Shown in pieces: positions 1-64,000 of a stretch of 64,000 nt of DNA. Below the pieces are notes generated by a model. It saw nothing but the letters and a program-made list of their open reading frames with translations. It had not been told where the DNA came from and did no database searches. Every line of letters begins with the position of its first letter. Position 1 is the first letter of the stretch. A program made the position numbers and the translations under genes. The stretch covers positions 62,001 through 126,000 of the forward strand of contig NZ_JABBKX010000009.1 in NCBI RefSeq assembly GCF_012927745.1, read 5' to 3'. This DNA comes from Neoroseomonas marina. Lineage in GTDB: Bacteria; Pseudomonadota; Alphaproteobacteria; Acetobacterales; Acetobacteraceae.

Positions 1-858
1 CTGCATGGTGCGGCCCATGATCGGCATCATGCCGGGCATGACGAGGGAATGCTCCGCCGAGCGACCATGCGCCGCGAAGCGGCTCTTGACGCTGCTGTAG
101 AAGGCCTGTGCCTCCTTGCGCGACTTCTGCATGGTGTAGATGAGTTCGGCCGTGCGCCCCGCGAGATCCTGTCCCGGTCCGGACGACCCGGCCTGCGCGA
201 TCACCGGGTAGCCCTGGATCGGCCGCGCGGCGTTCAGCGGGCCGCGTACCGTGAAGTGCTCGCCGCGGTGATGCGGGATGTGCAGCTTCGCCGGATCGAA
301 ATACTGCCCGCTCGCCTTGTCGCGGATGAAGGCGTCGTCCTCCCAGCTGTCCCAGAGGCCGAAGACCAGGTCGACGAACTCGCCGGCGCGGCGGTAGCGC
401 GCGCCATGTTCCATGTGCTTCTCGCGGCCGAAGTTCAGCGCCTCCTGCTCGGACCAGGAGGTCACCACGTTCCAGCCGACGCGGCCTTCCGTGATGTGGT
501 CCAGCGAAGCGAAGAAACGGGCGAGGTGAAAGGGCTCGTAATAGGTGGTCGAGGCCGTCGCGATGAAGCCCATCCGCTCGGTCACCGCGGACAGGGCCGA
601 GAGCAGGGTCATCGGCTCGAAGACGTCGATGCGGCTGTCGTAGCTCAGCTGCGCCTCGTCCTTGGCAGAGGATCGCACCGCGAGCCCATCCGCCCAGAAC
701 ATGAAGTGGAACTTCGCCTTCTCGGCCTCCTTCGCCAGGCGCTTCCACATCCGGATGTCCATGGCGGCGCCGAGATGCGCATCCGCCATCCGCCACCCGC
801 CGCCATGCGCGCCGTTCGCCACCAGGTTCAGGCCGAGCTTCATCGTCCGCTGGGTCAT
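1..858 (-). CDS. LLM-class flavin-dependent monooxygenase, NtaA/SnaA/DszA type (partial, C-terminus outside window)
   Basis: Translating the minus strand from an ATG at 858 gives a continuous frame that runs off the window, so about 286 residues are visible. It contains the family's typical stretches: TASTTYYEPFHLAR (substrate/flavin pocket), GRVGWNVVTSWS and an RGPLN-IQGYPVIAQAG segment. These enzymes use reduced FMN from a separate reductase to oxygenate aminopolycarboxylates, sulfur compounds or similar substrates. It starts 13 nt after the stop of another monooxygenase gene (872-2227), so the two probably share a transcript. A second in-frame ATG at 843 is a possible start; no strong Shine-Dalgarno separates them. 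The substrate cannot be read from the sequence. Confidence 0.88.
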   Translation of the reverse strand, partial: MTQRTMKLGLNLVANGAHGGGWRMADAHLGAAMDIRMWKRLAKEAEKAKFHFMFWADGLAVRSSAKDEAQLSYDSRIDVFEPMTLLSALSAVTERMGFIATASTTYYEPFHLARFFASLDHITEGRVGWNVVTSWSEQEALNFGREKHMEHGARYRRAGEFVDLVFGLWDSWEDDAFIRDKASGQYFDPAKLHIPHHRGEHFTVRGPLNAARPIQGYPVIAQAGSSGPGQDLAGRTAELIYTMQKSRKEAQAFYSSVKSRFAAHGRSAEHSLVMPGMMPIMGRTMQ

Positions 859-871
859 CGTGGGCTATCCG

Positions 872-2227
872 TCACTCGGCCGCCGCGGAGCGCGCGCGCT
901 CCTCGGCATGTCGGTTCACATGCGGCTTCAAGCCGAGATTCTCCCGCAGCGTCCTGCCCTCATAGGCCTTGCGGAACAGGCCGCGGCGCTGGAGCTCGGG
1001 CGTGATGAACTCGACGAAGTCGTCGCAGCAGCCAGGCAGGTAGGGCGGCAGGATGTTGAAGCCGTCGCAGGCTTCCGCCTCGTACCATTCCTGCAGGCCG
1101 TCCACGACGTCGGAGGCCGTCCCGATCAGGTAGAATCCGCCGCCCACGATCTGCTTGTAGAGCTGCCGGATGGTGAGGTTCTGGGACCGCGCGCGTTGCA
1201 TGATGCGCTCGGTGCTGCTGCGCACTTCCGCTTCCCGCTGCGGCTCCGGCACCGGGCCGTCGATGTCGAAGCCGGTGAGGTCGCCGAGCGCGGCATAGAC
1301 GCGCGCCAGACCCACCAGCGGATCCGTCAGGTCCTGCAGCCGATCGAACTTGGCCTGCGCCTCGGCGCGCGTCGCCGCGACGATCGTGCGCACGCCCGGC
1401 ATGATCTTAAGGTCATCCCAGTCGCGGCCATGTTTGGCCATGCGGCCCTTCACGTCGTCATAGTAGGTCTTGGCGGCCTGGAGGGAATCCGCCGCCGCGT
1501 AGACGACGTCGGCCGTGGCGGCGGCGATCTCGCGCCCCGGTTCCGATGCGCCTGCCTGCACCAACACCGGCCGTCCCTGCGGCATGCCAGCGACGTTGAG
1601 CGGCCCGCGCACCTGGAAATGCTTCCCGCGGTGGTTCAGCAGGTGCATCCGCCTCTCGTCGTAGAACAGCCCGCCTTCCTTGTCATAGACGAGGGAGTCC
1701 GGCTCCCAGCAATCCCACAGGCCCTTGACCACTTCGACGAACTCGGCAGCGCGCTCGTAGCGCGTGTCGTAGTCGAGATGCTCCTCGCGGTTGAAGTTCT
1801 TCGCTTCCGCCTCGGACCAGGAGGTAACGATGTTCCAGCCGGCGCGGCCGCCACTGATCAGGTCCAGCGTCGCGAACTTGCGGGCGACGTGATAGGGCTC
1901 GTTGTAGGTGGTCGACGCCGTGGTCACGAGGCCGATGTTCTTGGTCAAGACGGCGAGCGCCGGCAGCAGCGTCAGCGGCTCCATCTCGACCAGCTCGTAG
2001 CCAGACCGTGCCAGGGAGCCGCGCGGCTCGTCGCGTTCGCGCAACCCGATGCCGTCCGCGAAGAAGATCATGTCGAACAGCCCGCGTTCGGCCATCTGCG
2101 CGTTGTGCGCGTAATGGTCGAAGCGCAGCGTGCCGTCCGCCGGCACCTCAGGATGGCGCCACGCGGCAGGGTGATACCCCAGGCCGCGCATCGACATCCC
2201 GAGCTTCATCATGCCACGCCGAGCCAT
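872..2227 (-). CDS. LLM-class flavin-dependent monooxygenase, NtaA/SnaA/DszA type
   Basis: This 451-aa protein has the full length usual for the NtaA/SnaA/DszA group of FMNH2-dependent monooxygenases. Visible family segments include FFADGIGLR near the N-terminus, TTASTTYNEPYHVAR, SGGRAGWNIVTSWS and PQGRPVLVQAGAS. It is clearly a paralogue of 9472-10815 and shares the C-terminal pattern GRTLRENLGL. I chose the ATG at 2227 because GGAGG stands 9 nt upstream; the open frame extends much further but the added sequence is arginine/alanine-rich and unlike the family. It lies downstream of the LysR gene on the same strand and 13 nt before the partial monooxygenase. Substrate unknown; the neighbouring peptide-type importer suggests an imported organic compound. 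Confidence 0.93.
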   Translation of the reverse strand: MARRGMMKLGMSMRGLGYHPAAWRHPEVPADGTLRFDHYAHNAQMAERGLFDMIFFADGIGLRERDEPRGSLARSGYELVEMEPLTLLPALAVLTKNIGLVTTASTTYNEPYHVARKFATLDLISGGRAGWNIVTSWSEAEAKNFNREEHLDYDTRYERAAEFVEVVKGLWDCWEPDSLVYDKEGGLFYDERRMHLLNHRGKHFQVRGPLNVAGMPQGRPVLVQAGASEPGREIAAATADVVYAAADSLQAAKTYYDDVKGRMAKHGRDWDDLKIMPGVRTIVAATRAEAQAKFDRLQDLTDPLVGLARVYAALGDLTGFDIDGPVPEPQREAEVRSSTERIMQRARSQNLTIRQLYKQIVGGGFYLIGTASDVVDGLQEWYEAEACDGFNILPPYLPGCCDDFVEFITPELQRRGLFRKAYEGRTLRENLGLKPHVNRHAEERARSAAAE

Positions 2228-2384
2228 GCAGACCACCCTCCACGCGGCGCCATTGCGCCAAGGGCGACGCCAAGCGCCGCCTGGTTGCCAAACTGAGGCG
2301 ACGGCCGCCGAAGCGGCCGGAGGGTGAGGCCACAAGGATGCATAGGCCGCATCGCAGGCGCAAGGCCCTCGCGCTCCGCGGTCG

Positions 2385-3296
2385 CTAGACCTCGAGCAGC
2401 TGATCCATCGTCGCGGCTGCGCGCACGATCTTGGCGAAGCGCTCGACGGCGCGGGAGCGTGGTACGCCAGCCGGGAAGACCAGGGCCGCGGCATAGTCCA
2501 CGCGCGGCCGGAAGCGGCGGATCACGACAGCCGGATCGCGCACCGCGGAGGCGGTGAAGGGATCCACCAACGCAAGGCCGACACCATGCGCCACCAGCCG
2601 GCACAGAACCTCCGAAGCCGTCGATTCCGCCAGCACGGGCACGGCGATGCCCGCAACCCGCAGCAGGGCATCGAGGCGCGCGGAGATCTGGCTGCTCGAC
2701 CCGAGACTCAGCAATTGCTGGCCCCGCAGATCCTCGATCTCGATGGCCGACCTGCGGGCGAGCGCATGCCCGGCCGGGACGGCGCAGACGGCCTCGAGAC
2801 CGGGCAGCAGTTCAACATCCACCCCGGGATACTCGGGCCCCGCATAGGCGATGCCGACGTCGAACTGCCGCAGCGACACCCGTTCGAGCGTGGTCGACGA
2901 GACGTGGCTGTGCAGGGCGACATAGGTCTCCGGATGCTCCCGCAGGAAGCGCGGCAGAAGGGCCGGCAGGAAGCCATGTGCCGGCCCCGCCATCGCCGAG
3001 ATGCGCAGACTGCCGTGCCAGGCGCGCTTGATCTCGTGCGCCGTCCGCTCGATGCGGCCGAGGCTGACGAAGCTGCGCTGAACCTCCTCGAACAACAGGC
3101 CTGCCTCGGCATTCGGGGCGATCTGATTGCCGCGGCGCTGGAACAGTCGGAGTTGCAGCGTATCCTGCATGTCGCGCATCAGGCGGCTCACCGCCGGCTG
3201 GGTCAGCCCCAGCATCTCGGCGGCGCCGGAGATCGATCCGTGCAGCATCACCGCGCGGAATGCCTCGACCTGGCGCTGCGTCAGACGACGTTGCAT
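2385..3296 (-). CDS. LysR-family transcriptional regulator
   Basis: This 303-aa protein is of normal LysR length. The N-terminal winged HTH is plain (RQVEAFRAVMLHGSISGAAEMLGLTQPAVSRLMRDMQ), followed by a periplasmic-binding-like effector domain. The start at 3296 puts the HTH at the usual distance from the N-terminus; earlier in-frame starts add 24-31 unlike-family residues. It is divergent from the ABC importer genes at 3740 and lies upstream of two monooxygenase genes on its own strand, so control of both arms is likely. A 36-bp near-perfect dyad at 3370-3405, about 75 bp upstream of the start codon, is a candidate binding site. The effector is unknown. Confidence 0.93.
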   Translation of the reverse strand: MQRRLTQRQVEAFRAVMLHGSISGAAEMLGLTQPAVSRLMRDMQDTLQLRLFQRRGNQIAPNAEAGLLFEEVQRSFVSLGRIERTAHEIKRAWHGSLRISAMAGPAHGFLPALLPRFLREHPETYVALHSHVSSTTLERVSLRQFDVGIAYAGPEYPGVDVELLPGLEAVCAVPAGHALARRSAIEIEDLRGQQLLSLGSSSQISARLDALLRVAGIAVPVLAESTASEVLCRLVAHGVGLALVDPFTASAVRDPAVVIRRFRPRVDYAAALVFPAGVPRSRAVERFAKIVRAAATMDQLLEV

Positions 3297-3369
3297 CGCG
3301 GCTTCATAACATCTGCGCATGAAGCATGCTGAATATGGCATTTGACCGCAATAGCAGGCGCTTCCTAGG

Positions 3370-3405
3370 CTCCCGTTGACGTCGGACAACCGGCGTCAAT
3401 GGGAG
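3370..3405. promoter_or_regulatory. 36-bp inverted repeat, candidate LysR operator
   Basis: CTCCCGTTGACG (3370-3381) and CGTCAATGGGAG (3394-3405) are reverse complements at 11 of 12 positions, separated by 12 nt. A long interrupted dyad in the divergent region next to a LysR gene is the usual place for the regulator's recognition site. The left arm also contains TTGACG, similar to a -35 element. Confidence 0.5.
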
Positions 3406-3560
3406 AAATGCTTCGCACGCGGCCGAGGCCCCAGGGGGGACGCGCTGTGACCGACCAGGCGAATTGTCAGGACCCGTCTTTCTTGCCGCTGCCGCAGGCG
3501 ACGATGCACGCCGGCAGCCCGCGCCTCAACAGCGACCAGCACCAACAGATGCGCCGGGAG

Positions 3561-3600
3561 GATCGCCATCCCCGAGGGTGAGAGCGAGGGGATGGCGGTC
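3561..3600. repeat. Long inverted repeat / hairpin upstream of the importer operon
   Basis: CGCCATCCCC (3564-3573) pairs perfectly with GGGGATGGCG (3588-3597). One G-U and two further pairs extend the stem to 13 bp around a 14-nt loop (3574-3587). No T-run follows, so it is not a classic terminator. In the importer transcript it would be a 5' leader structure about 140 nt before the start codon, if transcription begins upstream of it. Confidence 0.45.
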
Positions 3601-3739
3601 CAGCCCGCCGATATGCCGACTGCAAGGAGCAGAGAGCGGATGACGACACGTCGCATGGCGCCGAGGCCACCACGGTGATGCACCGCTCGGTTCCCCTGCG
3701 CGCCGCACCCGCGGACATCGGCTGAAGAGGATCCGGTCC

Positions 3740-4708
3740 TTGGGAACGGTTCGCTACATCCTCCGGCGCCTCATCTTCTCCGCCTTCCTGATCATCGGCG
3801 TGAGCATGATCCTCTTCGCCATGATCAACGCGATCGGCAATCCGATCGAGATCCTCCTCGCCGAACGCCCAGGCATCACGGACGAGATCATCGAGTCCAT
3901 CACCCAGTACTACGGCCTCGGCGGCAGCGTGACGGACCGCTACTTCACCTGGCTGGGCGCGATCATCCGCTTCGATTTCGGCACCAGCATCATCTACAAC
4001 CTACCCGTCTCCGAGATGCTCCTGACCTACGGGCTCGAGACGCTGAAGATCCAGATCCCGGCGATCCTGATCGCGTTGCTGGTGTCGGTCCTCATCTCGG
4101 TCCTCGCGGCGACGCGCCAGTACAGCCGCATCGATTTCGGCGTGATTGCGGGCGCCATGGTGGGTCATTCGCTGCCCGGCTTCCTGCTGGGCATCCTTCT
4201 GATCCTGCTTTTCTCCTACTGGCTCGGAATTCTACCGTCCTACGGCGCCTATTCGACACGCAACCTGCTGATGGACAGCATGGTGATCGACGGGCTGTGG
4301 CACATGGTCCTGCCGGTCGCGATGCTCGCCTTCTTCAACACGGCGACCCTGACGCTGCTGCTGCGGGCCTCGCTGGTGGATGTCCTGCGACAGGACTTCA
4401 TCACGGCCGCACGCGCCTCCGGCCTGCCGGAGCGCCGCGTGGTCTTCGGACACGCGCTGCGCAACGCCTTCATCCCGGTGCTGACCTATCTCGGCATCCT
4501 GTTCGGCCTGATGCTCGGTACGGCACCGGTGACCGAGACTGTCTTCACCTGGCCCGGCCTCGGCGCGCTCTACATCATGGCGATCCAGCAGCTCGACTAT
4601 CCGCTCATCATGGGGGCGACGATGATCATCACCTTCATGCTGGTGACGGCGACGCTGCTGACCGACATCGCCTATGTCATCATCGACCCGCGTATCCGGC
4701 TCGCCTGA
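3740..4708 (+). CDS. Dipeptide/oligopeptide-type ABC transporter permease (DppB-like)
   Basis: This 322-aa inner-membrane protein has about six hydrophobic segments and the BPD permease EAA loop (LRASLVDVLRQDFITAARASGLPERRVVFGHALRNA, residues about 210-245). It ends in the DPRIRLA tail common to DppB-type subunits. The start is a TTG at 3740 preceded by AGAGG nine nucleotides upstream. It is the first gene of a permease-permease-ATPase-ATPase-binding protein operon. The next permease begins 2 nt after its stop, so the two are co-translated. It would form the heterodimeric channel with the following gene. The substrate is probably not a peptide, given the monooxygenase neighbours, but that is inference. 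Confidence 0.93.
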   Translation: MGTVRYILRRLIFSAFLIIGVSMILFAMINAIGNPIEILLAERPGITDEIIESITQYYGLGGSVTDRYFTWLGAIIRFDFGTSIIYNLPVSEMLLTYGLETLKIQIPAILIALLVSVLISVLAATRQYSRIDFGVIAGAMVGHSLPGFLLGILLILLFSYWLGILPSYGAYSTRNLLMDSMVIDGLWHMVLPVAMLAFFNTATLTLLLRASLVDVLRQDFITAARASGLPERRVVFGHALRNAFIPVLTYLGILFGLMLGTAPVTETVFTWPGLGALYIMAIQQLDYPLIMGATMIITFMLVTATLLTDIAYVIIDPRIRLA

Positions 4709-4710
4709 CC

Positions 4711-5661
4711 ATGGACAGCGATGCCACCCCCGCCGCGACCCTGCAGGCCGAGAACCTCGGCAGCCGACAGAGGCCGCCGGGTGTCTGGCGCCAGTCCTGG
4801 TATCGCTTCCGGCGCAACCGCGCCGGCATGCTGGGCCTCACGCTCGTTTCGCTGGTCGTCCTGATCGCGATCTTCTGCCCGCTGCTGGCCCCCTTCGATC
4901 CCAACGATCAGTCGGCGATGCTGCGCGGGGCAGCGCGGCGCGCACCGGATTCCATCCACCTGCTCGGAACCGACCGCAATGGCTACGACGTGCTGAGCCG
5001 GATGCTCTACGGCGCCCGAACCGCGCTTGCGGTCGGGCTCGGCGCCATGGCCATCGCCTCCCTGATCGGCGTGACGATCGGCGGCATCGCCGGCTACGCC
5101 GGTGGCATGACCGACGAGCTTCTGATGCGTTTCGCCGAGTTCTTCATGGTCATCCCGGTGTTCATCGTCATTCTCGCGGTGGTGCGCCTGTTCGGCATCG
5201 TGGTGGTGGGCACCTGGCTCGAGAACATCCCGAACCTCAACCTCATCACCATCATCGTGCTGCTGGGATGCTTCGAGTGGCCGCCCATAGCCCGCATGGC
5301 GCGGGCGGAGTTCCTTCGCCTGAAGCACGCGGAATTCGTCGAGGCGGCGGTCTGCATCGGCTCGCGCAAGCGCGACATCCTGCTGCGCCACATCCTGCCC
5401 AACGCCTTGCCGTCGCTGATCGTGCTCGTGGCCCTCGGCATCGGTGGGGCCATCCTGGCCGAAACGATGGTCAGCTTCCTCGGCTTCGGCGACCCCAAGG
5501 CGGTGTCCTGGGGCCAGTCGCTCTTCTTCAACTACGAGGCGCTGAAGGTCGCGCCCTGGGCCGTGCTGACCCCGGGCACCGCGATCTTCCTGACCGTGCT
5601 GGGCTTCAACCTGCTGGCGGACGGCCTGACCGATGCCTTCAACCCTCGCCTCCGCCAGTAG
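4711..5661 (+). CDS. Dipeptide/oligopeptide-type ABC transporter permease (DppC-like)
   Basis: This 316-aa permease has the N-terminal OppC segment (WYRFRRNRAGMLGLTLVSL) before the first membrane helix, then the characteristic HLLGTDRNGYDVLSRMLYGARTAL stretch. The EAA loop is FLRLKHAEFVEAAVCIGSRKRDILLRHILPNALPS. It pairs with the DppB-like subunit just upstream (2-nt gap). Its 3' end lies close to the first ATPase gene, whose start is at 5672 or, overlapping this gene, at 5633. Its length matches the family. Confidence 0.93.
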   Translation: MDSDATPAATLQAENLGSRQRPPGVWRQSWYRFRRNRAGMLGLTLVSLVVLIAIFCPLLAPFDPNDQSAMLRGAARRAPDSIHLLGTDRNGYDVLSRMLYGARTALAVGLGAMAIASLIGVTIGGIAGYAGGMTDELLMRFAEFFMVIPVFIVILAVVRLFGIVVVGTWLENIPNLNLITIIVLLGCFEWPPIARMARAEFLRLKHAEFVEAAVCIGSRKRDILLRHILPNALPSLIVLVALGIGGAILAETMVSFLGFGDPKAVSWGQSLFFNYEALKVAPWAVLTPGTAIFLTVLGFNLLADGLTDAFNPRLRQ

Positions 5662-5671
5662 CCCGGCGCCC

Positions 5672-6676
5672 ATGGCGGCGGCACAGCCGCTGCTGGAGGT
5701 GCGCGACCTCAAGGTCCATTTCTTCACGCGCGAGGGCGTGGTGCGCGCGGTCGATGGCGTCGACTACAGCGTCAACCGCGCCGAGACGCTCGGTATCGTC
5801 GGGGAGTCCGGAAGCGGCAAGACCGTCTCGAGCCTCGCCATGCTGCGCCTCGTGCCGCCACCTGCGCGGACAGTCGCCGGTCAGATCCTGTTCGACGGCG
5901 AGGACCTGCTGACGCGCACGCCCAAGCAGATGGCGGCGCTCCGTGGCCGGCGCATCGCCATGATCTTCCAGAACCCGGCGACGTCGCTCAATCCAATCTA
6001 TTCCATCGGGGCGCAGCTCACCGAGATCCTGACCTGGCACGAGAAGGCCAGCCGCAGGGATGCCGAGCCCCGGGTGATCGAGCTCCTCGGCCTGGTCGGC
6101 ATCTCGGATCCGGCGACGCGGCTGCGGCAGTATCCGCATGAACTCAGCGGCGGCATGCGGCAACGCATCGGCATCGCGCGGGCGCTTCTGTGCAATCCCT
6201 CGCTGGTCCTCGCCGACGAGCCGACGACCGCGCTCGACGTCACGATTCAGGCGCAGATCCTGGAATTGCTGGCCGAGTTGCAGGCGCGCTTCCGGATGTC
6301 CATGGTGCTGGTCACGCACGACATGGGCGTCGTCGCGCGCATGGCGACCCGGATCACCGTCATGTATGCCGGGCGTGTCTGCGAGACGGCGGATGCCGCC
6401 ACGATCTTCAATGCTCCGCAGCACCCCTATACGCGTGCGCTGCTCGAAAGCATGCCGCGCATCGACCATTCCTATGCGGGCCCGGCGCGTCGGGTGCTGC
6501 CGTCGATCCCGGGGCGGCCACCCAACCTCCTGAACCCGCCATCTGGGTGCCGCTTCCACGACCGCTGCCCCGAGGCCCAGGTCGAGTGCCGCCGCCTCCT
6601 GCCCGTCGAGACGGCTGTCGCGCCGGGCCATATCGTCAGCTGCCTCCGTCGCGGCAGCCCGGGGATCGTGGCATGA
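5672..6676 (+). CDS. Peptide-type ABC transporter ATP-binding protein (DppD-like)
   Basis: This 334-aa ATPase has Walker A GESGSGKT (residues 44-51), signature LSGGMRQRIGIARAL and Walker B LVLADEPTTALDVT. It ends in the cysteine-containing C-terminal domain of oligopeptide ATPases (GCRFHDRCPEAQVECR). It energises import through the two permeases upstream. I chose the ATG at 5672, which places the LLEVRDLKVHF strand at the family-typical distance; an ATG at 5633, overlapping the permease by 29 nt, would add 13 residues and cannot be excluded. Its stop overlaps the next gene's start as ATGA, indicating translational coupling. Confidence 0.93.
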   Translation: MAAAQPLLEVRDLKVHFFTREGVVRAVDGVDYSVNRAETLGIVGESGSGKTVSSLAMLRLVPPPARTVAGQILFDGEDLLTRTPKQMAALRGRRIAMIFQNPATSLNPIYSIGAQLTEILTWHEKASRRDAEPRVIELLGLVGISDPATRLRQYPHELSGGMRQRIGIARALLCNPSLVLADEPTTALDVTIQAQILELLAELQARFRMSMVLVTHDMGVVARMATRITVMYAGRVCETADAATIFNAPQHPYTRALLESMPRIDHSYAGPARRVLPSIPGRPPNLLNPPSGCRFHDRCPEAQVECRRLLPVETAVAPGHIVSCLRRGSPGIVA

Positions 6677-7656
6677 GCGCGCTGCTCGAAGTCGAAGGGC
6701 TGTCGAAATCCTACCCGGTGATGGAGCGGCGCCTGTTCCGCGCCCGGCAGCGCACAGAGATCCGCGCCGTCGACGGCGTCTCCTTCAGCATCGCTGCCGG
6801 ACAGACCCTCGGCCTCGTGGGTGAATCGGGCTGCGGCAAGACGACGACGGCACGCGCGATCCTGAACCTCGTGCAGCCGACCGAAGGCATGGTGCGCTTC
6901 GAGGGCGACGATATCGTGCCGATCTTCCGCCAGGGTGATCGCGCCCGGATCCTCGCGATCCGCCGGTCGCTGCAATACGTCTTCCAGGATCCCTGGCTTT
7001 CGCTCAATCCGCGTTGGACCATCGGGGAAACGCTGCGGGAGCCCCTGCGCGTCCATCGCCCCGAGGCGCCGCGGACCTGGACAGCGCGCGTCGACGAACT
7101 GCTGCGCATGGTCGGCCTGGAGCCGCATCACGCCTGGCGCTACCCGCATGAGTTCAGCGGTGGCCAGCGGCAGCGGGTCGGCATCGCACGGGCGCTCGCG
7201 GTCGAGCCGAAGCTGCTGATCCTGGACGAACCGGTCTCCTCCCTCGATGTCTCGGTGCGGGCGCAGATCCTCAACCTTCTGGCGGAACTGCAGGACCGGC
7301 TCAGGCTCGCCTACCTCTACATCTCCCACGACCTGAGCTCGGTCCGCTTCATCAGCACGCATGTCGCGGTGATGTATCTCGGCAAGCTGGTCGAGATCGG
7401 CGAGGTCGACGAGATCTTCTCCCGCCCTCGCCATCACTATACGCGCGCACTCATGAGTGCGATCCCGGTGCCCCGGCCTGGCGCCGCGCAGACGCGGATC
7501 GCCCTGCAGGGCGAAGTGCCGAGCGCCCTGCGCCGGCCGAGCGGCTGCCCCTTCCATCCTCGCTGCGTCGCGGCCCTGCCCGTCTGCGCAGAGATCGAAC
7601 CGATGCTGCCGCCGGCGGAGGCAGGCCACCGCACGGCATGTCACAACCCCGCGTGA
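6673..7656 (+). CDS. Peptide-type ABC transporter ATP-binding protein (DppF-like)
   Basis: This 327-aa protein has Walker A GESGCGKT (residues 50-57), the Q-loop [14 protein letters not shown], signature [15 protein letters not shown] and Walker [16 protein letters not shown]. The oligopeptide C-terminal extension ([15 protein letters not shown]) follows. It is the second nucleotide-binding subunit of the importer, translated through an ATGA overlap with the DppD-like gene. The binding-protein gene follows after 13 nt with its own AG-rich ribosome binding site. Two separate ATPases here contrast with the single fused one in the second importer (18737-20737). Confidence 0.94.
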
Positions 7657-7669
7657 ACGGAGAGAGACC

Positions 7670-9400
7670 ATGCGCATGAGCACCAAGCGCCGCACCCTGA
7701 TGCAGGCAGCGGCGGCCTCGGTCGTTACCGCGGCTGTCGGACCGGCCCGTGCGGCACCGCCCTTCTTCCGGCTCTACCTCATGATCCCGAACAACCAGCC
7801 GGCGCGCATGATCTGGGGAACTCTCGCGGCGCAGCAGATGTCGCGCATCGGCATCGACGTCGTCTCGAGCTTCGTGCCCTTCACCGTCATCGCTCCGCGC
7901 CGGTCGCGCGGCGACGGGAAGCCGCATGCGGAGGGCGGCTGGGACGCCTATCTGGAGCGCTATTACTACAACGCCATCACGCCGACGCCGAATGCGCTGT
8001 TCCATAGTCGGCTGATGCCGCCGAGCGGACAGAACTTCTACTACGTGAACGATCCGCAGATCGACAACGCGCTCGACCGCATCGCCGGTACCATCGATCC
8101 CGCACAGCGTGCGCAGGCCTATCGCGATTTCGAGAAGCGTTGGTACGACATCGAGCCGATGACGATCCTGTTCTATCCGGAGGACGTCATTGCGGTGAAT
8201 CCGAAGCTGCGCGGCTTCGACTTCACCACCTTCAATCCGGTCTTCTATCCGAACCCGGAGAAGTGGACGATCGAAGGCGGCGGCGACAACGCGACCGCGG
8301 CTTTCGCCTCCTGGGCGCCGCCCTCCGCCCTGATTCCGATGTACAGCATCGGCTACAATGAATCGAACATCTTCGGCCCGATCTACAATCGGCTCTACGA
8401 GTACGACAACTGGGAGAACAAGCGCCTCGAGCCGGCGCTCGCGACCGGCCACTCCATGTCGCCCGACGGCAAGCATTGGGTGATCAGCCTGCGCCAGGGC
8501 GTGAAGTGGCATTCGGGCGAGGAATTCACGGCCGAGGACGTGAAGTTCACCTGGGACACCTTCCTCAACAAGGCCTACGGGTCCCAGATCCAGGCGACGG
8601 CCGAACAGGTGCTCGGCGGCCCCAACGCCTATCGCGTCACTGGCAAGCACGAGATCACCGTCGATCTGCCGGCCTACAACATGCTGTTCTTCGACTGGTT
8701 GCTCGGTGCCCAGGCGATCATGCCCAAGCATGCCTATGAAGGCATCCGGCCGGAAGCGCTGCGCGGCCACGCCGCCAGCACCTGGCTCGGCCGCTACAAC
8801 GTTCGAACGTCGGACGGGCGAAGCTATACGGCGCAGGGCGGCATCGGTACCGGACCGTGGATTGCGCAGGGCTACGATCCACAGCGGCGCGCCTACAAGT
8901 TCGCCCGCAATGAGAACTACTGGAAGCCGCATCCGGGCAATGTGAAGACCTTCTACGTCGTCAATATCCAGGGCACGGATGCGGTGCTTTCCGCACTCCG
9001 CGCCGGCGAGATCGACGCCCATGATCCGATGTACGACATCGGACCGGTGGCCAGCACGATCGACGCGTCCTGGGGCAGGGTGCAGACCTTCGACAGCTTC
9101 AAGTGGCAGCACATCTGCTACAACCTCCGCCACCCCGTCTTCGGCACTGGCGTCGAGACGCCTCTTGGCCGGCAGGATCCGTCCCGCGCCGCCGAGGCTG
9201 CCGCCTACATCCGCAAGGCGATTAGCCACGCCATGCCGCGCGAGCAGATCGTCCAGGAGATCGCCGGCGGCTACGGCAAGCCTGGCACCGTGCCGATCCC
9301 CTACTCGGCGCCGGAGTATGACCGCGACATCCTGAAGCCGATCGCCTACGACCTCGACATGTCGCGGCAGTACCTCGAACGCGCCGGCTATCGCTACTGA
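7670..9400 (+). CDS. Family 5 (peptide-type) ABC transporter binding protein with circularly permuted domain order
   Basis: This 576-aa periplasmic binding protein has a Tat-like N-terminus (STKRRTLMQAAAAS) ending near ARA-AP at residue 28. The domain order is unusual. Residues about 32-200 match the C-terminal module of SBP_bac_5 proteins: ARMIWGTLAAQQMSRIGIDV, then DPQIDNALDRIAGTIDPAQR and an IAVNPKLRGFDF ending. Residues about 205-576 match the N-terminal module: SPDGKHWVISLRQGVKWHSG, FTAEDVKFTW, GTGPW and RKAISHAMPREQIV. The protein stops at SRQYLERAGYRY, exactly where ordinary members continue into the C-terminal module. The ordinary member at 14433-16043 shows the normal order. No module appears lost. 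It is last in its operon and presumably supplies substrate to the permeases encoded upstream. Confidence 0.9.
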   Translation: MRMSTKRRTLMQAAAASVVTAAVGPARAAPPFFRLYLMIPNNQPARMIWGTLAAQQMSRIGIDVVSSFVPFTVIAPRRSRGDGKPHAEGGWDAYLERYYYNAITPTPNALFHSRLMPPSGQNFYYVNDPQIDNALDRIAGTIDPAQRAQAYRDFEKRWYDIEPMTILFYPEDVIAVNPKLRGFDFTTFNPVFYPNPEKWTIEGGGDNATAAFASWAPPSALIPMYSIGYNESNIFGPIYNRLYEYDNWENKRLEPALATGHSMSPDGKHWVISLRQGVKWHSGEEFTAEDVKFTWDTFLNKAYGSQIQATAEQVLGGPNAYRVTGKHEITVDLPAYNMLFFDWLLGAQAIMPKHAYEGIRPEALRGHAASTWLGRYNVRTSDGRSYTAQGGIGTGPWIAQGYDPQRRAYKFARNENYWKPHPGNVKTFYVVNIQGTDAVLSALRAGEIDAHDPMYDIGPVASTIDASWGRVQTFDSFKWQHICYNLRHPVFGTGVETPLGRQDPSRAAEAAAYIRKAISHAMPREQIVQEIAGGYGKPGTVPIPYSAPEYDRDILKPIAYDLDMSRQYLERAGYRY

Positions 9401-9406
9401 ATCGTT

Positions 9407-9439
9407 GCGCCGCCTTGCCCCCGGCGGGCGGGGCGGCGC
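9407..9439 (+). terminator. GC-rich hairpin after the importer operon, terminator-like or attenuator
   Basis: Positions 9407-9420 pair with 9426-9439 to form a stem of about 14 bp (8 bp, two G-U pairs, 4 bp) around a 5-nt loop. It begins 6 nt after the binding-protein stop codon. Only CTTCC follows, without a real T-run, so it may attenuate or stabilise the transcript rather than end it before the monooxygenase gene at 9472. Confidence 0.5.
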
Positions 9440-9471
9440 CTTCCAGCCATCCTGACAATGAGATGTGACAG

Positions 9472-10815
9472 ATGAGCAGCCCGAAGCAGATCAGCCTCGG
9501 CCTTTCCATGCGCTACCTGGGCTACCACGCGGCCGCCTGGCGGCACCCTTCGGCGGATCCGGACGCGGCGTCGAAGTTCAGCCACTACCGCTACATCGCG
9601 CAGACGGCCGAAGCCGCGAAGATGGACATGGTCTTCCTCGCCGACGGGATCGGGCTGCGGACCAAGGACGAACCGCCGGGCGCGCTCTGCCGTTCGCACC
9701 AGACGCTGGAACTCGAGCCGCTGACGCTCCTCTCCGCCCTCTCGGCGGTGACGTCGCATATCGGCCTCGTCTCGACGGCGTCCACGACCTACAACGAGCC
9801 CTATCACATCGCGCGCAAATGGGCTTCGCTGGATCACCTCAGCGGCGGTCGCGCCGGCTGGAATATCGTGACTTCCTGGTCGGATGCCGAGGCGCGCAAC
9901 TTCAATCGCGACAAGCACATGGACTACGACCTGCGCTACGAACGCGCGGCCGAGTTCGTGGAGGTCGTGAAAGGCCTATGGGATTCCTGGGAGGAGGACG
10001 CGCCGCTGTTCGACAAGGCGAGCGGCATCTTCTTCGACCAGTCGAAGCTCCATGCGCTGAACCATGACGGCAAGCACTTCAAGGTGAAGGGCCCGCTGAC
10101 GATCAAGCGCACGCCGCAGGGGCGGCCCATACTGGTACAGGCCGGGGCCGCGGAGCAGGGTCTCGAGATCGCCGCACGCAGCGCGGACGTCGTCTACGCC
10201 GCGCCGCTCGATCTCGAATCCGCCAAGGCCTACTATGCCAACCTGAAGGGGCGCCTCGCCAAGTACGGACGATCGCGCGACAGCCTCAAGATCATGCCAG
10301 GCGTGACGATCTTCGTCGGCCGCACGCGAGAGGAAGCGCGCGAGAAGTTCGATCTTCTGAACAGCTTGGTCGAACCACAACTGGGGCTCTCCTACCTCTA
10401 CGGCCAGATGGGCGACCTCTCGGCCTATCCGATCGATGGTCCGGTGCCCGAGCCCGAGAACCCCGTCGTGAAGAGCATGACGAAAAACCTGCTCGCCCTG
10501 GCGCGGCGCGAGAACCTCACCATCCGGCAACTCTACACCACCATCGCGGCGGGTTTCGGCGGCCGCATCCTGGTCGGAACGCCGAAGGATATCGTCGACG
10601 ACATGCAGGCCTGGGTCGAAGCGGATGCGGCGGATGGCTTCAACCTCTGCCCGCCGGTCCTGCCGCTCGGCCTCGATGAGTTCGTCGAGCTGGTTCTGCC
10701 GGAGCTTCGGGCCCGCGGCATGTTCCGCACGGAGTATGCCGGGTCGACGCTGCGGGAGAATCTCGGGCTGACACCACCCGTGAACCGCTACGTCGGACGG
10801 GTTGCCGTCGCCTGA
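9472..10815 (+). CDS. LLM-class flavin-dependent monooxygenase, NtaA/SnaA/DszA type
   Basis: This 447-aa protein is a full-length FMNH2-dependent monooxygenase and a close paralogue of 872-2227. Shared segments include FLADGIGLR, STASTTYNEPYHIAR, GGRAGWNIVTSWS, NLTIRQLY and STLRENLGL. It sits directly downstream of the importer operon, on the same strand, separated by a strong hairpin. The order LysR, Dpp-type importer, NtaA-like monooxygenase recalls the aminopolycarboxylate (EDTA/NTA) degradation loci, but substrate assignment by analogy is weak. No flavin reductase gene is visible in the window, so reduced flavin must come from elsewhere. Confidence 0.93.
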   Translation: MSSPKQISLGLSMRYLGYHAAAWRHPSADPDAASKFSHYRYIAQTAEAAKMDMVFLADGIGLRTKDEPPGALCRSHQTLELEPLTLLSALSAVTSHIGLVSTASTTYNEPYHIARKWASLDHLSGGRAGWNIVTSWSDAEARNFNRDKHMDYDLRYERAAEFVEVVKGLWDSWEEDAPLFDKASGIFFDQSKLHALNHDGKHFKVKGPLTIKRTPQGRPILVQAGAAEQGLEIAARSADVVYAAPLDLESAKAYYANLKGRLAKYGRSRDSLKIMPGVTIFVGRTREEAREKFDLLNSLVEPQLGLSYLYGQMGDLSAYPIDGPVPEPENPVVKSMTKNLLALARRENLTIRQLYTTIAAGFGGRILVGTPKDIVDDMQAWVEADAADGFNLCPPVLPLGLDEFVELVLPELRARGMFRTEYAGSTLRENLGLTPPVNRYVGRVAVA

Positions 10816-10828
10816 CCGTACGGTGGGC

Positions 10829-10858
10829 CCGCAGCGTGCTATGACCGGCACGCTGCGG
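10829..10858. terminator. Perfect 11-bp hairpin between monooxygenase and acyl-CoA dehydrogenase genes
   Basis: CCGCAGCGTGC (10829-10839) pairs perfectly with GCACGCTGCGG (10848-10858) around an 8-nt loop, 13 nt after the monooxygenase stop. No T-run follows. It is a plausible transcription end or transcript-stabilising structure. Confidence 0.5.
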
Positions 10859-10911
10859 AACGGTCCAGGACGGACCCCTCCGCACGCCAAAGGTTGACGG
10901 AGGAAGCGCCA

Positions 10912-12066
10912 ATGACCATCGGGTTGCTAGACGCGCAAGGCCTGTCCGCTACGCATGAGGCGATGCGCGACACGGCCCGACGCTTCGCCACGGCGGAGGT
11001 CGCGCCCATCGCAACCGAGCTCGATGAGAGCGAAGCCTTTCCTGCCGACCTCTATCGCCGTCTCGCCACCGCGGGGCTGTTCGGGATCACGGTCCCGGAG
11101 GCACTCGGCGGCGCCGGCGCCGATGCGCTGGCCTACGCGCTCGTGATGGAGGAACTGTCGCGCGGCTACGCCTCGGTCGCCGACCAGGTCGGACTTGTCG
11201 AACTGCTCGGCACCTTGCTGACCCAGCACGGGACCGCCACGCAGCAGGTACGCTACCTCGCCCCGCTGCTTAAGGCGGAGCGGCGTTGCGCCTATGCCCT
11301 GACCGAGGCCGGGGCGGGATCGGACCTCGGCTCCCTGAAGACCGAGGCACGGCGCGACGGCACCGGCTGGGTGCTGAACGGCGCGAAGCTGTGGATCCAC
11401 AATGCGCCGGTGGCCGATTTCGCGGCCGTCCTGGCGCGGACGGATCCCTCGGCGGGGCACCGCGGCATGTCGGTCTTCCTGGTCGACCTCGACCTTCCCG
11501 GCGTCTCGCGGGGGCGCAAGGAACACAAGATGGGGCAGCGCGCCTCACAAGTCGGCGGCCTGACCTTTGACGATGTGCGGCTGCCCGGCGAGGCCCTGCT
11601 CGGCACCGAGGGTCGCGGCTTCCACATGATGATGTCGGTGCTCGACAAGGGGCGCGTCGGCATCGCCGCGCTGGCGCTCGGCATCCTGATGGCCGCGCTC
11701 GAAGAAAGCATCGCCTATGCGAAGCAGCGCGTGCAGTTCGCCAAGCCGATCGCCGAGTTCCAGGCCGTGCAGTGGATGATCGCCGACATGGCCAAGGACA
11801 TCCAGGCGGCAAGGCTGATGATCATGGAGGCCGCCCGCCTGCTGGATGGCGGCGGCAAGGCGACGCTCGCAGCCAGCATGGCGAAGTGCTTCGCCGCGGA
11901 TGCGGCCGTGGCGCGCACCGCGGACGCGGTGCAGATCCATGGCGGTTCCGGCTATATCCGCGGTGTGCGGGTGGAACGGCTCTACCGCGACGCCAAGATC
12001 ACGCAGATCTACGAGGGCACCAACCAGATCCAGCGCATGATCATGGCGCGGACCCTGCTGGCGTAG
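10912..12066 (+). CDS. Acyl-CoA dehydrogenase family protein
   Basis: This 384-aa flavoprotein is of standard acyl-CoA dehydrogenase length. It shows the FAD/substrate stretch CAYALTEAGAGSDLGSLKTEA and the C-terminal signature IYEGTNQIQRMIMARTLL. Such enzymes introduce the alpha-beta double bond into acyl-CoA thioesters and pass electrons to ETF. The ATG at 10912 has GGAGG eight nucleotides upstream; an earlier in-frame ATG at 10894 is less well supported. It converges with the MaoC-like gene, the two 3' ends overlapping by 26 bp. Together with the downstream hydratases and CoA-transferase it suggests a beta-oxidation-like route, but chain specificity cannot be read. Confidence 0.94.
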   Translation: MTIGLLDAQGLSATHEAMRDTARRFATAEVAPIATELDESEAFPADLYRRLATAGLFGITVPEALGGAGADALAYALVMEELSRGYASVADQVGLVELLGTLLTQHGTATQQVRYLAPLLKAERRCAYALTEAGAGSDLGSLKTEARRDGTGWVLNGAKLWIHNAPVADFAAVLARTDPSAGHRGMSVFLVDLDLPGVSRGRKEHKMGQRASQVGGLTFDDVRLPGEALLGTEGRGFHMMMSVLDKGRVGIAALALGILMAALEESIAYAKQRVQFAKPIAEFQAVQWMIADMAKDIQAARLMIMEAARLLDGGGKATLAASMAKCFAADAAVARTADAVQIHGGSGYIRGVRVERLYRDAKITQIYEGTNQIQRMIMARTLLA

Positions 12067-12529
12067 CGACGGTACGGTGGACCATCAGGTCGTTCTCGCC
12101 GGCCTGCACAACCTCCCCCTTCTGGTTGAACAGGGTCAGATCGAGCGTGACGATCCCGCGATCCGGGCGCCGCGTGGCGCGCTTGGCAACGACCTTGATA
12201 CGGGCCTGGACGCGGTCGCCGACCAGGATCGGGCCGGCGAATCGCCACCGCCATCCGAGCGAGACGATCGCGGCCAGCCGAACGACCGACCGGTTCTTCA
12301 GCCCATCCGCGAGGGCAAGCCCCAGCAGCCCATGCGCGACCCGCCCCGGATAGCCGAGGGAACGCGCATAGTCGTCGTCGACATGGATCTCGTAGAAGTC
12401 GCCGGACAGGCCGGCAAAGGCGAAGATGTGGCTCTCCGTCACCGTGATTCCAGGCGTCTCCCACGCCAGGTCGTCGGCGATGTCGTCATAGGCGAGGCGG
12501 CCGTCATCCGGCGCGGCGGCGCTGTCCAT
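12041..12529 (-). CDS. MaoC-like hot-dog dehydratase
   Basis: This 162-aa protein has the MaoC/R-hydratase motif SGDFYEIHVDDDYA with the Asp and His that activate water, followed by GRVAHGLLGLALADGL. These enzymes hydrate enoyl-CoA thioesters. The ATG at 12529 overlaps the stop of the upstream shikimate-dehydrogenase-like gene (TGATG), implying coupled translation; a TTG at 12541 is an alternative. It is last in a three-gene minus-strand operon (14330 to 12041). Confidence 0.88.
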   Translation of the reverse strand: MDSAAAPDDGRLAYDDIADDLAWETPGITVTESHIFAFAGLSGDFYEIHVDDDYARSLGYPGRVAHGLLGLALADGLKNRSVVRLAAIVSLGWRWRFAGPILVGDRVQARIKVVAKRATRRPDRGIVTLDLTLFNQKGEVVQAGENDLMVHRTVATPAGSAP

Positions 12530-13332
12530 CAGCCGTTCCAATCCTCGATGCCGAGATAGGCGGCGGCGAGGCGCGCCTGGCCTTCATGCATGTCGCGCCC
12601 GGTCGTCGTCGCGCAGCCGATGGCCCGAGCGGCCGCGATCAGGGGCGTCACCTCGGGGTTCGGAATCACGTCCGCGACCACCTGCGACGACACCAGCAGC
12701 GTCGGGTCGATCGATGTCGGGTCGCCCGGTTGCAGGCCGAGCGGCGTTGCATTCACGACGATATCGAAGCCGCGTGGGTCCGGCGGTCCCAAAACGACGT
12801 GCGTCCTCGGGAAATGGGTGCGCAGCAGCGCGGCCAATGCCGCCTGTCGCGCCGCCGCGCTGTCGTGGATCGTCAGGTCCGCGACCCCGGCACGCGCCAG
12901 GGCGCAGGCGATCGCGGTGCCCGCCGCGCCACAGCCAACCTGCAGGATACGCTTGCCGCGCACCGGATGGCCGGCGCGCTCGAGCCCGTCTCGGAAGCCC
13001 TCCCCGTCGAACATGTCGCCTTCGAAGGCGCCGTCGGGGCGGCGTCGGATGGTATTGACCGAGTGCGTCAGCCGCGCGGTCGGGCCGAGATCCGCGAGCA
13101 ACGGCATCACCGCTTCCTTGTGCGGCATGGTGATGACGATGCCGTCCAGGTTCTTCATCGCCTCGAAAGCCGGCCAGGAGCGTTCCAGCGCGCCGGCCGG
13201 GATCTGGAAGGCCACGAAGGCGGTGTCCCGCCCCATGCGCGCGAAGGCAGCGTTGAAGAAGGCGGGCGAGCGAAGCGGCGCCACCGGATCGCCGATGATG
13301 GCGAGCAGGCGCGTCGCACCGGTGATGGTCAT
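12529..13332 (-). CDS. Shikimate dehydrogenase-like oxidoreductase (AroE/YdiB family)
   Basis: This 267-aa protein shows the AroE fold markers: RSPAFFNAAF at the substrate end, MPHKEAV with the catalytic Lys, NTIRR, GDMFDGEGF with the catalytic Asp and a nucleotide loop VGCGAAGTAIA. It reduces or oxidises a cyclic hydroxy-acid using a nicotinamide cofactor. Its operon partners are a Gfo/Idh/MocA dehydrogenase (4-nt overlap) and a MaoC dehydratase. This is not an aromatic-biosynthesis context, so a catabolic quinate/shikimate-type or related role is more likely than the housekeeping AroE step. Confidence 0.85.
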   Translation of the reverse strand: MTITGATRLLAIIGDPVAPLRSPAFFNAAFARMGRDTAFVAFQIPAGALERSWPAFEAMKNLDGIVITMPHKEAVMPLLADLGPTARLTHSVNTIRRRPDGAFEGDMFDGEGFRDGLERAGHPVRGKRILQVGCGAAGTAIACALARAGVADLTIHDSAAARQAALAALLRTHFPRTHVVLGPPDPRGFDIVVNATPLGLQPGDPTSIDPTLLVSSQVVADVIPNPEVTPLIAAARAIGCATTTGRDMHEGQARLAAAYLGIEDWNG

Positions 13333-14330
13333 GGGCGGCCTCCCAGCCAGGCTTCGATCAGGCGCTGCACATGCAAGGCGCTGCGCGCGTCGTTCGATGG
13401 CGCGCGTCCCTCGGCAATGGCGTCGAGCATCTCGGCGATCAGCGCCCGGTGCGGGCCATGGTCGAAGGCCATGGGGTCCGCGCCGCCGCCCGTGCCGCTG
13501 CCGGGGTCGAGGATCTCGGGCGGGCCGTCGCCGGCATACAATTCCAGCCGGTTGCCGATGAGCAGCGCGCTCCCCTTGGTGCCGGCGATCTCAATGCGCT
13601 CTGGAAAGCCGGGACGCGCGACGGAGGTCGCGTCGATCACGCCGAGCGCCCCGTTCTCGAAGCGGATAGCCGCCGCCGCGACGTCCTCGGTGTCGTTCAC
13701 GCGCAGGCCCGCATTCTGCGCGAACCCCGCGACGTCACGCACCGGCCCCATCAGGTGCAGCAGCAGGTCCATGGTGTGGATCGCCTGGGTGAGCAGCACG
13801 CCCCCGCCATCCCGGGCCATGGTGCCACGACCCGGCTGCGCGAAGTAGTTCGCGTCGCGCCACCACCGGATGCTCGCCGAGGCGCTGAGCGGCTTCCCGA
13901 GGTCGCCGTCGCGCAGACGCCGCGCGAGTTCGAGCGCACCGGGGCGGAAACGGTGCTGGAAGCAGACGGAGGCGCGGACGCCGGCGCGCTCGGCCGCAGC
14001 AGCCAGGGCTTCGGCGCGCGCGACCGTGCGCTCGAGCGGCTTCTCGACGATCATGTGCTTGCCGGCGGCCGCGACGCGCTCGGCGATCGGCAGGTGTTCG
14101 CCGGGCGGCGCAAGGATCAGCGCGAGATCCAGCCCCGGCGCTTCGAGCAGTGCATCAAGGCCATCGAATGCAGCGGCGGACCATCGCGCGCTGAAGGCAT
14201 CGCGCCGCCCGGCCGAAGGTGCGTAGCCACCGATGATCCGGGCGCGCCCCGCAGCCTCGAGATCACGCAGGGCAAGCATATGCGGCGTCACGGCCATGCC
14301 GAGGCCGATGATGCCGACGCCGGTCGCCAT
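13329..14330 (-). CDS. Gfo/Idh/MocA family oxidoreductase
   Basis: This 333-aa protein has an N-terminal Rossmann fold (VGIIGLGMAV) and the family motif IVEKPLE, which carries the Lys used in catalysis. A C-terminal alpha/beta domain includes GGGVLLTQAIHTMDLLLHL with the conserved His. These enzymes oxidise sugars, inositols or related polyols with NAD(P). It heads the minus-strand operon with the AroE-like and MaoC-like genes and is divergent from the binding-protein gene at 14433 across about 100 bp, so the two operons may share regulation. The exact substrate is unknown. Confidence 0.92.
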   Translation of the reverse strand: MATGVGIIGLGMAVTPHMLALRDLEAAGRARIIGGYAPSAGRRDAFSARWSAAAFDGLDALLEAPGLDLALILAPPGEHLPIAERVAAAGKHMIVEKPLERTVARAEALAAAAERAGVRASVCFQHRFRPGALELARRLRDGDLGKPLSASASIRWWRDANYFAQPGRGTMARDGGGVLLTQAIHTMDLLLHLMGPVRDVAGFAQNAGLRVNDTEDVAAAAIRFENGALGVIDATSVARPGFPERIEIAGTKGSALLIGNRLELYAGDGPPEILDPGSGTGGGADPMAFDHGPHRALIAEMLDAIAEGRAPSNDARSALHVQRLIEAWLGGRP

Positions 14331-14432
14331 GGCGTCCCCCCTTTTCGATTCCGGCTTCCACGCCGTTGCTGGCGAGGTCTAGGCTGCCTTCCCCAACGGC
14401 CCGGCACAAGGGTCCCCAGGAGGTTCCGTTCC

Positions 14433-16043
14433 ATGACAGCCACGGTCATCGACCGCCGTACGCTTGCGCGCATGCTGGGACTTTCCGCCGCGGCGCTTCC
14501 GATGCTGCCCGAGACGGTGTTCGCGCAGTCCCGCCGCGACACGCTGGTGATCGGCATCGACATCAGCGACACCGTGACGCTCGATCCGGTACGGCAGGCG
14601 CAGTACACGCCGCCGATGACGCTGGCCGCGACCTACGACGCGCTGGTGACGCTGACGCCGGACGACCTCGTCAACGTCAAGCCGGCGCTCGCTACGTTCT
14701 GGCAGCGGACGCCGGATGGGCGCGGTTGGCGCTTCACGCTGCGGGACGGCGTGAAGTTCGCCTCGGGCAATCCCCTGACGGCCGAGGATGTGCGCTGGAC
14801 CTTCATGCGCCTGCTGAACATGAAGGAGCAGACGCAGCAGTATCTGAAGTCAGTCGATCGCGTGGTGGCCGTCGACGCCAAGACCGTCGACTTCATCATG
14901 AATGCGCCGAACGCGCCGGTGCTGCCGATCCTTGCCGCACCCGGCAACGGGATCCTCGAGAAGGCCGCCGTGATGGCGCAGGGCGGCACCGACGCCGAGA
15001 ATGCGCGCGAGGCCGACAAGGCGACCGACTGGCTGAACAACAACTCGGCGGGCACCGGCCCCTTCCGCCTGGTGCGCTGGGAACGCAACAGCCAGATCCA
15101 GCTCGTGCGGAACCCGCATTACTGGGGCGGCCCCTCCCCCTTCGAACGCGTCATCATCCGCCACCTGTCCGACAGCGCGGCGCAGTTGCTCGCGGTCCGG
15201 CGCGGGGACGTGCACGCTGCCTTCAACCTGATCCCCGAACAGATCGCCACGCTCGCTGGCGACAGCGGCGTGCGCATCGACCGCATGCCGAGCCTCGACT
15301 TCGTCTACATGGCGGTGACCGAGAGCCCGCAGGCCAACCCTGTGCTCGCGAAGAAGGAAGCGCGACACGCGATCGGCTATGCGATCGACTACGACGGCAT
15401 TCTCGGCAGCCTGCTCGGCGGGGCGGCGGTTCGCCCGGCGCATTTCCTGCCGATCGGCGTGAACGGCAGCACCGAGCGCATCGCGCGCGAGGTCGGCTTC
15501 AACACCAATCTCGACCGGGCGCGGCAGATGCTCCAGGCCGCCGGCGTGCCGGACGGCTTCGAGATGGAGATCGCCTATGGCAACGCGGCCGTTGCCGGCA
15601 TCTCCTACCAGGTGCTGGGGCAGAAGCTGCAGGCCGACCTCGCGCGCGTGGGTATCCGCGTCCGCCTGAACCCGATGGACCAGGTCAACCTGCGCACCGC
15701 CTACACAACGGGTCGCATGGCGGGTGGCGTGCTGACCTTCTGGAACCCGCCGGCGGTGTCGAACGACCTCTGGGCCTCGGCCGTGGTGGAACGTGTCGCG
15801 CGGCGCGTGCACTGGACGGTGCCACAGGCGATGACCGACCTGGTCAAGCGCGCCTCGGAGGAACAGGACCTCGAAAAGGCGGCGGGGCTCTGGGTGGAAT
15901 GGCAGCGCGGCGTAGTGGACGTCGCCCACCACTTCATCCTGTTCCAGCCGACCTACCAGATCGCGGTGCGGAACACGGTCGGCGCCTTCCCGCTGACCGC
16001 GGCCGGCTGGCAGCTCGAGATGGGCAAGGTCCGACCGGCCTAG
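14433..16043 (+). CDS. Family 5 (peptide-type) ABC transporter substrate-binding protein
   Basis: This 536-aa protein has a Tat-like signal (DRRTLARMLGLSAAALPMLP, processed near VFAQS). The order of SBP_bac_5 modules is normal: DGRGWRFTLRDGVKFASGN and LTAEDVRWTF, GTGPFRLVRW, AIDYDGILGSLLGG, then RQMLQAAGVPDGFEMEIAY leading into the C-terminal module. It serves as an internal reference for the permuted protein at 7670-9400. AGGAGG stands nine nucleotides before the ATG. It is the binding subunit for the permeases at 16879-18740, although an enoyl-CoA hydratase gene on the other strand intervenes; the two 3' ends overlap by 4 nt. Confidence 0.94.
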   Translation: MTATVIDRRTLARMLGLSAAALPMLPETVFAQSRRDTLVIGIDISDTVTLDPVRQAQYTPPMTLAATYDALVTLTPDDLVNVKPALATFWQRTPDGRGWRFTLRDGVKFASGNPLTAEDVRWTFMRLLNMKEQTQQYLKSVDRVVAVDAKTVDFIMNAPNAPVLPILAAPGNGILEKAAVMAQGGTDAENAREADKATDWLNNNSAGTGPFRLVRWERNSQIQLVRNPHYWGGPSPFERVIIRHLSDSAAQLLAVRRGDVHAAFNLIPEQIATLAGDSGVRIDRMPSLDFVYMAVTESPQANPVLAKKEARHAIGYAIDYDGILGSLLGGAAVRPAHFLPIGVNGSTERIAREVGFNTNLDRARQMLQAAGVPDGFEMEIAYGNAAVAGISYQVLGQKLQADLARVGIRVRLNPMDQVNLRTAYTTGRMAGGVLTFWNPPAVSNDLWASAVVERVARRVHWTVPQAMTDLVKRASEEQDLEKAAGLWVEWQRGVVDVAHHFILFQPTYQIAVRNTVGAFPLTAAGWQLEMGKVRPA

Positions 16044-16807
16044 CGGGAGAAGGCCGCGCCTCGCTTCTCGGCGAAGGCGCGGATCCCTTCCAGATGGTCG
16101 CCGGCCGAGAAGCAGAGCACGTTCATCTCGTTCTCGTAGAGCAGGCCGGCGGTCAGCGGCGCCTCCATTGCCATGCGCACCGAGGCCTTCACCGACTGCA
16201 CGGCCACAGGGCTGAACCCGGCGATCTTCGCCGCCATCGCCTGCGCCGCCGCCAGCAGGTCCGCCTGCGGCACCACCTGGTCGAAAAGGCCGAGCGCCTG
16301 TGCCTCGGTGGCCTCGATCGGATCGCCGGTCATCAGCATGCGCATGGCGCGCGCCGTGCCGATCATGCGCGGCAGCATCTGGGACGCGCCCCCGCCACCG
16401 ACCCAGCCGCGCGTGACCTCGGGGAAACCGAAGCGCGTGCCTTCCGCCGCGATGCGGATGTCGGCGCCGAGCGCCATCTCCGCCCCGCCACCGAGCGTCC
16501 AGCCTTGTAGCGCCGCGATCACCGGCTTGCGGATGTTGCGGATGGCGGTGGCGTATTCGACGCGGTTACGGAAATGCCATGTGCTTGGATAAGCGGCCAG
16601 CGAGTTAAGATCACTGCCCGCACAGAAGGCCCGTTCCCCCGCACCGCGCAGCAGCACGACGCGCACGGCGTCATCGGCATCGAGGGCGTGGGCGGCTTCC
16701 GCGATCGCCGCCGCCATGGCCGGGGTCACCGCATTGTGCTTCGCGGGACGGTCCAGCAGCAGTTCCGCCACAGGGCCATGCAGGGTCGTGGTCACGGCGC
16801 CGTCCAT
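16040..16807 (-). CDS. Enoyl-CoA hydratase/isomerase family protein
   Basis: This 255-aa crotonase-fold protein has GERAFCAGSDLNSL (first oxyanion-hole region) and QGWTLGGGAEMALGADIRIAAE (second). It hydrates or isomerises enoyl-CoA thioesters. The ATG at 16807 has GGAGG five nucleotides upstream; the frame extends to 16909 but the added residues do not look like the family. It lies antisense between the binding-protein and permease genes of the second importer, which is unusual for a transport operon and argues that the imported compound is handled as a CoA thioester. Confidence 0.92.
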   Translation of the reverse strand: MDGAVTTTLHGPVAELLLDRPAKHNAVTPAMAAAIAEAAHALDADDAVRVVLLRGAGERAFCAGSDLNSLAAYPSTWHFRNRVEYATAIRNIRKPVIAALQGWTLGGGAEMALGADIRIAAEGTRFGFPEVTRGWVGGGGASQMLPRMIGTARAMRMLMTGDPIEATEAQALGLFDQVVPQADLLAAAQAMAAKIAGFSPVAVQSVKASVRMAMEAPLTAGLLYENEMNVLCFSAGDHLEGIRAFAEKRGAAFSR

Positions 16808-16878
16808 CGTTTCCTCCAGCATCTTGATTGCCGCATCGGGACAAGTGCAGCATGCCCGCAAGGGAAGGATCTGTCTGC

Positions 16879-17889
16879 GTGCTGCGATACGTCGCCATAC
16901 GACTTGCATCCGCGGTGGTGATGGCGTTGCTCGCGAGCCTCGTCATCTTCCTCATCTCGAACTTCGTGCCGGGCGATCCGGTGCTGGCGCAGCTCGGCGA
17001 CATCCTGGCCAGCGACCCGGCGGTTGTCGCGCAATGGCGCGCGAAGTGGGGCCTCGATCTGCCGCTGTGGGACCGCTACTGGATCTTCCTCAGCGGGCTC
17101 CTCCACGGGGACCTCGGCATCTCCATCGCGACGCGACGGCCGGTGCTCGAGGACATCGCGCAATATGCGCCGGCGACGATAGAGCTCGCGACCGTCTCCT
17201 TCCTGCTGGCGCTGGTGGTCGGCATCCCGCTCGGCGTCGCGGCCGCCGTTTGGCGGGACAGCATCGTGGACGCGGTGGCACGCGCGGTGTCGCTGCTGGG
17301 TGTCTCCGCACCGACTTTCTGGCTCGCCTTCATCTTCCTCGCGATCTTCTACGGCTGGCTTGGCTGGGCACCGGGGCCGGGCCGGCTCGACCCCATCGCC
17401 TTCCCGCCCGAGGGCGGCACCGGCTTCTTCCTGTGGGACAGCGCGGTGCAAGGCGATTGGGAGACCTTCCACGACGCCCTCACCCATCTCGCGCTGCCGG
17501 CGATCGTCCTGGCGGCTGCAACGCTCGGGCTCATCACGCGGACCACCCGGGCAGCGATGCTGGAATGCCTGCACCAGGACTATGTCCGCGTCGCCCGCGC
17601 CAAGGGGCTGAAGGAACGCGCCGTCGTGCTGCATCACGCGCTCCGCAACGCCCTGGTGCCCGTGGTCACCCTCGGCGGGCTCGCCTATGCGAACCTGCTG
17701 ACCGGCGCGGTGATGACGGAGACGATTTTCGCCTGGCCTGGGCTGGGTCGCTACACCTTCCGCTCGGCGGCGGCACTCGACTTTCCGGCGATCATGGGCA
17801 TCACGCTGGTGGTCTCGGCCACCTACCTGCTCGTGAACCTGGTCGTCGATCTCTCCTACGCGCTCCTCGATCCGCGGGTGCGGCGATGA
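16879..17889 (+). CDS. Dipeptide/oligopeptide-type ABC transporter permease (DppB-like)
   Basis: This permease is 336 aa from a GTG at 16879, which has GAAGGA upstream and gives the family-typical N-terminus VLRYVAIRLASAVVM; ATGs at 16828 or 16852 would add 9-17 atypical residues. About six membrane segments are visible, with the EAA loop TRAAMLECLHQDYVRVARAKGLKERAVVLHHALRNAL and the DPRVRR tail. Its stop overlaps the next start as ATGA. It faces the antisense enoyl-CoA hydratase gene across only about 70 bp, so its promoter may lie there, or it may be read from the binding-protein promoter. Confidence 0.92.
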   Translation: MLRYVAIRLASAVVMALLASLVIFLISNFVPGDPVLAQLGDILASDPAVVAQWRAKWGLDLPLWDRYWIFLSGLLHGDLGISIATRRPVLEDIAQYAPATIELATVSFLLALVVGIPLGVAAAVWRDSIVDAVARAVSLLGVSAPTFWLAFIFLAIFYGWLGWAPGPGRLDPIAFPPEGGTGFFLWDSAVQGDWETFHDALTHLALPAIVLAAATLGLITRTTRAAMLECLHQDYVRVARAKGLKERAVVLHHALRNALVPVVTLGGLAYANLLTGAVMTETIFAWPGLGRYTFRSAAALDFPAIMGITLVVSATYLLVNLVVDLSYALLDPRVRR

Positions 17890-18740
17890 GCGCCACTGCG
17901 ACGCTAACGGCATCGCGGCTGCGCCGGCGGATCCGCCGCTACGGGCTGGCCTGGGCTGGCGGTGGCATCGTCCTGGGCTGGATCCTGGTCGCGATCTTCG
18001 CACCCTGGATCGCGCCCTTCCCCCCGGATGCGCAGGATATCGCGAACCGCCTCGCCGCACCCTCGGCGGCGCATTGGCTCGGCACGGACATCCTCGGACG
18101 CGACGTGCTGTCGCGGCTGATCTACGGGTCGCGCGTGTCGCTATTGGCGGGCTTCTCGGTGGTGATCCTCGGCGCGGCCTTCGGCACGGCGGTCGGCATC
18201 CTCGCCGCCTGGCTGCGTGGCTGGGGCGAGGAAGCCTTGATGCGTTTCACCGACCTGGTGCTGTGCTTCCCGCCGATCATCCTCGCGCTCGCGCTCGCGG
18301 CGGCGCTCGGCATCGGGACGACCAACACCATCATCGCCATGCTGGTGGTGTGGTGGCCGAAATTCGCGCGGTTGGCGCGCAGCCTCGCCATCGTCCAGCG
18401 CAGCCAGGAATACGTGGAAGCCGCGACGGTGGCCGGCCTGCCGCAGAAGCGCATCCTGTGGCGGCACGTGCTGCCCAACACCTTCGGGCCGATCGCGGTG
18501 CTGTGCACGCTCGACCTCGGCATCGCCATCCTGACTTTCGCGGGGCTGTCCTTCCTCGGCCTCGGCGTGGTGCCGCCGACACCGGAATGGGGGTCGATGA
18601 TCGCCGAGGGCCGCGAGCTGGTCGAGCAATGGTGGGTCGCGACCTTCCCCGGCATTGCCATCCTGTCCGTCGTCGTCGGCTTCAACTTCCTCGGCGACGG
18701 GTTGCGCGACTGGCTCGATCCGAAGGCCCGCAGCCGGTGA
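17886..18740 (+). CDS. Dipeptide/oligopeptide-type ABC transporter permease (DppC-like)
   Basis: This 284-aa inner-membrane protein has the OppC hallmark HWLGTDILGRDVLSRLIYGSRVSL, several membrane segments and the EAA loop LAIVQRSQEYVEAATVAGLPQKRILWRHVLPNTFGP. It is coupled to its partners at both ends: ATGA with the DppB-like gene and GTGA with the ATPase gene. It is the second half of the importer channel. Confidence 0.93.
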   Translation: MSATATLTASRLRRRIRRYGLAWAGGGIVLGWILVAIFAPWIAPFPPDAQDIANRLAAPSAAHWLGTDILGRDVLSRLIYGSRVSLLAGFSVVILGAAFGTAVGILAAWLRGWGEEALMRFTDLVLCFPPIILALALAAALGIGTTNTIIAMLVVWWPKFARLARSLAIVQRSQEYVEAATVAGLPQKRILWRHVLPNTFGPIAVLCTLDLGIAILTFAGLSFLGLGVVPPTPEWGSMIAEGRELVEQWWVATFPGIAILSVVVGFNFLGDGLRDWLDPKARSR

Positions 18741-20737
18741 GCGACGCCGTCCTCCACGTCCGCAACCTCGTCACCGTCTTCCACACCGACGCCGGCCCGG
18801 TGCGCGCGGTGGACGGCGTGTCCTTCTCGGTCGGCAAGGGCGAGACCCTCGGCATCGTCGGCGAGAGCGGATCCGGCAAGTCCGTCACCGCGCAGTCCCT
18901 GATGCGCCTGCTCGATCCGCCGGCCCGCATCGAAGGCGGCCAGGTCCTGTTCGAGGGCCGCGACGTGCTGACCATGTCACCGCGCGAGCTGACCGCCTGG
19001 CGCGGCGCCAATGCGGCGATGGTGTTCCAGGATTCCCTGACCGGGCTGAACCCCGTGTTGCGCATCCTGCGCCAGGTGACGGAGCATGTCGTCGCCCATG
19101 GCCGGATGGATGCCCGCGACGCGCGGCGCCATGGCATCGAGTTGCTGCGCCGCATGGGCGTCGCCTCGCCCGAGCGGGCAGCGGCCTCCTACCCGCACCA
19201 GTTCTCGGGCGGGATGCGGCAGCGGGTGATGATCGCCATGGGCATGGCGAACGATCCGACGCTGCTGCTGGCGGACGAGCCCACCACCGCGCTCGACGTC
19301 ACCATCCAGGCCCAGATCCTCGACCTGCTGGCGGGTCTCAACGAGAAGTTCGGCACCGCGATCGTGCTGATCAGCCATGACCTTGGCGTCATCGGCACCA
19401 TCTGCAAGCGCATCGTCGTGATGTACGCCGGCGAGGTCGTGGAGGAAGGCCCGACCGCCGACGTCCTGTCGGACCCGCGCCATCCTTATGCCTGGGCCTT
19501 GGCCAATGCGGTGCCGCGGCTCGACGCGCCGATCGCCGACCGCCTCCCGGGGATCGAGGGCGCGCCACCCGACCCGCTCGCGATGCCGCAGGGTTGCCGC
19601 TTCGCCCCGCGCTGCCCCTGGAGGATCGAGCGTTGCGGCACGGAGCGCCCGCCACTCGCCGCGGTCGCGCCCGGCCGCCTCGCGCGCTGCTGGGTGACGG
19701 CCGACGGGCGCAGCCTGCCGCCACGAACGGTGCCCGCCCACGCGAAGCCGCCGGAATCTTCCACGACCGAGCCGCTGCTCGTCGCCCGGGATCTGGTGAA
19801 GCACTTCCCCCTGCCGAAGAAGTCCTTCTTCGGCGCGCGCGAGGTGGTGCATGCGGTGAACGGGGTCTCGCTGCACGTCATGCCCGGCGAGCGGCTCGGC
19901 ATCGTCGGCGAGAGCGGCTGCGGCAAGTCCACGCTGGCGCGTCTTGTCACGCGCCTCCATACGCCGGACGCTGGCCACATACGGTTCGACGGCCAGGACA
20001 TCGCGACCCTGGGCGGCGAGGAATTGCGCCAGCTCCGCCCGCGCCTGCAGATGGTGTTCCAGGATCCCTACGCCTCGCTGAACCCGCGCATGCGCATCGG
20101 CGACATCCTGGCAGAACCGCTGCTCGTGCACGGCCGTGCCAGGACGGCCGCTGAAGCGGGCGAGCGGGTCGGCGCGCTGCTCGACATGGTCGGCTTGAAC
20201 CCGTCCTGGGCGATACGGTTCCCGCATGAATTCTCGGGCGGGCAGCGCCAGCGCATCTCGATCGCCCGGGCGCTCGGGCTGGAACCGGCGCTGATCGTCG
20301 CGGATGAGCCCGTCTCGGCACTCGACGTGAACGTGCAGGCGCAGGTGCTGAACCTGATGCTCGACCTGCGGGAGCGGATGGGCCTCGCCTACATGTTCAT
20401 CGCGCATGACCTCGCGGTGGTGCGCGCCTTCTGCGACCGCGTGGCGGTGATGTATCTCGGCCGCATCGTCGAGGAAGCACCGGCGCGCGATCTGTTTGCG
20501 CAGCCGGCGCATCCCTACACGGTGTCCCTGCTCTCCGCCGTGCCGGAGCCGGGCCGCCAGCGCGTCGTGCTCGGGGGCGAACCGCCCTCGACGCTGCGCC
20601 TACCGCAGGGCTGCGCGTTCCGCGCGCGCTGCCCCGTGGCGCAGCCCGTCTGCGCCGAACCACCGCCACCGACCGAGATCGCGCCTGGCCATCGCGTGCT
20701 GTGCCATGCGCCCGGATCGTTCAAGGGGATGCCATGA
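18737..20737 (+). CDS. Fused double ATP-binding protein of peptide-type ABC transporter (DppD-DppF fusion)
   Basis: This 666-aa protein contains two complete nucleotide-binding domains. The first has Walker A GESGSGKS (residues 42-49), FSGGMRQRVMIAMGM and LLADEPTTALDVT. The second has Walker A GESGCGKS (391-398), [15 protein letters not shown] and IVADEPVSALDVN. Each half ends in the cysteine-bearing oligopeptide domain (GCRFAPRCPW; GCAFRARCPV). One polypeptide therefore replaces the two separate ATPases seen in the first importer. It starts with GTG at 18737 overlapping the permease stop, and overlaps the CoA-transferase start by ATGA. Confidence 0.94.
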   Translation: MSDAVLHVRNLVTVFHTDAGPVRAVDGVSFSVGKGETLGIVGESGSGKSVTAQSLMRLLDPPARIEGGQVLFEGRDVLTMSPRELTAWRGANAAMVFQDSLTGLNPVLRILRQVTEHVVAHGRMDARDARRHGIELLRRMGVASPERAAASYPHQFSGGMRQRVMIAMGMANDPTLLLADEPTTALDVTIQAQILDLLAGLNEKFGTAIVLISHDLGVIGTICKRIVVMYAGEVVEEGPTADVLSDPRHPYAWALANAVPRLDAPIADRLPGIEGAPPDPLAMPQGCRFAPRCPWRIERCGTERPPLAAVAPGRLARCWVTADGRSLPPRTVPAHAKPPESSTTEPLLVARDLVKHFPLPKKSFFGAREVVHAVNGVSLHVMPGERLGIVGESGCGKSTLARLVTRLHTPDAGHIRFDGQDIATLGGEELRQLRPRLQMVFQDPYASLNPRMRIGDILAEPLLVHGRARTAAEAGERVGALLDMVGLNPSWAIRFPHEFSGGQRQRISIARALGLEPALIVADEPVSALDVNVQAQVLNLMLDLRERMGLAYMFIAHDLAVVRAFCDRVAVMYLGRIVEEAPARDLFAQPAHPYTVSLLSAVPEPGRQRVVLGGEPPSTLRLPQGCAFRARCPVAQPVCAEPPPPTEIAPGHRVLCHAPGSFKGMP

Positions 20738-22269
20738 GACAGATCACCGCCGCGCAGGCGGCTGCCGCGCTGCGCGATGGCGATACGCTGCTGATCGGCG
20801 GCTCGGGCGGCGGCCACGCCGTGCCGGACGCCCTGCTGGAAGCCGTGGGCCACCGCTTCCGCGAGACCGGCGCGCCACGAGGCATCACGGCGCTGCATCC
20901 GGTCGGCCTCGGCGACGGCAAGACGCGCGGCGCCGGCCACCTGGCGCAGGACGGTCTGCTGAAGCGCGTCGTCTCGGGCACCTTCGTCAACAGCCCCGGC
21001 ATCGCGCGCCTGGCGCTGGACGAGAAGATCGAGGCCTACACCCTGCCCCAGGGCGCGCTGTCGCAGCTGATGCGGGAAATGGCGGCCGGTCGCGCGGGCC
21101 TGCTCACCAAGGTCGGCTTGCGCACCTTCGTCGATCCGCGCATCGGCGGCGGGCGGCAGAGCCGGCGCGCCACCGAGGATCTGATCGAGGTCGTGACGCT
21201 GCGCGGCGAGGAGTACCTCTTCTACAAGCCCTACAAGGTCGATGTCGCCTTCATCCGCGGCTCGGCGATCGACGAAGCGGGCAACCTCTCGATGGAGCAC
21301 GAGGCCGTGACGCTCGAGATGCTCTCCATCGCCCAGGCGACGCGGCGGCAGGGCGGCATCGTCATCGCCCAGGCCAAGCGCCTGGTGCCGCGCGGCACGC
21401 TGCACCCGAAGATGGTGAAGGTCCCGGGTATCCTGGTCGACGCCTTCGTCATCGTGCCCGACCAGTGGCAGACCTACGAGACGCAGGACAGCCTCGCCTA
21501 TTCCGGCCATCACCGCGTCGCGCTGGACGAGGTCCCTCGCCTGCCGCCCGGCCCCCGGCGCATCGTTGCCCGGCGCGGCGCGATGGAACTGTTCGAGGGC
21601 GCGGTCTGCAACCTCGGATCGGGCATCTCCACCGGCATCGCCAATGTCGCGGCGGAGGAGGCGGTGCTCGACCGCATCTGCCTGACCAACGAACAGGGCA
21701 ACATCGGCGGCGCACCGGCGAGCGGCAACGAGGCCGGCGCCGCCAGCAGCCCCGACGCGCAGGTCGACCAGCCCTACCAGTTCGATTTCTACGACGGTGG
21801 CGGGCTAGACCTCGCCTTCCTCTCCTTCGCCGAATTCGATGCGGCGGGGAATGTGAACGTCTCCCGCTTCGGCGGGCGCATCGTCGGGCCGGGCGGCTTC
21901 GTCAACATCAGCCAGGGTGCCGGGCGCGTGGTGTTCGGCGGCACGCTCACGGCGGGCGAGGCGAAGAAGGCGGTTCAGCAGGTCGAGCAGATCTCCTTCT
22001 CCGGCCCCTATGCGCGCGAACGGGGGCAGGAGGTGCTCTACGTCACGGAACGCGCGGTCTTCCGCCTGGGCGAGAGCGGTCCCGAGCTCGTCGAGATCGC
22101 GCCCGGCCTCGATGTCGAGCGCGACGTGATCGGCGCCATGGCGTTCCGGCCGGTGGTCTCGCCGGCGCTGAAGCAGATGGATACGGCGCTGTTTGCGGAT
22201 CGACCGATGGGCCTCGCGGCGCGCCTGCCGCCGCGGCCGACGCGGATCGCCGCGGAACGGCTGACATGA
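20734..22269 (+). CDS. Acyl-CoA:carboxylate CoA-transferase (family I, PCT-like)
   Basis: This 511-aa protein has both halves of a family I CoA-transferase in one chain. The N-terminal part carries DTLLIGGSGGGHAVPDALL. The C-terminal part carries LTNEQGNIGG, where Glu320 matches the residue that forms the glutamyl-CoA intermediate. It moves CoA between acyl-CoA and a free carboxylate. It overlaps the importer ATPase gene by 4 nt and the MaoC gene by 4 nt, so transport and CoA activation are co-translated. That makes an imported carboxylic acid the simplest substrate, although this is inference. Confidence 0.9.
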   Translation: MRQITAAQAAAALRDGDTLLIGGSGGGHAVPDALLEAVGHRFRETGAPRGITALHPVGLGDGKTRGAGHLAQDGLLKRVVSGTFVNSPGIARLALDEKIEAYTLPQGALSQLMREMAAGRAGLLTKVGLRTFVDPRIGGGRQSRRATEDLIEVVTLRGEEYLFYKPYKVDVAFIRGSAIDEAGNLSMEHEAVTLEMLSIAQATRRQGGIVIAQAKRLVPRGTLHPKMVKVPGILVDAFVIVPDQWQTYETQDSLAYSGHHRVALDEVPRLPPGPRRIVARRGAMELFEGAVCNLGSGISTGIANVAAEEAVLDRICLTNEQGNIGGAPASGNEAGAASSPDAQVDQPYQFDFYDGGGLDLAFLSFAEFDAAGNVNVSRFGGRIVGPGGFVNISQGAGRVVFGGTLTAGEAKKAVQQVEQISFSGPYARERGQEVLYVTERAVFRLGESGPELVEIAPGLDVERDVIGAMAFRPVVSPALKQMDTALFADRPMGLAARLPPRPTRIAAERLT

Positions 22270-22706
22270 AGGCCCCGACCTTCCTCGAGACGGGCGAGGT
22301 CGCCGAGTACACCCGCCGCATCGACGCCGATGATATCGCCGCCTTCGCCCGCATCAGCGGGGACGACGATCCGGTGCACACCGACCCCGACTTCGCCGCG
22401 CGCACCGCCTTCGGGCGCTGCATCGCGCATGGGGCGCATGTGATGGGACTGCTCTCGACGACAGCGAGCATGATGTCGCGCCGGTCGGTCGCGCGCGGGG
22501 CCACGGGCACGCCGGTCTCGGCGGGCTACGACCGCATCCGCTTCACCCGTCCGGTCTTCGCCGGCGACACGCTGACCGCGCGATACGTCATCGAGGAAGT
22601 GGACGACGGCCGGGCCCGCACCCGCGCGCGGCTGGAGGTGGTGAACCAGGATGGGGACGTCTGCCTTGCCGGGACGCATATCCTGGCTTGGGTCGCGGCC
22701 GCCTAG
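22266..22706 (+). CDS. MaoC-like (R)-hydratase
   Basis: This 146-aa hot-dog protein has the motif ISGDDDPVHTDPDFAARTAFGRCIAHG, with the Asp and His of MaoC hydratases. It probably hydrates an enoyl-CoA formed from the activated import substrate. It overlaps the CoA-transferase by ATGA and is the last gene of the coupled chain 16879-22706. Confidence 0.9.
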   Translation: MKAPTFLETGEVAEYTRRIDADDIAAFARISGDDDPVHTDPDFAARTAFGRCIAHGAHVMGLLSTTASMMSRRSVARGATGTPVSAGYDRIRFTRPVFAGDTLTARYVIEEVDDGRARTRARLEVVNQDGDVCLAGTHILAWVAAA

Positions 22707-22738
22707 CGGCACCGGGGCCGCCTGCGTCCCCATCGCTG

Positions 22739-22759
22739 ACCTCCGTGTTCCACGGGGGT
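22739..22759 (+). terminator. Hairpin downstream of the importer/CoA-transferase operon
   Basis: ACCTCCGTG (22739-22747) pairs with CACGGGGGT (22751-22759) around a 3-nt loop, with one G-U pair, about 30 nt after the MaoC stop. AGTTTG follows. It is a weak candidate terminator. Confidence 0.35.
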
Positions 22760-22871
22760 GAGTTTGCGCCGCACCGACAAACGTCACTCTCGCCCGATGA
22801 AGAGATCTCCGTTCACCCGCGACCGCCGGATGCCCAGCATGGACCGGCCGAGCGAGGAATGAGGGAGGATC

Positions 22872-23660
22872 ATGTCAGACCCTGTGCTGTTCGATGCCAT
22901 CGATAGTGTGGCGCGACTGACGCTGAACCGTCCCGAGCGCCTCAACGCGCTCAGCAACGAGCTTCTGGCCCAGCTGGAAGGGCTGCTGGATCGGATCGAA
23001 CTGGACCATTCGCTTCGCGCCGTGGTCATCACGGGCAACGGGCGTGCCTTCAGCGCCGGGGCGGACATCAAGGCGTTCCAGCAGCACCTCAGGGCCGGGC
23101 CCGCGGACGCGATTGTCCATTTCATGCGTCCCGGGCACCGGCTCACGCGGCGTATCGAAAGCTATCCGAAGCCCGTGATCGCGGCCGTCAACGGCCTCGC
23201 CTACGGGGGCGGCTGCGAGCTGGTCGAGGCCACCCACATCGCCTTCGCCGCAGATCAGGCGACCTTCTCGAAGGCCGAGGTGAACATCGGCATCATCCCG
23301 ACCTTCGGGGGCACCCAGCGGCTGCCGCGCAACGTAGGACGCAAGGCCGCCCTGGAACTGATCCTGACCGGCCGCGTCTTCGATGCCGCAGAGGCGGCAC
23401 GGCTCGGCCTGGTGAACCGGATCTGTCCCGGCGCCGACCTGCTCGACGCAGCGCTCGACTTCGCCAGGGGCCTCGCCGCCAAGCCACCGCTGACCCTTGC
23501 TGCCGCGCTGAGCGCCATCCACCGCGGCATGGACGCCGCGATCGATGACGGCCTCGCCATCGAGGAAGCCGCCTTCGCCCGCATCGTTCCAACGCAGGAT
23601 GCCCAGGAAGGCGTTGCTGCCTTCGTCGAGAAGCGCGCCCCTCGCTTCGGCGGCCGCTGA
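22872..23660 (+). CDS. Enoyl-CoA hydratase/isomerase family protein
   Basis: This 262-aa crotonase-fold protein has GNGRAFSAGADIKAF and VNGLAYGGGCELVEATHIAFAADQATFSKAEVNIGIIPTFGGTQRL, covering the oxyanion hole and the glutamate region. It hydrates trans-2-enoyl-CoA. GGGAGG lies close upstream of the ATG at 22872. It is separated from the preceding operon by about 165 bp with a possible terminator, so it may be transcribed separately. It converges with the large regulator gene at 23677, leaving 16 bp between their stops. Confidence 0.94.
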   Translation: MSDPVLFDAIDSVARLTLNRPERLNALSNELLAQLEGLLDRIELDHSLRAVVITGNGRAFSAGADIKAFQQHLRAGPADAIVHFMRPGHRLTRRIESYPKPVIAAVNGLAYGGGCELVEATHIAFAADQATFSKAEVNIGIIPTFGGTQRLPRNVGRKAALELILTGRVFDAAEAARLGLVNRICPGADLLDAALDFARGLAAKPPLTLAAALSAIHRGMDAAIDDGLAIEEAAFARIVPTQDAQEGVAAFVEKRAPRFGGR

Positions 23661-23676
23661 CGCGCGACCATCCGGG

Positions 23677-26637
23677 TCAGGTGCCCGTCGCCTCCATCTC
23701 GCTGGCCTCGATGCCATCGAGCACGCTCTGCAACGCCGGCAGGAACTGCAGGGCTTCGACCTTTCGAGCGACCGCCATGCCCTCGAGGACAGCCGCCACG
23801 GCCTCGGCCCGCCGGCCCATCGCCAGGCGCGCCCGCGCGAGCAGCAGCAGCAACAGCGGGCGCAGCAATTCGCCCTGGGTGCGCCGGTAGGCCTCGAGCC
23901 CTTCTTCCATCAGCGCGTGGCCAGCCTCGTAATCGCCGACCCGCACCCGCTCGGCGCCACGCGAGACGCTGCTCATCGCCGTCCAGTAGGCGATGCCGCG
24001 TGACGTCGCGATATCGTAGACCTCCTCGGCGAGACGGGCGGCTTCGGCGTGATCGCCCGCCGCGGCATGCACATGCCCAGCGAGCTGGAAGGCGTAGCAT
24101 TGCAGGATCGCGTTGCCGGATTTCCGCGCCGCCGTCTCCGCGGCGCGGGCAATCGGCCGCGCCTTGTCCGGGCCATCGGTGTCCAGCACGAGCCAGGCAA
24201 GGTTCGACAGCGCCGTGACGAAGGGGTCCTGGCTGAGCACGACCGCCCGGTCGCGTTCGGCCGGCTGGCCCGCGAGGCGGATCGCCGCGGTGAGGTGACG
24301 CCGCGCCGCATCGACTTCCCCCATGCAGAACAGGCACCACCCGGCCCGCCGATGCGCGTCGGCGCGCGCGAGGGCATCGCCATGCTCCCGCGTCAGCGTC
24401 AGCAGGCGGTAGACGAGCCTGCGCGCCACTGAAAGCGGGCCTCGGACCTGGTAGAAACCGATGATGCCGGGGAGCAGCGACAGCAGGCCCGCCTGGTCGG
24501 CCATTCCCTCCGCGATCTCGTAGGCGCGGTCGAAGGCCTCCTGCACCGCGGCGGAAGCGTAGCCGAGCGTTTCGATCAGCACGTAGCCGCGCAGCAGCCA
24601 GACGCGCAGCTCGGCGCCGCTGCGCGCTTCGCCCTGCAACTGCCGCGTCAGCGCCGCCGCCCGCGCCAGCAGGTTCTCCGCTTCGAGATGCGCGTTGTTG
24701 CTCAGCGCCATCTCGGCGGCCCGGTCGATCAGCGGCAGGGCCTCGGCCGGCATGTCGCCGAGCTCGAAATGCCGCGCCAGCGCCTCGGGATGACGTTCGC
24801 GGATCTCGGGCCGCAACTGCAGCAGCACCTGCGCGGCACGCCGGTGCAGCGCCGGCCGCCGCGCATGGAGCATCGACTCGTAGGCGGCTTCCTGGAGCAG
24901 CATGTGGCGGAAGGAGAAGCCGCTGCTGTCCCGCTCATTGCCGACGACGACGATGTCGGCGTCGATCATGCGGCGGATGCCGTCCTCGGCGGCGTCGGGA
25001 CCGAGGTCGCACATCGCCGCGAGGGCATCGAGATCGAAGGCGCGCCCCAGCACCGCCGCACGCTGGGCGAGATCCTTCGCGTCTCCGAGCGCGTCGAGGC
25101 GCGCGATCAGCAACTGCTGGAGCGTCGGCGGGAGGGCGGGAACCTCGGCCGCCAGCGCGAATTCCTCGAGGAAGAACGGCACCCCCTCGCTGCGCATCAG
25201 GATGGTCTCGCGCATGCCCATGCTCATCTGGGGCACGAGATGGTTCACCAGCAGGCACGCCTCCTGTGCCTGCAGCCGGCGCAGCGTGGTGCGCAGGACG
25301 TTCGTCCGATCCGGCCAGGCGAGCGCGAAATCGTTGCGATACGTCGCGACGAGCAGGATCGGCAGGGAGGCGATGGTGTCGGCCAGGACCCGGAGGAACT
25401 CCAGCAGGCTCGCATCGGCCCATTGCAGGTCCTCGACCCGGACGATCGCGGGCCGGTCCCGTGCATAGGAGGCGATCCAGGCGAGAAGAATCTCGCGCAA
25501 GGCCCGCCGGCGCTCGAAGGGTGTCAGGCTTCCGGTGCCGGGACCTGCATCCTCCGGCGGCCCGCTCGTATCCGCTCCGGCCAGCGCCTTGGACAGGATG
25601 CCGAGATAGGGATCGAGGCCGAGACCGAGCGCCCCCAGGAAGTCTTCTGCCGCGCCTCCGGTCTCCCGGCCCGACCGCGCGACATCGTTCCGCAGCGCTT
25701 CGAGCGCGGGAAGCAATGGGCTGAGCTTGGCCTGCGGCACGCAGGCCATCGTCAGCACCTGCTCTGCAGGCACCTGATCCCGGGCGAGAAACTCGTCCAG
25801 CAGCCGCGTCTTCCCGATCCCCGGCTCTCCGCTGACCAGGACGATCTGCCCCCGCCCGTCACGTGTCTGGGCCCAGCGGGCGCTGAGGTCGGACAACTCG
25901 CGGTCGCGGCCGACCAGCGGCGCCGCTCGGCCGCGACCGCGACGCAGCGCCGCCTTCACGATGTAGCCGTTGGGCAGGTTCAGAACCGTTCCGTCCGGCA
26001 GCGGGCTCGCACTGAATTCGCTGCCGACGATGGCATGGGTCGCAACGCCGATGACGACCCCGTTGGGTGGCGCGCGGTGCTGCAGGTGGGCGGCATCGTT
26101 CGGCGCCGTCCCGATCAGCGCGTCGATCTCGGTCGCCGCGCCGGGGCCGAGCCGGCCGGCCACCACCATCCCGGACTCGATCCCGATCCGGATACGGAGG
26201 AGGAAGGGTTCGACGCCGCGGCGCGCATTGGTCGCATTCAGCCGTTCGTTGAGCGAGGGCATCTCGGCCGCGATGGCGAGGCCGCAGCTGACCGCCGACT
26301 GGGCGTCGCGCCCGCGCGCATGGGGGTAGCCGAAGCAGGCGAGGATGCCGTCCCCGACATACCGCGCCACGTGCCCGCCATGACGCAGGATGATGGCGGC
26401 ACAGACCTCTCGGTAGGCCAGCAGGACCGTGGCGAAGGCCTCCGGGTCCATCGAGGCGGTGAGCGCCGTCGATCCCACGATGTCGCAGAACATGACCGTG
26501 ACGATGCGACGGTCCGCTTCGGCGTCGGGTACGGGACTTCGCGCCGCCGGGTTCGGGTGGACCCGCAGCGCTTCACCGCAATCCGGGCAGAAGCGGGCCT
26601 TGGGAGGCGTCCGCGAGCCGCAGCTGATGCAATACAT
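23677..26637 (-). CDS. Zinc-ribbon / class III nucleotide cyclase / AAA ATPase / TPR regulator
   Basis: This 986-aa protein begins with a zinc ribbon (Cys3, 6, 17, 20). A class III cyclase domain follows (about residues 43-225) with both metal Asp residues, D52 in FCDIVGST and D96 in RYVGDGILACFG. The usual N-x3-R catalytic motif reads N180-D-A-A-H184, so the transition-state Arg is His. An AAA/STAND ATPase comes next (Walker A GEPGIGKT, 270-277; Walker B-like VEDLQWADA), then a long helical TPR-like C-terminus. Such proteins are signalling regulators, and cyclase activity here is uncertain. It is divergent from the radical SAM operon, with a perfect TGTGA-N6-TCACA site between them. No membrane segment is evident. 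Confidence 0.9.
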   Translation of the reverse strand: MYCISCGSRTPPKARFCPDCGEALRVHPNPAARSPVPDAEADRRIVTVMFCDIVGSTALTASMDPEAFATVLLAYREVCAAIILRHGGHVARYVGDGILACFGYPHARGRDAQSAVSCGLAIAAEMPSLNERLNATNARRGVEPFLLRIRIGIESGMVVAGRLGPGAATEIDALIGTAPNDAAHLQHRAPPNGVVIGVATHAIVGSEFSASPLPDGTVLNLPNGYIVKAALRRGRGRAAPLVGRDRELSDLSARWAQTRDGRGQIVLVSGEPGIGKTRLLDEFLARDQVPAEQVLTMACVPQAKLSPLLPALEALRNDVARSGRETGGAAEDFLGALGLGLDPYLGILSKALAGADTSGPPEDAGPGTGSLTPFERRRALREILLAWIASYARDRPAIVRVEDLQWADASLLEFLRVLADTIASLPILLVATYRNDFALAWPDRTNVLRTTLRRLQAQEACLLVNHLVPQMSMGMRETILMRSEGVPFFLEEFALAAEVPALPPTLQQLLIARLDALGDAKDLAQRAAVLGRAFDLDALAAMCDLGPDAAEDGIRRMIDADIVVVGNERDSSGFSFRHMLLQEAAYESMLHARRPALHRRAAQVLLQLRPEIRERHPEALARHFELGDMPAEALPLIDRAAEMALSNNAHLEAENLLARAAALTRQLQGEARSGAELRVWLLRGYVLIETLGYASAAVQEAFDRAYEIAEGMADQAGLLSLLPGIIGFYQVRGPLSVARRLVYRLLTLTREHGDALARADAHRRAGWCLFCMGEVDAARRHLTAAIRLAGQPAERDRAVVLSQDPFVTALSNLAWLVLDTDGPDKARPIARAAETAARKSGNAILQCYAFQLAGHVHAAAGDHAEAARLAEEVYDIATSRGIAYWTAMSSVSRGAERVRVGDYEAGHALMEEGLEAYRRTQGELLRPLLLLLLARARLAMGRRAEAVAAVLEGMAVARKVEALQFLPALQSVLDGIEASEMEATGT

Positions 26638-26662
26638 GCTCTACGGGGGGCGTTCGAGAAGC

Positions 26663-26682
26663 TGTGAGAGAAATCACAGCAC
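26663..26682. promoter_or_regulatory. CRP/FNR-type site (TGTGA-N6-TCACA) between cyclase and radical SAM genes
   Basis: GCTGTGA (26663-26669), a 6-nt spacer and TCACAGC (26676-26682) form a perfect palindrome matching the CRP consensus TGTGA-N6-TCACA. It lies in the 157-bp divergent region, 26 bp from the cyclase-regulator start and about 113 bp from the radical SAM start. CRP recognition is known for this motif; action here is inferred. Confidence 0.6.
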
Positions 26683-26794
26683 GCACGGGGCCCCGGCGCA
26701 ACATTTGGTCTCAACAGGCGGCCGCGATTGCCTTGTGCAGTCCGACGTTGCAAGGTCGCATCGTCGACGTCCTCGCTCGAGAGTCTTCCCCGTC

Positions 26795-27799
26795 GTGAAC
26801 CCCCGACTGACTTCGCCTCCCAAGGTAGCCATCTCGATCACGGGGGCCTGCCCCCTGTCGTGCCGGCATTGCTATGGCGACTGCGGGCATGCGCCGCAGG
26901 ACTCCGAACTCGGCATCGAGGAATGGCGCACCGCCATCCGGCAGCTCGCGTCCGATGGCGTGATCAGCCTGCACATCGAAGGCGGCGAGCCGCTGCTCAA
27001 GCCGGGCTTCCTCGGTCTCCTCGGCGAGGCGTCGCAGTCCATGTTCACCATGCTGCGCACCCACGGCACGCTGATCGATGCCGCCATGGCCCGCGCACTG
27101 CGTGACAATGGGGTGGGCCGGGTGCTGGTCGACGTGATGGGGTCGACGGCCGAGACGCATGAATGGTTCACGCAGGTGCCAGGCAGCTTCGCCGCCTCGC
27201 TCGACGCGGTCCGCCATCTCGTCGATTGCGGCATACCTACCGACGTCCTGGTCATCCTGACGCGGCAGAACGCGCCGGAGATCCAAGGCATCCTCGATCT
27301 CGCGGCGCGCCTCGGCGCCGAGCGGGTCGGCGTCCTGCGGCTCTACCCGCTGGGTCGGGCGAAGCGGATCTGGTCGACCATCGCCCTTCCCCTCGCCGAT
27401 CAGATGCGGACCATCGCGGAGCTTCGACCGCCCGAAGGGCTCGGCCTGATGCAGTCATGGCATCCGAACAACCACAATTGCTGCTGGCAGTCCGCGGCGG
27501 TGATCGCGAATGGCGACATCGTCGGCTGCCCCTACCTCCGCGAGGACGTCAACCACGGCAACCTGCGCGAGACGACGCTGCAGCAGGCCTGGGAGACCGC
27601 ACGGCTCTGGCGGACCCTTCGCGCCGGCGCCGTGGAGCAGAGCTGCCCCGATTGCAGCGCGAGCGAAGGCAGCCACGGCGGCTGCCGCGCCACCGCCTAT
27701 GCCTGGCACGGCCGGTGGACCGCGCCGGACCCGTTTGATCCGATCCTCAACGACGGTGTCGATGTCAGCCTTCTCCCCGACCGACTGCTTCCGGCTTGA
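26795..27799 (+). CDS. Radical SAM / SPASM-type peptide or protein maturase
   Basis: This 334-aa enzyme has the canonical CX3CX2C motif binding the SAM-cleaving 4Fe-4S cluster (Cys19, Cys23, Cys26 in GACPLSCRHCYGDC) and the GGEP motif (HIEGGEPLLKPGF). A C-terminal SPASM-like cysteine set follows (Cys229, 230, 245, 284, 287, 297, ending GGCRATAYAWHG) that would hold auxiliary cluster(s). SPASM enzymes typically modify ribosomal peptides or enzyme side chains. I chose the GTG at 26795, directly before the first beta-strand; an in-frame GTG at 26735 is possible. The 3' end overlaps the PqqD-like gene by 38 nt, linking it to a peptide chaperone. Confidence 0.92.
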   Translation: MNPRLTSPPKVAISITGACPLSCRHCYGDCGHAPQDSELGIEEWRTAIRQLASDGVISLHIEGGEPLLKPGFLGLLGEASQSMFTMLRTHGTLIDAAMARALRDNGVGRVLVDVMGSTAETHEWFTQVPGSFAASLDAVRHLVDCGIPTDVLVILTRQNAPEIQGILDLAARLGAERVGVLRLYPLGRAKRIWSTIALPLADQMRTIAELRPPEGLGLMQSWHPNNHNCCWQSAAVIANGDIVGCPYLREDVNHGNLRETTLQQAWETARLWRTLRAGAVEQSCPDCSASEGSHGGCRATAYAWHGRWTAPDPFDPILNDGVDVSLLPDRLLPA

Positions 27800-28073
27800 G
27801 CCGGGCGTCCGGCTGCGGCCGGTGCCGGAGCTCGGCCATTGCCTTGCCTACACGCCGGCGCGCCCGGCGCTGCACCGGCTGAACCCGTCGGCGTGGCTGC
27901 TCGCGGAACTGGCGGATGGTGGCTCCTTCGAGGCCATCGCGACGGAGTACGGCCACGCCGTTGCCGAGCTCGGCGGCCAAGCGGACCTGCCGGACGTGGC
28001 GGCCGGGCTGGCCAGCCTCATCGACCTTGGAATTGTCGGGCGCGTCGACACGCATGGGAAGGAAGGAGTTTGA
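27762..28073 (+). CDS. PqqD-like peptide-binding chaperone (RRE-type)
   Basis: This 103-aa protein shows the PqqD pattern: FRLEPGVRLRPVPELGHCLAY, then LHRLNPSAWLLAELADGGSFEAIATEYG and a C-terminal helical part ending LIDLGIVGRV. PqqD-type domains bind the leader region of a ribosomal peptide and present it to a partner radical SAM enzyme. It overlaps the radical SAM gene by 38 nt and stops 1 nt before the ATG of the 235-aa gene, so all three are tightly coupled. The other parts of a PQQ pathway are absent, so PQQ synthesis is unlikely. Confidence 0.85.
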   Translation: MSAFSPTDCFRLEPGVRLRPVPELGHCLAYTPARPALHRLNPSAWLLAELADGGSFEAIATEYGHAVAELGGQADLPDVAAGLASLIDLGIVGRVDTHGKEGV

Positions 28074-28074
28074 G

Positions 28075-28782
28075 ATGCAAGACATGACCGGAAAGGGGCA
28101 GGCGCGCCTGCTGCTGCGTCAGTTCGGGCTGTCCGGCGCGGCTGCGCCGCGCGCCGCCCGCACCACGCCCGTCGTCCGCACGCCGGGCACGATCCCGCAC
28201 GACAAGGCGACGCCGATGGCGGCGTGGGTCGACAAGGACGCCATCAAGAACGAATTCGGCCTCTATCACGAATGGCGCTTCCAGCTGCCGCAGAAGACCG
28301 GCGCCAACGAGCATGCGAAGGCGCTGCTGACCTGGCTGCGGGCACCCGCCGGGCTTCAGGCCGACCTCAAGCTGCCGCCCCCGACCGGCGGCGCGTCCTA
28401 TGTCACGGCCGGCGGCCAGGGCGGCGACTTCGTGAGCAACGAAGCCCTCATGGCGCATTTCTTCCAGACCCAGGCCACGACGGTGCCCTGCTTCTACCTC
28501 GGCACCTTTATCGCGGCCTTCGTCGCCGACGCGATCGAGTTCCGCAGCCTGTTCGTCTTCGCCAGCGGCAATACGCCACAGGCCTGCATGGACAGCTGGA
28601 CCGCGGGCCTTGCCACGCTGCCGCAGAGCAACCCGTACAAGGCGGTGCTCAAGACCTTCTGGAGCATGATCGCCGCCGCCGCGCCGCAGCTCAGCTGGAT
28701 GATGCTGGGGCAAACCCTGGCCGACGCCAACTTCACCGACGACGTGCTGAAAGCGCCGGCAAACCCGATCGCCGCGCTCTAG
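28075..28782 (+). CDS. Unrecognised 235-aa protein of the radical SAM cluster (candidate modification substrate)
   Basis: I do not recognise this family. The start is well supported: AAGGAG lies six nucleotides before the ATG, the best ribosome binding site in the cluster, consistent with high expression. The first 45 residues are rich in Ala, Pro, Arg and Thr and look disordered, with QARLLLRQFGLSG as a possible amphipathic leader-like segment. The remainder looks folded, with aromatic stretches (FGLYHEWRFQL, HFFQTQATTVPCFYLGTF), Cys139 and Cys171, and Gly-Gly pairs near residues 105-117. Its place between the PqqD-like and peptidase genes makes it the best candidate for the modified protein, but it could equally be an accessory factor. 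It has no signal peptide. Confidence 0.75.
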   Translation: MQDMTGKGQARLLLRQFGLSGAAAPRAARTTPVVRTPGTIPHDKATPMAAWVDKDAIKNEFGLYHEWRFQLPQKTGANEHAKALLTWLRAPAGLQADLKLPPPTGGASYVTAGGQGGDFVSNEALMAHFFQTQATTVPCFYLGTFIAAFVADAIEFRSLFVFASGNTPQACMDSWTAGLATLPQSNPYKAVLKTFWSMIAAAAPQLSWMMLGQTLADANFTDDVLKAPANPIAAL

Positions 28783-28792
28783 CCCCAGCGGC

Positions 28793-31700
28793 ATGACGCC
28801 CAAGCCGCGACGTGACGAGGCGGTCGGCGCCTGGGCGCGCGCCGACCTCCGGCCCCTTCGCGCGACGCTGATCGCCACGCTCGCCGCGATGGGTGAGGAC
28901 TCACCCGACCGGCACGTGGCCATCCACGCGGCGGGCGATCGCGACGAGTGCGACATGCTGCTCGACTTCGACGGGCATGTCGCGGACCTCGAAGCCCTGC
29001 GCGAGGACGGTGCCCCGGTGCTGCGCGTGGTGACGCAGGTCGGCAGCCTGTTCGCCGCCCGCATCCGGACCGGCTACCTGCTGCGCCAGCTGGACGAGCT
29101 GGAGCGCTGGAACGACGCCGGCGCCCCGCCTCCCGACAAGGCGTCCGGCGACAGCCTGGCCGGCCTGGTCGCCGCGGGCGCGATCCGTCGCGCCTCGCTC
29201 GGACGGGGTGCACGGCTTGCGGGCGATGGCGCCCGTGGCGGCCAGGACGCGCGCATTCCGCCGCGGCGCGCCGCCCGGGCCGAGGATGCCCCGCTGGGCG
29301 CGGGGGTCACGCTCGGTATCGTCGACACGGTCTTCGACTACGCCCATGTGACGATGCTGCCCTTCGGCCAGACCCTCGAGGCCCCGCCCCCGCCCAACCC
29401 GGACCTCCGGATCGGCCTGCTCTTCGATCCCTACGCCACGCAGCAGGGGGTGGCGCGCTTCGGCGCCAGCTACGATACCCAGGCGCTGGCCCAGGATCTG
29501 GCGGCGTGCCTCGGCGCGCAGGACGACCGGCCGCTGAGCCTCGCGCAGCGGGACGCCGCGGCAGGCGGCGACACGGAAGCGACGCGCCGCCAGCTTTTCG
29601 CGCAGCATGGCACCTTCACCGCCGGGATCGCGGGGGGCAGCGGCAATGCCTCCGTGGAGGGCCGTTACCGGGGGATCGCACCGGCCGCGCGCCTGGCCTT
29701 CGCGATCGCCGGCATCCAGGACAATGCCGTGCTTGCCGACAGCCTGGATGTGCTGGCCGCCGTCAACCGCCTGGTCGAGGACAGCGGGACGCCACTCGCC
29801 CTTCTTCTCAACAACGGCGATTGCCTGGGCGCCCATGACGGAACGCTGCTGGGCGAGTTGCTGCTCGATGAGCTGCTGCTGCATCCCGGCCGCGCCATCG
29901 TATTGCCGGCGGGCAACCAGAACGCCGGCAACACGGAGCTGATCGGCGCGGGAAAGACCCGCATCGCGCCCCATCTCGCGATCGCCGGCAGCGTTACCCA
30001 ACCGCGCACGGAACGCATCGGCTTCACCTACACCACGCGTGCCAGCAAGGCCGACACGATCGAGATCTGGTTCCAGGCGTCCGGGATGCCCACGGCGTCC
30101 ATCACGATGGAGCCCGGCGGCCCACCGATCGAACCGCTGTCCGGCCACGAGGGACGGCCCATGCGCGTGCTGTCCCTGCTGGGCGGCGACGCGCGGATGG
30201 TGCTGATCGTCGAACTGGGCCCGGGTGCCGAGCCGAACCTCTGGCGGCTGCGCGTCTCGATGCTGCCGGTGCGCGGCCCGATGCCGGTCGACAGGATCCG
30301 CTTCGAGCTCACCCGTGTCATCGGCGAGGTCCATGCCTGGTGCGACTGGAACAACGCCACCCAGCGCGACTGGACCGAACCGGCGACCGGCAGGCAGGAC
30401 GACGTGACGACGCTGACCACCCCGGCGACGGCGCACCGTGTCATCGTCGCAGGCGAATGCGCCGACGGCCCCATAGGCTTCCAGCCCGCCGAACCGAGCG
30501 GGCGCGGTCCGACGCGCGACGGACGCCTGAAACCGGACGTCGTGGCCCTCGGCGCGGCGCTCGCCGCCCCCGTGCCGCAACGCTCGCCGATGGCGCACCG
30601 CAACCTGGCGGCGGCTTTCGCGGCCAAGCCGGAACAGCTTGAGCGCTTTGCCTACGCGACGACGCCGGGCGGCACGAGCTTCTCGGCCCCCCAGGTCGCC
30701 GGGCTCGCAGCCTTGCTGTTCGAGAAGTGGCCCGACGCGACCTGGGCCGATATCCGCCAGGCCATGGTGGAAGCCGCGCTCCGCCCCGAGCAGTGGAAGC
30801 CGAGCGGCGCAGGCCAGGTGGTCGAGTTCCCCGGCGCGCAGGATGATCCTCCCGAAGCCGGGCTGCGGACCTTCGGATGGGATCGCGCCCTCGGCTACGG
30901 CCGCATCGACGTCGGCCGGACGCTCGCCCCGCCCCCGCCCACCTTCGACGTCTTCCTGCGCAAGTCCGCGGATGATGACGGGCGGGAGCCCTACGCGGCC
31001 GCGACCCTGTGGTCATCGCCCGACATCGTGGTGACCGGCCCGCATCGCCTGAGCGTCGGCACGGCGCAGCGCGGGCAACGACCGGTCGACGGCCCCGCCC
31101 GGCTGTTCCTGTTCCATGCGCCCTTCGGGGCGTTGCATCCCTTGCCGCGGATCGATGGCATCCCGGTACCGGACTCGCCGTGGCAATCCCTGCTCACGTC
31201 CGGAAGCGGCGGGACCGGATCGGTCGTCGTGACGGCGGGCGATGTCGTCACGGTCGAGACGCGCGCGGATGTCGACCTCATGGACGGGACGGCCCGGTCG
31301 ATCCTGGCCGTCCTCGACCATGATCAGGATCCCTACGAGCTGTCGGCGACGCTCGGCATGCGCAACAACGTCGCCGCCGTCAGCGTCAGTGTCGCCCCCC
31401 TGTCCGACGGCGCCGTCACCGGCATGCCGCCGGTCACGATCCTCGGCACCGACGACGTGGACAGCCTGTCCCTCTGGACGGAGAACCTGGACGCGCGACT
31501 GGAGGTGTCTGGCATCCCGGTGACGGCCCTGCCATGGCGCACCATGCGGCTTTTCCTGGGCGACGGGCGGCTGCGGTCCTGGACGCGGCCCTACTTCGGA
31601 CAACGGGACGCCGCGACGCAGGACCCGGCCAACTGGTTGGCCGAGGCGAGCGACGCCGGCGCCTCGCCCGACGCTGCGACCGGCATCGCCCGTCTGACCG

Positions 31701-31960
31701 GCGTGGTCGGCGCGGCCCGTCTCGCCCTGCATCCGCGGGACGCGGATGGGTTCCGGCGGCTGGACATCTCCGCCGCCCAGGACCGCCTGTGGATACCGCG
31801 CCTCCGCCTGGCGCAGGGACAGCCGCTGATGCTGCAGGTCCGCCTGAACGATGCGCATCTGCGCGATGCCGGTCGGCCCGGTTGGGTGCATATGGGGCAT
31901 TTCTCCGGCGGCCGGCGCGTCGGGGGTGCCAGCATGCGTATCGTTCCGCTTCCCGGCTAG
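28793..31960 (+). CDS. Large S8 (subtilisin-type) serine peptidase
   Basis: This 1055-aa protein carries a subtilase catalytic domain with the triad Asp178 (LGIVDT), His272 (AQHGTFTAGIAGG) and Ser629 (GGTSFSAPQVAG), plus oxyanion Asn375 (LPAGNQN). About 200 residues between Asn375 and the Ser motif form an insertion that looks like a beta-rich domain. Some 350 residues follow the catalytic core and have no recognised domain. The N-terminal 165 residues may be a propeptide or docking region. No signal peptide is visible, so it may act in the cytoplasm. It begins 10 nt after the 235-aa gene and could process that protein or a hidden substrate after radical SAM modification; this is inference. 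Confidence 0.9.
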   Translation: MTPKPRRDEAVGAWARADLRPLRATLIATLAAMGEDSPDRHVAIHAAGDRDECDMLLDFDGHVADLEALREDGAPVLRVVTQVGSLFAARIRTGYLLRQLDELERWNDAGAPPPDKASGDSLAGLVAAGAIRRASLGRGARLAGDGARGGQDARIPPRRAARAEDAPLGAGVTLGIVDTVFDYAHVTMLPFGQTLEAPPPPNPDLRIGLLFDPYATQQGVARFGASYDTQALAQDLAACLGAQDDRPLSLAQRDAAAGGDTEATRRQLFAQHGTFTAGIAGGSGNASVEGRYRGIAPAARLAFAIAGIQDNAVLADSLDVLAAVNRLVEDSGTPLALLLNNGDCLGAHDGTLLGELLLDELLLHPGRAIVLPAGNQNAGNTELIGAGKTRIAPHLAIAGSVTQPRTERIGFTYTTRASKADTIEIWFQASGMPTASITMEPGGPPIEPLSGHEGRPMRVLSLLGGDARMVLIVELGPGAEPNLWRLRVSMLPVRGPMPVDRIRFELTRVIGEVHAWCDWNNATQRDWTEPATGRQDDVTTLTTPATAHRVIVAGECADGPIGFQPAEPSGRGPTRDGRLKPDVVALGAALAAPVPQRSPMAHRNLAAAFAAKPEQLERFAYATTPGGTSFSAPQVAGLAALLFEKWPDATWADIRQAMVEAALRPEQWKPSGAGQVVEFPGAQDDPPEAGLRTFGWDRALGYGRIDVGRTLAPPPPTFDVFLRKSADDDGREPYAAATLWSSPDIVVTGPHRLSVGTAQRGQRPVDGPARLFLFHAPFGALHPLPRIDGIPVPDSPWQSLLTSGSGGTGSVVVTAGDVVTVETRADVDLMDGTARSILAVLDHDQDPYELSATLGMRNNVAAVSVSVAPLSDGAVTGMPPVTILGTDDVDSLSLWTENLDARLEVSGIPVTALPWRTMRLFLGDGRLRSWTRPYFGQRDAATQDPANWLAEASDAGASPDAATGIARLTGVVGAARLALHPRDADGFRRLDISAAQDRLWIPRLRLAQGQPLMLQVRLNDAHLRDAGRPGWVHMGHFSGGRRVGGASMRIVPLPG

Positions 31961-32075
31961 GACGAGGCGCGGAGGTGAGACGCATCGAAGCACCCCGGGC
32001 CTCCCTACGCACGATCGCGTGCGGCCCGCATCCGTCCGTCGCGCACCGGTCCTCCCTGTGCGGAGCCATGGCGCG

Positions 32076-32573
32076 ATGACCGACGGCTTCTTCGAGATCG
32101 GCGGGGAAGTGGCGTTCGACGCGCTGGCGCGCGCGCTTGGTGCTGCATTGTGCGAGATCTGCTCCGCCCCCACCATCGCCGTGGACGCCGAAGCGACGGA
32201 CGAGGGCGCGATCAAGGCGGCGCTCGAGGAAGCCTGGCACTCCGAACGGCCGTTCAGGTTCCTGATCCGCGGGCTGAACGACGCACGCCCGTTCGAGGTG
32301 CTCGAGCCCGTTTTCTTCGTGTGCCACGAGGCCGGCGCGACCTGCCGCGTGATCGTGGATGGACCGCAGGGCCGGCAGGCGGCCTATGCCAAGGCTGGAG
32401 GCACGATGCTCTGGATCGCCTTCCTCCTCACCGCGACGGGCGAGGTCCGGTATGGCCCCAACTCGACCCACCGCGCGCTGCAGGACGGCGTCGTGCCCAG
32501 CGTGTCCGACTGGGTCGACGCGGCCCAGGCCCTCGGCGAGGACCTGCCGCCGGTGATCCCGGCCCGGGCCTGA
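32076..32573 (+). CDS. Unrecognised 165-aa protein downstream of the S8 peptidase
   Basis: I do not recognise this family. The protein is acidic, with an N-terminal helical part (FDALARALGAALCEICS), a central segment with PVFFVCHEAGATCRVIVDG and a hydrophobic stretch GGTMLWIAFLLTATGEVRYG that could be a buried strand-helix unit rather than a membrane helix. It has four cysteines. It lies 115 nt after the peptidase stop on the same strand and is followed by a small hairpin with TTTT, so it probably closes the radical SAM operon. Confidence 0.7.
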   Translation: MTDGFFEIGGEVAFDALARALGAALCEICSAPTIAVDAEATDEGAIKAALEEAWHSERPFRFLIRGLNDARPFEVLEPVFFVCHEAGATCRVIVDGPQGRQAAYAKAGGTMLWIAFLLTATGEVRYGPNSTHRALQDGVVPSVSDWVDAAQALGEDLPPVIPARA

Positions 32574-32585
32574 GCCACAGCTGCC

Positions 32586-32604
32586 GCGGCCCGGGCCGCC
32601 TTTT
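32586..32604 (+). terminator. Short GC hairpin with T4 tail at the end of the radical SAM cluster
   Basis: GCGGC (32586-32590) pairs with GCCGC (32595-32599) around CCGG, followed by CTTTT. It lies 13 nt after the 165-aa gene's stop and abuts the convergent RND pump gene. The stem is short, so efficiency is uncertain. Confidence 0.4.
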
Positions 32605-35600
32605 CAGTCGGCGCCGAGCTGCGGCGCCACTGGCTGACCCGCACGGGACGCCCGTCGCCGCGCCAGCGCGCGGGCCACGATGTAGAAGACGGGCGTGAAC
32701 ACCAGGCCGAACACCGTCACGCCCAGCATCCCGTAGAAGACCGCGACACCGAGGCTCTGGCGCATTTCCGCGCCGGCGCCCGTCGCGATCGTCAGCGGCA
32801 ACACGCCGAGGATGAAGGCGAGGCTCGTCATCAGGATCGGACGCAGGCGCGTGCGTGCCGCCGCGACGGCCGCCTCCCAGCGGGTCATGCCCTCCTCTTC
32901 CGCCGCGCGCGCGAACTCCACGATCAGGATGGCGTTCTTCGCCGCCAGCCCGACGAGAACCACGAGCCCGACCTGCACCAGCACGTTGTTGTCGAGGCCG
33001 GCATGGCGCACGCCCAGCAGCGCCGCGAGCACCGACATCGGCGCAATCAGCACGATGGCGAGCGGCAACAGCCAGCTCTCGTACATCGCCGCCAGCACGA
33101 GGAAGACGAACACGACCGCGAGGCCGAAGGCGATGGGGGCCGTGTTGCCCACCAGCTTCTCCTGCAGCGCGATCTCCGTCCATTCGTAGCCGAAGCCCTC
33201 GGGGAGGTTCTCGGCCAGCACGCGTTCCATGATGGCGATCGCCTGGCCGGTCGAGATGCCCGGCGCCGCGGCGCCCTGCAACTCGACGGCGGGGAACAGG
33301 TTGTAGCGCGGCATCCGGTAGGGGCCGGACGTCTCATGGAATGTGGCGAGGCTGCCCAGCGGCACCATGGCACCGCCATCGCTGCGCGTGCGCAGCCGGG
33401 CGATGTCCTCGATGCCGGTGCGGTAGGGCGCATCCGCCTGCGCCGTGACGCGCCAGGTGCGCCCGAGCAGGTTGAAGTCGTTCACGAAGGCGGAGCCGAG
33501 GTACACGCCCATCGCCTCGTGCACCCGGCTGATCGGCACGCCGAGCATCTCGGCCCGGGAGCGATCGATATCGGTGCGGATCTGCGGCGTCGCGGTGTTG
33601 AACAGGCTGAACGCGAAGGCGATGCCCGGCGTCTGGTTGGCCGAGGCCATCACCGCATGCAGGGCGGCTTCCATCTCGCGCGGGCCGCGCCCGGCACGAT
33701 CCTGGATCATCAGCTTGAAGCCACCGCCCGTGCCGATGCCGGGCACCGAGGGCGGCGCCAGGACGAACACCATGGCATCCGGGTCGCCCATCAGGCGCCC
33801 CTGCAGGTCGGCGAGGATCCCGCCCATGGTCAGGTGCTGCGCGGCCCGGTCCTCGAACGGCTTCAGCGTCGCGAAGACCACGCCGGCATTCGGCGCGTTG
33901 GTGAAGGTTGCACCGTCGAAACCGACGAAGGCGACCGCGCTCTCGACCCCCGGCGTCGCCAGGATGGCGTCCGACGCCCGCCGGATCACGGCATCCGTCC
34001 GCGACAGATTGGCGCCCGGCGGCAGCTGGAAGGCCGCGATGAAGTAGCCGCGGTCGAGCGGGGGGATCAGCCCGGTCGGCGTCGAGGTGACGGTCCACCC
34101 CGTCGCGGCCAGCAGGCCGCCATAGACCAGCATGAGCAGCACCGGGATGCGGATCAGCCGGCGCGTGACCGCTCCGTAGCCGATCGACAGCCGATCAAAG
34201 AGACGATTGAAGCCACGGGCAAACGCCCCGAACGGACGCAGCAGCAGCGGCCGGGGACCGTGGTCGTGCCCGTGCGGCTTCAGCAGGATCGCCGCGAGCG
34301 CGGGCGACAGCGTGAGCGACACCAGCGCGGACAGCAGCGTCGCGACCGAGATCGTCACCGCGAACTGCTTGTAGAAGGTGCCGGAGATGCCCGTGATCAG
34401 CGCCGTCGGCACGAAGACGGCGACCAGCACCAGGGCGATGGCGATCAGCGCGAAGCCGACCTCGTCCATGGTCCGTCGCGCCGCCTCCAGGGGCGACAGG
34501 CCGGCCGTCATGTGCCGCTCGGCATTCTCGACCACCACGATGGCGTCGTCGACCACGATGCCAATGGCCAGGATCAGGCCGAACATGGTCAGCGTGTTCA
34601 GCGTGAAGCCGAGCATCAGCAGGATGGCGAAGGTGCCGACGATGGACACCGGGATGGCGAGCAGCGGGATCACCGCCGCCCGCCAATTCTGCAGGAACAG
34701 GATGACGACCAGCACGACGAGGACGATGGCTTCGGCGAAGGTGTGCAGGACCGCTTCCATGCTCTGCGCGATGAAGCGAGTCGGGTCGTAGACGATGCTG
34801 TAGCCGATGCCCGGCGGAAAGGATCGTGCGGCTTCCTCCATGGTCGTCCGCACGGCGGCGGCGGTCTGCAGCGCGTTGCTGCCCGGACGCTGGAACACGC
34901 CGATCGCCGTGGCGAGGCGGTTGTTCAGCAGCGCGTTCACCGTGTAGTCGGCCGCACCGATCTCGATCCGCGCGACGTCGCGCAGCCGGAGCGGAGCTCC
35001 GTGCTCGCCGGTCGCGATGATCTGCTCGCCGAAGGCTTCCGGCGTGGCCAGCCGGCCCTGGGTGAGGACCGAGAGCTCGAAGGCGCCGGCGGCGTCGGTG
35101 CGCGGGGCCTGGCCGAGCGCGCCCGCGGCCACCTGGACGTTGGCCCGGCGGAGCGCGTCGACCACCTCGCCCGCGGTCAGCCCGCGCGCCGAGATCCGGT
35201 CGGGGTCGAGCCACACCCGCATCGCATAGTCGCGCGCGCCGAAGACCTGCGCGTCACCGACACCGTCGATGCGCGCCAGCCGATCCTTGATGTTCAGCGT
35301 CGCGTAGTTGGAGATGTACTCGTGGTCGCGGCTGCCGTCCGGCGAGGTGACGTGCACCACCATCAGGAAGTCCGGCGACGCCTTGCGCACCGTGATGCCG
35401 AGGCGCCGGACCTCTTCTGGCAGGCGGGGCTCCGCCACGGCCACGCGATTCTGCACCAGCACCTGCGCCTGGTCGGCATCCACGCCCTGACGGAACACCA
35501 CCGTGACCGTGAGCCGCCCGTCGCCGGTCGACTGCGACGACACGTAGAGCATGCCGTCGACCCCGTTGACCTCCTGCTCGATCGGGCCCGCCACCGTTTC

Positions 35601-35780
35601 GGCGATGGTCTCGGCCGAGGCGCCCGGATAGGCCGCGGTGATGGTCACGCTGGGCGGGGCGATCTCCGGATACTCCGAGATCGGAAGGCGGAACGCGGCA
35701 ATCGCGCCGACCAGCGTGATAGCGATGGAGATCACCGCCGCGAAGACGGGCCGGTCGATGAAGAAGCGAGCGAGGCGCAT
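32604..35780 (-). CDS. RND multidrug efflux pump, inner-membrane subunit (AcrB/MexB, HAE1 type)
   Basis: This 1058-aa protein has full HAE1 length, with the N-terminal helix (ARFFIDRPVFAAVISIAITLVGAIAAFRLPISEYPEIAPPSV), two large periplasmic loops and twelve expected membrane helices. The proton-relay pair GIVVDDAIVVVEN is present in the fourth helix. It exports drugs or toxic compounds by proton antiport with a periplasmic adaptor and an outer-membrane channel. The adaptor gene lies upstream on the same strand (71-nt gap). No outer-membrane factor gene is in the window, so the pump probably uses one encoded elsewhere. Confidence 0.96.
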   Translation of the reverse strand: MRLARFFIDRPVFAAVISIAITLVGAIAAFRLPISEYPEIAPPSVTITAAYPGASAETIAETVAGPIEQEVNGVDGMLYVSSQSTGDGRLTVTVVFRQGVDADQAQVLVQNRVAVAEPRLPEEVRRLGITVRKASPDFLMVVHVTSPDGSRDHEYISNYATLNIKDRLARIDGVGDAQVFGARDYAMRVWLDPDRISARGLTAGEVVDALRRANVQVAAGALGQAPRTDAAGAFELSVLTQGRLATPEAFGEQIIATGEHGAPLRLRDVARIEIGAADYTVNALLNNRLATAIGVFQRPGSNALQTAAAVRTTMEEAARSFPPGIGYSIVYDPTRFIAQSMEAVLHTFAEAIVLVVLVVILFLQNWRAAVIPLLAIPVSIVGTFAILLMLGFTLNTLTMFGLILAIGIVVDDAIVVVENAERHMTAGLSPLEAARRTMDEVGFALIAIALVLVAVFVPTALITGISGTFYKQFAVTISVATLLSALVSLTLSPALAAILLKPHGHDHGPRPLLLRPFGAFARGFNRLFDRLSIGYGAVTRRLIRIPVLLMLVYGGLLAATGWTVTSTPTGLIPPLDRGYFIAAFQLPPGANLSRTDAVIRRASDAILATPGVESAVAFVGFDGATFTNAPNAGVVFATLKPFEDRAAQHLTMGGILADLQGRLMGDPDAMVFVLAPPSVPGIGTGGGFKLMIQDRAGRGPREMEAALHAVMASANQTPGIAFAFSLFNTATPQIRTDIDRSRAEMLGVPISRVHEAMGVYLGSAFVNDFNLLGRTWRVTAQADAPYRTGIEDIARLRTRSDGGAMVPLGSLATFHETSGPYRMPRYNLFPAVELQGAAAPGISTGQAIAIMERVLAENLPEGFGYEWTEIALQEKLVGNTAPIAFGLAVVFVFLVLAAMYESWLLPLAIVLIAPMSVLAALLGVRHAGLDNNVLVQVGLVVLVGLAAKNAILIVEFARAAEEEGMTRWEAAVAAARTRLRPILMTSLAFILGVLPLTIATGAGAEMRQSLGVAVFYGMLGVTVFGLVFTPVFYIVARALARRRASRAGQPVAPQLGAD

Positions 35781-35851
35781 CTGGGCGAGCCTTCGGCGTC
35801 ACCGCGCGGCGGCGCGCGGTCGGGTTTGCGGGAACTGAAGGACGGTCTGGG

Positions 35852-37027
35852 CTAGTCGGCCGCCGCGAGCGGGCTTGGCCCGATGCGCCCCTGCTCGGCC
35901 GTCACGCGGGAGCCCGGCCGGGCGCGATGCAGGCCACCGATGATGACCCGGTCATCCGGCGCGAGCCCGCTGCGTACCACCCGCAGCCCGTCGGCCAGCG
36001 GACCCAGTCGCACCTGGCGCGGCGTGACGGTGCCGTCGGCGGCGACCGTCAGCACCATGCGCCCGGCCTGGTCGGCCATCACCGCCGCGTCCGGCACCAG
36101 CAAGGCGGGCGCCTGGCCGGACGACAGCCGCAGGCGGGCGAAGCTGCCGGGCGTCAGGAACATGTCCGCATTCGCCACCACCGCCCGGGCCCGAATGGTG
36201 CCGCTGCGCGGATCGAAGACGCTGTCGACGAAGTCGACATGGCCCTCGCGGGAGAACTCGGGCTCGTCCAGCAGGCGGAGCTGCACGGGAAGGCGACCGT
36301 CGCGCAGCCCGCCCTGGGCCGCGCGCGCCTGGCGGAGATACTCCGCCTCGCTCGCGTCGAAGGTGATGTAGACGGGGTCGAGCGCGACCAGCGTCGTCAG
36401 CAGCGTCTGTCCGGCCTGCACCAGGTTCCCGGCATCGACGCGCCGGTCGCTGATGCGGCCGGACCGCGGAGCGCGGATCTCCGTGAAATCCAGATCGAGG
36501 GCCGCCTGGCGCTCCGCGGCACGCGCCGCAGCCAGGCCGGCCTGCGCCTCGCGCAGCGCCGCACGGCGCGAATCGAGCTCCGCCTGCGGCGCGATGCGAC
36601 TTGCCGCGAGGGGCTCGTAGCGCGCGACCTGCTGCTCGGCGAGCAGCAGCCGCGCCTCGTTGCGCGCGACTTCGGCCCGCGCGGTCTCGAGGGCGATGCG
36701 GAACGGCCGCTGGTCGATGGTAAAGAGCAGGTCGCCGGCGCGGACCAGCGCGCCGTCGGTGAAATGCACCGCGTCCACCTGCCCGGACACCCGGGCGCGC
36801 AGTTCCACCCGCGCGGAGGGTTCGACCCGCCCCGTATGTTCCTGCCATTCCGTCACCGCGCGGGCCAGTGGCGCGGCCACGGTGACGGGCGGTGGCGCCG
36901 GCTGGGCCAGGGCGACCGGCGCCACAGCGGTCAGCGCGGCACCCATGGCAGCGCCCTGCACGCGGGCCAGCCATGTCGTCCAGAGGCTCGCAGCCTGCTC
37001 AGGGACCTTGCGCATGTGGGAGGCCAC
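35852..37027 (-). CDS. RND efflux periplasmic adaptor subunit (AcrA/MexA type)
   Basis: This 391-aa adaptor has an N-terminal export region (GAAMGAALTAVAPVALAQPAPP), a split barrel-sandwich hybrid domain (VELRARVSGQVDAVHFTDGALVRAGDLLFTIDQRPF and FTEIRAPRSGRISDRRVDAGNLVQAGQ), an alpha-hairpin rich in Ala/Arg/Glu between them, and a beta-barrel. The GTG at 37027 has GGAG seven nucleotides upstream and is preferred over the ATG at 37015. It is the first gene of the pump operon, divergent from the TetR gene across 120 bp that contain a paired operator-like sequence. Confidence 0.94.
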   Translation of the reverse strand: MASHMRKVPEQAASLWTTWLARVQGAAMGAALTAVAPVALAQPAPPPVTVAAPLARAVTEWQEHTGRVEPSARVELRARVSGQVDAVHFTDGALVRAGDLLFTIDQRPFRIALETARAEVARNEARLLLAEQQVARYEPLAASRIAPQAELDSRRAALREAQAGLAAARAAERQAALDLDFTEIRAPRSGRISDRRVDAGNLVQAGQTLLTTLVALDPVYITFDASEAEYLRQARAAQGGLRDGRLPVQLRLLDEPEFSREGHVDFVDSVFDPRSGTIRARAVVANADMFLTPGSFARLRLSSGQAPALLVPDAAVMADQAGRMVLTVAADGTVTPRQVRLGPLADGLRVVRSGLAPDDRVIIGGLHRARPGSRVTAEQGRIGPSPLAAAD

Positions 37028-37046
37028 GGCCTATCTCCAGAGATGT

Positions 37047-37091
37047 TACCGACCGGTTCGTCTCATCGTTACGTAGAGTGACCGGTCGGTA
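37047..37091. promoter_or_regulatory. Paired TetR-type operator between pump operon and tetR gene
   Basis: TACCGACCGGT (37047-37057) and ACCGGTCGGTA (37081-37091) are perfect 11-bp inverted copies separated by 23 nt. Each arm itself contains the palindrome ACCGGT, so the two arms may be separate sites. The position, within the divergent promoter region of a TetR gene and its likely target, fits a repressor operator. Confidence 0.7.
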
Positions 37092-37147
37092 TCATCAAGT
37101 GACTTTTTTGTGCGACGCAACGATTGTGCAGAGGAGGTCGGTCACCG

Positions 37148-37744
37148 ATGCCCAGCGACGTCAGTGCCAAGCCCCGGGCCGCCGAGCGGATCCAGGAAGC
37201 CGCGCGTGGACTGTTCGAACGCCAGGGCATTCGCGCGACCGGCGTGGAGGAGGTCTGTCGCGTCGCCGGCGCGACGAAGATGAGCCTCTACCGCGCCTAC
37301 CCCAGCAAGGACGCTCTCGTCGCTGCAATTCTTGCGGAGGACGCGGCGGAACATGAGGCCTGGGTCGAGGAATCGCTGGCCGCCGCGAAGGATGCGGAGG
37401 GCCGGCTGCGGGCGCTGATCGAGGCCACCGCGGTCGAGGTCGCCGAGCCCGGCGTCTGCGGCTGTCCCATGCTGCTCGCGCAGGCGGAATTCCGCGATCC
37501 GTGTCATCCTACGCACAAGGTGGTGGTCGACTTCAAGCAGGGCTGCCGGGACCGCATCCGCACCCTCGCCGTGGAGGCCGGCGCCGGTGATCCCGACGCG
37601 TTGGCCGACGAGCTCGCGCTCGTCATCGAAGGGGCGATCGCCGCCCGAAGCTACCTCGGCGAGGCGCGCGCCGCCGAGGCCCTGCGCCGCTGCGGCGCGG
37701 CGCTGATCGGCGCCGCGCTCCCGCATCGCGCGGCCCGGCGGTAG
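37148..37744 (+). CDS. TetR-family transcriptional regulator
   Basis: This 198-aa regulator has the N-terminal HTH (RIQEAARGLFERQGIRATGVEEVCRVAGATKMSLYRAYPSKDALV) typical of TetR proteins and a helical ligand-binding C-terminal domain with Cys-containing segments (GVCGCPMLLAQAEF). The ATG at 37148 is preceded by GAGGAGG; the frame could open at 37124. It is divergent from the RND pump operon and most likely represses it, released by a pump substrate. The paired 11-bp sites at 37047-37091 are the likely operators. Confidence 0.93.
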   Translation: MPSDVSAKPRAAERIQEAARGLFERQGIRATGVEEVCRVAGATKMSLYRAYPSKDALVAAILAEDAAEHEAWVEESLAAAKDAEGRLRALIEATAVEVAEPGVCGCPMLLAQAEFRDPCHPTHKVVVDFKQGCRDRIRTLAVEAGAGDPDALADELALVIEGAIAARSYLGEARAAEALRRCGAALIGAALPHRAARR

Positions 37745-38032
37745 CCGGCGGACGGAACCGGACGGCCAACGTCTCGCCAGGCGCATCGGGTCGGGCCGAC
37801 GACGCGACGCCGGGGATGCAGGCGGCGATTGCCGCCGTGCCGGGCCCGGCGGCGGCGAAAGGGGAGATCGGGGGCGACATCGGTCCCGACGACCTTGCGC
37901 TGTCGGTGACCGGACGCCGGCGGCGACCCTCTCTGCCGTCGCCGTCGCCCCGATGTGCCGCCTTGTCGGCACCGCCGTCGAATGCAAGGGATAGACGGTG
38001 CAGCCGGCGCGACTTGCCGGACCGATGGCGGG

Positions 38033-39259
38033 ATGGAAACGACATTGAAGGTGCCTCTCTGGGCCAGCGCCCTCGCTGGAACCCTTCTCGTTCAGACCGT
38101 TTGCGCCTTCACGAGCATCTCTCTGCCCATCCTCGGCCCGCCGCTGATGGAACGCGCCGGGCTTCCGCCTGAAGGCATCGGCGCGGTGTCGGCGCTCTCC
38201 TCGCTCGGCATCTGCTGGTTCCTCGCGAGCGGAGGGCCGATGCTGAATCGCTTCGGCGCCGTCCGCACGCTGCAGATCGGCATGGGCTGCATGGGCCTCG
38301 GCCTGTTGATGCTGGCGTCGCCGCTGGGCCTCGTCGGGTTGGTCGGCGCGCTCGCGGTTGGCTTCGGCAACGGGCCGAATACGCCCGCGGGCAGCCAGAT
38401 CCTCATCCGCTCCGCGCCCCCGGGCCACCGCACGCTCATCTTCTCCATCAAGCAGGCCGGTGTGCCGCTGGGCGGTGCCCTCGCCGGACTGACCGCTGCC
38501 CCTTTTGTCGTCGCGCATGGGGTAACGGCGACGCTCGGGGTCCTCGTCGCGCTGCTCGCGCTGTGCAGCATCGCGATCCAGCCGCTGCGCAGGACGCTCG
38601 AGAAGGACGGCGATGCGGCACCAGGGCCCGGATGGGCCAGGGCGCTCGTGCAGCCCGCCGAGGTCGTGCGCTGCGTCGCGGCCCTTCGGTCGCATCCGAG
38701 CCTGCCGATGCTGACCGCGGTGGGGGCCTCCTACTCGCTCATGCAGGCCTGCCTGACGGCCTTCACCGCGACCTTCGTCTATACGCGACACGGGATGTCC
38801 CTGACCGAGGCCGGCCAGGTCGTGGCCGTGATGCTGGTGTCGAGCATGTGCGGCCGGATCGCACTGGGCTGGCTGGCGGACCGGCTGGGCAACGCGCTGC
38901 GCCACCTCGGCATCCAGGCCGTGCTGTCGGCGCTGTCCGTCGCGCTGCTCGTGGCCGTCGACGGCGGATCACCGCATCTGCTGTATCTGTCAGCCGCGCT
39001 CGCAGGCTTCACGGCGATCGGCTGGAACGGCGTCCACATCGCGGAACTCGCCAGGGTCGCTCCGCTGTCGCTCGTCAGCAGCGTGACCTCGGCCTCCAGC
39101 CTGTTCGGCTTCGTGGCGTCGGTCTGCGGTCCGCTCGTCTTCATGGCGATCGTCGCGGCGGGCGCGCGGTACGAAACGGCCTTCCTCGCGATGGCGGCAC
39201 AGTTGGCCTGCGTCGGACTGTTGTGCCTGCTCGGCGACGGCCGTCGCCGGGTGGGCTGA
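38033..39259 (+). CDS. Major facilitator superfamily transporter
   Basis: This 408-aa protein has about twelve hydrophobic segments. The MFS loop between helices 8 and 9 reads CGRIALGWLADRLGN, and a segment QAGVPLGGALAGL in helix 5 resembles the antiporter/symporter motif. The ATG at 38033 follows a G-rich stretch. It stands alone between the TetR gene and the convergent Lrp gene, leaving 5 bp to the latter's stop. The 288 bp upstream (37745-38032) hold no supported gene. The substrate is unknown; a small organic anion or drug are both possible. Confidence 0.9.
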   Translation: METTLKVPLWASALAGTLLVQTVCAFTSISLPILGPPLMERAGLPPEGIGAVSALSSLGICWFLASGGPMLNRFGAVRTLQIGMGCMGLGLLMLASPLGLVGLVGALAVGFGNGPNTPAGSQILIRSAPPGHRTLIFSIKQAGVPLGGALAGLTAAPFVVAHGVTATLGVLVALLALCSIAIQPLRRTLEKDGDAAPGPGWARALVQPAEVVRCVAALRSHPSLPMLTAVGASYSLMQACLTAFTATFVYTRHGMSLTEAGQVVAVMLVSSMCGRIALGWLADRLGNALRHLGIQAVLSALSVALLVAVDGGSPHLLYLSAALAGFTAIGWNGVHIAELARVAPLSLVSSVTSASSLFGFVASVCGPLVFMAIVAAGARYETAFLAMAAQLACVGLLCLLGDGRRRVG

Positions 39260-39264
39260 CGCGC

Positions 39265-39867
39265 CTACTCGGTCTTGCGTCGCGCCGATCCCCGGGGCGG
39301 CTTCCTCCGGGGTGCTGGGTCACCCACGGCTTCGCTGCCGCGCAGATGCGCCGTGGGCAGCGCCGTCGTGTATTTCACCTGGTCGAGCGCGAAGGACGAC
39401 CGCAGGTTGGCCACGCCGGGGATCGTCGTGAGGTGGTCCACGACGAAGCGGTGATACTGCGCCAGATCCTCGACGACGACGCGCAGCAGGTAATCCGCGT
39501 CGCCGCTCATCAGGTAGCACTCCATCACCTCCGGCCGCCGCGCGATGCGGTTCTGGAAGGCGCGCAGCGCGGCCTCGTTCTGCTTCTCGAGCGTGACCTG
39601 CACGAAGACATTCACCGTGAGGCCGAGCGCGGCGGGATCGATCACGGCGACGGAGCGCTGGATCACGCCGGTCTTGCGCAGCTCATCGAGCCGTCGCCAG
39701 CAGGAGGAGGTTGTGGCGCCAGCCGCCTCGGCGAGTTCGGCGAGGCCGATGTCGCTGTCCTTCTGCATCAGCTCGATCAGGCGGATGCTCAGCGGATCCA
39801 GTTCGGTCGAAGTAGTTTTCCGTGAAATGGCTTCTCTCCGAAGAATCTTCGCGAATCTGGCGCGCAT
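39265..39867 (-). CDS. Lrp/AsnC-family transcriptional regulator
   Basis: This 200-aa protein has an AsnC-type HTH (IRLIELMQKDSDIGLAELAEAAGATTSSCWRRLDELRKTGVI) and a RAM effector domain (VNVFVQVTLEKQ to ECYLMSGDADYLLRVVVED). It is longer than usual because of a basic C-terminal tail (PAPRRKPPRGSARRKTE) and about 20 extra N-terminal residues, so the true start could be later, but no better start codon is visible. It is divergent from the transketolase-like gene at 39937 with only 69 bp between, so it probably controls that gene in response to an amino acid. Confidence 0.92.
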   Translation of the reverse strand: MRARFAKILRREAISRKTTSTELDPLSIRLIELMQKDSDIGLAELAEAAGATTSSCWRRLDELRKTGVIQRSVAVIDPAALGLTVNVFVQVTLEKQNEAALRAFQNRIARRPEVMECYLMSGDADYLLRVVVEDLAQYHRFVVDHLTTIPGVANLRSSFALDQVKYTTALPTAHLRGSEAVGDPAPRRKPPRGSARRKTE

Positions 39868-39936
39868 TCCGGCAACTTTGCAAGCCCGTGGCGGACCGCA
39901 TCCCCTAGCCTGACCGCGTCAGGACACGAGGACACG

Positions 39937-42306
39937 ATGCTCGACACCACCAGCCATGCCGGCATGGCCGGCCAGGAAGCGCGGATGCTGGCCGAGGTCG
40001 AGCGGAAGGTGCTCTGGTTATCCGCGTGGATGATCCACCACGCCAACCACGTCCGGCCCAATGAGGACGGGCTGAAGGTCGGTGGCCACCAGGCGTCCTC
40101 GGCCTCCATGGCGACCATCATGACGGCGCTCTACTTCGGCGTGCTGCGGCCGGAAGACAGGGTCGCGGTGAAGCCGCACGCCTCGCCGGTGTTCCACGCC
40201 ATCCAGTACCTGCTCGGCAACCAGACCCGGACGCAGCTCGAACGGTTCCGCGCGCTGGGCGGCGCGCAATCCTATCCGTCTCGCACCAAGGACGCGGACG
40301 ACGTCGATTTCTCCACGGGATCGGTCGGCCTCGGCGCGGCGCAGACGATCTTCGCGAGCCTCGTGCAGGACTACGTGCGGCTGCATGGCTGGGGCGGCAC
40401 GCGCCCCGAAGGCCGCATGATCGCCCTGGTCGGCGACGCCGAGATGGACGAGGGCAACATCTACGAGGCGCTGCTCGAAGGCTCCCGCCACGGGCTCCGC
40501 AACACCTGGTGGGTGATCGACTACAACCGCCAGAGCCTCGACGCCGTGATCGGCGAGGGCGTGAACGACAAGATCCTGGGCACCTTCGCGACCATGGGCT
40601 GGGACGTGGTGGTGCTGAAATACGGAAGGCTGCAGCAGGCCGCCTTCGCCGAGCCGGGCGGCGAGGCGCTGCGCGCCTGGATCGATGCCTGCCCCAACGC
40701 GCTCTACTCCGCGCTGACCTTCCGCGGCGGCGCGGCCTGGCGCCGGCGGCTCGAGGATGACCTCGGCGACCAGGGCGATGTCTCGGCGCTGCTCGCCCGG
40801 CGCAGCGACGCCGAGCTCGCGGCGCTGATGACCAATCTCGGCGGCCATGACCTCGGCATGCTGCTCGATGCCTTCCGGGGCATCGACCATGACCGCCCGG
40901 TCTGCTTCCTGGCCTACACCATCAAGGGCATGGGCCTGCCGCTGGCGGGCCACAAGGACAACCATGCCGGTCTGCTCAACCCGCAGCAGATGGAAGCGTG
41001 GCGCGCCACCATGGGCATCCGGCCCGGCCATGAGTGGGACATCGCCGAGGGTCTGCGCATCGACGCGGCGGATCTGCGGCGCTTCCTCGCCGGCGCGCGC
41101 TTCAATGCCGGCGGCCCGCGTCGCCTTTCGGCGCCGGCGCTGCCGGTGCCCGAGATCGTGGCGCCCGAGGCTCAGGGCGCGGTCTCGACCCAGGCCGGTT
41201 TCGGCCAGTTGCTGCATGCGCTGGCCAAGGGCGACGCGCCGATCGCCGACCGCATCGTCACCACCAGCCCGGACGTGACGGTGTCGACCAACCTCGGCGG
41301 CTGGGTCGGGCGGCGCGGGCTGTTCGCGCGCGATCCGCGCCGCGACCTGTTCCGCGACGAGAAGATCCCCTCGGCCTTCCGCTGGGATGCCGGGCCGGCC
41401 GGGCAGCACATGGAACTCGGCATCGCCGAGATGAACCTGTTCCTGATGCTCTCGGCCCTCGGCCTGTCGGACAGCCTGTTCGGCCAGCGGCTGATCCCGG
41501 TCGGCACGCTCTACGATCCCTTCGTCTGCCGCGGCCTCGATGCGATGAACTACGCCTGCTACCAGGATGCGCGCTTCATCCTGGCCGGCACGCCCTCGGG
41601 CATCACGCTCGCGCCGGAAGGCGGTGCGCACCAGTCGATCAACACGCCGCTGATCGGCATGGCGCAGCCGGGCCTGTCCTCCTTCGAACCGGCCTTCGTG
41701 GATGAGCTGGCGGCGATCCTCGGCTGGTCGCTCGGCCATGTGCAGGCGCCGGGCGACCAGGGCGGCTCGGTCTACCTCCGCCTGTCCACCCGCGCGCTGG
41801 AGCAGCCGCGGCGCGCGATGACGCCGGCCCTGGCCGAGGACATCGTGCAGGGCGGCTACTGGATGCGCGCCCCCGGCCCGAACTGCGCGGTCGCGATCGT
41901 CTATGCCGGCGCCGTCGCTCCCGAGGCGATCGCCGCGGCGGGCCTGCTCGCCGAGCACCGGCGCGACGTCGCCGTGCTCGCCGTGACCTCGGCCGACCGG
42001 CTCTTCTCCGGCTGGCGGACGGCGGAAGCGGCGCGGATGGACGGCGACGACCCCGCGCCCAGCCATGTCGAACGCCTGCTGCGATCATTGCCGCGCCATT
42101 GCTGCCTGGTGACCGTCACCGATGCGCATCCCACGGCCCTCGCCTGGCTGGGCAGCGTGGAGGGCCATCGCACCAAGGCCCTCGGCGTGGACCGCTTCGG
42201 CCAGAGCGGCACGATCTCCGAACTCTACGGTGCCTACGGGCTGGATACGGCGGCGATCCTGCGCGCCGCGCAGGCGGGTTCCCCGGGCCGCCGGCTTGCC
42301 GGCTGA
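39937..42306 (+). CDS. Thiamine-diphosphate enzyme, homodimeric pyruvate dehydrogenase E1 (AceE)/transketolase-like
   Basis: This 789-aa protein resembles AceE-type E1 and transketolases. The ThDP motif is GDAEMDEGNIYEALLEGSRHGLRNTWWVIDYN, and HQASSASMATIMTALYFGVL and GHKDNHAGLLN are AceE-like. AceE is usually near 880 aa, so this is a shorter relative. It is not followed by E2 or E3 genes. An orphan AceE-like enzyme under a divergent Lrp/AsnC regulator may act on another 2-oxo acid, but the substrate cannot be read from sequence. AGGACACG lies just upstream of the ATG. Confidence 0.87.
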   Translation: MLDTTSHAGMAGQEARMLAEVERKVLWLSAWMIHHANHVRPNEDGLKVGGHQASSASMATIMTALYFGVLRPEDRVAVKPHASPVFHAIQYLLGNQTRTQLERFRALGGAQSYPSRTKDADDVDFSTGSVGLGAAQTIFASLVQDYVRLHGWGGTRPEGRMIALVGDAEMDEGNIYEALLEGSRHGLRNTWWVIDYNRQSLDAVIGEGVNDKILGTFATMGWDVVVLKYGRLQQAAFAEPGGEALRAWIDACPNALYSALTFRGGAAWRRRLEDDLGDQGDVSALLARRSDAELAALMTNLGGHDLGMLLDAFRGIDHDRPVCFLAYTIKGMGLPLAGHKDNHAGLLNPQQMEAWRATMGIRPGHEWDIAEGLRIDAADLRRFLAGARFNAGGPRRLSAPALPVPEIVAPEAQGAVSTQAGFGQLLHALAKGDAPIADRIVTTSPDVTVSTNLGGWVGRRGLFARDPRRDLFRDEKIPSAFRWDAGPAGQHMELGIAEMNLFLMLSALGLSDSLFGQRLIPVGTLYDPFVCRGLDAMNYACYQDARFILAGTPSGITLAPEGGAHQSINTPLIGMAQPGLSSFEPAFVDELAAILGWSLGHVQAPGDQGGSVYLRLSTRALEQPRRAMTPALAEDIVQGGYWMRAPGPNCAVAIVYAGAVAPEAIAAAGLLAEHRRDVAVLAVTSADRLFSGWRTAEAARMDGDDPAPSHVERLLRSLPRHCCLVTVTDAHPTALAWLGSVEGHRTKALGVDRFGQSGTISELYGAYGLDTAAILRAAQAGSPGRRLAG

Positions 42307-42349
42307 CGGAAGAAGGATCCTCCCTCCGTCGCCGGCTTCGGCGGCCGGG

Positions 42350-43123
42350 CTACTGCGCGTAGTCCGGCTGCGTCCGGTCGAGCATCCGCTTGAGCGCCGC
42401 GAAGTGATAGTCGGAGGCGCTCATGGTCAGGGTCGGATCCTTCCACGCTGCCTGCGCGCGCATCTTCTCCAGCACCTCCTCCTTCACGAAGCGGCGACGC
42501 TGGCCGGTCCACATCGAGAAGAGCTGCGTGCGGCAAGCGCGCTCGAGGAAGTAGAGGCGCCGATAGGCCTGGGCGACGGTGTCGCCGATCACGACGACGC
42601 CGTGATTGGCCATCATCAGGATGACCTTGTCGCCCATCAGCGCCGCCATCCGCTCGCCCTCGGCATGTTCATGGGCGAAGCCGTTGTAGTCGTAGTCGTA
42701 GGCGATGCGGCCGTTGAACTGCAGCGCCCCCTGCCCCGTCATCTCGACGGTCATGTCCTCCAGCTGCGACAGCGCCGTCGAATACGGCATGTGCGTGTGC
42801 AGCACGCAGGCTGCGCCGGTCGCCTCGTGGATCGGCGCATGGATGCAGATCGCGCTGCGATCCGCCGGCCCCTTGCCCTCAATCACCTCGCCGTCGAAGG
42901 ACACTTCCATCAGGTTGCTGGCCGTGACCTCGTTCCAATGGAGGCCGAATTCGTTCAGGTAGAAGCGGCGCGGACGGCCGGGCACCACCAGCGTGAAGTG
43001 GTTGTCGATCGCCTCGTGATAGTCGTCGAGGACCGCGAGCCGATGCGCGGCGGCGAGGTCGATGCGCGCCTGGCGGCGCTGGGCCTCGAGGAGGTCCGGC
43101 GGCGTGGTTTGCAGGCTGTCCAT
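42350..43123 (-). CDS. Class II aldolase/adducin family protein
   Basis: This 257-aa protein has the metal-binding HTHMPYSTAL and a later NHGVVVIGDT, which supply the His ligands of zinc-dependent class II aldolases. Family members cleave phosphorylated sugar acids or act as decarboxylases; the reaction here is unknown. It lies 42 nt after the amino-acid binding-protein gene on the same strand and is the last gene of a minus-strand group that begins with an aminotransferase. Confidence 0.9.
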   Translation of the reverse strand: MDSLQTTPPDLLEAQRRQARIDLAAAHRLAVLDDYHEAIDNHFTLVVPGRPRRFYLNEFGLHWNEVTASNLMEVSFDGEVIEGKGPADRSAICIHAPIHEATGAACVLHTHMPYSTALSQLEDMTVEMTGQGALQFNGRIAYDYDYNGFAHEHAEGERMAALMGDKVILMMANHGVVVIGDTVAQAYRRLYFLERACRTQLFSMWTGQRRRFVKEEVLEKMRAQAAWKDPTLTMSASDYHFAALKRMLDRTQPDYAQ

Positions 43124-43165
43124 GGATGTTTCCTTCCGTCGTCCCGGGAACGCCGCCGGATTCCG

Positions 43166-44182
43166 TTACCAGAGCCAGCTCATCATCATCCCACCCTGGG
43201 TCCAGAGGCGGTTCAAGCCGCGATCCAGCCCGAGGCCCTGCGACCCGGCATGGCGTTCATACAGCGTACCATAGTCGCCGACCTGGCGGACGACCTGGAA
43301 GGCCCAATCGTCCCGCAGCCCGATCCCGGCGCCGACATTCTCGTTCAGCCCGAGGAAGCGGCGGACCTGCGGGTCGGTGGTGCTGGCGCGCGTGGCTTCG
43401 ACATTCTCGCGCGTCAGGCCGAATTCCTCGGCCTGGATCAGGGCGGAAATGGTCCAGCGCACAAGTAGTCCCCATTCGACGTCGCCGTTGCGCACCATCG
43501 CGCCATGCGGCTCCTTCGCGATCAGCTCCGGCAGCAGCATCACCGCATTCGGATCGGGTGCCGCGAGCCGGTTGGCGCTGAGGCTGATCATATCGTTGCT
43601 GATGGCGTCGCACCGCCCGGCGAAGAAGGCGGCGATGACGCTCGGCTGGGTGTCGAAGGCGATCGTCGTGAGCCGGATGTTGGACCGCTGCGCGAAGTCG
43701 TTGAGGTTGCGCTCGATGACGCTGCCCTGCGTGGCGCAGACCGTGGCCCCGTCCAGTTCCGTGGCGCGCGTGACATTCAGGCTGCGGCGCACGAGGAAGC
43801 CCTGGCCCGTATAGAAATAGGGCGGCGCCACGATGCTCAGCCCCAGGGTCGCGTCGCGCGACAGCGTCAGGGCCGTGAGATAGACGAGCACGTCCACCTC
43901 ACCGCTCTGCAGCGCGGTGAAGCGGCTTTGCGCCGTGAGCGGCACGAAGCGCACCTTCTCGGCATCGCCCAGCGCCGCTGCGGCGATCGCGCGGCAGATG
44001 TCGGCATGCAGCCCGACCCAGCGCCCCTGCGAATCCGGCCGCGCCATGCCCGCGACGCCGGTCGGGACGCCGCAACGCACGGCCCCGTTCTGGCGCACCG
44101 CATCGAGCGTGGGCCCGGCCTGCGCCGGGGCCGAGACGGCCAGCAGGCCTGCCGCGAGGCAGGCGAAGATCGCGTTGCGCAT
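43166..44182 (-). CDS. Amino-acid ABC transporter substrate-binding protein (AapJ/BztA-like)
   Basis: This 338-aa exported protein has a clear signal peptide (MRNAIFACLAAGLLAVSAPAQA) and the family 3 segments VRCGVPTGVAGMARPDSQGRWVGLHADICRAIAAAALG and ISNDMISLSANR. AapJ-type proteins bind polar L-amino acids. No permease or ATPase gene is adjacent, so it must work with a membrane complex encoded elsewhere or act as an orphan receptor. Its ATG overlaps the aminotransferase stop (TGATG), linking capture of an amino compound to transamination. Confidence 0.9.
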   Translation of the reverse strand: MRNAIFACLAAGLLAVSAPAQAGPTLDAVRQNGAVRCGVPTGVAGMARPDSQGRWVGLHADICRAIAAAALGDAEKVRFVPLTAQSRFTALQSGEVDVLVYLTALTLSRDATLGLSIVAPPYFYTGQGFLVRRSLNVTRATELDGATVCATQGSVIERNLNDFAQRSNIRLTTIAFDTQPSVIAAFFAGRCDAISNDMISLSANRLAAPDPNAVMLLPELIAKEPHGAMVRNGDVEWGLLVRWTISALIQAEEFGLTRENVEATRASTTDPQVRRFLGLNENVGAGIGLRDDWAFQVVRQVGDYGTLYERHAGSQGLGLDRGLNRLWTQGGMMMSWLW

Positions 44183-45513
44183 CAGCCGATGATCCCTCCG
44201 GCGCGGAGCTGTTCCGCGCGATTGTCGATGAACGCGGCCACCGCCGCCACGAAGCGATCGAGCTCCGCCTCGCCGACCGGCAGGCTCAGCGCGACCATGC
44301 CCCGCCGGGCCAGGTAGATGCCCGCCTCCAGCATGTCGAAGAAGAACAGCTCCCGCAGTTGTTCCTCGCTCTGCCCTTGGGCATAGGGGCGATCCGGCGC
44401 CGGCGTGCGGAAATGCGCCGTCACCATGGAACCGATGCCGGTGAAGGACAGAGGCGCGCCCGCTGCCGCCGCCAGGGCGTTCAGCCGCGCGCGCAAGCTT
44501 TCCCCGCGCCGATACAACGCTTCGGCGGCCTCGGCGGTGAAGATCTCGCCCATGGCGACGACGCCCGCATTCATCGACAGCACGTTGTTGTTGAAGGTGC
44601 CGGCGTGGGCGAGCTTGCCGCCGAACTGGGCCATGACGTCCGCCCGGCCGCCGAAGGCACCGAAGGACATGCCGCCAGCGATGTACTTGCCGAGCGTCGT
44701 CATGTCCGGGGTGATGCCGAGCCGTGCCTGCATCCCGCCGGCCGAATGACGGCTGGTCATCACCTCGTCGAAGATGAGCAGCGCACCTGTCTCGGTGGCG
44801 AGGGCGCGAAGGGCGGCAAGGAAGTCGGGCAGCGCCGGGATGCAGCCGCCGGAGCCCTGCATGGGCTCGACGATGATGGCGGCCAGGTCCGCCGCATGTT
44901 CCCGCGCCACGGCCGTCGCGCTCGCGACGTCGTTGTAGTCGGCCATCACGAAGGGCATCGGCAGCGTGGCGAGGCTGACGCCGGCGAACGGGAAGGTCAG
45001 CACGCCGCCATGGTAGCCGCCGCGGAACGCCATGATCTTCGAGCGGCCGGTGAAGGCCCGCGCCGCGGTCAGCGCCATCAGGTTCGCCTCGGTGCCGCTG
45101 TTGGTGAAGCGCACCCGTTCCAGCGACGGGAAACGCCCGCACAACAGGCGGGCGAGCTTCTCCTCGCCCGGCCCGACCGAGGCGAAGTTGATGCCGCGAC
45201 GAAGGACGTCATGCAGCACCGCGTGGATGCGCGGCTCGGAATGCCCGAACAACCCGGCGGTGTATTCGCCGCAGAGGTCGAGATACTCGTGACCGTCGAG
45301 GTCCCACAGCCGGCATTCCTCGCCCCGCGTCATGGCGGTCGGGAACGGTGCGTAGGCGATGACGGTCCGGGTGTTCCCGCCGCCCAGCACTTCGAGCGCC
45401 TGTTCGTGCAGCGCCGCGCTGCGCGGCCGCTTCGCAGCGTAGGCCTCCCGCGCCGCCGCGACGGCACCCGGCAGATCGAGGCTGTTCCGGCGGGTATCGA
45501 GGGCGGTGCTCAT
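44182..45513 (-). CDS. Class III PLP-dependent aminotransferase (glutamate-1-semialdehyde aminomutase-like)
   Basis: This 443-aa enzyme has FTNSGTEANLMALTAARAFTGR (phosphate-binding region), FRGGYHGG, LIFDEVMTSR with Asp249, and the Schiff-base Lys276 in TLGKYIAGGMSFGAFGG. It resembles GSA aminomutase and its amino-acid racemase or transaminase relatives. The tight link to an amino-acid binding protein and an aldolase argues against tetrapyrrole synthesis. The gene is first in its operon and divergent from a GntR gene across 147 bp. Confidence 0.92.
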   Translation of the reverse strand: MSTALDTRRNSLDLPGAVAAAREAYAAKRPRSAALHEQALEVLGGGNTRTVIAYAPFPTAMTRGEECRLWDLDGHEYLDLCGEYTAGLFGHSEPRIHAVLHDVLRRGINFASVGPGEEKLARLLCGRFPSLERVRFTNSGTEANLMALTAARAFTGRSKIMAFRGGYHGGVLTFPFAGVSLATLPMPFVMADYNDVASATAVAREHAADLAAIIVEPMQGSGGCIPALPDFLAALRALATETGALLIFDEVMTSRHSAGGMQARLGITPDMTTLGKYIAGGMSFGAFGGRADVMAQFGGKLAHAGTFNNNVLSMNAGVVAMGEIFTAEAAEALYRRGESLRARLNALAAAAGAPLSFTGIGSMVTAHFRTPAPDRPYAQGQSEEQLRELFFFDMLEAGIYLARRGMVALSLPVGEAELDRFVAAVAAFIDNRAEQLRAGGIIG

Positions 45514-45626
45514 GGCGCACCGCAGCGGCAGGACGGGAGGGGCGGCAGCCGGTTGGGCATCGGGGAGCACTCCGGTATGGGCTACGGAGAGAAGTGTTCG
45601 GCGCGCAGCCCGATTGCGCCATATAG

Positions 45627-45651
45627 TTTGTGGAGCAAATGTGATCACAAA
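45627..45651. promoter_or_regulatory. Candidate GntR operator
   Basis: TGTGATCACA (45640-45649) is a perfect 10-bp palindrome 11 bp before the gntR start codon. A second copy of the TTTGTG arm (45627-45632) pairs with CACAAA (45646-45651). FCD-type GntR proteins bind short AT-flanked palindromes, and the position suits autoregulation and control of the divergent aminotransferase operon. Confidence 0.45.
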
Positions 45652-45660
45652 GACTGGTTC

Positions 45661-46395
45661 ATGACAATCACGCTGTACCTTCCGGATATCGACGGCGGCG
45701 ACCTCCCACTTGAGGAACGCGCCTATCGCCGGCTGCGCCAGGCGCTGGTCGAAGGGATCTTCAGCCCGGGCGAGAAACTGTCGATCCGCCGCATCGCCGA
45801 GGCGCTCGGCACCAGCCCGATGCCGGCACGGACGGCGTTGCGGCGGCTGGCCACGGAACAGGCGCTGGACGCCCTGCCCTCCGGCACCGTCCTCGTCCCT
45901 CGCTTGACCCGGGCAGCCTTCCAGGAGGTCAGCACCATCCGCGCGGAACTCGAACCGCTCGCGGTGCGCCTCGCCGCGACCCGCGTGACGGCGCGGACGC
46001 TCGACCGCCTGGCGGCGGTCGTGGCCGAGCACGACGCCGCGCGGGCCGCCGGCAAGCCCGAGATCTACCTCAGGAAGGACCGGGAATTCCTGTTCGGCCT
46101 CTATCGCGAGGCCGGCGCGCCCATGCTGCTCAGCATGATCGAGGCGTTGTGGCTCCGCCGTGGTCCGTTGTTCTGGGATGCGCGGTGGATCCTGATGGGG
46201 CGTCCGCCCGAAGCCGCGCACCGGCACGAGTTGATGCTCGCCGCGTTGCGTCGCGGCGCCGGGGACGAAGCTGCCCAGGAACTCAAGACCGAGATCGGAC
46301 GGATGACGGCCTTCCTGCTGGATGCCGTGGCGTTCGAGGGCGCCGCCCCGGCGGGGTCAGGACCGGCGGACAAGCGACGCCGGGCACGAGGGTAA
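45661..46395 (+). CDS. GntR-family transcriptional regulator (FCD type)
   Basis: This 244-aa regulator has an N-terminal winged HTH (RAYRRLRQALVEGIFSPGEKLSIRRIAEALGTSPMPARTALRRLATEQAL) and an FCD effector domain (VSTIRAELEPLAVRLAATR, then RKDREFLFGLYREAG), whose helical bundle usually binds a carboxylate through a metal. It is divergent from the aminotransferase/binding-protein/aldolase operon and is its likely repressor. Confidence 0.93.
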   Translation: MTITLYLPDIDGGDLPLEERAYRRLRQALVEGIFSPGEKLSIRRIAEALGTSPMPARTALRRLATEQALDALPSGTVLVPRLTRAAFQEVSTIRAELEPLAVRLAATRVTARTLDRLAAVVAEHDAARAAGKPEIYLRKDREFLFGLYREAGAPMLLSMIEALWLRRGPLFWDARWILMGRPPEAAHRHELMLAALRRGAGDEAAQELKTEIGRMTAFLLDAVAFEGAAPAGSGPADKRRRARG

Positions 46396-46583
46396 GGGCT
46401 GCGGTGTCGCGATGCTGTCCTGCCTCGGTGCGGAGGTCGGCAAGAAGCTGCCGGGCAAGGCCGCGCGAGTTTCGCACCCGCGCCCTTTCGACCGGCAATT
46501 CCCGGATGCTGCTGGTATCGGTTCCGCTGCTGGCTGGGCTGCAAGTCTGCCTGGCGGCGAAGGCCCGCGTCGCAGGCAACGGC

Positions 46584-46626
46584 CTGCGCCCCAGACGATC
46601 GGCGTGACCGATCGAACGGGGCGCAG
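46584..46626. terminator. Two-tier hairpin between gntR and gapR, candidate bidirectional terminator
   Basis: CTGCGCCCC (46584-46592) pairs with GGGGCGCAG (46618-46626). Nested inside, CGATCGG (46596-46602) pairs with CCGATCG (46608-46614) around a 5-nt loop. A symmetric 3x3 internal loop separates the stems. It starts 5 nt past the gapR stop and lies in the convergent gap after gntR. No T-run is present. Confidence 0.5.
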
Positions 46627-46631
46627 CCGCG

Positions 46632-46952
46632 TCACATGCCGAGAGCGCGGCGGTACAGGTCGAGCAGCGTCTCCTGCTCCTCGACCTCGGCCGGCTCCTG
46701 CTTGCGGATGCGGATGATCTGGCGGATCACCTTCACGTCAAAGCCGGCGGACTTCGCTTCCGCCATGATGTCCTTGATATCGGAGGAGAGCGCCTTCTTC
46801 TCCTCCTCGAGGCGCTCCACCCGCTCGATGATCGAGCGCAGCCGATCCGCGGCAATGCCGCCGACCTCGGTGTCGTCCTTCGTCGCAGCCTGAGACATAG
46901 ACCTACCCGTCGTCTGAAGGGACGCGGGTTTAGCCTTGGGCTTCTTCGCCAT
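46632..46952 (-). CDS. gapR: DUF2312 / GapR-family nucleoid protein
   Basis: This 106-aa protein contains the whole GapR/DUF2312 core: GIAADRLRSIIERVERLEEEKKALSSDIKDIMAEAKSAGFDVKVIRQIIRIRK followed by LLDLYRRALG. GapR of Caulobacter binds overtwisted AT-rich DNA ahead of polymerases. Two starts are possible: ATG at 46952 (GAGAGG upstream, Lys/Pro-rich N-tail) or ATG at 46898, which gives 88 aa, close to the Caulobacter length. It lies 12 nt after the DUF1244 gene on the same strand, a pairing familiar from other alphaproteobacteria. Confidence 0.9.
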   Translation of the reverse strand: MAKKPKAKPASLQTTGRSMSQAATKDDTEVGGIAADRLRSIIERVERLEEEKKALSSDIKDIMAEAKSAGFDVKVIRQIIRIRKQEPAEVEEQETLLDLYRRALGM

Positions 46953-46964
46953 CAATCGTCCCTC

Positions 46965-47276
46965 TCAATGCCCCGTCTGGGCCTTGGCGAACTTCGCCTT
47001 CTGCTCGGCGCTCGCCTCGGTCTGATGCTTCGCCTGCCATTCCTTGTAGGGCATGCCGTAGACGATCTCCCGCGCATCGGGATCCGCAAGGCCGATGCCC
47101 TTGGCCTCGGCCGCCTCGCGGTACCAGCGGGACAGGCAGTTCCGGCAGAAGCCGGCCAGATTCATCATGTCGATGTTCTGCACATCGGTCCGATCGCGCA
47201 GGTGCTGGACCAGGCGGCGGAAGGCTGCGGCCTCGAGTTCGGTGCGCGTCGCGTCGTCCATTTCGGGAACGGGCAT
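46965..47276 (-). CDS. DUF1244 domain protein
   Basis: This 103-aa protein matches the DUF1244 pattern: ELEAAAFRRLVQHLRDRTDVQNIDMMNLAGFCRNCLSRWYREAAEAKGI, with a CRNC pair that may bind metal, then REIVYGMPYKEWQAKHQ. The function is unknown. The ATG at 47276 has GAGGAG about ten nucleotides upstream; translation from 47261 is an alternative. It probably forms an operon with gapR and is divergent from the glycerate kinase gene. Confidence 0.88.
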   Translation of the reverse strand: MPVPEMDDATRTELEAAAFRRLVQHLRDRTDVQNIDMMNLAGFCRNCLSRWYREAAEAKGIGLADPDAREIVYGMPYKEWQAKHQTEASAEQKAKFAKAQTGH

Positions 47277-47360
47277 GGTGCGGGTCTCCTCGTCCTGCCG
47301 CCCTAGATGGCCCATCCGCACCGCCTTCGCCATACTGGCGCGAGGGGAGAAGTTATCCAC

Positions 47361-48641
47361 ATGGCCTTCGACGATGCCGCGGCCCGAGCCGCGCTCCGCC
47401 GCCTCTTCGACGCCGCCGTCGCGGCGGCCGATCCGCGTGTGGTCCTGGCGCGGCACCTGCCGGAAAGACCGTCCGGCCGCGTGCTGGTGCTCGGCGCGGG
47501 CAAGTCGGCGGCGGTGATGGCGGCGGCGGTCGAAGCGGCCTGGCCGGATGCGGATCTGTCCGGGCTGGTCGTCACCCGCTATGGGCACGGCTACCCCACC
47601 ACGCGCATCGAGGTCGCGGAATCCTCCCACCCGGTGCCGGACGAGGCCGGGGCGCGCGCGGCGCAGCGGATGCTCGACCTCGCCGCCGCGGCCGGGCCGC
47701 AGGATCTCGTGCTGTTCCTGGTGTCGGGCGGCGGATCCTCGCTGACGACCCTGCCAGCGCACGGGCTGTCGCTGCCGGACCTGATCGCGGTGAACAAGGC
47801 GCTGCTCGCATCCGGGGCGACCATCCACGAGATGAACTGCATCCGGCGGCACCTTTCCGCCTTCTCGGGCGGGCGGCTCGCGGCGGCGGCCCATCCGGCA
47901 CGGGTCGTCACGCTCGCCATCTCCGACGTGCCCGGCGACGACTCGACGGTGATCGCGTCCGGGCCAACCGTGCCCGACCCATCCACCTTCGCCGATGCGC
48001 GCGCCCTCGTTGCGCATTATCGCATGGTGCTGCCGCCGCCGGTGGCGGCGCATCTCACCGCGGCCGCCGAGGAAAGCCCGAAGCCGGGCGATCCGCGCCT
48101 CGGCATGCCGGACTACCGCTTCATCGCGACGCCGCAGATGGCACTGGAAGCAGCCGCCGAGGCCGCGCGCGGCCTGGGGCTCGCGCCGCTGATCCTGGGC
48201 GACGCGCTGGAAGGCGAGGCGCGTGAGGTCGGCACCGTCCTGGCCGGCATCGCCCTGTCCGCGCGCACCCACGGCCACCCCGTGCCGGGCCCCTGCGTGC
48301 TGCTCTCGGGCGGCGAGACGACGGTGACGATCCGCGCGGAGATGCCGGGCCGCGGGGGCCGGAACGGCGAATGCCTGCTCGGTTGCACACTGGGCCTCGC
48401 GGGCGCTCCGGGCCTCTGGGCCCTGATGGGCGACACCGACGGCATCGACGGGTCCGAGGAGAATGCCGGCGCCATTGCCGCACCCGACACGCTCGCGCGG
48501 GCCCGGGCCGCGGGCCTCGACCCACGGGCGCTACTCGCCGGCCACGACAGCCACCGGCTGTTCTCCACGCTGGGGGACCTCGTGACGACCGGTCCGACCC
48601 TGACCAACGTCAACGACTTCCGGGCGATCCTGGTGGCGTGA
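47361..48641 (+). CDS. Glycerate 2-kinase (MOFRL family, TtuD/GckA-like)
   Basis: This 426-aa protein has VLVLGAGKSAAVMAAAVE, FLVSGGGSSLTTLPAHGLSLPDL, LSAFSGGRLAAAAHPARVVTLAISDVPGDD and the C-terminal MOFRL part (GRGGRNGECLLG to ALMGDTDGIDGSEENAGA). It phosphorylates D-glycerate to 2-phosphoglycerate, which enolase and pyruvate kinase then convert to pyruvate. It overlaps the DUF2332 gene (GTGA), and the pyruvate kinase gene follows, so the locus would funnel glycerate into lower glycolysis. Confidence 0.93.
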   Translation: MAFDDAAARAALRRLFDAAVAAADPRVVLARHLPERPSGRVLVLGAGKSAAVMAAAVEAAWPDADLSGLVVTRYGHGYPTTRIEVAESSHPVPDEAGARAAQRMLDLAAAAGPQDLVLFLVSGGGSSLTTLPAHGLSLPDLIAVNKALLASGATIHEMNCIRRHLSAFSGGRLAAAAHPARVVTLAISDVPGDDSTVIASGPTVPDPSTFADARALVAHYRMVLPPPVAAHLTAAAEESPKPGDPRLGMPDYRFIATPQMALEAAAEAARGLGLAPLILGDALEGEAREVGTVLAGIALSARTHGHPVPGPCVLLSGGETTVTIRAEMPGRGGRNGECLLGCTLGLAGAPGLWALMGDTDGIDGSEENAGAIAAPDTLARARAAGLDPRALLAGHDSHRLFSTLGDLVTTGPTLTNVNDFRAILVA

Positions 48642-49612
48642 CCCGCGAGGACGCCATCGCCGATCGCTATCGGCGGTTCGCCGCGGAGGAAGCGCGGGGG
48701 CGCTCGCCGCTCTACGCGGCGATCACCGAGGCCATCGCGGCGGACGCCGCGGTGCTCGCCCACATCGCAACGCTGCCCGAGGCGAAGCAGCAGCCGAACC
48801 TCGTACTCGCCGCCGTGCGTCACCGGCACGGCGTGGCCAGCGGATGGCCGCAGTTCCGCGCCTGGTTCCTCGAGGACTTCGCCGGGATCCGCGAGATCAT
48901 CCTCGCGCGCTCGACGCAGACCAACGAGCCGGGGCGCTGCGCGGTCCTGCTGCCCGTGCTGACCCGCCTGCAGCAGCCGCTGGCGTTGATCGAGGTCGGC
49001 GCCTCGGCTGGGCTGTGCCTGCTGCCGGACCGTTACGGCTACGACTACGGCCGGGCGCGGCTTGGGCCATCGGACCCCGCCGCGCCGGTGTTTCCCTGCA
49101 AGGCCGATGCAGCCACCCCCCTGCCCGACAGGTCGCCGCAGGTCGTCTGGCGGGCCGGGCTCGACCTCAATCCGCTCGATGCTGCCGATCCGGAGACGGC
49201 GGATTGGCTGATGACGCTGGTCTGGCCCGAGCAGCAGGCGCGGGCGGAACGGCTGCGGGCCGCGCTCGCCATTGCATCGACGGCGCGTCCCCCGATCGTG
49301 AAGGGCGACCTCCGGTCCGACCTTGTTGCCTTGGCGGCCCAGGCGCCGAAGGGTGCCACGCTCGTTGTCTTCCACACCGCCGTGCTGAGCTACGTTGCAG
49401 AGGCGGCCGAGCGGCAAGCCTTCGCGGTGGAGGCCCGCCGTATCGCTCCGATCTGGATCGCCAACGAAGCACCTTCGGTCCTGCCGGAACGCGCGCAGGG
49501 CCTCGGCGCGCCGCCGGTGCCCGGCCGCTTCCTGTTGTCCGTGAACGGCGCGCCGGTCGCCTGGACCGATCCGCATGGTGCGGCGATGGAATGGCTCGAA
49601 GGCACCGGATAA
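48638..49612 (+). CDS. DUF2332 domain protein
   Basis: This 324-aa protein belongs to the DUF2332 family of unknown function, recognised by YRRFAAEEARGRSPLY at the N-terminus, LIEVGASAGLCLLPDRYGYDYG, reminiscent of a nucleotide-binding loop, and LVVFHTAVLSYV. The start is a GTG at 48638 overlapping the glycerate kinase stop, so it is translationally coupled to that gene. The stop (49610-49612) directly abuts the first of two operator-like sites for the next gene. Confidence 0.85.
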   Translation: MTREDAIADRYRRFAAEEARGRSPLYAAITEAIAADAAVLAHIATLPEAKQQPNLVLAAVRHRHGVASGWPQFRAWFLEDFAGIREIILARSTQTNEPGRCAVLLPVLTRLQQPLALIEVGASAGLCLLPDRYGYDYGRARLGPSDPAAPVFPCKADAATPLPDRSPQVVWRAGLDLNPLDAADPETADWLMTLVWPEQQARAERLRAALAIASTARPPIVKGDLRSDLVALAAQAPKGATLVVFHTAVLSYVAEAAERQAFAVEARRIAPIWIANEAPSVLPERAQGLGAPPVPGRFLLSVNGAPVAWTDPHGAAMEWLEGTG

Positions 49613-49667
49613 CTTACAATTCGTAAGGCGCTCATGGCCATTCGCAGGCGATCTTATCCATGCTAAG
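49613..49667. promoter_or_regulatory. Two CTTA-N7-TAAG sites 40 bp apart upstream of the HTH-pyruvate kinase gene
   Basis: CTTA-N7-TAAG occurs at 49613-49627 and again at 49653-49667, exactly 40 bp apart, about four helical turns. The second ends 9 bp before the start codon. Paired palindromes on the same face of the helix just before a gene encoding its own HTH domain are what an autoregulatory operator would look like. Binding is inferred. Confidence 0.55.
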
Positions 49668-49676
49668 AACGCTGCC

Positions 49677-51329
49677 ATGCGAGACCCAGCCCTCGAAGAC
49701 CTCTTCGCCCGCCGCGGCGCCATCACCCGGATCGCGACCGAACTCGGCATTTCCACCGCCGCCGTGTCGCAGTGGAAGCGCGTTCCGGACGACCGGGTGG
49801 TCGATGTGGCGCGGATCCTCGGCGTGGCGCCCACGATCATCCGACCGGACCTGACCGCACCCCCCGCGCCCCGGGCAGAGGGTCCCGCGGCCCGGATGCC
49901 GTTGCGGCCGGTGCTGCGCCGGCGCCGCCGGACGAAGATCATCGCGACGCTCGGCCCGGCCTCGTCGAGCCTCGAGGTGATCGAGCGCCTGCATCGCGCC
50001 GGCGCCGACGTGTTCCGGCTGAACTTCTCCCATGGCAGCCACGAGGACCATGCCGCCCGGATCGTCGCGATCCGGGAGGTCGAGCGCCGCGTCGGCCGCC
50101 CCATCGGCATCCTCGCCGACGTGCAGGGGCCGAAGCTCCGGGTCGGCAAGTTCCAGGCCGGGCGGGTGCAACTGCAGACCGGTCAGCCCTTCCGGCTCGA
50201 CCTGAACCCGACGCCGGGCGACGTCCGCAGGGTGAACCTGCCGCACACCGAGATCATTCAGGCGGCGCAGATCGGCACCACGCTGCTGCTCGACGACGGC
50301 AAGCTGCGGCTGCGCGTCACCCGCGCGCGGCCCGATCACCTCGAGACGGAAGTGGTGGTCGGCGGGCCTCTGTCGGATCGCAAGGGCGTCAACGTGCCCG
50401 ACGTGACCCTGCCGATCCCTGCCCTGACGGAGAAGGACCGCGCCGACCTCGATTTCGTGCTGCCGCTCGGCATCGAGTACATCGGCCTGTCCTTCGTGCA
50501 GCGCGCCGAGGACGTCGCCGAGACCAAGCGCATCGCCGATGGCCGCGCCTGGGTGATGGTGAAGATGGAGAAGCCGCAGGCGGTCGAGAACCTCGACGCC
50601 ATCCTGGAACTGACCGATTGCGTGATGGTGGCGCGCGGCGACCTCGGCGTCGAATTGCCGCCCGAGGAAGTGCCGCTGGTGCAGAAGCGCATCGTCCGCG
50701 CGGCACGCGCACTGGGCAAGCCGGTCGTCGTCGCGACGCAGATGCTGGAATCGATGATCACCGCGCCCTCCCCCACGCGGGCCGAGGTCAGCGACGTCGG
50801 CACGGCGGTCTTTGACGGGGCGGATGCCGTGATGCTCTCGGCCGAGACGGCCGCCGGCCAGTATCCCTACGAGGCGGTCAACATGATGGACCGCATCGTC
50901 GCCCGCGTGGAGCAGGACCCGGATTGGCGGCGCATCACCGACGCCTCCCGCCCGCCGCCGGAGAAGACCAGCGCGGGCGCGATCTCTACCGCCGCCCGGC
51001 AGGTGGCCGAGACGATCGACGCCGAGGTGATCGCGACCTTCTCCTCCACCGGATCGACGACGCTGCGCGTGGCGCGGGAGCGGCCGAACTGCCCGATCCT
51101 CGGCCTCACCGCGAGCGGCCAGACCGCGCGCCGGATGGCAGTGGTGTGGGGCGTGCATCCGCTCGAGGTGAACGAGATCCACTCCATGACCGAGATGGTC
51201 GCCCGCGCCGTGCGCGCCGCGCAGCACGAAGGCTTCGCCAAGAACGGCGACGAGGTGGTGGTCACCGCCGGCGTGCCCTTCGGCACGCCGGGGACGACGA
51301 ATGCGCTGCGGGTGGCGGTGGTGCGGTAG
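49677..51329 (+). CDS. pyk: Pyruvate kinase with N-terminal YdaS/Cro-like HTH domain
   Basis: This 550-aa protein joins two modules in one open frame. Residues 1-60 form a YdaS/Cro-like HTH (ITRIATELGISTAAVSQWKRVPDDRVVDVARILGV, ending RPDL). Residues about 84-550 are a complete pyruvate kinase: TKIIATLGPAS, RLNFSHGSHEDH, the signature VMVKMEKPQAVENLDAILELTDCVMVARGDLGVELP and a full C-terminal regulatory domain. A Pro/Ala/Arg linker joins them. Ordinary pyruvate kinases are about 470 aa, so the extra 80 residues are the HTH and linker. An internal ATG at residue 74 could yield a kinase without the HTH. The enzyme makes ATP and pyruvate from PEP. Two operator-like sites lie just upstream. Confidence 0.92.
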   Translation: MRDPALEDLFARRGAITRIATELGISTAAVSQWKRVPDDRVVDVARILGVAPTIIRPDLTAPPAPRAEGPAARMPLRPVLRRRRRTKIIATLGPASSSLEVIERLHRAGADVFRLNFSHGSHEDHAARIVAIREVERRVGRPIGILADVQGPKLRVGKFQAGRVQLQTGQPFRLDLNPTPGDVRRVNLPHTEIIQAAQIGTTLLLDDGKLRLRVTRARPDHLETEVVVGGPLSDRKGVNVPDVTLPIPALTEKDRADLDFVLPLGIEYIGLSFVQRAEDVAETKRIADGRAWVMVKMEKPQAVENLDAILELTDCVMVARGDLGVELPPEEVPLVQKRIVRAARALGKPVVVATQMLESMITAPSPTRAEVSDVGTAVFDGADAVMLSAETAAGQYPYEAVNMMDRIVARVEQDPDWRRITDASRPPPEKTSAGAISTAARQVAETIDAEVIATFSSTGSTTLRVARERPNCPILGLTASGQTARRMAVVWGVHPLEVNEIHSMTEMVARAVRAAQHEGFAKNGDEVVVTAGVPFGTPGTTNALRVAVVR

Positions 51330-51340
51330 CCCCGCGGGCG

Positions 51341-52294
51341 TCAGGCCATCTCGGCCACGAGATTCATCGGCGTCCGTCCCGCGAAGAAGTCTTCCAACGC
51401 GTCCAGCATCACCTTTGCCTGCGCCCGCTGCGCCGACAGCGTGAAGGCCGCCATGTGCGGCGTCAGCACGGCGTTCGGCAGGGCGCGCAAGGCTTCCGGC
51501 ACATGCGGTTCGTGCTCGAAGACATCGAGGCCCGCGGCGGCGATCGCCCCCTGTTCCAGCGCCTCGGTCAGCGCCGCTTCGTCCACCACCAGGCCGCGCG
51601 CGACGTTCACCAGCACGCCGTGCTTGCCCAGCGCCGCGAGCACCTCGCGATCGACGGCATGGCGGTTCGCCGGCGTGGCGCGCACCGCAACCACCAGCAC
51701 GTCGCACCATTCGGCGAGGCCACGCAGCGTGGGGTGGTATTCGTAGCCGATGCCGTCCCGCGGCGCGCGGCCGTGGTAGCCGACCTCCATCTCGAAGGCC
51801 GCGGCACGCGTCGCGACGCGCATGCCGATGGCGCCGAGGCCGTAGATGCCCATCCGCTGCCCGGCCAGGCCCGGCACCAGCGGCATGCGCTCGGCCTTGC
51901 GGTTCGGCCATTCGCCCGCGCGCAGCATGCGCTCGCCCTTGGTCATGTCGCGCGACGCGGCGATGACGAGGCCCATGGCGAATTCCGCCACGCTCGTCGC
52001 ATTCGCGTCCTTCGCATGCGTCACCTGGATGCCCCGCGCCTTCGCCGCGGCAAGGTCCACGCCCTCATACCCCGTGCCGTAGCAGGCGATCAGGCCGAGA
52101 TCGGGCAGCGCATCCATCAGCGCCGCATCGGTGCGGTGCCCGCCGATGGTGATCAGAACTCGGGCGTGCCGCGCCTCGGGCGGGACGGTTTCCGGCCTTA
52201 CGCCGCCGACGGGTCCGTGGACCTCGTAGAGCGCCTCGAGCCGGCCGCGCATGCGTGCGGAGACTCCGAAGGCGAGAAGGATAGGCTCAGGCAT
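51341..52294 (-). CDS. D-isomer-specific 2-hydroxyacid dehydrogenase (glyoxylate/hydroxypyruvate reductase-like)
   Basis: This 317-aa enzyme has an NAD(P)-binding loop (GIYGLGAIGMRVATRAAAF) and the catalytic Arg, Glu and His in NVARGLVVDEAAL, GLDVFEHEP and LTPHMAAF. It reduces 2-oxo acids such as glyoxylate or hydroxypyruvate. The ATG at 52294 gives the normal N-terminus. Its neighbours glycerate kinase, pyruvate kinase and GlcF make a role in glycolate/glyoxylate/glycerate interconversion likely; the exact substrate is not shown. It converges with the pyruvate kinase gene, 11 bp between stops. Confidence 0.92.
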   Translation of the reverse strand: MPEPILLAFGVSARMRGRLEALYEVHGPVGGVRPETVPPEARHARVLITIGGHRTDAALMDALPDLGLIACYGTGYEGVDLAAAKARGIQVTHAKDANATSVAEFAMGLVIAASRDMTKGERMLRAGEWPNRKAERMPLVPGLAGQRMGIYGLGAIGMRVATRAAAFEMEVGYHGRAPRDGIGYEYHPTLRGLAEWCDVLVVAVRATPANRHAVDREVLAALGKHGVLVNVARGLVVDEAALTEALEQGAIAAAGLDVFEHEPHVPEALRALPNAVLTPHMAAFTLSAQRAQAKVMLDALEDFFAGRTPMNLVAEMA

Positions 52295-52370
52295 GGTGGC
52301 GGCTCCGGGCGCTGCGGGCCGCCAAATTCGCGGCCGCGATATTGCACCGCAGCACGCCACGCCCGCGGGC

Positions 52371-53447
52371 TCAACCCCGGGCCCGGCCCGCCTTCTCGCC
52401 TGCGAGCAGCACGCGTTTGCGCTCCACCCCCCAGCGATAGCCTGTCAGGTCGCCATCCTTGCCCACGACGCGATGGCAGGGGACGGCGAGCGACACCTTG
52501 TTCTGCGCGCAGGCCCGCGCGACGGCACGCGTCGCCCGCGGCTCGCCGATCGCGGCGGCGAGGCCGGAATAGGTCCGCGTCTCGCCCAGCGGGATCGCCC
52601 GCAACGCCTCCCACACCCGCTTCTGGAAGGCCGTGCCGCGCAGGTCGAGCGGCAGGTCCAGCGCCGCGCGCGGCTCGGCCACGAAGCCGACGACCGTGCG
52701 GATGATGTCCGCGAGGTCTTCCGGCGCGTCGACGATGCGCGCCTTGGGGAAGCGCTGCATGACGTCGCCGCGCAGGCCGGCCTCGTCCTCGCCGAAGCCG
52801 ATGAAGCAGACGCCCTTGTCCGTCGCGCCCACCATCAGCGGACCGAGCGCGCTGTCGGTCAGCGCGACGCGGATCACCTCGCCGGCCCCACCGCGCCGCG
52901 CGGCACCCGGCGTCATGCCGAGGGTGCGCGCGGTGTCCTCATAGACCCGGCTCTCGCTGCCGAAGCCGGCCTCGGCGACCGCATCGGCGACCCGCGCGCC
53001 GGAAGCGAGCGCGGCCGACAGCCGCCGCGCGCGGACGCTCTCGGCATAGGACCGCGGCGTGACGCCGACAATCTCGCGGAACAGCCGCAGGAAATGGTGC
53101 CGCGCATACCCTGCACGGTCGGCGAGCGTCGCCAGCGAGGGGATCGTCTCGCTCTGCTCGATCAGGTCGCAGGCGGCGCGGATCGCCGCGGCATGGATGC
53201 CGGCGCGCTCGCCCTTGGGGTCGCAGCGCTTGCAGGCGCGGAAGCCCGCGCCCTCGGCGGCGCCGACATCGGCGAAGAAGCGGGTGTTCCGTCGCAGCGG
53301 CGGTCGGGAGGGACAGCCAGGCCGGCAGAACACCCCCTGCGTCGTGACCGCGTAGAGGAACGGCCCGCAGCCCGGCTTCGGGTCGCGGGCAAGGACGGCG
53401 GCCCAGCGGGCAGCGTCGGGATCGGCGGGGAGAAGGGCGTCGGGCAT
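52371..53447 (-). CDS. ada: Bifunctional Ada DNA-methylation repair protein / transcriptional activator
   Basis: This 358-aa protein has the complete Ada architecture. The N-terminal zinc domain has Cys41, Cys45, Cys72 and Cys75 (FCRPGCPSRPPLRRNTRFF, CKRC). An AraC-type HTH follows (SLATLADRAGYARHHFLRLFREIVGVTPRSYAESVRARRL), then a C-terminal O6-methylguanine methyltransferase with acceptor Cys324 in AVPCHRVVG. Methyl transfer from phosphotriesters to the N-terminal Cys turns Ada into an activator. The ATG at 53447 has GGAGGAG upstream. The gene sits alone in its strand group. Confidence 0.95.
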   Translation of the reverse strand: MPDALLPADPDAARWAAVLARDPKPGCGPFLYAVTTQGVFCRPGCPSRPPLRRNTRFFADVGAAEGAGFRACKRCDPKGERAGIHAAAIRAACDLIEQSETIPSLATLADRAGYARHHFLRLFREIVGVTPRSYAESVRARRLSAALASGARVADAVAEAGFGSESRVYEDTARTLGMTPGAARRGGAGEVIRVALTDSALGPLMVGATDKGVCFIGFGEDEAGLRGDVMQRFPKARIVDAPEDLADIIRTVVGFVAEPRAALDLPLDLRGTAFQKRVWEALRAIPLGETRTYSGLAAAIGEPRATRAVARACAQNKVSLAVPCHRVVGKDGDLTGYRWGVERKRVLLAGEKAGRARG

Positions 53448-53503
53448 GGCTCCTCCTCCCATATGGGGCGCCGGGCAGCCATCCGCCCGTTGCGCCGGAG
53501 CAC

Positions 53504-54082
53504 TCAGGTGGCGTCGCCCTCGGCCTTGCGGCGGAGTTCGCGCAAGCGCTGCTCACTGCCGGGCAGGCGGGGGTAGAGCGAAATCGCGGCTTCCAGGCTG
53601 CGCAGCGCCGCACGGGCGTCGCCGCGGTCCTCCTGCAGGATCGACAGGGTCATCAGCGCGCCGAAATGCCGGGGCTCGAGGCGCAGCGCCTCCTGCAAGT
53701 CGCGCGCGGCGGCCGTAGCGTCGCCGAGCGCCGCATAGGCCTGGGCGCGCTGGTGCCAGGCCTCGGCGGAGGTGGGGGAGAGGATGATGGCCGCGTCGAA
53801 ATCCTCGAGCGCCTCATCATTCGTTCGCGCGGCCAGGTTGCGTGCGCCGCGGCGCAGCAGCAGCACCGCCGCCGGGGAGGCCTGCGCCACCCAGGCGGCG
53901 CGGATGCGCGATTCCACCATGGCGGCGGAGGCCTCGTCCGGAGCGGCCTTCAGCGCCTCGAACAGCGTGTCGAGGTCGGGGCGTGCGGCTTCCGCCCCGC
54001 GGCCGCCTGCCGGCCGCTGCTGCTGCGCCGGCGCGAGGCCGGGAGCGGTCAGCAGGACCAGGAGGACAAGGACGGCGCGCAT
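53504..54082 (-). CDS. Exported tetratricopeptide repeat protein
   Basis: This 192-aa protein begins with a signal peptide (MRAVLVLLVLLTAPGLAPAQ). Three TPR-like units follow, for example EALEDFDAAIILSPTSAEAWHQRAQAYAALGDATAAARDLQEALRLEP and AALRSLEAAISLYPRLPG. TPRs mediate protein contacts, and the partner is unknown. The open frame extends far upstream but that part is antisense to GlcF and arginine-rich. It lies 47 nt after glcF on the same strand. Confidence 0.9.
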   Translation of the reverse strand: MRAVLVLLVLLTAPGLAPAQQQRPAGGRGAEAARPDLDTLFEALKAAPDEASAAMVESRIRAAWVAQASPAAVLLLRRGARNLAARTNDEALEDFDAAIILSPTSAEAWHQRAQAYAALGDATAAARDLQEALRLEPRHFGALMTLSILQEDRGDARAALRSLEAAISLYPRLPGSEQRLRELRRKAEGDAT

Positions 54083-54129
54083 GGCCCCATGGTCCCTCCG
54101 GCGGGGGCAGCGGGGCAAGTGCCGCGTGA

Positions 54130-55446
54130 TCACGCCGCCGCGCGGGCGCGCGCCACGGCCGCCGGTTCCGGCCCGCCCGCCATCCAATCCAGCAGTTCGA
54201 CGGTATGCACCGCCGGCAGCGCCCCGTCCCCGAGCTGCGTCAGGCAGCCGATATTGCCCGAGGCGATCAGCGCCGCGCCGGTGCGCGCGATGTTGTCCTG
54301 CTTGCGCGCCTTCAGCCGCCCGGCGATCTCGGGCTGCAGCAGGTTGTAGGTGCCGGCCGAACCGCAGCAGATGTGGCTTTCCGCCGGTTCCTTCACCGCG
54401 AAGCCGGCCGTCTTGAGCAGCGCCTTCGGCTCCGCGGTGATCTTCTGGCCATGCTGCAGCGAACAGGCGGCGTGATAGGCGACGGTCAGGCCCGGCGCCT
54501 CGCGCGTCGGCGCGTAGCCGAAGCGGGTCAGCACCTCGCTGATGTCGGCGGCGAGGGCGGCGACTTTCGCGGCCTGCGCCGCCTCGGGCTCGCCGCGGAA
54601 CATGAAGCCGTAATCCTTCACCGTCGTCCCGCAGCCCGAGGCGTTGATGACGATGGCATCGAGCCCCTCGCCCTCGATCTCCCGCGTCCAGGCGGCGATG
54701 TTGGCGCGCGCGAGGCGCATCGCCGGATCGTGGTGACCCATGTGGTGGTCCAGCGCGCCGCAGCAGCCCTGGTCCTTCGTCACCACCACCTCGATGCCCA
54801 TGCGGGTCAGCAGGCGGATCGTCGCCTCGTTGATCGAAGGGGCGAGCACTTGCTGCGCGCAGCCCGTCAGGATGCCGACGCGCCCGCGCCGCGGGCCGAT
54901 CGCCGGATGCACGCGCGGCCGCTCCACATCCGACGGCGAGGGCACCGAGGCCGGCGCCATGCGCAGCATCGCCCGCAGCCGCTGGGCCGTCGGCGAGGCC
55001 CCCGGCACCAGCCCGGCAAAGGGCCGCGCGAACCAGGCGCCGAGCAGCGCCAGGCGGAACCGCGCCGGGTGCGGCAGCAGGAAGGAGAGCAGCCGGCGCA
55101 GCATCCGTTCGGCGCGCGGGCGTTCGTAGGTCCGGTCGATATAGGCCCGCGCATGGTCGACCAGGTGCATGTAGTTCACGCCCGAAGGGCAGGTCGTCAT
55201 GCAGGACAGGCAGGACAGGCAGCGGTCGACATGGCGGACCACCTGCTCGGTCGCGGGCTTGCCGCCTTCGAGCATGTCCTTGATCAGGTAGATGCGCCCG
55301 CGCGGGGAATCGAGCTCGTCGCCCAGCAGCAGGAAGGTCGGGCAGGTCGCCGTGCACATGCCGCAATGGACGCAGGTGCGCAGGATGCGGTTGCTCTCGG
55401 CGGTATCCGGATCGGCAAGCTGCGCGGGCGAGAAATTCGTCTGCAT
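54130..55446 (-). CDS. glcF: Glycolate oxidase iron-sulfur subunit
   Basis: This 438-aa protein has two 4Fe-4S cluster motifs (Cys25/28/31/35 and Cys76/79/82/86) and two CCG domains with GCCGALDHHMGHHD and ICCGSAGTYNLLQPEIA, each near an upstream heterodisulfide-reductase-like cysteine (LTGCAQQVLA; AYHAACSLQHGQ). With GlcD and GlcE it forms membrane-associated glycolate dehydrogenase, oxidising glycolate to glyoxylate. glcD and glcE are not in this window. It is divergent from the DUF4239 gene. Confidence 0.95.
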   Translation of the reverse strand: MQTNFSPAQLADPDTAESNRILRTCVHCGMCTATCPTFLLLGDELDSPRGRIYLIKDMLEGGKPATEQVVRHVDRCLSCLSCMTTCPSGVNYMHLVDHARAYIDRTYERPRAERMLRRLLSFLLPHPARFRLALLGAWFARPFAGLVPGASPTAQRLRAMLRMAPASVPSPSDVERPRVHPAIGPRRGRVGILTGCAQQVLAPSINEATIRLLTRMGIEVVVTKDQGCCGALDHHMGHHDPAMRLARANIAAWTREIEGEGLDAIVINASGCGTTVKDYGFMFRGEPEAAQAAKVAALAADISEVLTRFGYAPTREAPGLTVAYHAACSLQHGQKITAEPKALLKTAGFAVKEPAESHICCGSAGTYNLLQPEIAGRLKARKQDNIARTGAALIASGNIGCLTQLGDGALPAVHTVELLDWMAGGPEPAAVARARAAA

Positions 55447-55554
55447 GCGCCATTTCTAGGCGAGGCCGGCCCCCTTCGCCAGCAGCGCGGCCGGTGGACG
55501 CGACCGCGGGCCGGCGCCTATCGTCCGGCGCATCATCCCAGGGGACTCCGCTGC

Positions 55555-56373
55555 ATGGTGTCGAACGCGGTCGTCGAACTCGCTGCCTACAGCGTCTTTG
55601 CCTTCGCGGGCATCCTCCTGCTCCTCCAAGGACTGGCGAAGGAGGTCGGCTACTACTTCGGCCACCGCATCGCCCTGCGGAAGGAAAACCCCGGCGAGGG
55701 CGTGGCGGTCGTGGTGGGCGGCATGCTCGGCCTGCTCGCCTTCGTGCTGGCGCTGACCCTGTCCTTCTCCAGCGCCCGGTTCCAGGAACGACGCGAAGGC
55801 ACGCTGGCCGAGGCGAACGCGATCGGGACCGCCTGGCTGCAGGCCCAGGCGATCGGGCATCCGAGGGCGGCCGAGATCGCCCGGCTCCTCGAGCCCTACG
55901 CGTCGGCGCGGCGGGATTTCGTGGTGGCCGACCGGCTGTCCCCGCAGCTCGATGCGACGACACGGCGCAGCAACGCCCTGCAATCCGAGATCTGGGGCCA
56001 CCTCTCGGCCCTCGTGCGCGAACGGCAGGACCCGCTCGTCTCCTCCCTGATGAACGCGCTGAACACGACCTTCGACCTGGCGACCGCGGAACGCTTCGCC
56101 TTCGCGTTGACCTTCCCCCCGCAGCTCTTCTGGCTGCTGATCGGCATGTCGATGGTGTCCATGTCGGCCCTCGGCTTCCAATTGGGGCTGCGACAGAGGC
56201 CCCTGCGCCTGCTGACCTTCCTGCTCCTGGGCATGTGGACGGCGACCATGACCGTCATCCTCGACATGGGATCGGCCCGGGTGGGGTCGATCCGCGTCGG
56301 GGGCCAGGCCTATGACTGGACGATCCAAGGGTTCCAGGGGGGCGTGACGGTGCCGCCGCTGCCGGCGCGCTGA
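55555..56373 (+). CDS. DUF4239 (bestrophin-like) membrane protein
   Basis: This 272-aa protein has four hydrophobic segments: one near the N-terminus, one at VVVGGMLGLLAFVLALTLSF, and two in the C-terminal third (FPPQLFWLLIGMSMVSM, LLTFLLLGMWTATMTVI). Between the pairs lies a long soluble helical region containing SSARFQERREGTLAEANAIGTAWLQA. This layout is that of DUF4239, distantly related to bestrophin channels; its function is unknown. It begins after AGGGGA and is separate from its neighbours. Confidence 0.85.
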   Translation: MVSNAVVELAAYSVFAFAGILLLLQGLAKEVGYYFGHRIALRKENPGEGVAVVVGGMLGLLAFVLALTLSFSSARFQERREGTLAEANAIGTAWLQAQAIGHPRAAEIARLLEPYASARRDFVVADRLSPQLDATTRRSNALQSEIWGHLSALVRERQDPLVSSLMNALNTTFDLATAERFAFALTFPPQLFWLLIGMSMVSMSALGFQLGLRQRPLRLLTFLLLGMWTATMTVILDMGSARVGSIRVGGQAYDWTIQGFQGGVTVPPLPAR

Positions 56374-56419
56374 GGCACCCTCCCGCCCGCCGGCGGGCCG
56401 TGCTATCGCGCCGCTGAGA

Positions 56420-58096
56420 ATGGCTCGCAACATCACCCTGGACGCCGCCACCGTGGCGCCCCCCGCCCCGCAGCGCCGCCGGGCCCCGGCCTGGGCCTGG
56501 GGTTCGCTACTGATCGCGGCCGCCATCACGGCGCCGCTGGTCGCCGTGATCCTGACCGCGGCGACGGTGCCCGGCGCCAGCTTCGTCCATATCGCGACCA
56601 ACACCCTGCCGGAGATGCTGCGCAACTCGGCGCTGCTCGCCCTGCTGGTCGCACTGATGGCGGGTTCGGCGGGGGCGATCTCGGCCTGGATCGTCTCGAC
56701 CTGCGAGTTCCGCGGGCGCCGGATGCTCGAGGTCGCGCTGCTGCTGCCCATGGCCATGCCGGCCTATCTCTGCGGCTACGTCTACACGTGGCTCTTCGAC
56801 GTGGCGGGGCCGGCGCAGGAGGCGTTCCGCAGCCTGACCGGGCTCCGCTACGGCCAGTACTGGCTGCCCGAGATCCGGTCCCTGCCCGGCGCGGCGCTGA
56901 TGCTCGCGATGGTGCTCTACCCCTACGTCTACCTGCTCTGCCGGGCGGCCTTCCTGCAGCAGAGCGTCTGCCTCCTCGAAGCCTCCCGCACGCTCGGGCA
57001 CGGGCTGCCGCGCACCTTCCTCCATGTCGCGCTGCCGCTGGCGCGTCCCGCGCTGGCGGCCGGCGTCGCGCTGGCGCTGATGGAGACCCTGGCCGATTTC
57101 GGCACCGTGCAGCATTTCGGCGTCCGCACCTTCACCACAGGCATCTACGAAGCCTGGTTCGGCATGGATGACCGCGGGGCGGCAGCGCAATTGTCGGTCG
57201 CCCTGCTCGGCTGCGTGTTCCTCCTGCTGGGGCTCGAGCGTCTCTCCCGCGGCGGGCGCCGCTTCCACCCCACCACGACCCGTCATCCGCCGCTGCGCCC
57301 GGTCCCGCTGCACGGTTGGAAGGAAGCCGCGGCCATCGTCGCCTGCGGCATGCCCGTGCTCCTCGGCTTCGGCGTGCCGGCCGGGGCGCTGGCCTGGCTC
57401 GCCGCGACCACCGGCGACCCGTTGGCCGCGGAGCGCTTCCTGCCCTTCGCCGTCAATTCCCTGCTCCTGTCCGGCGTGACGGCGGCGATCGCGGTGCTGC
57501 TCGCGGCCACCATGGCCTGGGCGGCGCGGATGCATCCCTCCCCGCTGCGGCGGGCCGCGAACCGGGTGGCGGCCCTGGGCTATGCCCTGCCCGGTTCGGT
57601 CATCGCGGTCGGGACGCTGGTGCCCTTCGGGCTGTTCGACAATGCGCTCGATGCCTGGATGCGCGCGCGGTTCGGAATCTCGACGGGGTTGCTGCTGTCG
57701 GGGACCATGGCGGCACTGGTCTTCGCCTATCTGGTCCGCTTCCTAGCCGTTGCGCTGTCGGCGGTGGAATCGGGGCTGGCGCGGCTCAAGCCGTCCTTCT
57801 TCGCGGCCGCCCGCGTCCTCGGCCGCACGCCGGGCCAGGCGGTGCGGGAAGTCGAGCTGCCGCTCGCGCGGGGCGCGCTCATCACCGCCGCGGTGCTGGT
57901 GTTCGTCGACACCATGAAGGAACTCCCGGCGACGCTGATCGTCCGGCCCTTCGACTTCGATACCCTCGCGGTGCGGATCTACAACCTGGCGTCGGACGAA
58001 CGCCTGGCGGAGGCCTCCACGGCCTCCCTGCTGATCGTGCTCGTGGGCCTGCTGCCAGTGATCGCGCTGACCCGGGCGATGCGCGCGGCGGAGTGA
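56420..58096 (+). CDS. Ferric iron ABC transporter permease (FbpB-like, two fused permease halves)
   Basis: This 558-aa inner-membrane protein has about twelve hydrophobic segments in two homologous halves. Each has an EAA loop: LLEASRTLGHGLPRTFLHVALPLARPAL and FFAARVLGRTPGQAVREVELPLARGAL. This is the FbpB/SfuB layout for ferric iron import. The matching periplasmic binding protein is encoded on the opposite strand at 58879-59907. No ATPase gene is visible nearby, so it must lie elsewhere. It converges with bacterioferritin, 16 bp between stops. Confidence 0.92.
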   Translation: MARNITLDAATVAPPAPQRRRAPAWAWGSLLIAAAITAPLVAVILTAATVPGASFVHIATNTLPEMLRNSALLALLVALMAGSAGAISAWIVSTCEFRGRRMLEVALLLPMAMPAYLCGYVYTWLFDVAGPAQEAFRSLTGLRYGQYWLPEIRSLPGAALMLAMVLYPYVYLLCRAAFLQQSVCLLEASRTLGHGLPRTFLHVALPLARPALAAGVALALMETLADFGTVQHFGVRTFTTGIYEAWFGMDDRGAAAQLSVALLGCVFLLLGLERLSRGGRRFHPTTTRHPPLRPVPLHGWKEAAAIVACGMPVLLGFGVPAGALAWLAATTGDPLAAERFLPFAVNSLLLSGVTAAIAVLLAATMAWAARMHPSPLRRAANRVAALGYALPGSVIAVGTLVPFGLFDNALDAWMRARFGISTGLLLSGTMAALVFAYLVRFLAVALSAVESGLARLKPSFFAAARVLGRTPGQAVREVELPLARGALITAAVLVFVDTMKELPATLIVRPFDFDTLAVRIYNLASDERLAEASTASLLIVLVGLLPVIALTRAMRAAE

Positions 58097-58112
58097 GGGC
58101 CGTGCCGGCCGC

Positions 58113-58601
58113 TCAGTGCTCCTGCTCCGGCGCCGCCGCCGAGTTGAGCATCGTGTAGCGCTCGATCCCGATGCGCTGGATCAGGTCGAACTGGGTGTCG
58201 ACGAAGTCGGCGTGCTTCTCCTCGTCGCGCAGGATCTCGGCGAAGAGGTCGCGGGAGACGAAGTCGCGCACGGACTCGCAATGGGCAATCGCCTCGCGCA
58301 GGTCGGCGATGGCCTTCTCCTCGAGCTTCTGGTCGCATTGCAGGACCTCGAGCACGGACTGGCCGATCAGCACCGGGTTCAGCCGCTGCACGTTCGGATG
58401 GCCGCCGAGGAACAGGATGCGCTCGATCAGCGCATCCGCATGCTTCATCTCCTCGATCGATTCCTCGTATTCATGCTTGCCGAGCTTCGTCACGCCCCAG
58501 TGGCGCAGCATCCGCGCGTGCAGGAAGTACTGGTTGATCGCCGTGAGCTCGTTGGTGAGCTGGGTGTTCAGGTGCTCGATGACCTTCGGGTCGCGCAGCA
58601 T
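58113..58601 (-). CDS. bfr: Bacterioferritin
   Basis: This 162-aa protein keeps every key residue of heme-containing bacterioferritin: heme ligand Met52 and ferroxidase ligands Glu18, Glu51, His54, Glu94, Glu127 and His130. It forms a 24-mer that oxidises and stores iron. It is the last gene of a minus-strand group with Bfd and the ferric binding protein, so iron uptake, storage and release appear co-expressed. Confidence 0.96.
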   Translation of the reverse strand: MLRDPKVIEHLNTQLTNELTAINQYFLHARMLRHWGVTKLGKHEYEESIEEMKHADALIERILFLGGHPNVQRLNPVLIGQSVLEVLQCDQKLEEKAIADLREAIAHCESVRDFVSRDLFAEILRDEEKHADFVDTQFDLIQRIGIERYTMLNSAAAPEQEH

Positions 58602-58688
58602 GGCGTCTCCTCCATCGGGTAGCCGGAACGCACGACGACGCCCCGCGCGCCACGGTGTCGGGGCGCACGGGGCGAAGTCAACAAACGA

Positions 58689-58868
58689 TCAGGAGCGGGC
58701 GACGGTCCCGGGCGCGCTGCGCAGCAGCTCCACGATGGTCTTGCAGCAGCAGCCGCATTGGGCGCCGCAGCCGCAGCCTTCGTAGACCTCGGCCGGGCGG
58801 CTCGCCCCGGCCGCGATGGCCGCGGCGATCTGCGCGTCGGTCAGCCGGTTGCAGTGGCAGACGACCAT
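58689..58868 (-). CDS. bfd: Bacterioferritin-associated ferredoxin
   Basis: This short 59-aa protein starts MVVCHCNRLTDAQI. It carries the four-Cys BFD-type 2Fe-2S motif (CHC near the N-terminus and the GCGCGAQCGCCC segment around residues 32-42, more cysteines than strictly needed). Bfd reduces the iron core of bacterioferritin to release Fe2+. It lies between the ferric binding protein (10 nt upstream) and bfr (87 nt downstream) on the same strand, a context that strongly supports the call. It is easily missed by length cutoffs. Confidence 0.93.
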   Translation of the reverse strand: MVVCHCNRLTDAQIAAAIAAGASRPAEVYEGCGCGAQCGCCCKTIVELLRSAPGTVARS

Positions 58869-58878
58869 GGGCGGGGCC

Positions 58879-59907
58879 TCAGCGCCAGCCGGACCGCTGC
58901 ATGATCTGCAGCGCCTGGGCGGCGCGCGCCGGGTCGCGCAGCGGCTCGATGCCCTCGGCGCGGAACTCGCCCATGGACCGCAGCAGCGGGTGCATCGGCG
59001 CGCCCGGCACCGCCGGATATTCCATGTTGCCCTGGGCGAGGATCTCCTGCGCCTGGTCGGAGACCAGGAATTCCAGGAAGCGGCGCGCGGCCTCGGGGTG
59101 CGGGGAGGTCTTCACCAGCCCGGCGCCCGAGACGTTCACATGGGTGCCACGGTCGCCCGGCGCCTGGTTCGGGAAGATCACGCCGATCCGGGCGAACAGC
59201 GCTTGGTCCTCCGGCCGCTCGGACTTGCCGACATGGCCGAGGTAGTAGGTGTTCGAGATCGCGATGCGGCACTGGCCCGAGGGCAGCGCGCGGAACTGGT
59301 CGCGGTCCCCGCCCTGCGGCGGGCGGGCCAGGTTGGCCGCGACGCCACGCGCCCAGGCCTCGGTCGCCGCCTCGCCATCCGCGGCGAGCATGCTGGTCGC
59401 CAGCGCGATGTTGTAGGGGTGGTTCGAGGCGCGGACGCAGATCTGCCCGCGGAAGCGCGGATCGGCGAGGTCCTCGTACCGGTTCAGCCCTTCCGGGCGA
59501 CCCGCCTGCTTGTCGTACATGATGACGCGGCCGCGCATGGCGATGGCGAACCATTCGCCGTTCGGGTCTCGCAGCCCGGCCGGCACGCGCTGGTCGATCA
59601 CCTGGCTGTTGTAGCGCTGCAGGACGCCGGCCTGCTCGGCGCGGGCGAGGCGCGTTGCGTCCACGGTGATGAAGACGTCGGCGGGGCTGTTCGCGCCCTC
59701 GGCGCGGATACGGGCCACCAGTTGGTCGGCATCGGCCTGTATGGTGCGGACGCGGATGCCGGTCGCACGGGTGAAGGCCTCGTACAGGGCCGCGTCGGTG
59801 TCGTAGTGCCGCGCCGTGTAGACGTTGATTTCCGGCTGCTGCTGCTGCGCCTCGGCAAAGGCGGGCACGGCGACGGCAACGAGCGCGAGCAGGTGGCGAC
59901 GGAACAT
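58879..59907 (-). CDS. Ferric iron ABC transporter substrate-binding protein (FbpA/FutA-like)
   Basis: This 342-aa exported protein has a signal peptide (MFRRHLLALVAVAVPAFAEA) and iron-site features of the FbpA/FutA family: the N-terminal NVYTARHYDTD segment and the paired Tyr221-Tyr222 in ISNTYYLGHVG. It captures Fe3+ in the periplasm for the permease encoded at 56420-58096. It leads an operon with bfd and bfr. Two TGCGA-N5-TCGCA palindromes lie 40-78 bp upstream, suggesting iron repression. Confidence 0.94.
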   Translation of the reverse strand: MFRRHLLALVAVAVPAFAEAQQQQPEINVYTARHYDTDAALYEAFTRATGIRVRTIQADADQLVARIRAEGANSPADVFITVDATRLARAEQAGVLQRYNSQVIDQRVPAGLRDPNGEWFAIAMRGRVIMYDKQAGRPEGLNRYEDLADPRFRGQICVRASNHPYNIALATSMLAADGEAATEAWARGVAANLARPPQGGDRDQFRALPSGQCRIAISNTYYLGHVGKSERPEDQALFARIGVIFPNQAPGDRGTHVNVSGAGLVKTSPHPEAARRFLEFLVSDQAQEILAQGNMEYPAVPGAPMHPLLRSMGEFRAEGIEPLRDPARAAQALQIMQRSGWR

Positions 59908-59946
59908 CGGGAACCTCGTCCTGGTATGGGACGGGGCTTATGCCAG

Positions 59947-59985
59947 TTGCGATCCGCTCGCAAGTCCAAATGCGATTAATTCGCA
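59947..59985. promoter_or_regulatory. Two Fur-like boxes upstream of the iron operon
   Basis: TTGCGA-N5-TCGCAA (59947-59963) and TGCGA-N5-TCGCA (59971-59985) are both perfect palindromes with the same 5-nt spacer, 23 bp between centres. The second has an AT core (TTAAT). Similar motifs are reported for alphaproteobacterial Fur; the iron genes downstream support this reading. Which regulator binds is not shown. Confidence 0.6.
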
Positions 59986-60025
59986 AAATCTGATGAGAGG
60001 GGCGGCGGACCGCCCCTCCCCGCCG

Positions 60026-60811
60026 CTATTTCTGCAAGGCGCGCAGGAACTTCGCCCGCGCCCCGCCGCCGGCCATCAGGAAGGCGTGGTCCGAACCGCT
60101 CAGCAGGAAGCGCGCGCCGAGCGCGATGTAGTCGGGCGCCACCTTCTCGTCGTAGACACCGCCCATGCCCATGTGCTTGCCCGATGCCTTGCAGGCGGCG
60201 GCGACCTTGGCATAGGCGGCCCGCACGTCCGGATGGCCGATCTGCCCCGCGATTCCCATCGAGGCCGTGAGATCCGAGGTCCCGATCATCAGCGCATCGA
60301 TCCCTGGCACCGCGGCGATGGCCGCGGCGTTCTCGACGGCCTGCGGTGTCTCGATCATCACCGTGATCAGGATCTCGTCGTTCAGTTCGCGCTGCGCTGC
60401 GGCGGTGTCGGCCACCACGAAGCCGTACTGCGCCGGCGGGCCGCCCCAGGAGCGTTCACCGACCGGCGGGTAGCGGAAGGCGCGCACGACGGCCTCGGCT
60501 TCCTCCTTGGTGTCGATATGCGGCACCACCACGCCCATGGCGCCATTGTCCAGGCAACGCGTGCCCTCGAACAGCGCGTCCTTGCAGCAGCGCACGATCG
60601 GCGTGACGCCCTGACTCAGCGCGGCCATGCACATGCGCGTGGCGTCGTCGACGCTCATCGCGCCGTGTTCCATGTCGATGAACAGCCAGTCGAAGCCCGA
60701 GGCCGCGGCGATCATGCCGACGGCGGGCGTGCGGAGGTGATGCACGCCGAAGCCGAGGGCGAGTTCCCCCTTCTCGAGGCGGCGGCGGGCAAGGTTGGGC
60801 GCGAGCGGCAT
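60026..60811 (-). CDS. HpcH/HpaI-family aldolase
   Basis: This 261-aa protein has the HpaI class II pyruvate-aldolase features GFDWLFIDMEHGAMSVDD (catalytic His), VVPHIDTKEEAEAVVRAFRYPPVGERSWGG and VMIETPQAVENAAAIAAVPGIDALMIGTSDL (metal-binding Glu and Asp). It cleaves or forms 4-hydroxy-2-oxo acids with pyruvate as a product; the true substrate is unknown. The ATG at 60811 follows GGGGA. It lies 56 nt after the esterase gene on the same strand. Confidence 0.92.
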   Translation of the reverse strand: MPLAPNLARRRLEKGELALGFGVHHLRTPAVGMIAAASGFDWLFIDMEHGAMSVDDATRMCMAALSQGVTPIVRCCKDALFEGTRCLDNGAMGVVVPHIDTKEEAEAVVRAFRYPPVGERSWGGPPAQYGFVVADTAAAQRELNDEILITVMIETPQAVENAAAIAAVPGIDALMIGTSDLTASMGIAGQIGHPDVRAAYAKVAAACKASGKHMGMGGVYDEKVAPDYIALGARFLLSGSDHAFLMAGGGARAKFLRALQK

Positions 60812-60867
60812 GGGCGTTCCCCGGTGTTTCGTTGGCCGGCCGAGCGCACCACGCGCCGCCGGGCCGG

Positions 60868-61746
60868 TCAATTCGGGGCCAGGCCGAAAAAGGCGAGGAT
60901 CTCCGTGCTCGCATGGATGGCCTGCGTCGGCGGGCCGACGATGCGCTCCGGCAGGCGGGAGGTGCTGCCAGGCCAGGCATGGCCACCGCCACGCACCTCG
61001 ATGAAGGCGACGCGCGCGCCGGCGCGGCAGGGCGCGTAGTCGGTGCGCCAGGCGCTGGTGCCGTCGGCCGGGCCGGGATGCAGCAGCGGGCGCGGCGCGC
61101 CGGCCGCGGCGCAGCCTTCATGCGTGGCCCAGAAGCGGGCGGCTTCCGCGGCGCCCATGATGCGTCCGACCGCACGCGGCGCCGTGCCGTCGGCGCCGAC
61201 CAGGCGATCCTCGGTGCCATGGATCAGCAGCACGGCGATCGGCCGTCCCGGACGGCATTGCGGCGCGAGCCCTTCCCCCGTCGTCGCACCGACGATGGCG
61301 ATGCCGGCAACGAGGTCGGGCGCATCGCAGGCCAGCCGCGCAGCCATGAAGCCGCCATTCGACATGCCCGCGACGAAGACGCGCGCCGGATCCGCGCCGT
61401 GGCGCGAAGCCATCGTCGCCACCAGCGACCGCAGGAAGGCGACGTCGTCCACCCCGTCGCGATCCGCCGGCGTCATGCCCCGCCCCGAGGCCCAGGACCG
61501 CCGATGCCCGTCCGGCGCGGCGACGATGAATCCGCCTGGGTGGATGCCCGCTTCGCGCAGGATCTGCGCGCCCGTCCCGAACCGGCCATGCAGCAGGATC
61601 AGCAGGGGCAGCGGGCGGTCGGCGCGCGGCGCGAGGATCTCGACGTTGCGCACCTCGGCCCCGGCGCGGAGCGTGATGGTCTCGGCTCGCGCGGCGACGG
61701 CAGCCAGCAGCACCGACAGCACGGCGAGGAGGCGAAGGGGCACCAT
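60868..61746 (-). CDS. Secreted polyhydroxybutyrate depolymerase-like esterase (LpqC family)
   Basis: This 292-aa alpha/beta-hydrolase has a signal peptide (LRLLAVLSVLLAAVAARA). LLILLHGRFGTG forms the oxyanion region, VFVAGMSNGGFMAARLAC holds the nucleophile Ser, and GGGHAWPG carries the catalytic His. The LpqC/PHB depolymerase group hydrolyses short polyester oligomers or feruloyl esters. The ATG at 61746 places the signal peptide at the N-terminus. It probably shares a transcript with the aldolase downstream. Confidence 0.9.
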   Translation of the reverse strand: MVPLRLLAVLSVLLAAVAARAETITLRAGAEVRNVEILAPRADRPLPLLILLHGRFGTGAQILREAGIHPGGFIVAAPDGHRRSWASGRGMTPADRDGVDDVAFLRSLVATMASRHGADPARVFVAGMSNGGFMAARLACDAPDLVAGIAIVGATTGEGLAPQCRPGRPIAVLLIHGTEDRLVGADGTAPRAVGRIMGAAEAARFWATHEGCAAAGAPRPLLHPGPADGTSAWRTDYAPCRAGARVAFIEVRGGGHAWPGSTSRLPERIVGPPTQAIHASTEILAFFGLAPN

Positions 61747-61802
61747 GCGATCGAGCGTAACGAGAGGGCGCGTCACGCGGCGTCTCGAAGGGTAACGGAA
61801 GA

Positions 61803-61855
61803 CGGAGGGGCGCCGCCCCTCCGCACCACCCCGCCAAAGGCCGAAAGGCCTTTGG
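61803..61855. repeat. Two adjacent perfect hairpins, terminator or repeated intergenic element
   Basis: CGGAGGGGC (61803-61811) pairs with GCCCCTCCG (61815-61823) around a 3-nt loop. CCAAAGGCC (61834-61842) pairs with GGCCTTTGG (61847-61855) around a GAAA tetraloop. Both are perfect. They lie between the ligase stop and the esterase start on the minus strand. The pattern resembles dispersed intergenic hairpin repeats of related genomes, which I cannot verify here. Confidence 0.6.
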
Positions 61856-61861
61856 AAACCA

Positions 61862-63451
61862 TCACCGGGGGCGGTTCTCGACCAGGGCGAGAACCGCTTC
61901 CAACCGGTCGGCCTCCTCCACCGGCTTGTCCCGGCGGATGCGCGCGATGCGCGGGAAGCGCAGCGCCACGCCGGATTTGTGCCGAGACGACAATTGCGCG
62001 GCATCGAAGGCGACCTCGAACACGACGCCGCGCTCCACCTCCCGCACCGGGCCGAAGCGGTTGACCGTGTTGTTGCGGACCCAGCGATCCAGCCAGGCCA
62101 ACTCCTCGTCGGTGTAGCCGGAATAGGCCTTGCCGATCGGCACCAGCTCGCCGTCCTCCCGCCACACGCCGAAGGTGTAGTCGGAATAGAAGGAGGACCG
62201 CTTCCCATGCCCGCGCTGCGCATACATCAGCACGGCATCGACGGTGAGCGGATCGCGCTTCCACTTCCACCACAGCCCCTTCACGCGCCCCGCCACATAG
62301 GGCGCATCGCCGCGCTTGAGCATCAGCCCCTCGATCGACGCCGCCCGCGCGCCGTCCCGCAGCCGCGCCAGCGCATCGAGGCTGTCGAAGGCGACCAGCG
62401 GCGAGACATCCATCCGCGCCGGCGCCACCCGCCCGTGCCAGGCCTCGAGCCGCGCGCGCCGCGCATCGAAGGGCAACGGGCGCAGGTCCTCCTCCCCGTC
62501 GATCAGGATGTCGTAGAGCCGCACCGACGCCGGATGCTCCTTCAGCATCCGCGCCGTCACGCTCTTGCGGTTCAGCCGCTGCTGCAGGTCGGCGAAGGGC
62601 GCGACCTCCTCCCCGCGCATCACCAGCAACTCGCCGTCCAGCACGGCGTGGAACTCCATCGCCGCGAGGATCTCCGGAAAGGCCGCCGAGATGTCCTCCC
62701 CGCCGCGCGAGAAGAGTTTGCGCCCGCCCGGCCCGGCGGTGAGCTGCACGCGGATGCCGTCCCACTTCCACTCGGCGCGCCAATCCTCCGCGCGCAAGGC
62801 GGCGATGTCCGCCTCCTCGAGCGGATGGGCCAGCATCAGCGGGCGGAAGACCGGCGCCTCGCGCGGGTCGGGCCGGGGCGCCTGGCCCGACAGCCACTGG
62901 AACAGCGTCGTGTAGGGCGGTTCGACGCCGTGCCAGACCTCCTCGATCTCCTCCACCGCAACGTCCGACCATTCGGCCAGCGCGACGCGCGCGAGCCGCG
63001 CCGAAACGCCCACACGAAGGCCGCCCGTGACCAGCTTGATCAGCGCCAGCCGTGCCCCCGCATCGAGCGTGTCGAGCCAGCCGGCGAGCAGCGCGGGGAT
63101 CTCGGCCTTCGGCGTGGTCTCGAGCGCCTCCACCACCTCCGACAGCAGGGGTGGTGGCGCGTTCACCCCGGCGCGCGGCTGCCAGATGAGCGCGACGGTC
63201 TCCGCCAGGTCGCCGACATAGTCGTAGGACATCCGCCACAGCTCGGGATCGGTGCGCGCGGCGACGATCTCGCGGATCATCGCCGGCTTGGCGGCTGAGA
63301 AGGTCAGCTCCTCGGTCAGCGCCGCGAGGCCGATGCCGCGTTCCGGGTCCGGCTGGTCCGCGAACCATTGCCGCAGCAGCGCCAGCTTCGCATTGCGCCC
63401 CGGCGTGAAGACCAGTCGTTCGAGGAGTTCGGCGAAGGCCGGAAGGCTCAT
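61862..63451 (-). CDS. ATP-dependent DNA ligase (LigC-type, exonuclease-associated)
   Basis: This 529-aa ligase has the adenylation motif EWKWDGIRVQL with catalytic Lys229. The other ligase motifs LDGELLVMRG, SIEGLMLKRGDAPY and KGLWWKWKRDPLTVDAVLMY are present, along with a C-terminal OB domain and an N-terminal helical DNA-binding domain. It seals nicks using ATP, in addition to the NAD-dependent replicative ligase expected elsewhere. Its start overlaps the upstream exonuclease stop by 4 nt, the known ligase/MBL-exonuclease pairing in bacterial DNA repair. Confidence 0.95.
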   Translation of the reverse strand: MSLPAFAELLERLVFTPGRNAKLALLRQWFADQPDPERGIGLAALTEELTFSAAKPAMIREIVAARTDPELWRMSYDYVGDLAETVALIWQPRAGVNAPPPLLSEVVEALETTPKAEIPALLAGWLDTLDAGARLALIKLVTGGLRVGVSARLARVALAEWSDVAVEEIEEVWHGVEPPYTTLFQWLSGQAPRPDPREAPVFRPLMLAHPLEEADIAALRAEDWRAEWKWDGIRVQLTAGPGGRKLFSRGGEDISAAFPEILAAMEFHAVLDGELLVMRGEEVAPFADLQQRLNRKSVTARMLKEHPASVRLYDILIDGEEDLRPLPFDARRARLEAWHGRVAPARMDVSPLVAFDSLDALARLRDGARAASIEGLMLKRGDAPYVAGRVKGLWWKWKRDPLTVDAVLMYAQRGHGKRSSFYSDYTFGVWREDGELVPIGKAYSGYTDEELAWLDRWVRNNTVNRFGPVREVERGVVFEVAFDAAQLSSRHKSGVALRFPRIARIRRDKPVEEADRLEAVLALVENRPR

Positions 63452-64000
63452 GCCGCGGGGTCCTCGGTGACGACCTCGACCTCGTCCTCCTCCTCACCCA
63501 GCCCGACGAGGTGCAGCGCCCGGCCCTTGATGCCGCGCAGGCCAAGGGCGTGGATCAGCGCATCCTCCCGCCCATGCGTCACCCACACCTCCGGCGCCTG
63601 CACCTCGGTGCAGGTGGCGAGCAACTCGTCCCAATCCGCGTGGTCCGAGATGACCAGCGGCAGTTCCACGCCGCTCTGCTTCGCGCGCTGCCGTACCCGC
63701 ATCCAGCCCGACGCGACCGCAACGACGGGTTCGGCAAGCCGTCGTGCCCAGCGATCCGCGACCGCGCCGGGCGGGGCCAGCACGATCGCCCCCTTGAGGT
63801 CCTCCTTCCTGGCCACCGTCGCCGCACGCAACGTGCCAAGCCGCACGCCAAGCTCCTCATAGGTCCGGCAGAGCGCCTGGTGCGCGCCATGCAGGTGGAT
63901 CGGCCGGTCCCAGCCGGCCTGGCGCAGCATGGCGATCAGCCGCTGGCATTTCCCGAGCGAATAGCAACCGACGACATGCGTCCGTTCCGGGAACAGCGCG
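63448..64000 (-). CDS. Ligase-associated DNA exonuclease, MBL fold (partial, N-terminus outside window)
   Basis: The minus-strand frame is open to the window edge, giving the last 183 or so residues. Visible parts are LFPERTHVVGCYSLGKCQRLIAMLRQAGWDRPIHLHGAH and LPLVISDHADWDELLATC, followed by EVWVTHGREDALIHALG. This matches the C-terminal half of metallo-beta-lactamase/beta-CASP exonucleases encoded with ATP-dependent DNA ligases. The SDHADW motif contributes a metal ligand. It overlaps the ligase gene by 4 nt and is translated first. Confidence 0.9.
   Translation of the reverse strand, partial: ALFPERTHVVGCYSLGKCQRLIAMLRQAGWDRPIHLHGAHQALCRTYEELGVRLGTLRAATVARKEDLKGAIVLAPPGAVADRWARRLAEPVVAVASGWMRVRQRAKQSGVELPLVISDHADWDELLATCTEVQAPEVWVTHGREDALIHALGLRGIKGRALHLVGLGEEEDEVEVVTEDPAA

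Follow-up and report, generated by a model that had tools for sequence, protein, structure and literature searches.

Which protein does the radical SAM/SPASM enzyme encoded in this 64-kb window (the whole stretch of DNA that was analysed) act on, and which of its neighbors belong to the same system? A preliminary description had grouped five genes into one cluster, encoding the enzyme, a PqqD-like protein, a 235-aa protein, an S8 subtilase and a 165-aa protein, and had suggested the 235-aa protein as one possible modified product. The five ORFs are present and co-directional, but they do not form a conserved unit with these borders. Radical SAM-SPASM clusters have been mapped (PMC9062424, in its accessible part), and the enzyme cassette considered here is apparently undescribed so far: no description of the gene set was found in literature titles and abstracts, a coverage that excludes most subscription papers.

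Our comparison included 39 related loci (33 proteobacterial, 6 actinomycete). Left out were L045-L049, which lie outside the family at 27-31% identity, L078-L083, whose contigs equal in length those of L044, L027, L033, L029, L038 and L037, and L013-L015, which are the same loci as L023 and L016. Family scans and conservation columns for the third ORF of each locus were based on 25 such ORFs; in alignment A2, the row for L029 starts two residues early. The tree was built without L036 and L042 (partial sequences), contains one badly trimmed member, L031 (37% of columns, end branch 10), and serves only to display the scatter of peptidase types.

The proteobacterial loci span alpha- and betaproteobacteria, with enzyme identities of 49-81% among those compared. 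Across the 39 loci, the core of the conserved unit is the radical SAM/SPASM enzyme, the PqqD-like protein and the third ORF, which in the window is the 235-aa protein. A PqqD-like gene occurs in 37/39 loci, the two in which none was found (L042 and L072) being on contigs that end beside the core, and the third ORF lies directly 3' of this gene in 32 of the 32 assessable proteobacterial loci. Of the five genes said to co-occur, the neighborhood survey thus kept the PqqD-like gene and the third ORF beside the enzyme but not the S8 and 165-aa genes, and a fixed five-gene unit was rejected because the 165-aa gene is an orphan and the S8 gene is not universal. The borders first drawn also left out a conserved divergent gene at 23677-26637, described below.

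The enzyme gene (26795..27799, + strand, GTG start, 334 aa) matches the radical SAM family PF04055 (2e-18, 67.6 bits) and the SPASM family PF13186 (5.7e-7, 30.2 bits), both above cut-off, in agreement with its initial assignment. Its CxxxCxxC motif is intact; the cluster cysteines are lost in three of the six actinomycete homologues, a point against the reading that we favor. None of the best 25 of 69 NCBIfam matches to the enzyme reached its cut-off, and scores against the PqqE equivalog TIGR02109 (112 of 381.35 bits) and the mycofactocin maturase equivalog TIGR03962 (116.5 of 265 bits) likewise fell below it. The top structure match of the enzyme family profile was PqqE (6c8v, 9.5e-30).

The ATG of the PqqD-like gene (27762..28073, + strand, 103 aa) sits within the end of the enzyme gene. 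The window protein alone makes a weak case for this call (PF05402, 14.0 bits against a cut-off of 23.4), but it is similar to a same-position set that contains passing relatives. When 10 same-position proteins were scanned, two passed (L027 at 24.4 bits and L039 at 26.7 bits), six, including that of the window, scored below cut-off, and two gave no match. Leader binding is known for stand-alone RRE proteins with a PqqD-like structure (PMC7470986).

The gene for the 235-aa protein follows at 28075..28782 (+ strand), with GGAAGGAG upstream of it by inspection. Third ORFs begin with a predicted helix, and within residues 26-35 comes a [VIL]-R-[ST] motif; in the window, the precursor-like segment (residues 1-45) is encoded at 28075..28209 and the V-R-T motif at 28174-28182, both on the + strand. 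The motif, with its arginine, is present in 38/38 sequences (32 proteobacterial third ORFs and 6 actinomycete short ORFs); as background, it occurs at residues 19-45 in 34 of 493 called genes of at least 100 aa, a set that partly includes the third ORFs themselves. No cysteine falls in an invariant or nearly invariant column of the 25 third ORFs. The window protein and its relative from L017 share a run of 22 identical residues, AAPRAARTTPVVRTPGTIPHDK, in the precursor-like segment. An aromatic residue that follows the motif is missing in the window branch, so that, if the aromatic is the modified residue, the site of modification differs between branches, another point against the reading that we favor.

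After this N-terminal segment, the proteobacterial proteins are predicted to adopt a NIPSNAP-like, ferredoxin-like dimeric alpha/beta-barrel fold, which in the window protein would comprise residues 62-215 (28258..28719, + strand). The window protein and one relative were modelled with AlphaFold2, both models showing an N-terminal helix, a disordered motif and then a b-a-b-b-a-b succession, with pLDDT below 50 for residues 18-61 of the 235-aa protein. By prediction, the C-terminal domain is similar to NIPSNAP and antibiotic-biosynthesis-monooxygenase barrels; Foldseek with the window model returned no match at 0.001. A Pfam scan of 25 third ORFs gave hits to only three families at E ≤1, barrel families not being among them, and no Pfam family covers the ORF.

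In the six actinomycete loci (6/6), the N-terminal segment stands alone as a free peptide of 51-58 aa near the enzyme gene. The statement that a short precursor is lacking therefore holds for the window operon, where none was recognised and the 235-aa protein takes its place, but not for these relatives, each of which has a separate precursor-like ORF. Taking the best of 30 proteobacterial N-termini for each peptide, alignment z-scores were 10.8 (L070 with L077), 7.1 (L071 with L077), 6.7 (L039 with L034) and 6.4 (L072 with L033), each best pair being matched by 0/1000 shuffles; median z across all 30 partners was 0.7, 2.7, 3.6 and 1.4 for the four peptide types. Against the window N-terminus, the L071 peptide reached a z of 4.5 (0/1000 shuffles as high), and the L039, L070 and L072 peptides were not significant (1.1, 0.4 and -0.9). 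By these alignments, the window protein is more weakly linked to the free peptides than its relatives are, and this and the low medians count against our preferred reading.

When a profile was trained on 23 third ORFs, leaving out the window pair (the window and L017), and run against 7069 ORFs, L017 came 24th and the window 25th, directly behind the training members (E 3.6e-4 and 0.0056). An hhalign comparison of the F3 core with the window pair gave a probability of 0.6% and an E of 0.1, which counts against our preferred reading, as does an N-termini-only profile that placed no actinomycete peptide among its 40 best, nor the window pair when trained without it. Searches with the 235-aa protein came up empty both in 72,556 plasmids and in the 199 further genomes of the family. 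The enzyme is present in 11 of these 199, each with a diverged third ORF at the locus, so the family-genome search is blind to relatives at such distance. Among 385 class genomes, seven weak partial matches (E 6e-4 to 0.01) were taken as noise, an eighth being the window itself.

The S8 subtilase gene (28793..31960, + strand, 1055 aa), a proposed processing peptidase, was correctly recognised from the outset: it matches PF00082 (1e-20), and its catalytic Asp, His, Asn and Ser motifs were matched by pattern; that it lacks a signal peptide is a judgment by eye. An S8 gene is present in 18/33 proteobacterial loci, downstream of the core in five and upstream in 13, and was not found in the remaining 15, three of which are on contigs that end early. 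In loci without S8, its place is taken by an M4-type or a putative zinc peptidase or by an unknown protein, or no counterpart was seen; with a peptidase that varies in this way, cleavage cannot be a general step, which also counts against our reading. No S8 gene was confirmed in viral contigs. Two Sinorhizobium plasmid S8 proteins show ~33% identity over a third; their genes neighbor an amidohydrolase gene, a DUF6065 gene and genes for conjugation, and the stretch shown lists no radical SAM gene (the gene table being incomplete). The 165-aa ORF (32076..32573, + strand) starts 115 bp past the S8 gene; searches of the other 38 loci and of 149 other family genomes gave no homologue, which removes it from the cluster. 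Neither an exporter nor a consumer enzyme could be recognised within the unit, a further point against the reading that we prefer.

The divergent gene (23677..26637, - strand) encodes a 986-aa protein with a putative zinc ribbon (matches below cut-off), a class III cyclase domain (Guanylate_cyc, 3.4e-12), an AAA ATPase (AAA_16, 1.1e-20) and TPRs (TPR_12, 2.5e-9); no kinase family is among its Pfam matches. A relative adjoins the core in 28/33 proteobacterial loci, and the remaining five contigs end near the core. Against NCBIfam TIGR03903, the protein scored 339.6 bits (4.3e-101), short of the 705.75 cut-off, in a match that begins at profile position 268. The window cyclase and that of L017 carry IGTAPNDAAHLQ instead of the variants of other loci, for example LGDTPNIASRLQ, in a pattern-based comparison that left several loci unmatched. 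We take these positions to be the cyclase's usual substrate and transition-state residues; their apparent change makes cAMP production by the window cyclase doubtful.

The 157-bp intergenic region between this gene and the operon contains a perfect TGTGA-N6-TCACA palindrome (26663..26678, no strand assigned), presumably the CRP-type site consensus. It is the only match with at most one mismatch in the 64-kb window; of 100 shuffled windows, 43 contain one or more matches of this kind (mean 0.57). Over the 39 loci there are 17 such sites, 9 of them inside promoter windows, with a p-value of 3.8e-11 that is too small, because the promoter windows were set after the window site had been seen and some loci are related (L035/L038 and L020/L042/L043).

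From the conservation of the motif and the free-standing segment in actinomycetes, we infer that the enzyme most likely acts on the 235-aa protein, which would combine a precursor peptide with a carrier domain in one chain; the resemblance of the family N-terminus to a free short ORF thus lends support to the original suggestion that it is the modified product. The cassette probably performs chemistry on a segment of a neighboring protein that is a free peptide in actinomycetes. The PqqD-like protein would bind the disordered N-terminal segment (a helix, then P-V-V-R-T) and deliver it for modification by the radical SAM/SPASM enzyme, perhaps at residues within or just past the [VIL]-R-[ST] motif. 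The NIPSNAP-like barrel would carry or dimerise the precursor, replacing the free short peptide, and the presumably cytoplasmic S8 peptidase could next cut the modified segment, by analogy with QhpE acting on QhpC. Expression may be controlled by the cyclase/AAA/TPR protein together with the CRP-type site. Taken whole, from modification of the 235-aa protein through S8 cleavage to cyclase/CRP-type control, this explanation seems to us reasonably probable.

The predicted fold itself raises an alternative. Barrel proteins of this kind include small monooxygenases and cyclases, so the 235-aa protein could be a partner enzyme or scaffold, with the radical SAM enzyme acting on a short precursor encoded elsewhere; precursors can indeed sit away from their maturases (PMC3023750, accessible portion). 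We regard this as unlikely, given that the N-terminal segment is common to the family and the free actinomycete peptides and that the gene occupies a precursor-typical position. A third-ORF profile run on the window's own genome gave one true match and one at E 0.28, hence no second copy above noise, a search whose reach excludes an unrelated precursor.

The peptidases suggest a different alternative, a regulated proteolysis or conflict system in which the peptidase is the effector, the modified barrel protein restrains it and the cyclase/AAA protein senses. The swapping of peptidase type among loci (S8, M4-type, putative zinc peptidase) around a constant core, the adjoining AAA/TPR protein and the weak similarity of the L027 S8 to the anti-phage peptidase IteS (E 0.0041, 15.4 bits of 900) fit such a system. 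We nevertheless think it quite unlikely: core and cyclase occur without S8 in 8/33 loci (seven Bradyrhizobium-type, one Microvirga), with no other peptidase recognised in a non-exhaustive scan of the flanks, and three actinomycete loci look biosynthetic, with a B12-type radical SAM gene and an MFS-like gene. That functionally unlinked genes surround a PqqE-like enzyme by chance is very improbable; the sub-threshold PqqD match of the window would allow it, but the ORFs overlap, and the survey contradicts it through recurrence of the core over alpha- and betaproteobacteria at 49-81% enzyme identity.

The proposed maturation cassette would be a new form of PQQ/Qhp-type maturation. In the Qhp system, according to the accessible text of PMC7876137, the radical SAM enzyme QhpD cross-links QhpC, a protein with an N-terminal leader, and the S8 peptidase QhpE cleaves this leader in the cytoplasm, a likeness to the scheme above. 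The cassette differs in its separate PqqD-like protein, its proposed barrel-domain substrate and its varying peptidase type, and its S8 proteins fall short of the QhpE model NF049966 (16.7 of 165 bits, E 0.0036, for L027; the window S8 not listed at E ≤1). QhpC cysteines form Cys-Asp/Glu thioethers, whereas third ORFs have no (nearly) invariant cysteine, and, by inspection, no qhp structural gene stood out next to the core. With PQQ (PqqA/D/E) and mycofactocin, the cassette shares PqqE as its nearest solved relative, a discrete protein that is probably PqqD-like and, in its actinomycete branch, a short precursor; it differs in the [VIL]R[ST] precursor motif, the fusion to a barrel domain in proteobacteria and enzyme scores far under both equivalog cut-offs. 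NHLP and Nif11 precursors, used with varied maturases, offer a parallel through leaders that are relatives of nitrile hydratase or Nif11, both known proteins (PMC3023750); here, however, the folded domain, a predicted NIPSNAP-like barrel, comes after the conserved segment. The TOMM kinase/cyclase fusion of TIGR03903, a model named for another peptide-modification system, is related in its cyclase-AAA-TPR part, but the window protein lacks a matched kinase domain and scores below cut-off.

The locus would offer chemists a bounded new peptide-modifying family to test, with enzyme, peptide-binding partner and candidate substrate named, and a likely modification site confined to ~20 residues on either side of a single invariant arginine taken together. 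The candidate substrate comes in two natural formats that can be compared, as a free peptide and fused to a barrel, and precursor searches restricted to short ORFs could miss such systems. More tentatively, and with considerable doubt, the family may represent a new class of radical-SAM-modified proteins in which a reactive peptide is kept on, or delivered by, a dimeric barrel under cAMP/CRP-type control, yielding a protein-borne cofactor or signal derived from a peptide; if so, the free-peptide clusters of actinomycetes would represent this chemistry in RiPP form.

The preliminary description placed five co-directional genes at 26795-32573, and our ORF calls agree with it on their number, direction and place. 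The first (26795-27799, + strand) encodes a radical SAM/SPASM enzyme whose Pfam matches to both domains exceed the cut-off; none of the best 25 of its 69 NCBIfam matches reached the cut-off, and PqqE (6c8v) is the closest solved structure to the enzyme family profile (9.5e-30). A PqqD-like gene (27762-28073, +; Pfam PqqD match below cut-off) starts within the enzyme gene, followed by the gene for a 235-aa protein (28075-28782, +), which has a good ribosome-binding sequence upstream, and an S8 subtilase gene (28793-31960, +; Pfam Peptidase_S8 above cut-off). A 115-bp gap separates the subtilase gene from a 165-aa ORF (32076-32573, +). Neither the 235-aa nor the 165-aa protein yielded a Pfam match above cut-off. 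Directly 3' of the cluster, 32604-37741 holds genes for a 1058-aa RND efflux pump, the pump's 391-aa membrane-fusion protein and, divergently, a TetR regulator; these are probably unrelated to the cluster, because none of the three clusters with the called genes of 28 loci carrying relatives of the radical SAM gene. The genome also holds another radical SAM gene (L003, G000:C12:223124-224101), which is 28% identical to the cluster's and falls outside this enzyme family.

A single scan of a genome collection (84,980 species), with an alignment of three radical SAM sequences as query, returned 33 loci, 28 of them family members (L017-L044, 42-81% identity). The nearest enzyme is that of Neoroseomonas eburnea (81%); further hosts include Roseomonas, Siccirubricoccus, Elioraea, Reyranella, Bradyrhizobium, Variovorax, Streptomyces and Amycolatopsis. 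Among 398 genomes of the phylum (E <= 1e-40), two beyond the window's own encode relatives of 50-51% identity. Within the window's own family the enzyme occurs in 12 of 200 genomes, the window's included (E <= 1e-90), and is absent from the two other genomes of the genus in that sample. The sample around a Streptomyces genome, from which loci L070-L072 come, contains it in 4 of 249 genomes, that Streptomyces genome counted, and one of 72,556 plasmid records carries it (Microvirga ossetica, E <= 1e-30). A MAG labelled Nitrosovibrio (L042) has an Acetobacteraceae-like copy 54% identical to that of the window, a label that is possibly a binning error.

Duplicate removal left 39 loci for comparison (33 proteobacterial, 6 actinomycete), across which co-occurrence of the five genes held for the core but not for the S8 and 165-aa genes. 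A PqqD-like ORF is present in 37 of the 39, the exceptions (L042, L072) being contigs that end beside the core, and an ORF of 169-235 aa directly follows it in all 32 assessable proteobacterial loci (L042 is cut off). An S8 gene, however, accompanies only 18 of 33 proteobacterial loci, and the 165-aa gene of the window has no homologue in the other 38 loci or in 149 other family genomes. A cyclase/AAA/TPR gene (23677-26637, - strand in the window) lies near the core in 28 of 33 proteobacterial loci; the remaining five (L022, L031, L036, L037, L042) are all contigs ending near the core, and none of the six actinomycete loci has it. Its usual orientation is divergent from the operon; in L019, L020 and L043 the two converge, and in L021 they run in the same direction.

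Sequence comparison reveals a precursor-like segment, marked by the motif [VIL]-R-[ST], in both a fused and a free-peptide form. The third ORFs are diverse yet collinear: an N-terminal helix leads to the motif, with its Arg invariant, and then to aromatic-rich strands that include an invariant G-T in their alignment (A2). The window's 235-aa protein is 14-25% identical to 23 others in A2 and 74% identical to that of L017. A NIPSNAP-like dimeric alpha/beta-barrel is predicted at the C-terminus of the proteobacterial proteins. No full-length third-ORF protein was seen in the six actinomycete loci, which have a free 51-58 aa ORF close to the enzyme gene, placed before that gene in L072; the L070 peptide, for one, reads MEREELLGRLKSKLRETSFDAPAVETVQPEIRSAAQYALMPSMRAGFRIDDEADDTAN. 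The L070 peptide aligns with the N-terminus of the L077 third-ORF protein, which begins MKAENDLERLKARMRAGAALAAPEVREIRPEIRSAGLWHI, at z 10.8 (Smith-Waterman, 1000 shuffles, as for all these pairs); the best of 30 pairs for the other three peptide types reached z 6.4 to 7.1, and medians for peptide types against all 30 partners were only 0.7 to 3.6. The window N-terminus matched the L071 peptide (z 4.5, 0/1000 shuffles as high) and gave no significant score with those of L039, L070 or L072. All 38 sequences compared have the motif at residues 26-35; of 493 called genes, 34 have it at residues 19-45.

The enzyme's CxxxCxxC is kept in 34 of the 39 loci; L072 has CxxxxCxxC, and L036 is cut off in that region. 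The actinomycete homologues L039, L040 and L041 read PTKRTNLDS.MAY in the N-terminal part (about 9800-10050) and, because these cysteines are missing, are probably pseudo-radical-SAM proteins; those of L070 and L071 retain them. Clusters L039-L041 each contain a B12-type radical SAM gene, the L039 copy being TIGR03975-like, below cut-off. In L070, a HExxH-containing protein (HECVH; 8158-9240, reverse complement) precedes the radical SAM gene.

From its presence, type and tree placement across loci, the best reading of the peptidase is as an accessory that can be exchanged. In five loci (window, L017, L073, L075, L076) the S8 gene lies downstream of the core, and in 13 it lies upstream. Three truncated contigs (L036, L037, L042) are among the 15 proteobacterial loci without it; Reyranella L018 has an M4-type metallopeptidase instead (PF02868, 35.4 bits, cut-off 24.4), Variovorax L019 a HEVGH protein of 266 aa that no Pfam family matches significantly, and L020 and L043 have an unknown protein in common. 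No peptidase was recognised within the flanking sequence examined for seven Bradyrhizobium-type loci and Microvirga. On a tree of 37 enzymes, in which one row (L031) was badly trimmed, seven content groups require 7 changes (minimum possible 6; shuffles average 21.6), and S8-upstream loci sit on other branches than S8-downstream loci. The S8 reading of L073 (10441-13970) spans two overlapping ORFs, so either the gene is broken there or there is a sequencing error. The unknown protein common to L020 and L043 belongs to a family (332 aa) that follows the third ORF in L020 (11269-13938, two tandem ORFs) and L043 (2148-3275, no Pfam match), at the position of the peptidase elsewhere.

In the reading we propose, the cassette works like PQQ and Qhp maturation, but by the tests run it is a member of neither; we file it as a variant on PQQ/Qhp-type maturation, with no description found in the literature searched, mostly titles and abstracts. 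The PqqD-like protein would bind the N-terminal segment, much as other discrete RREs bind leaders (PMC7470986), and the radical SAM enzyme would then modify the bound segment. Where present, the S8 enzyme would cut the segment in the cytoplasm, by analogy with QhpE (PMC7876137). Many branches have an aromatic residue among those that follow the motif, but the window and Elioraea branches have V-R-T-x-G-[TS]-I-P; hence the branches differ in chemistry, or else the motif serves for recognition and modification takes place elsewhere.

A perfect TGTGA-N6-TCACA palindrome, which we take to be the CRP consensus, occupies 26663-26678 in the 157-bp gap between the cyclase and enzyme genes, and nothing else in the 64 kb matches with one mismatch or none. 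In shuffled windows such matches average 0.57, so it is the place and perfection of the palindrome that count, not its mere presence. Across the 39 loci (702 kb) there are 17 such sites, 9 of them inside 16.2 kb of promoter windows that were set after the fact and in part come from related loci; 30 of the 39 loci have none in these windows. The window's genome has ten CRP/FNR-type HTH matches. The window's cyclase domain carries IGTAPNDAAHLQ in place of forms like LGDTPNIASRLQ of its relatives, a form common to the window and L017 among the loci matched, and the cyclase itself may be inactive, a catalytically dead nucleotide sensor. By inspection, an apparent cyclic-nucleotide-binding/CRP-like regulator gene directly follows the third ORF in L077 (10788-11573).
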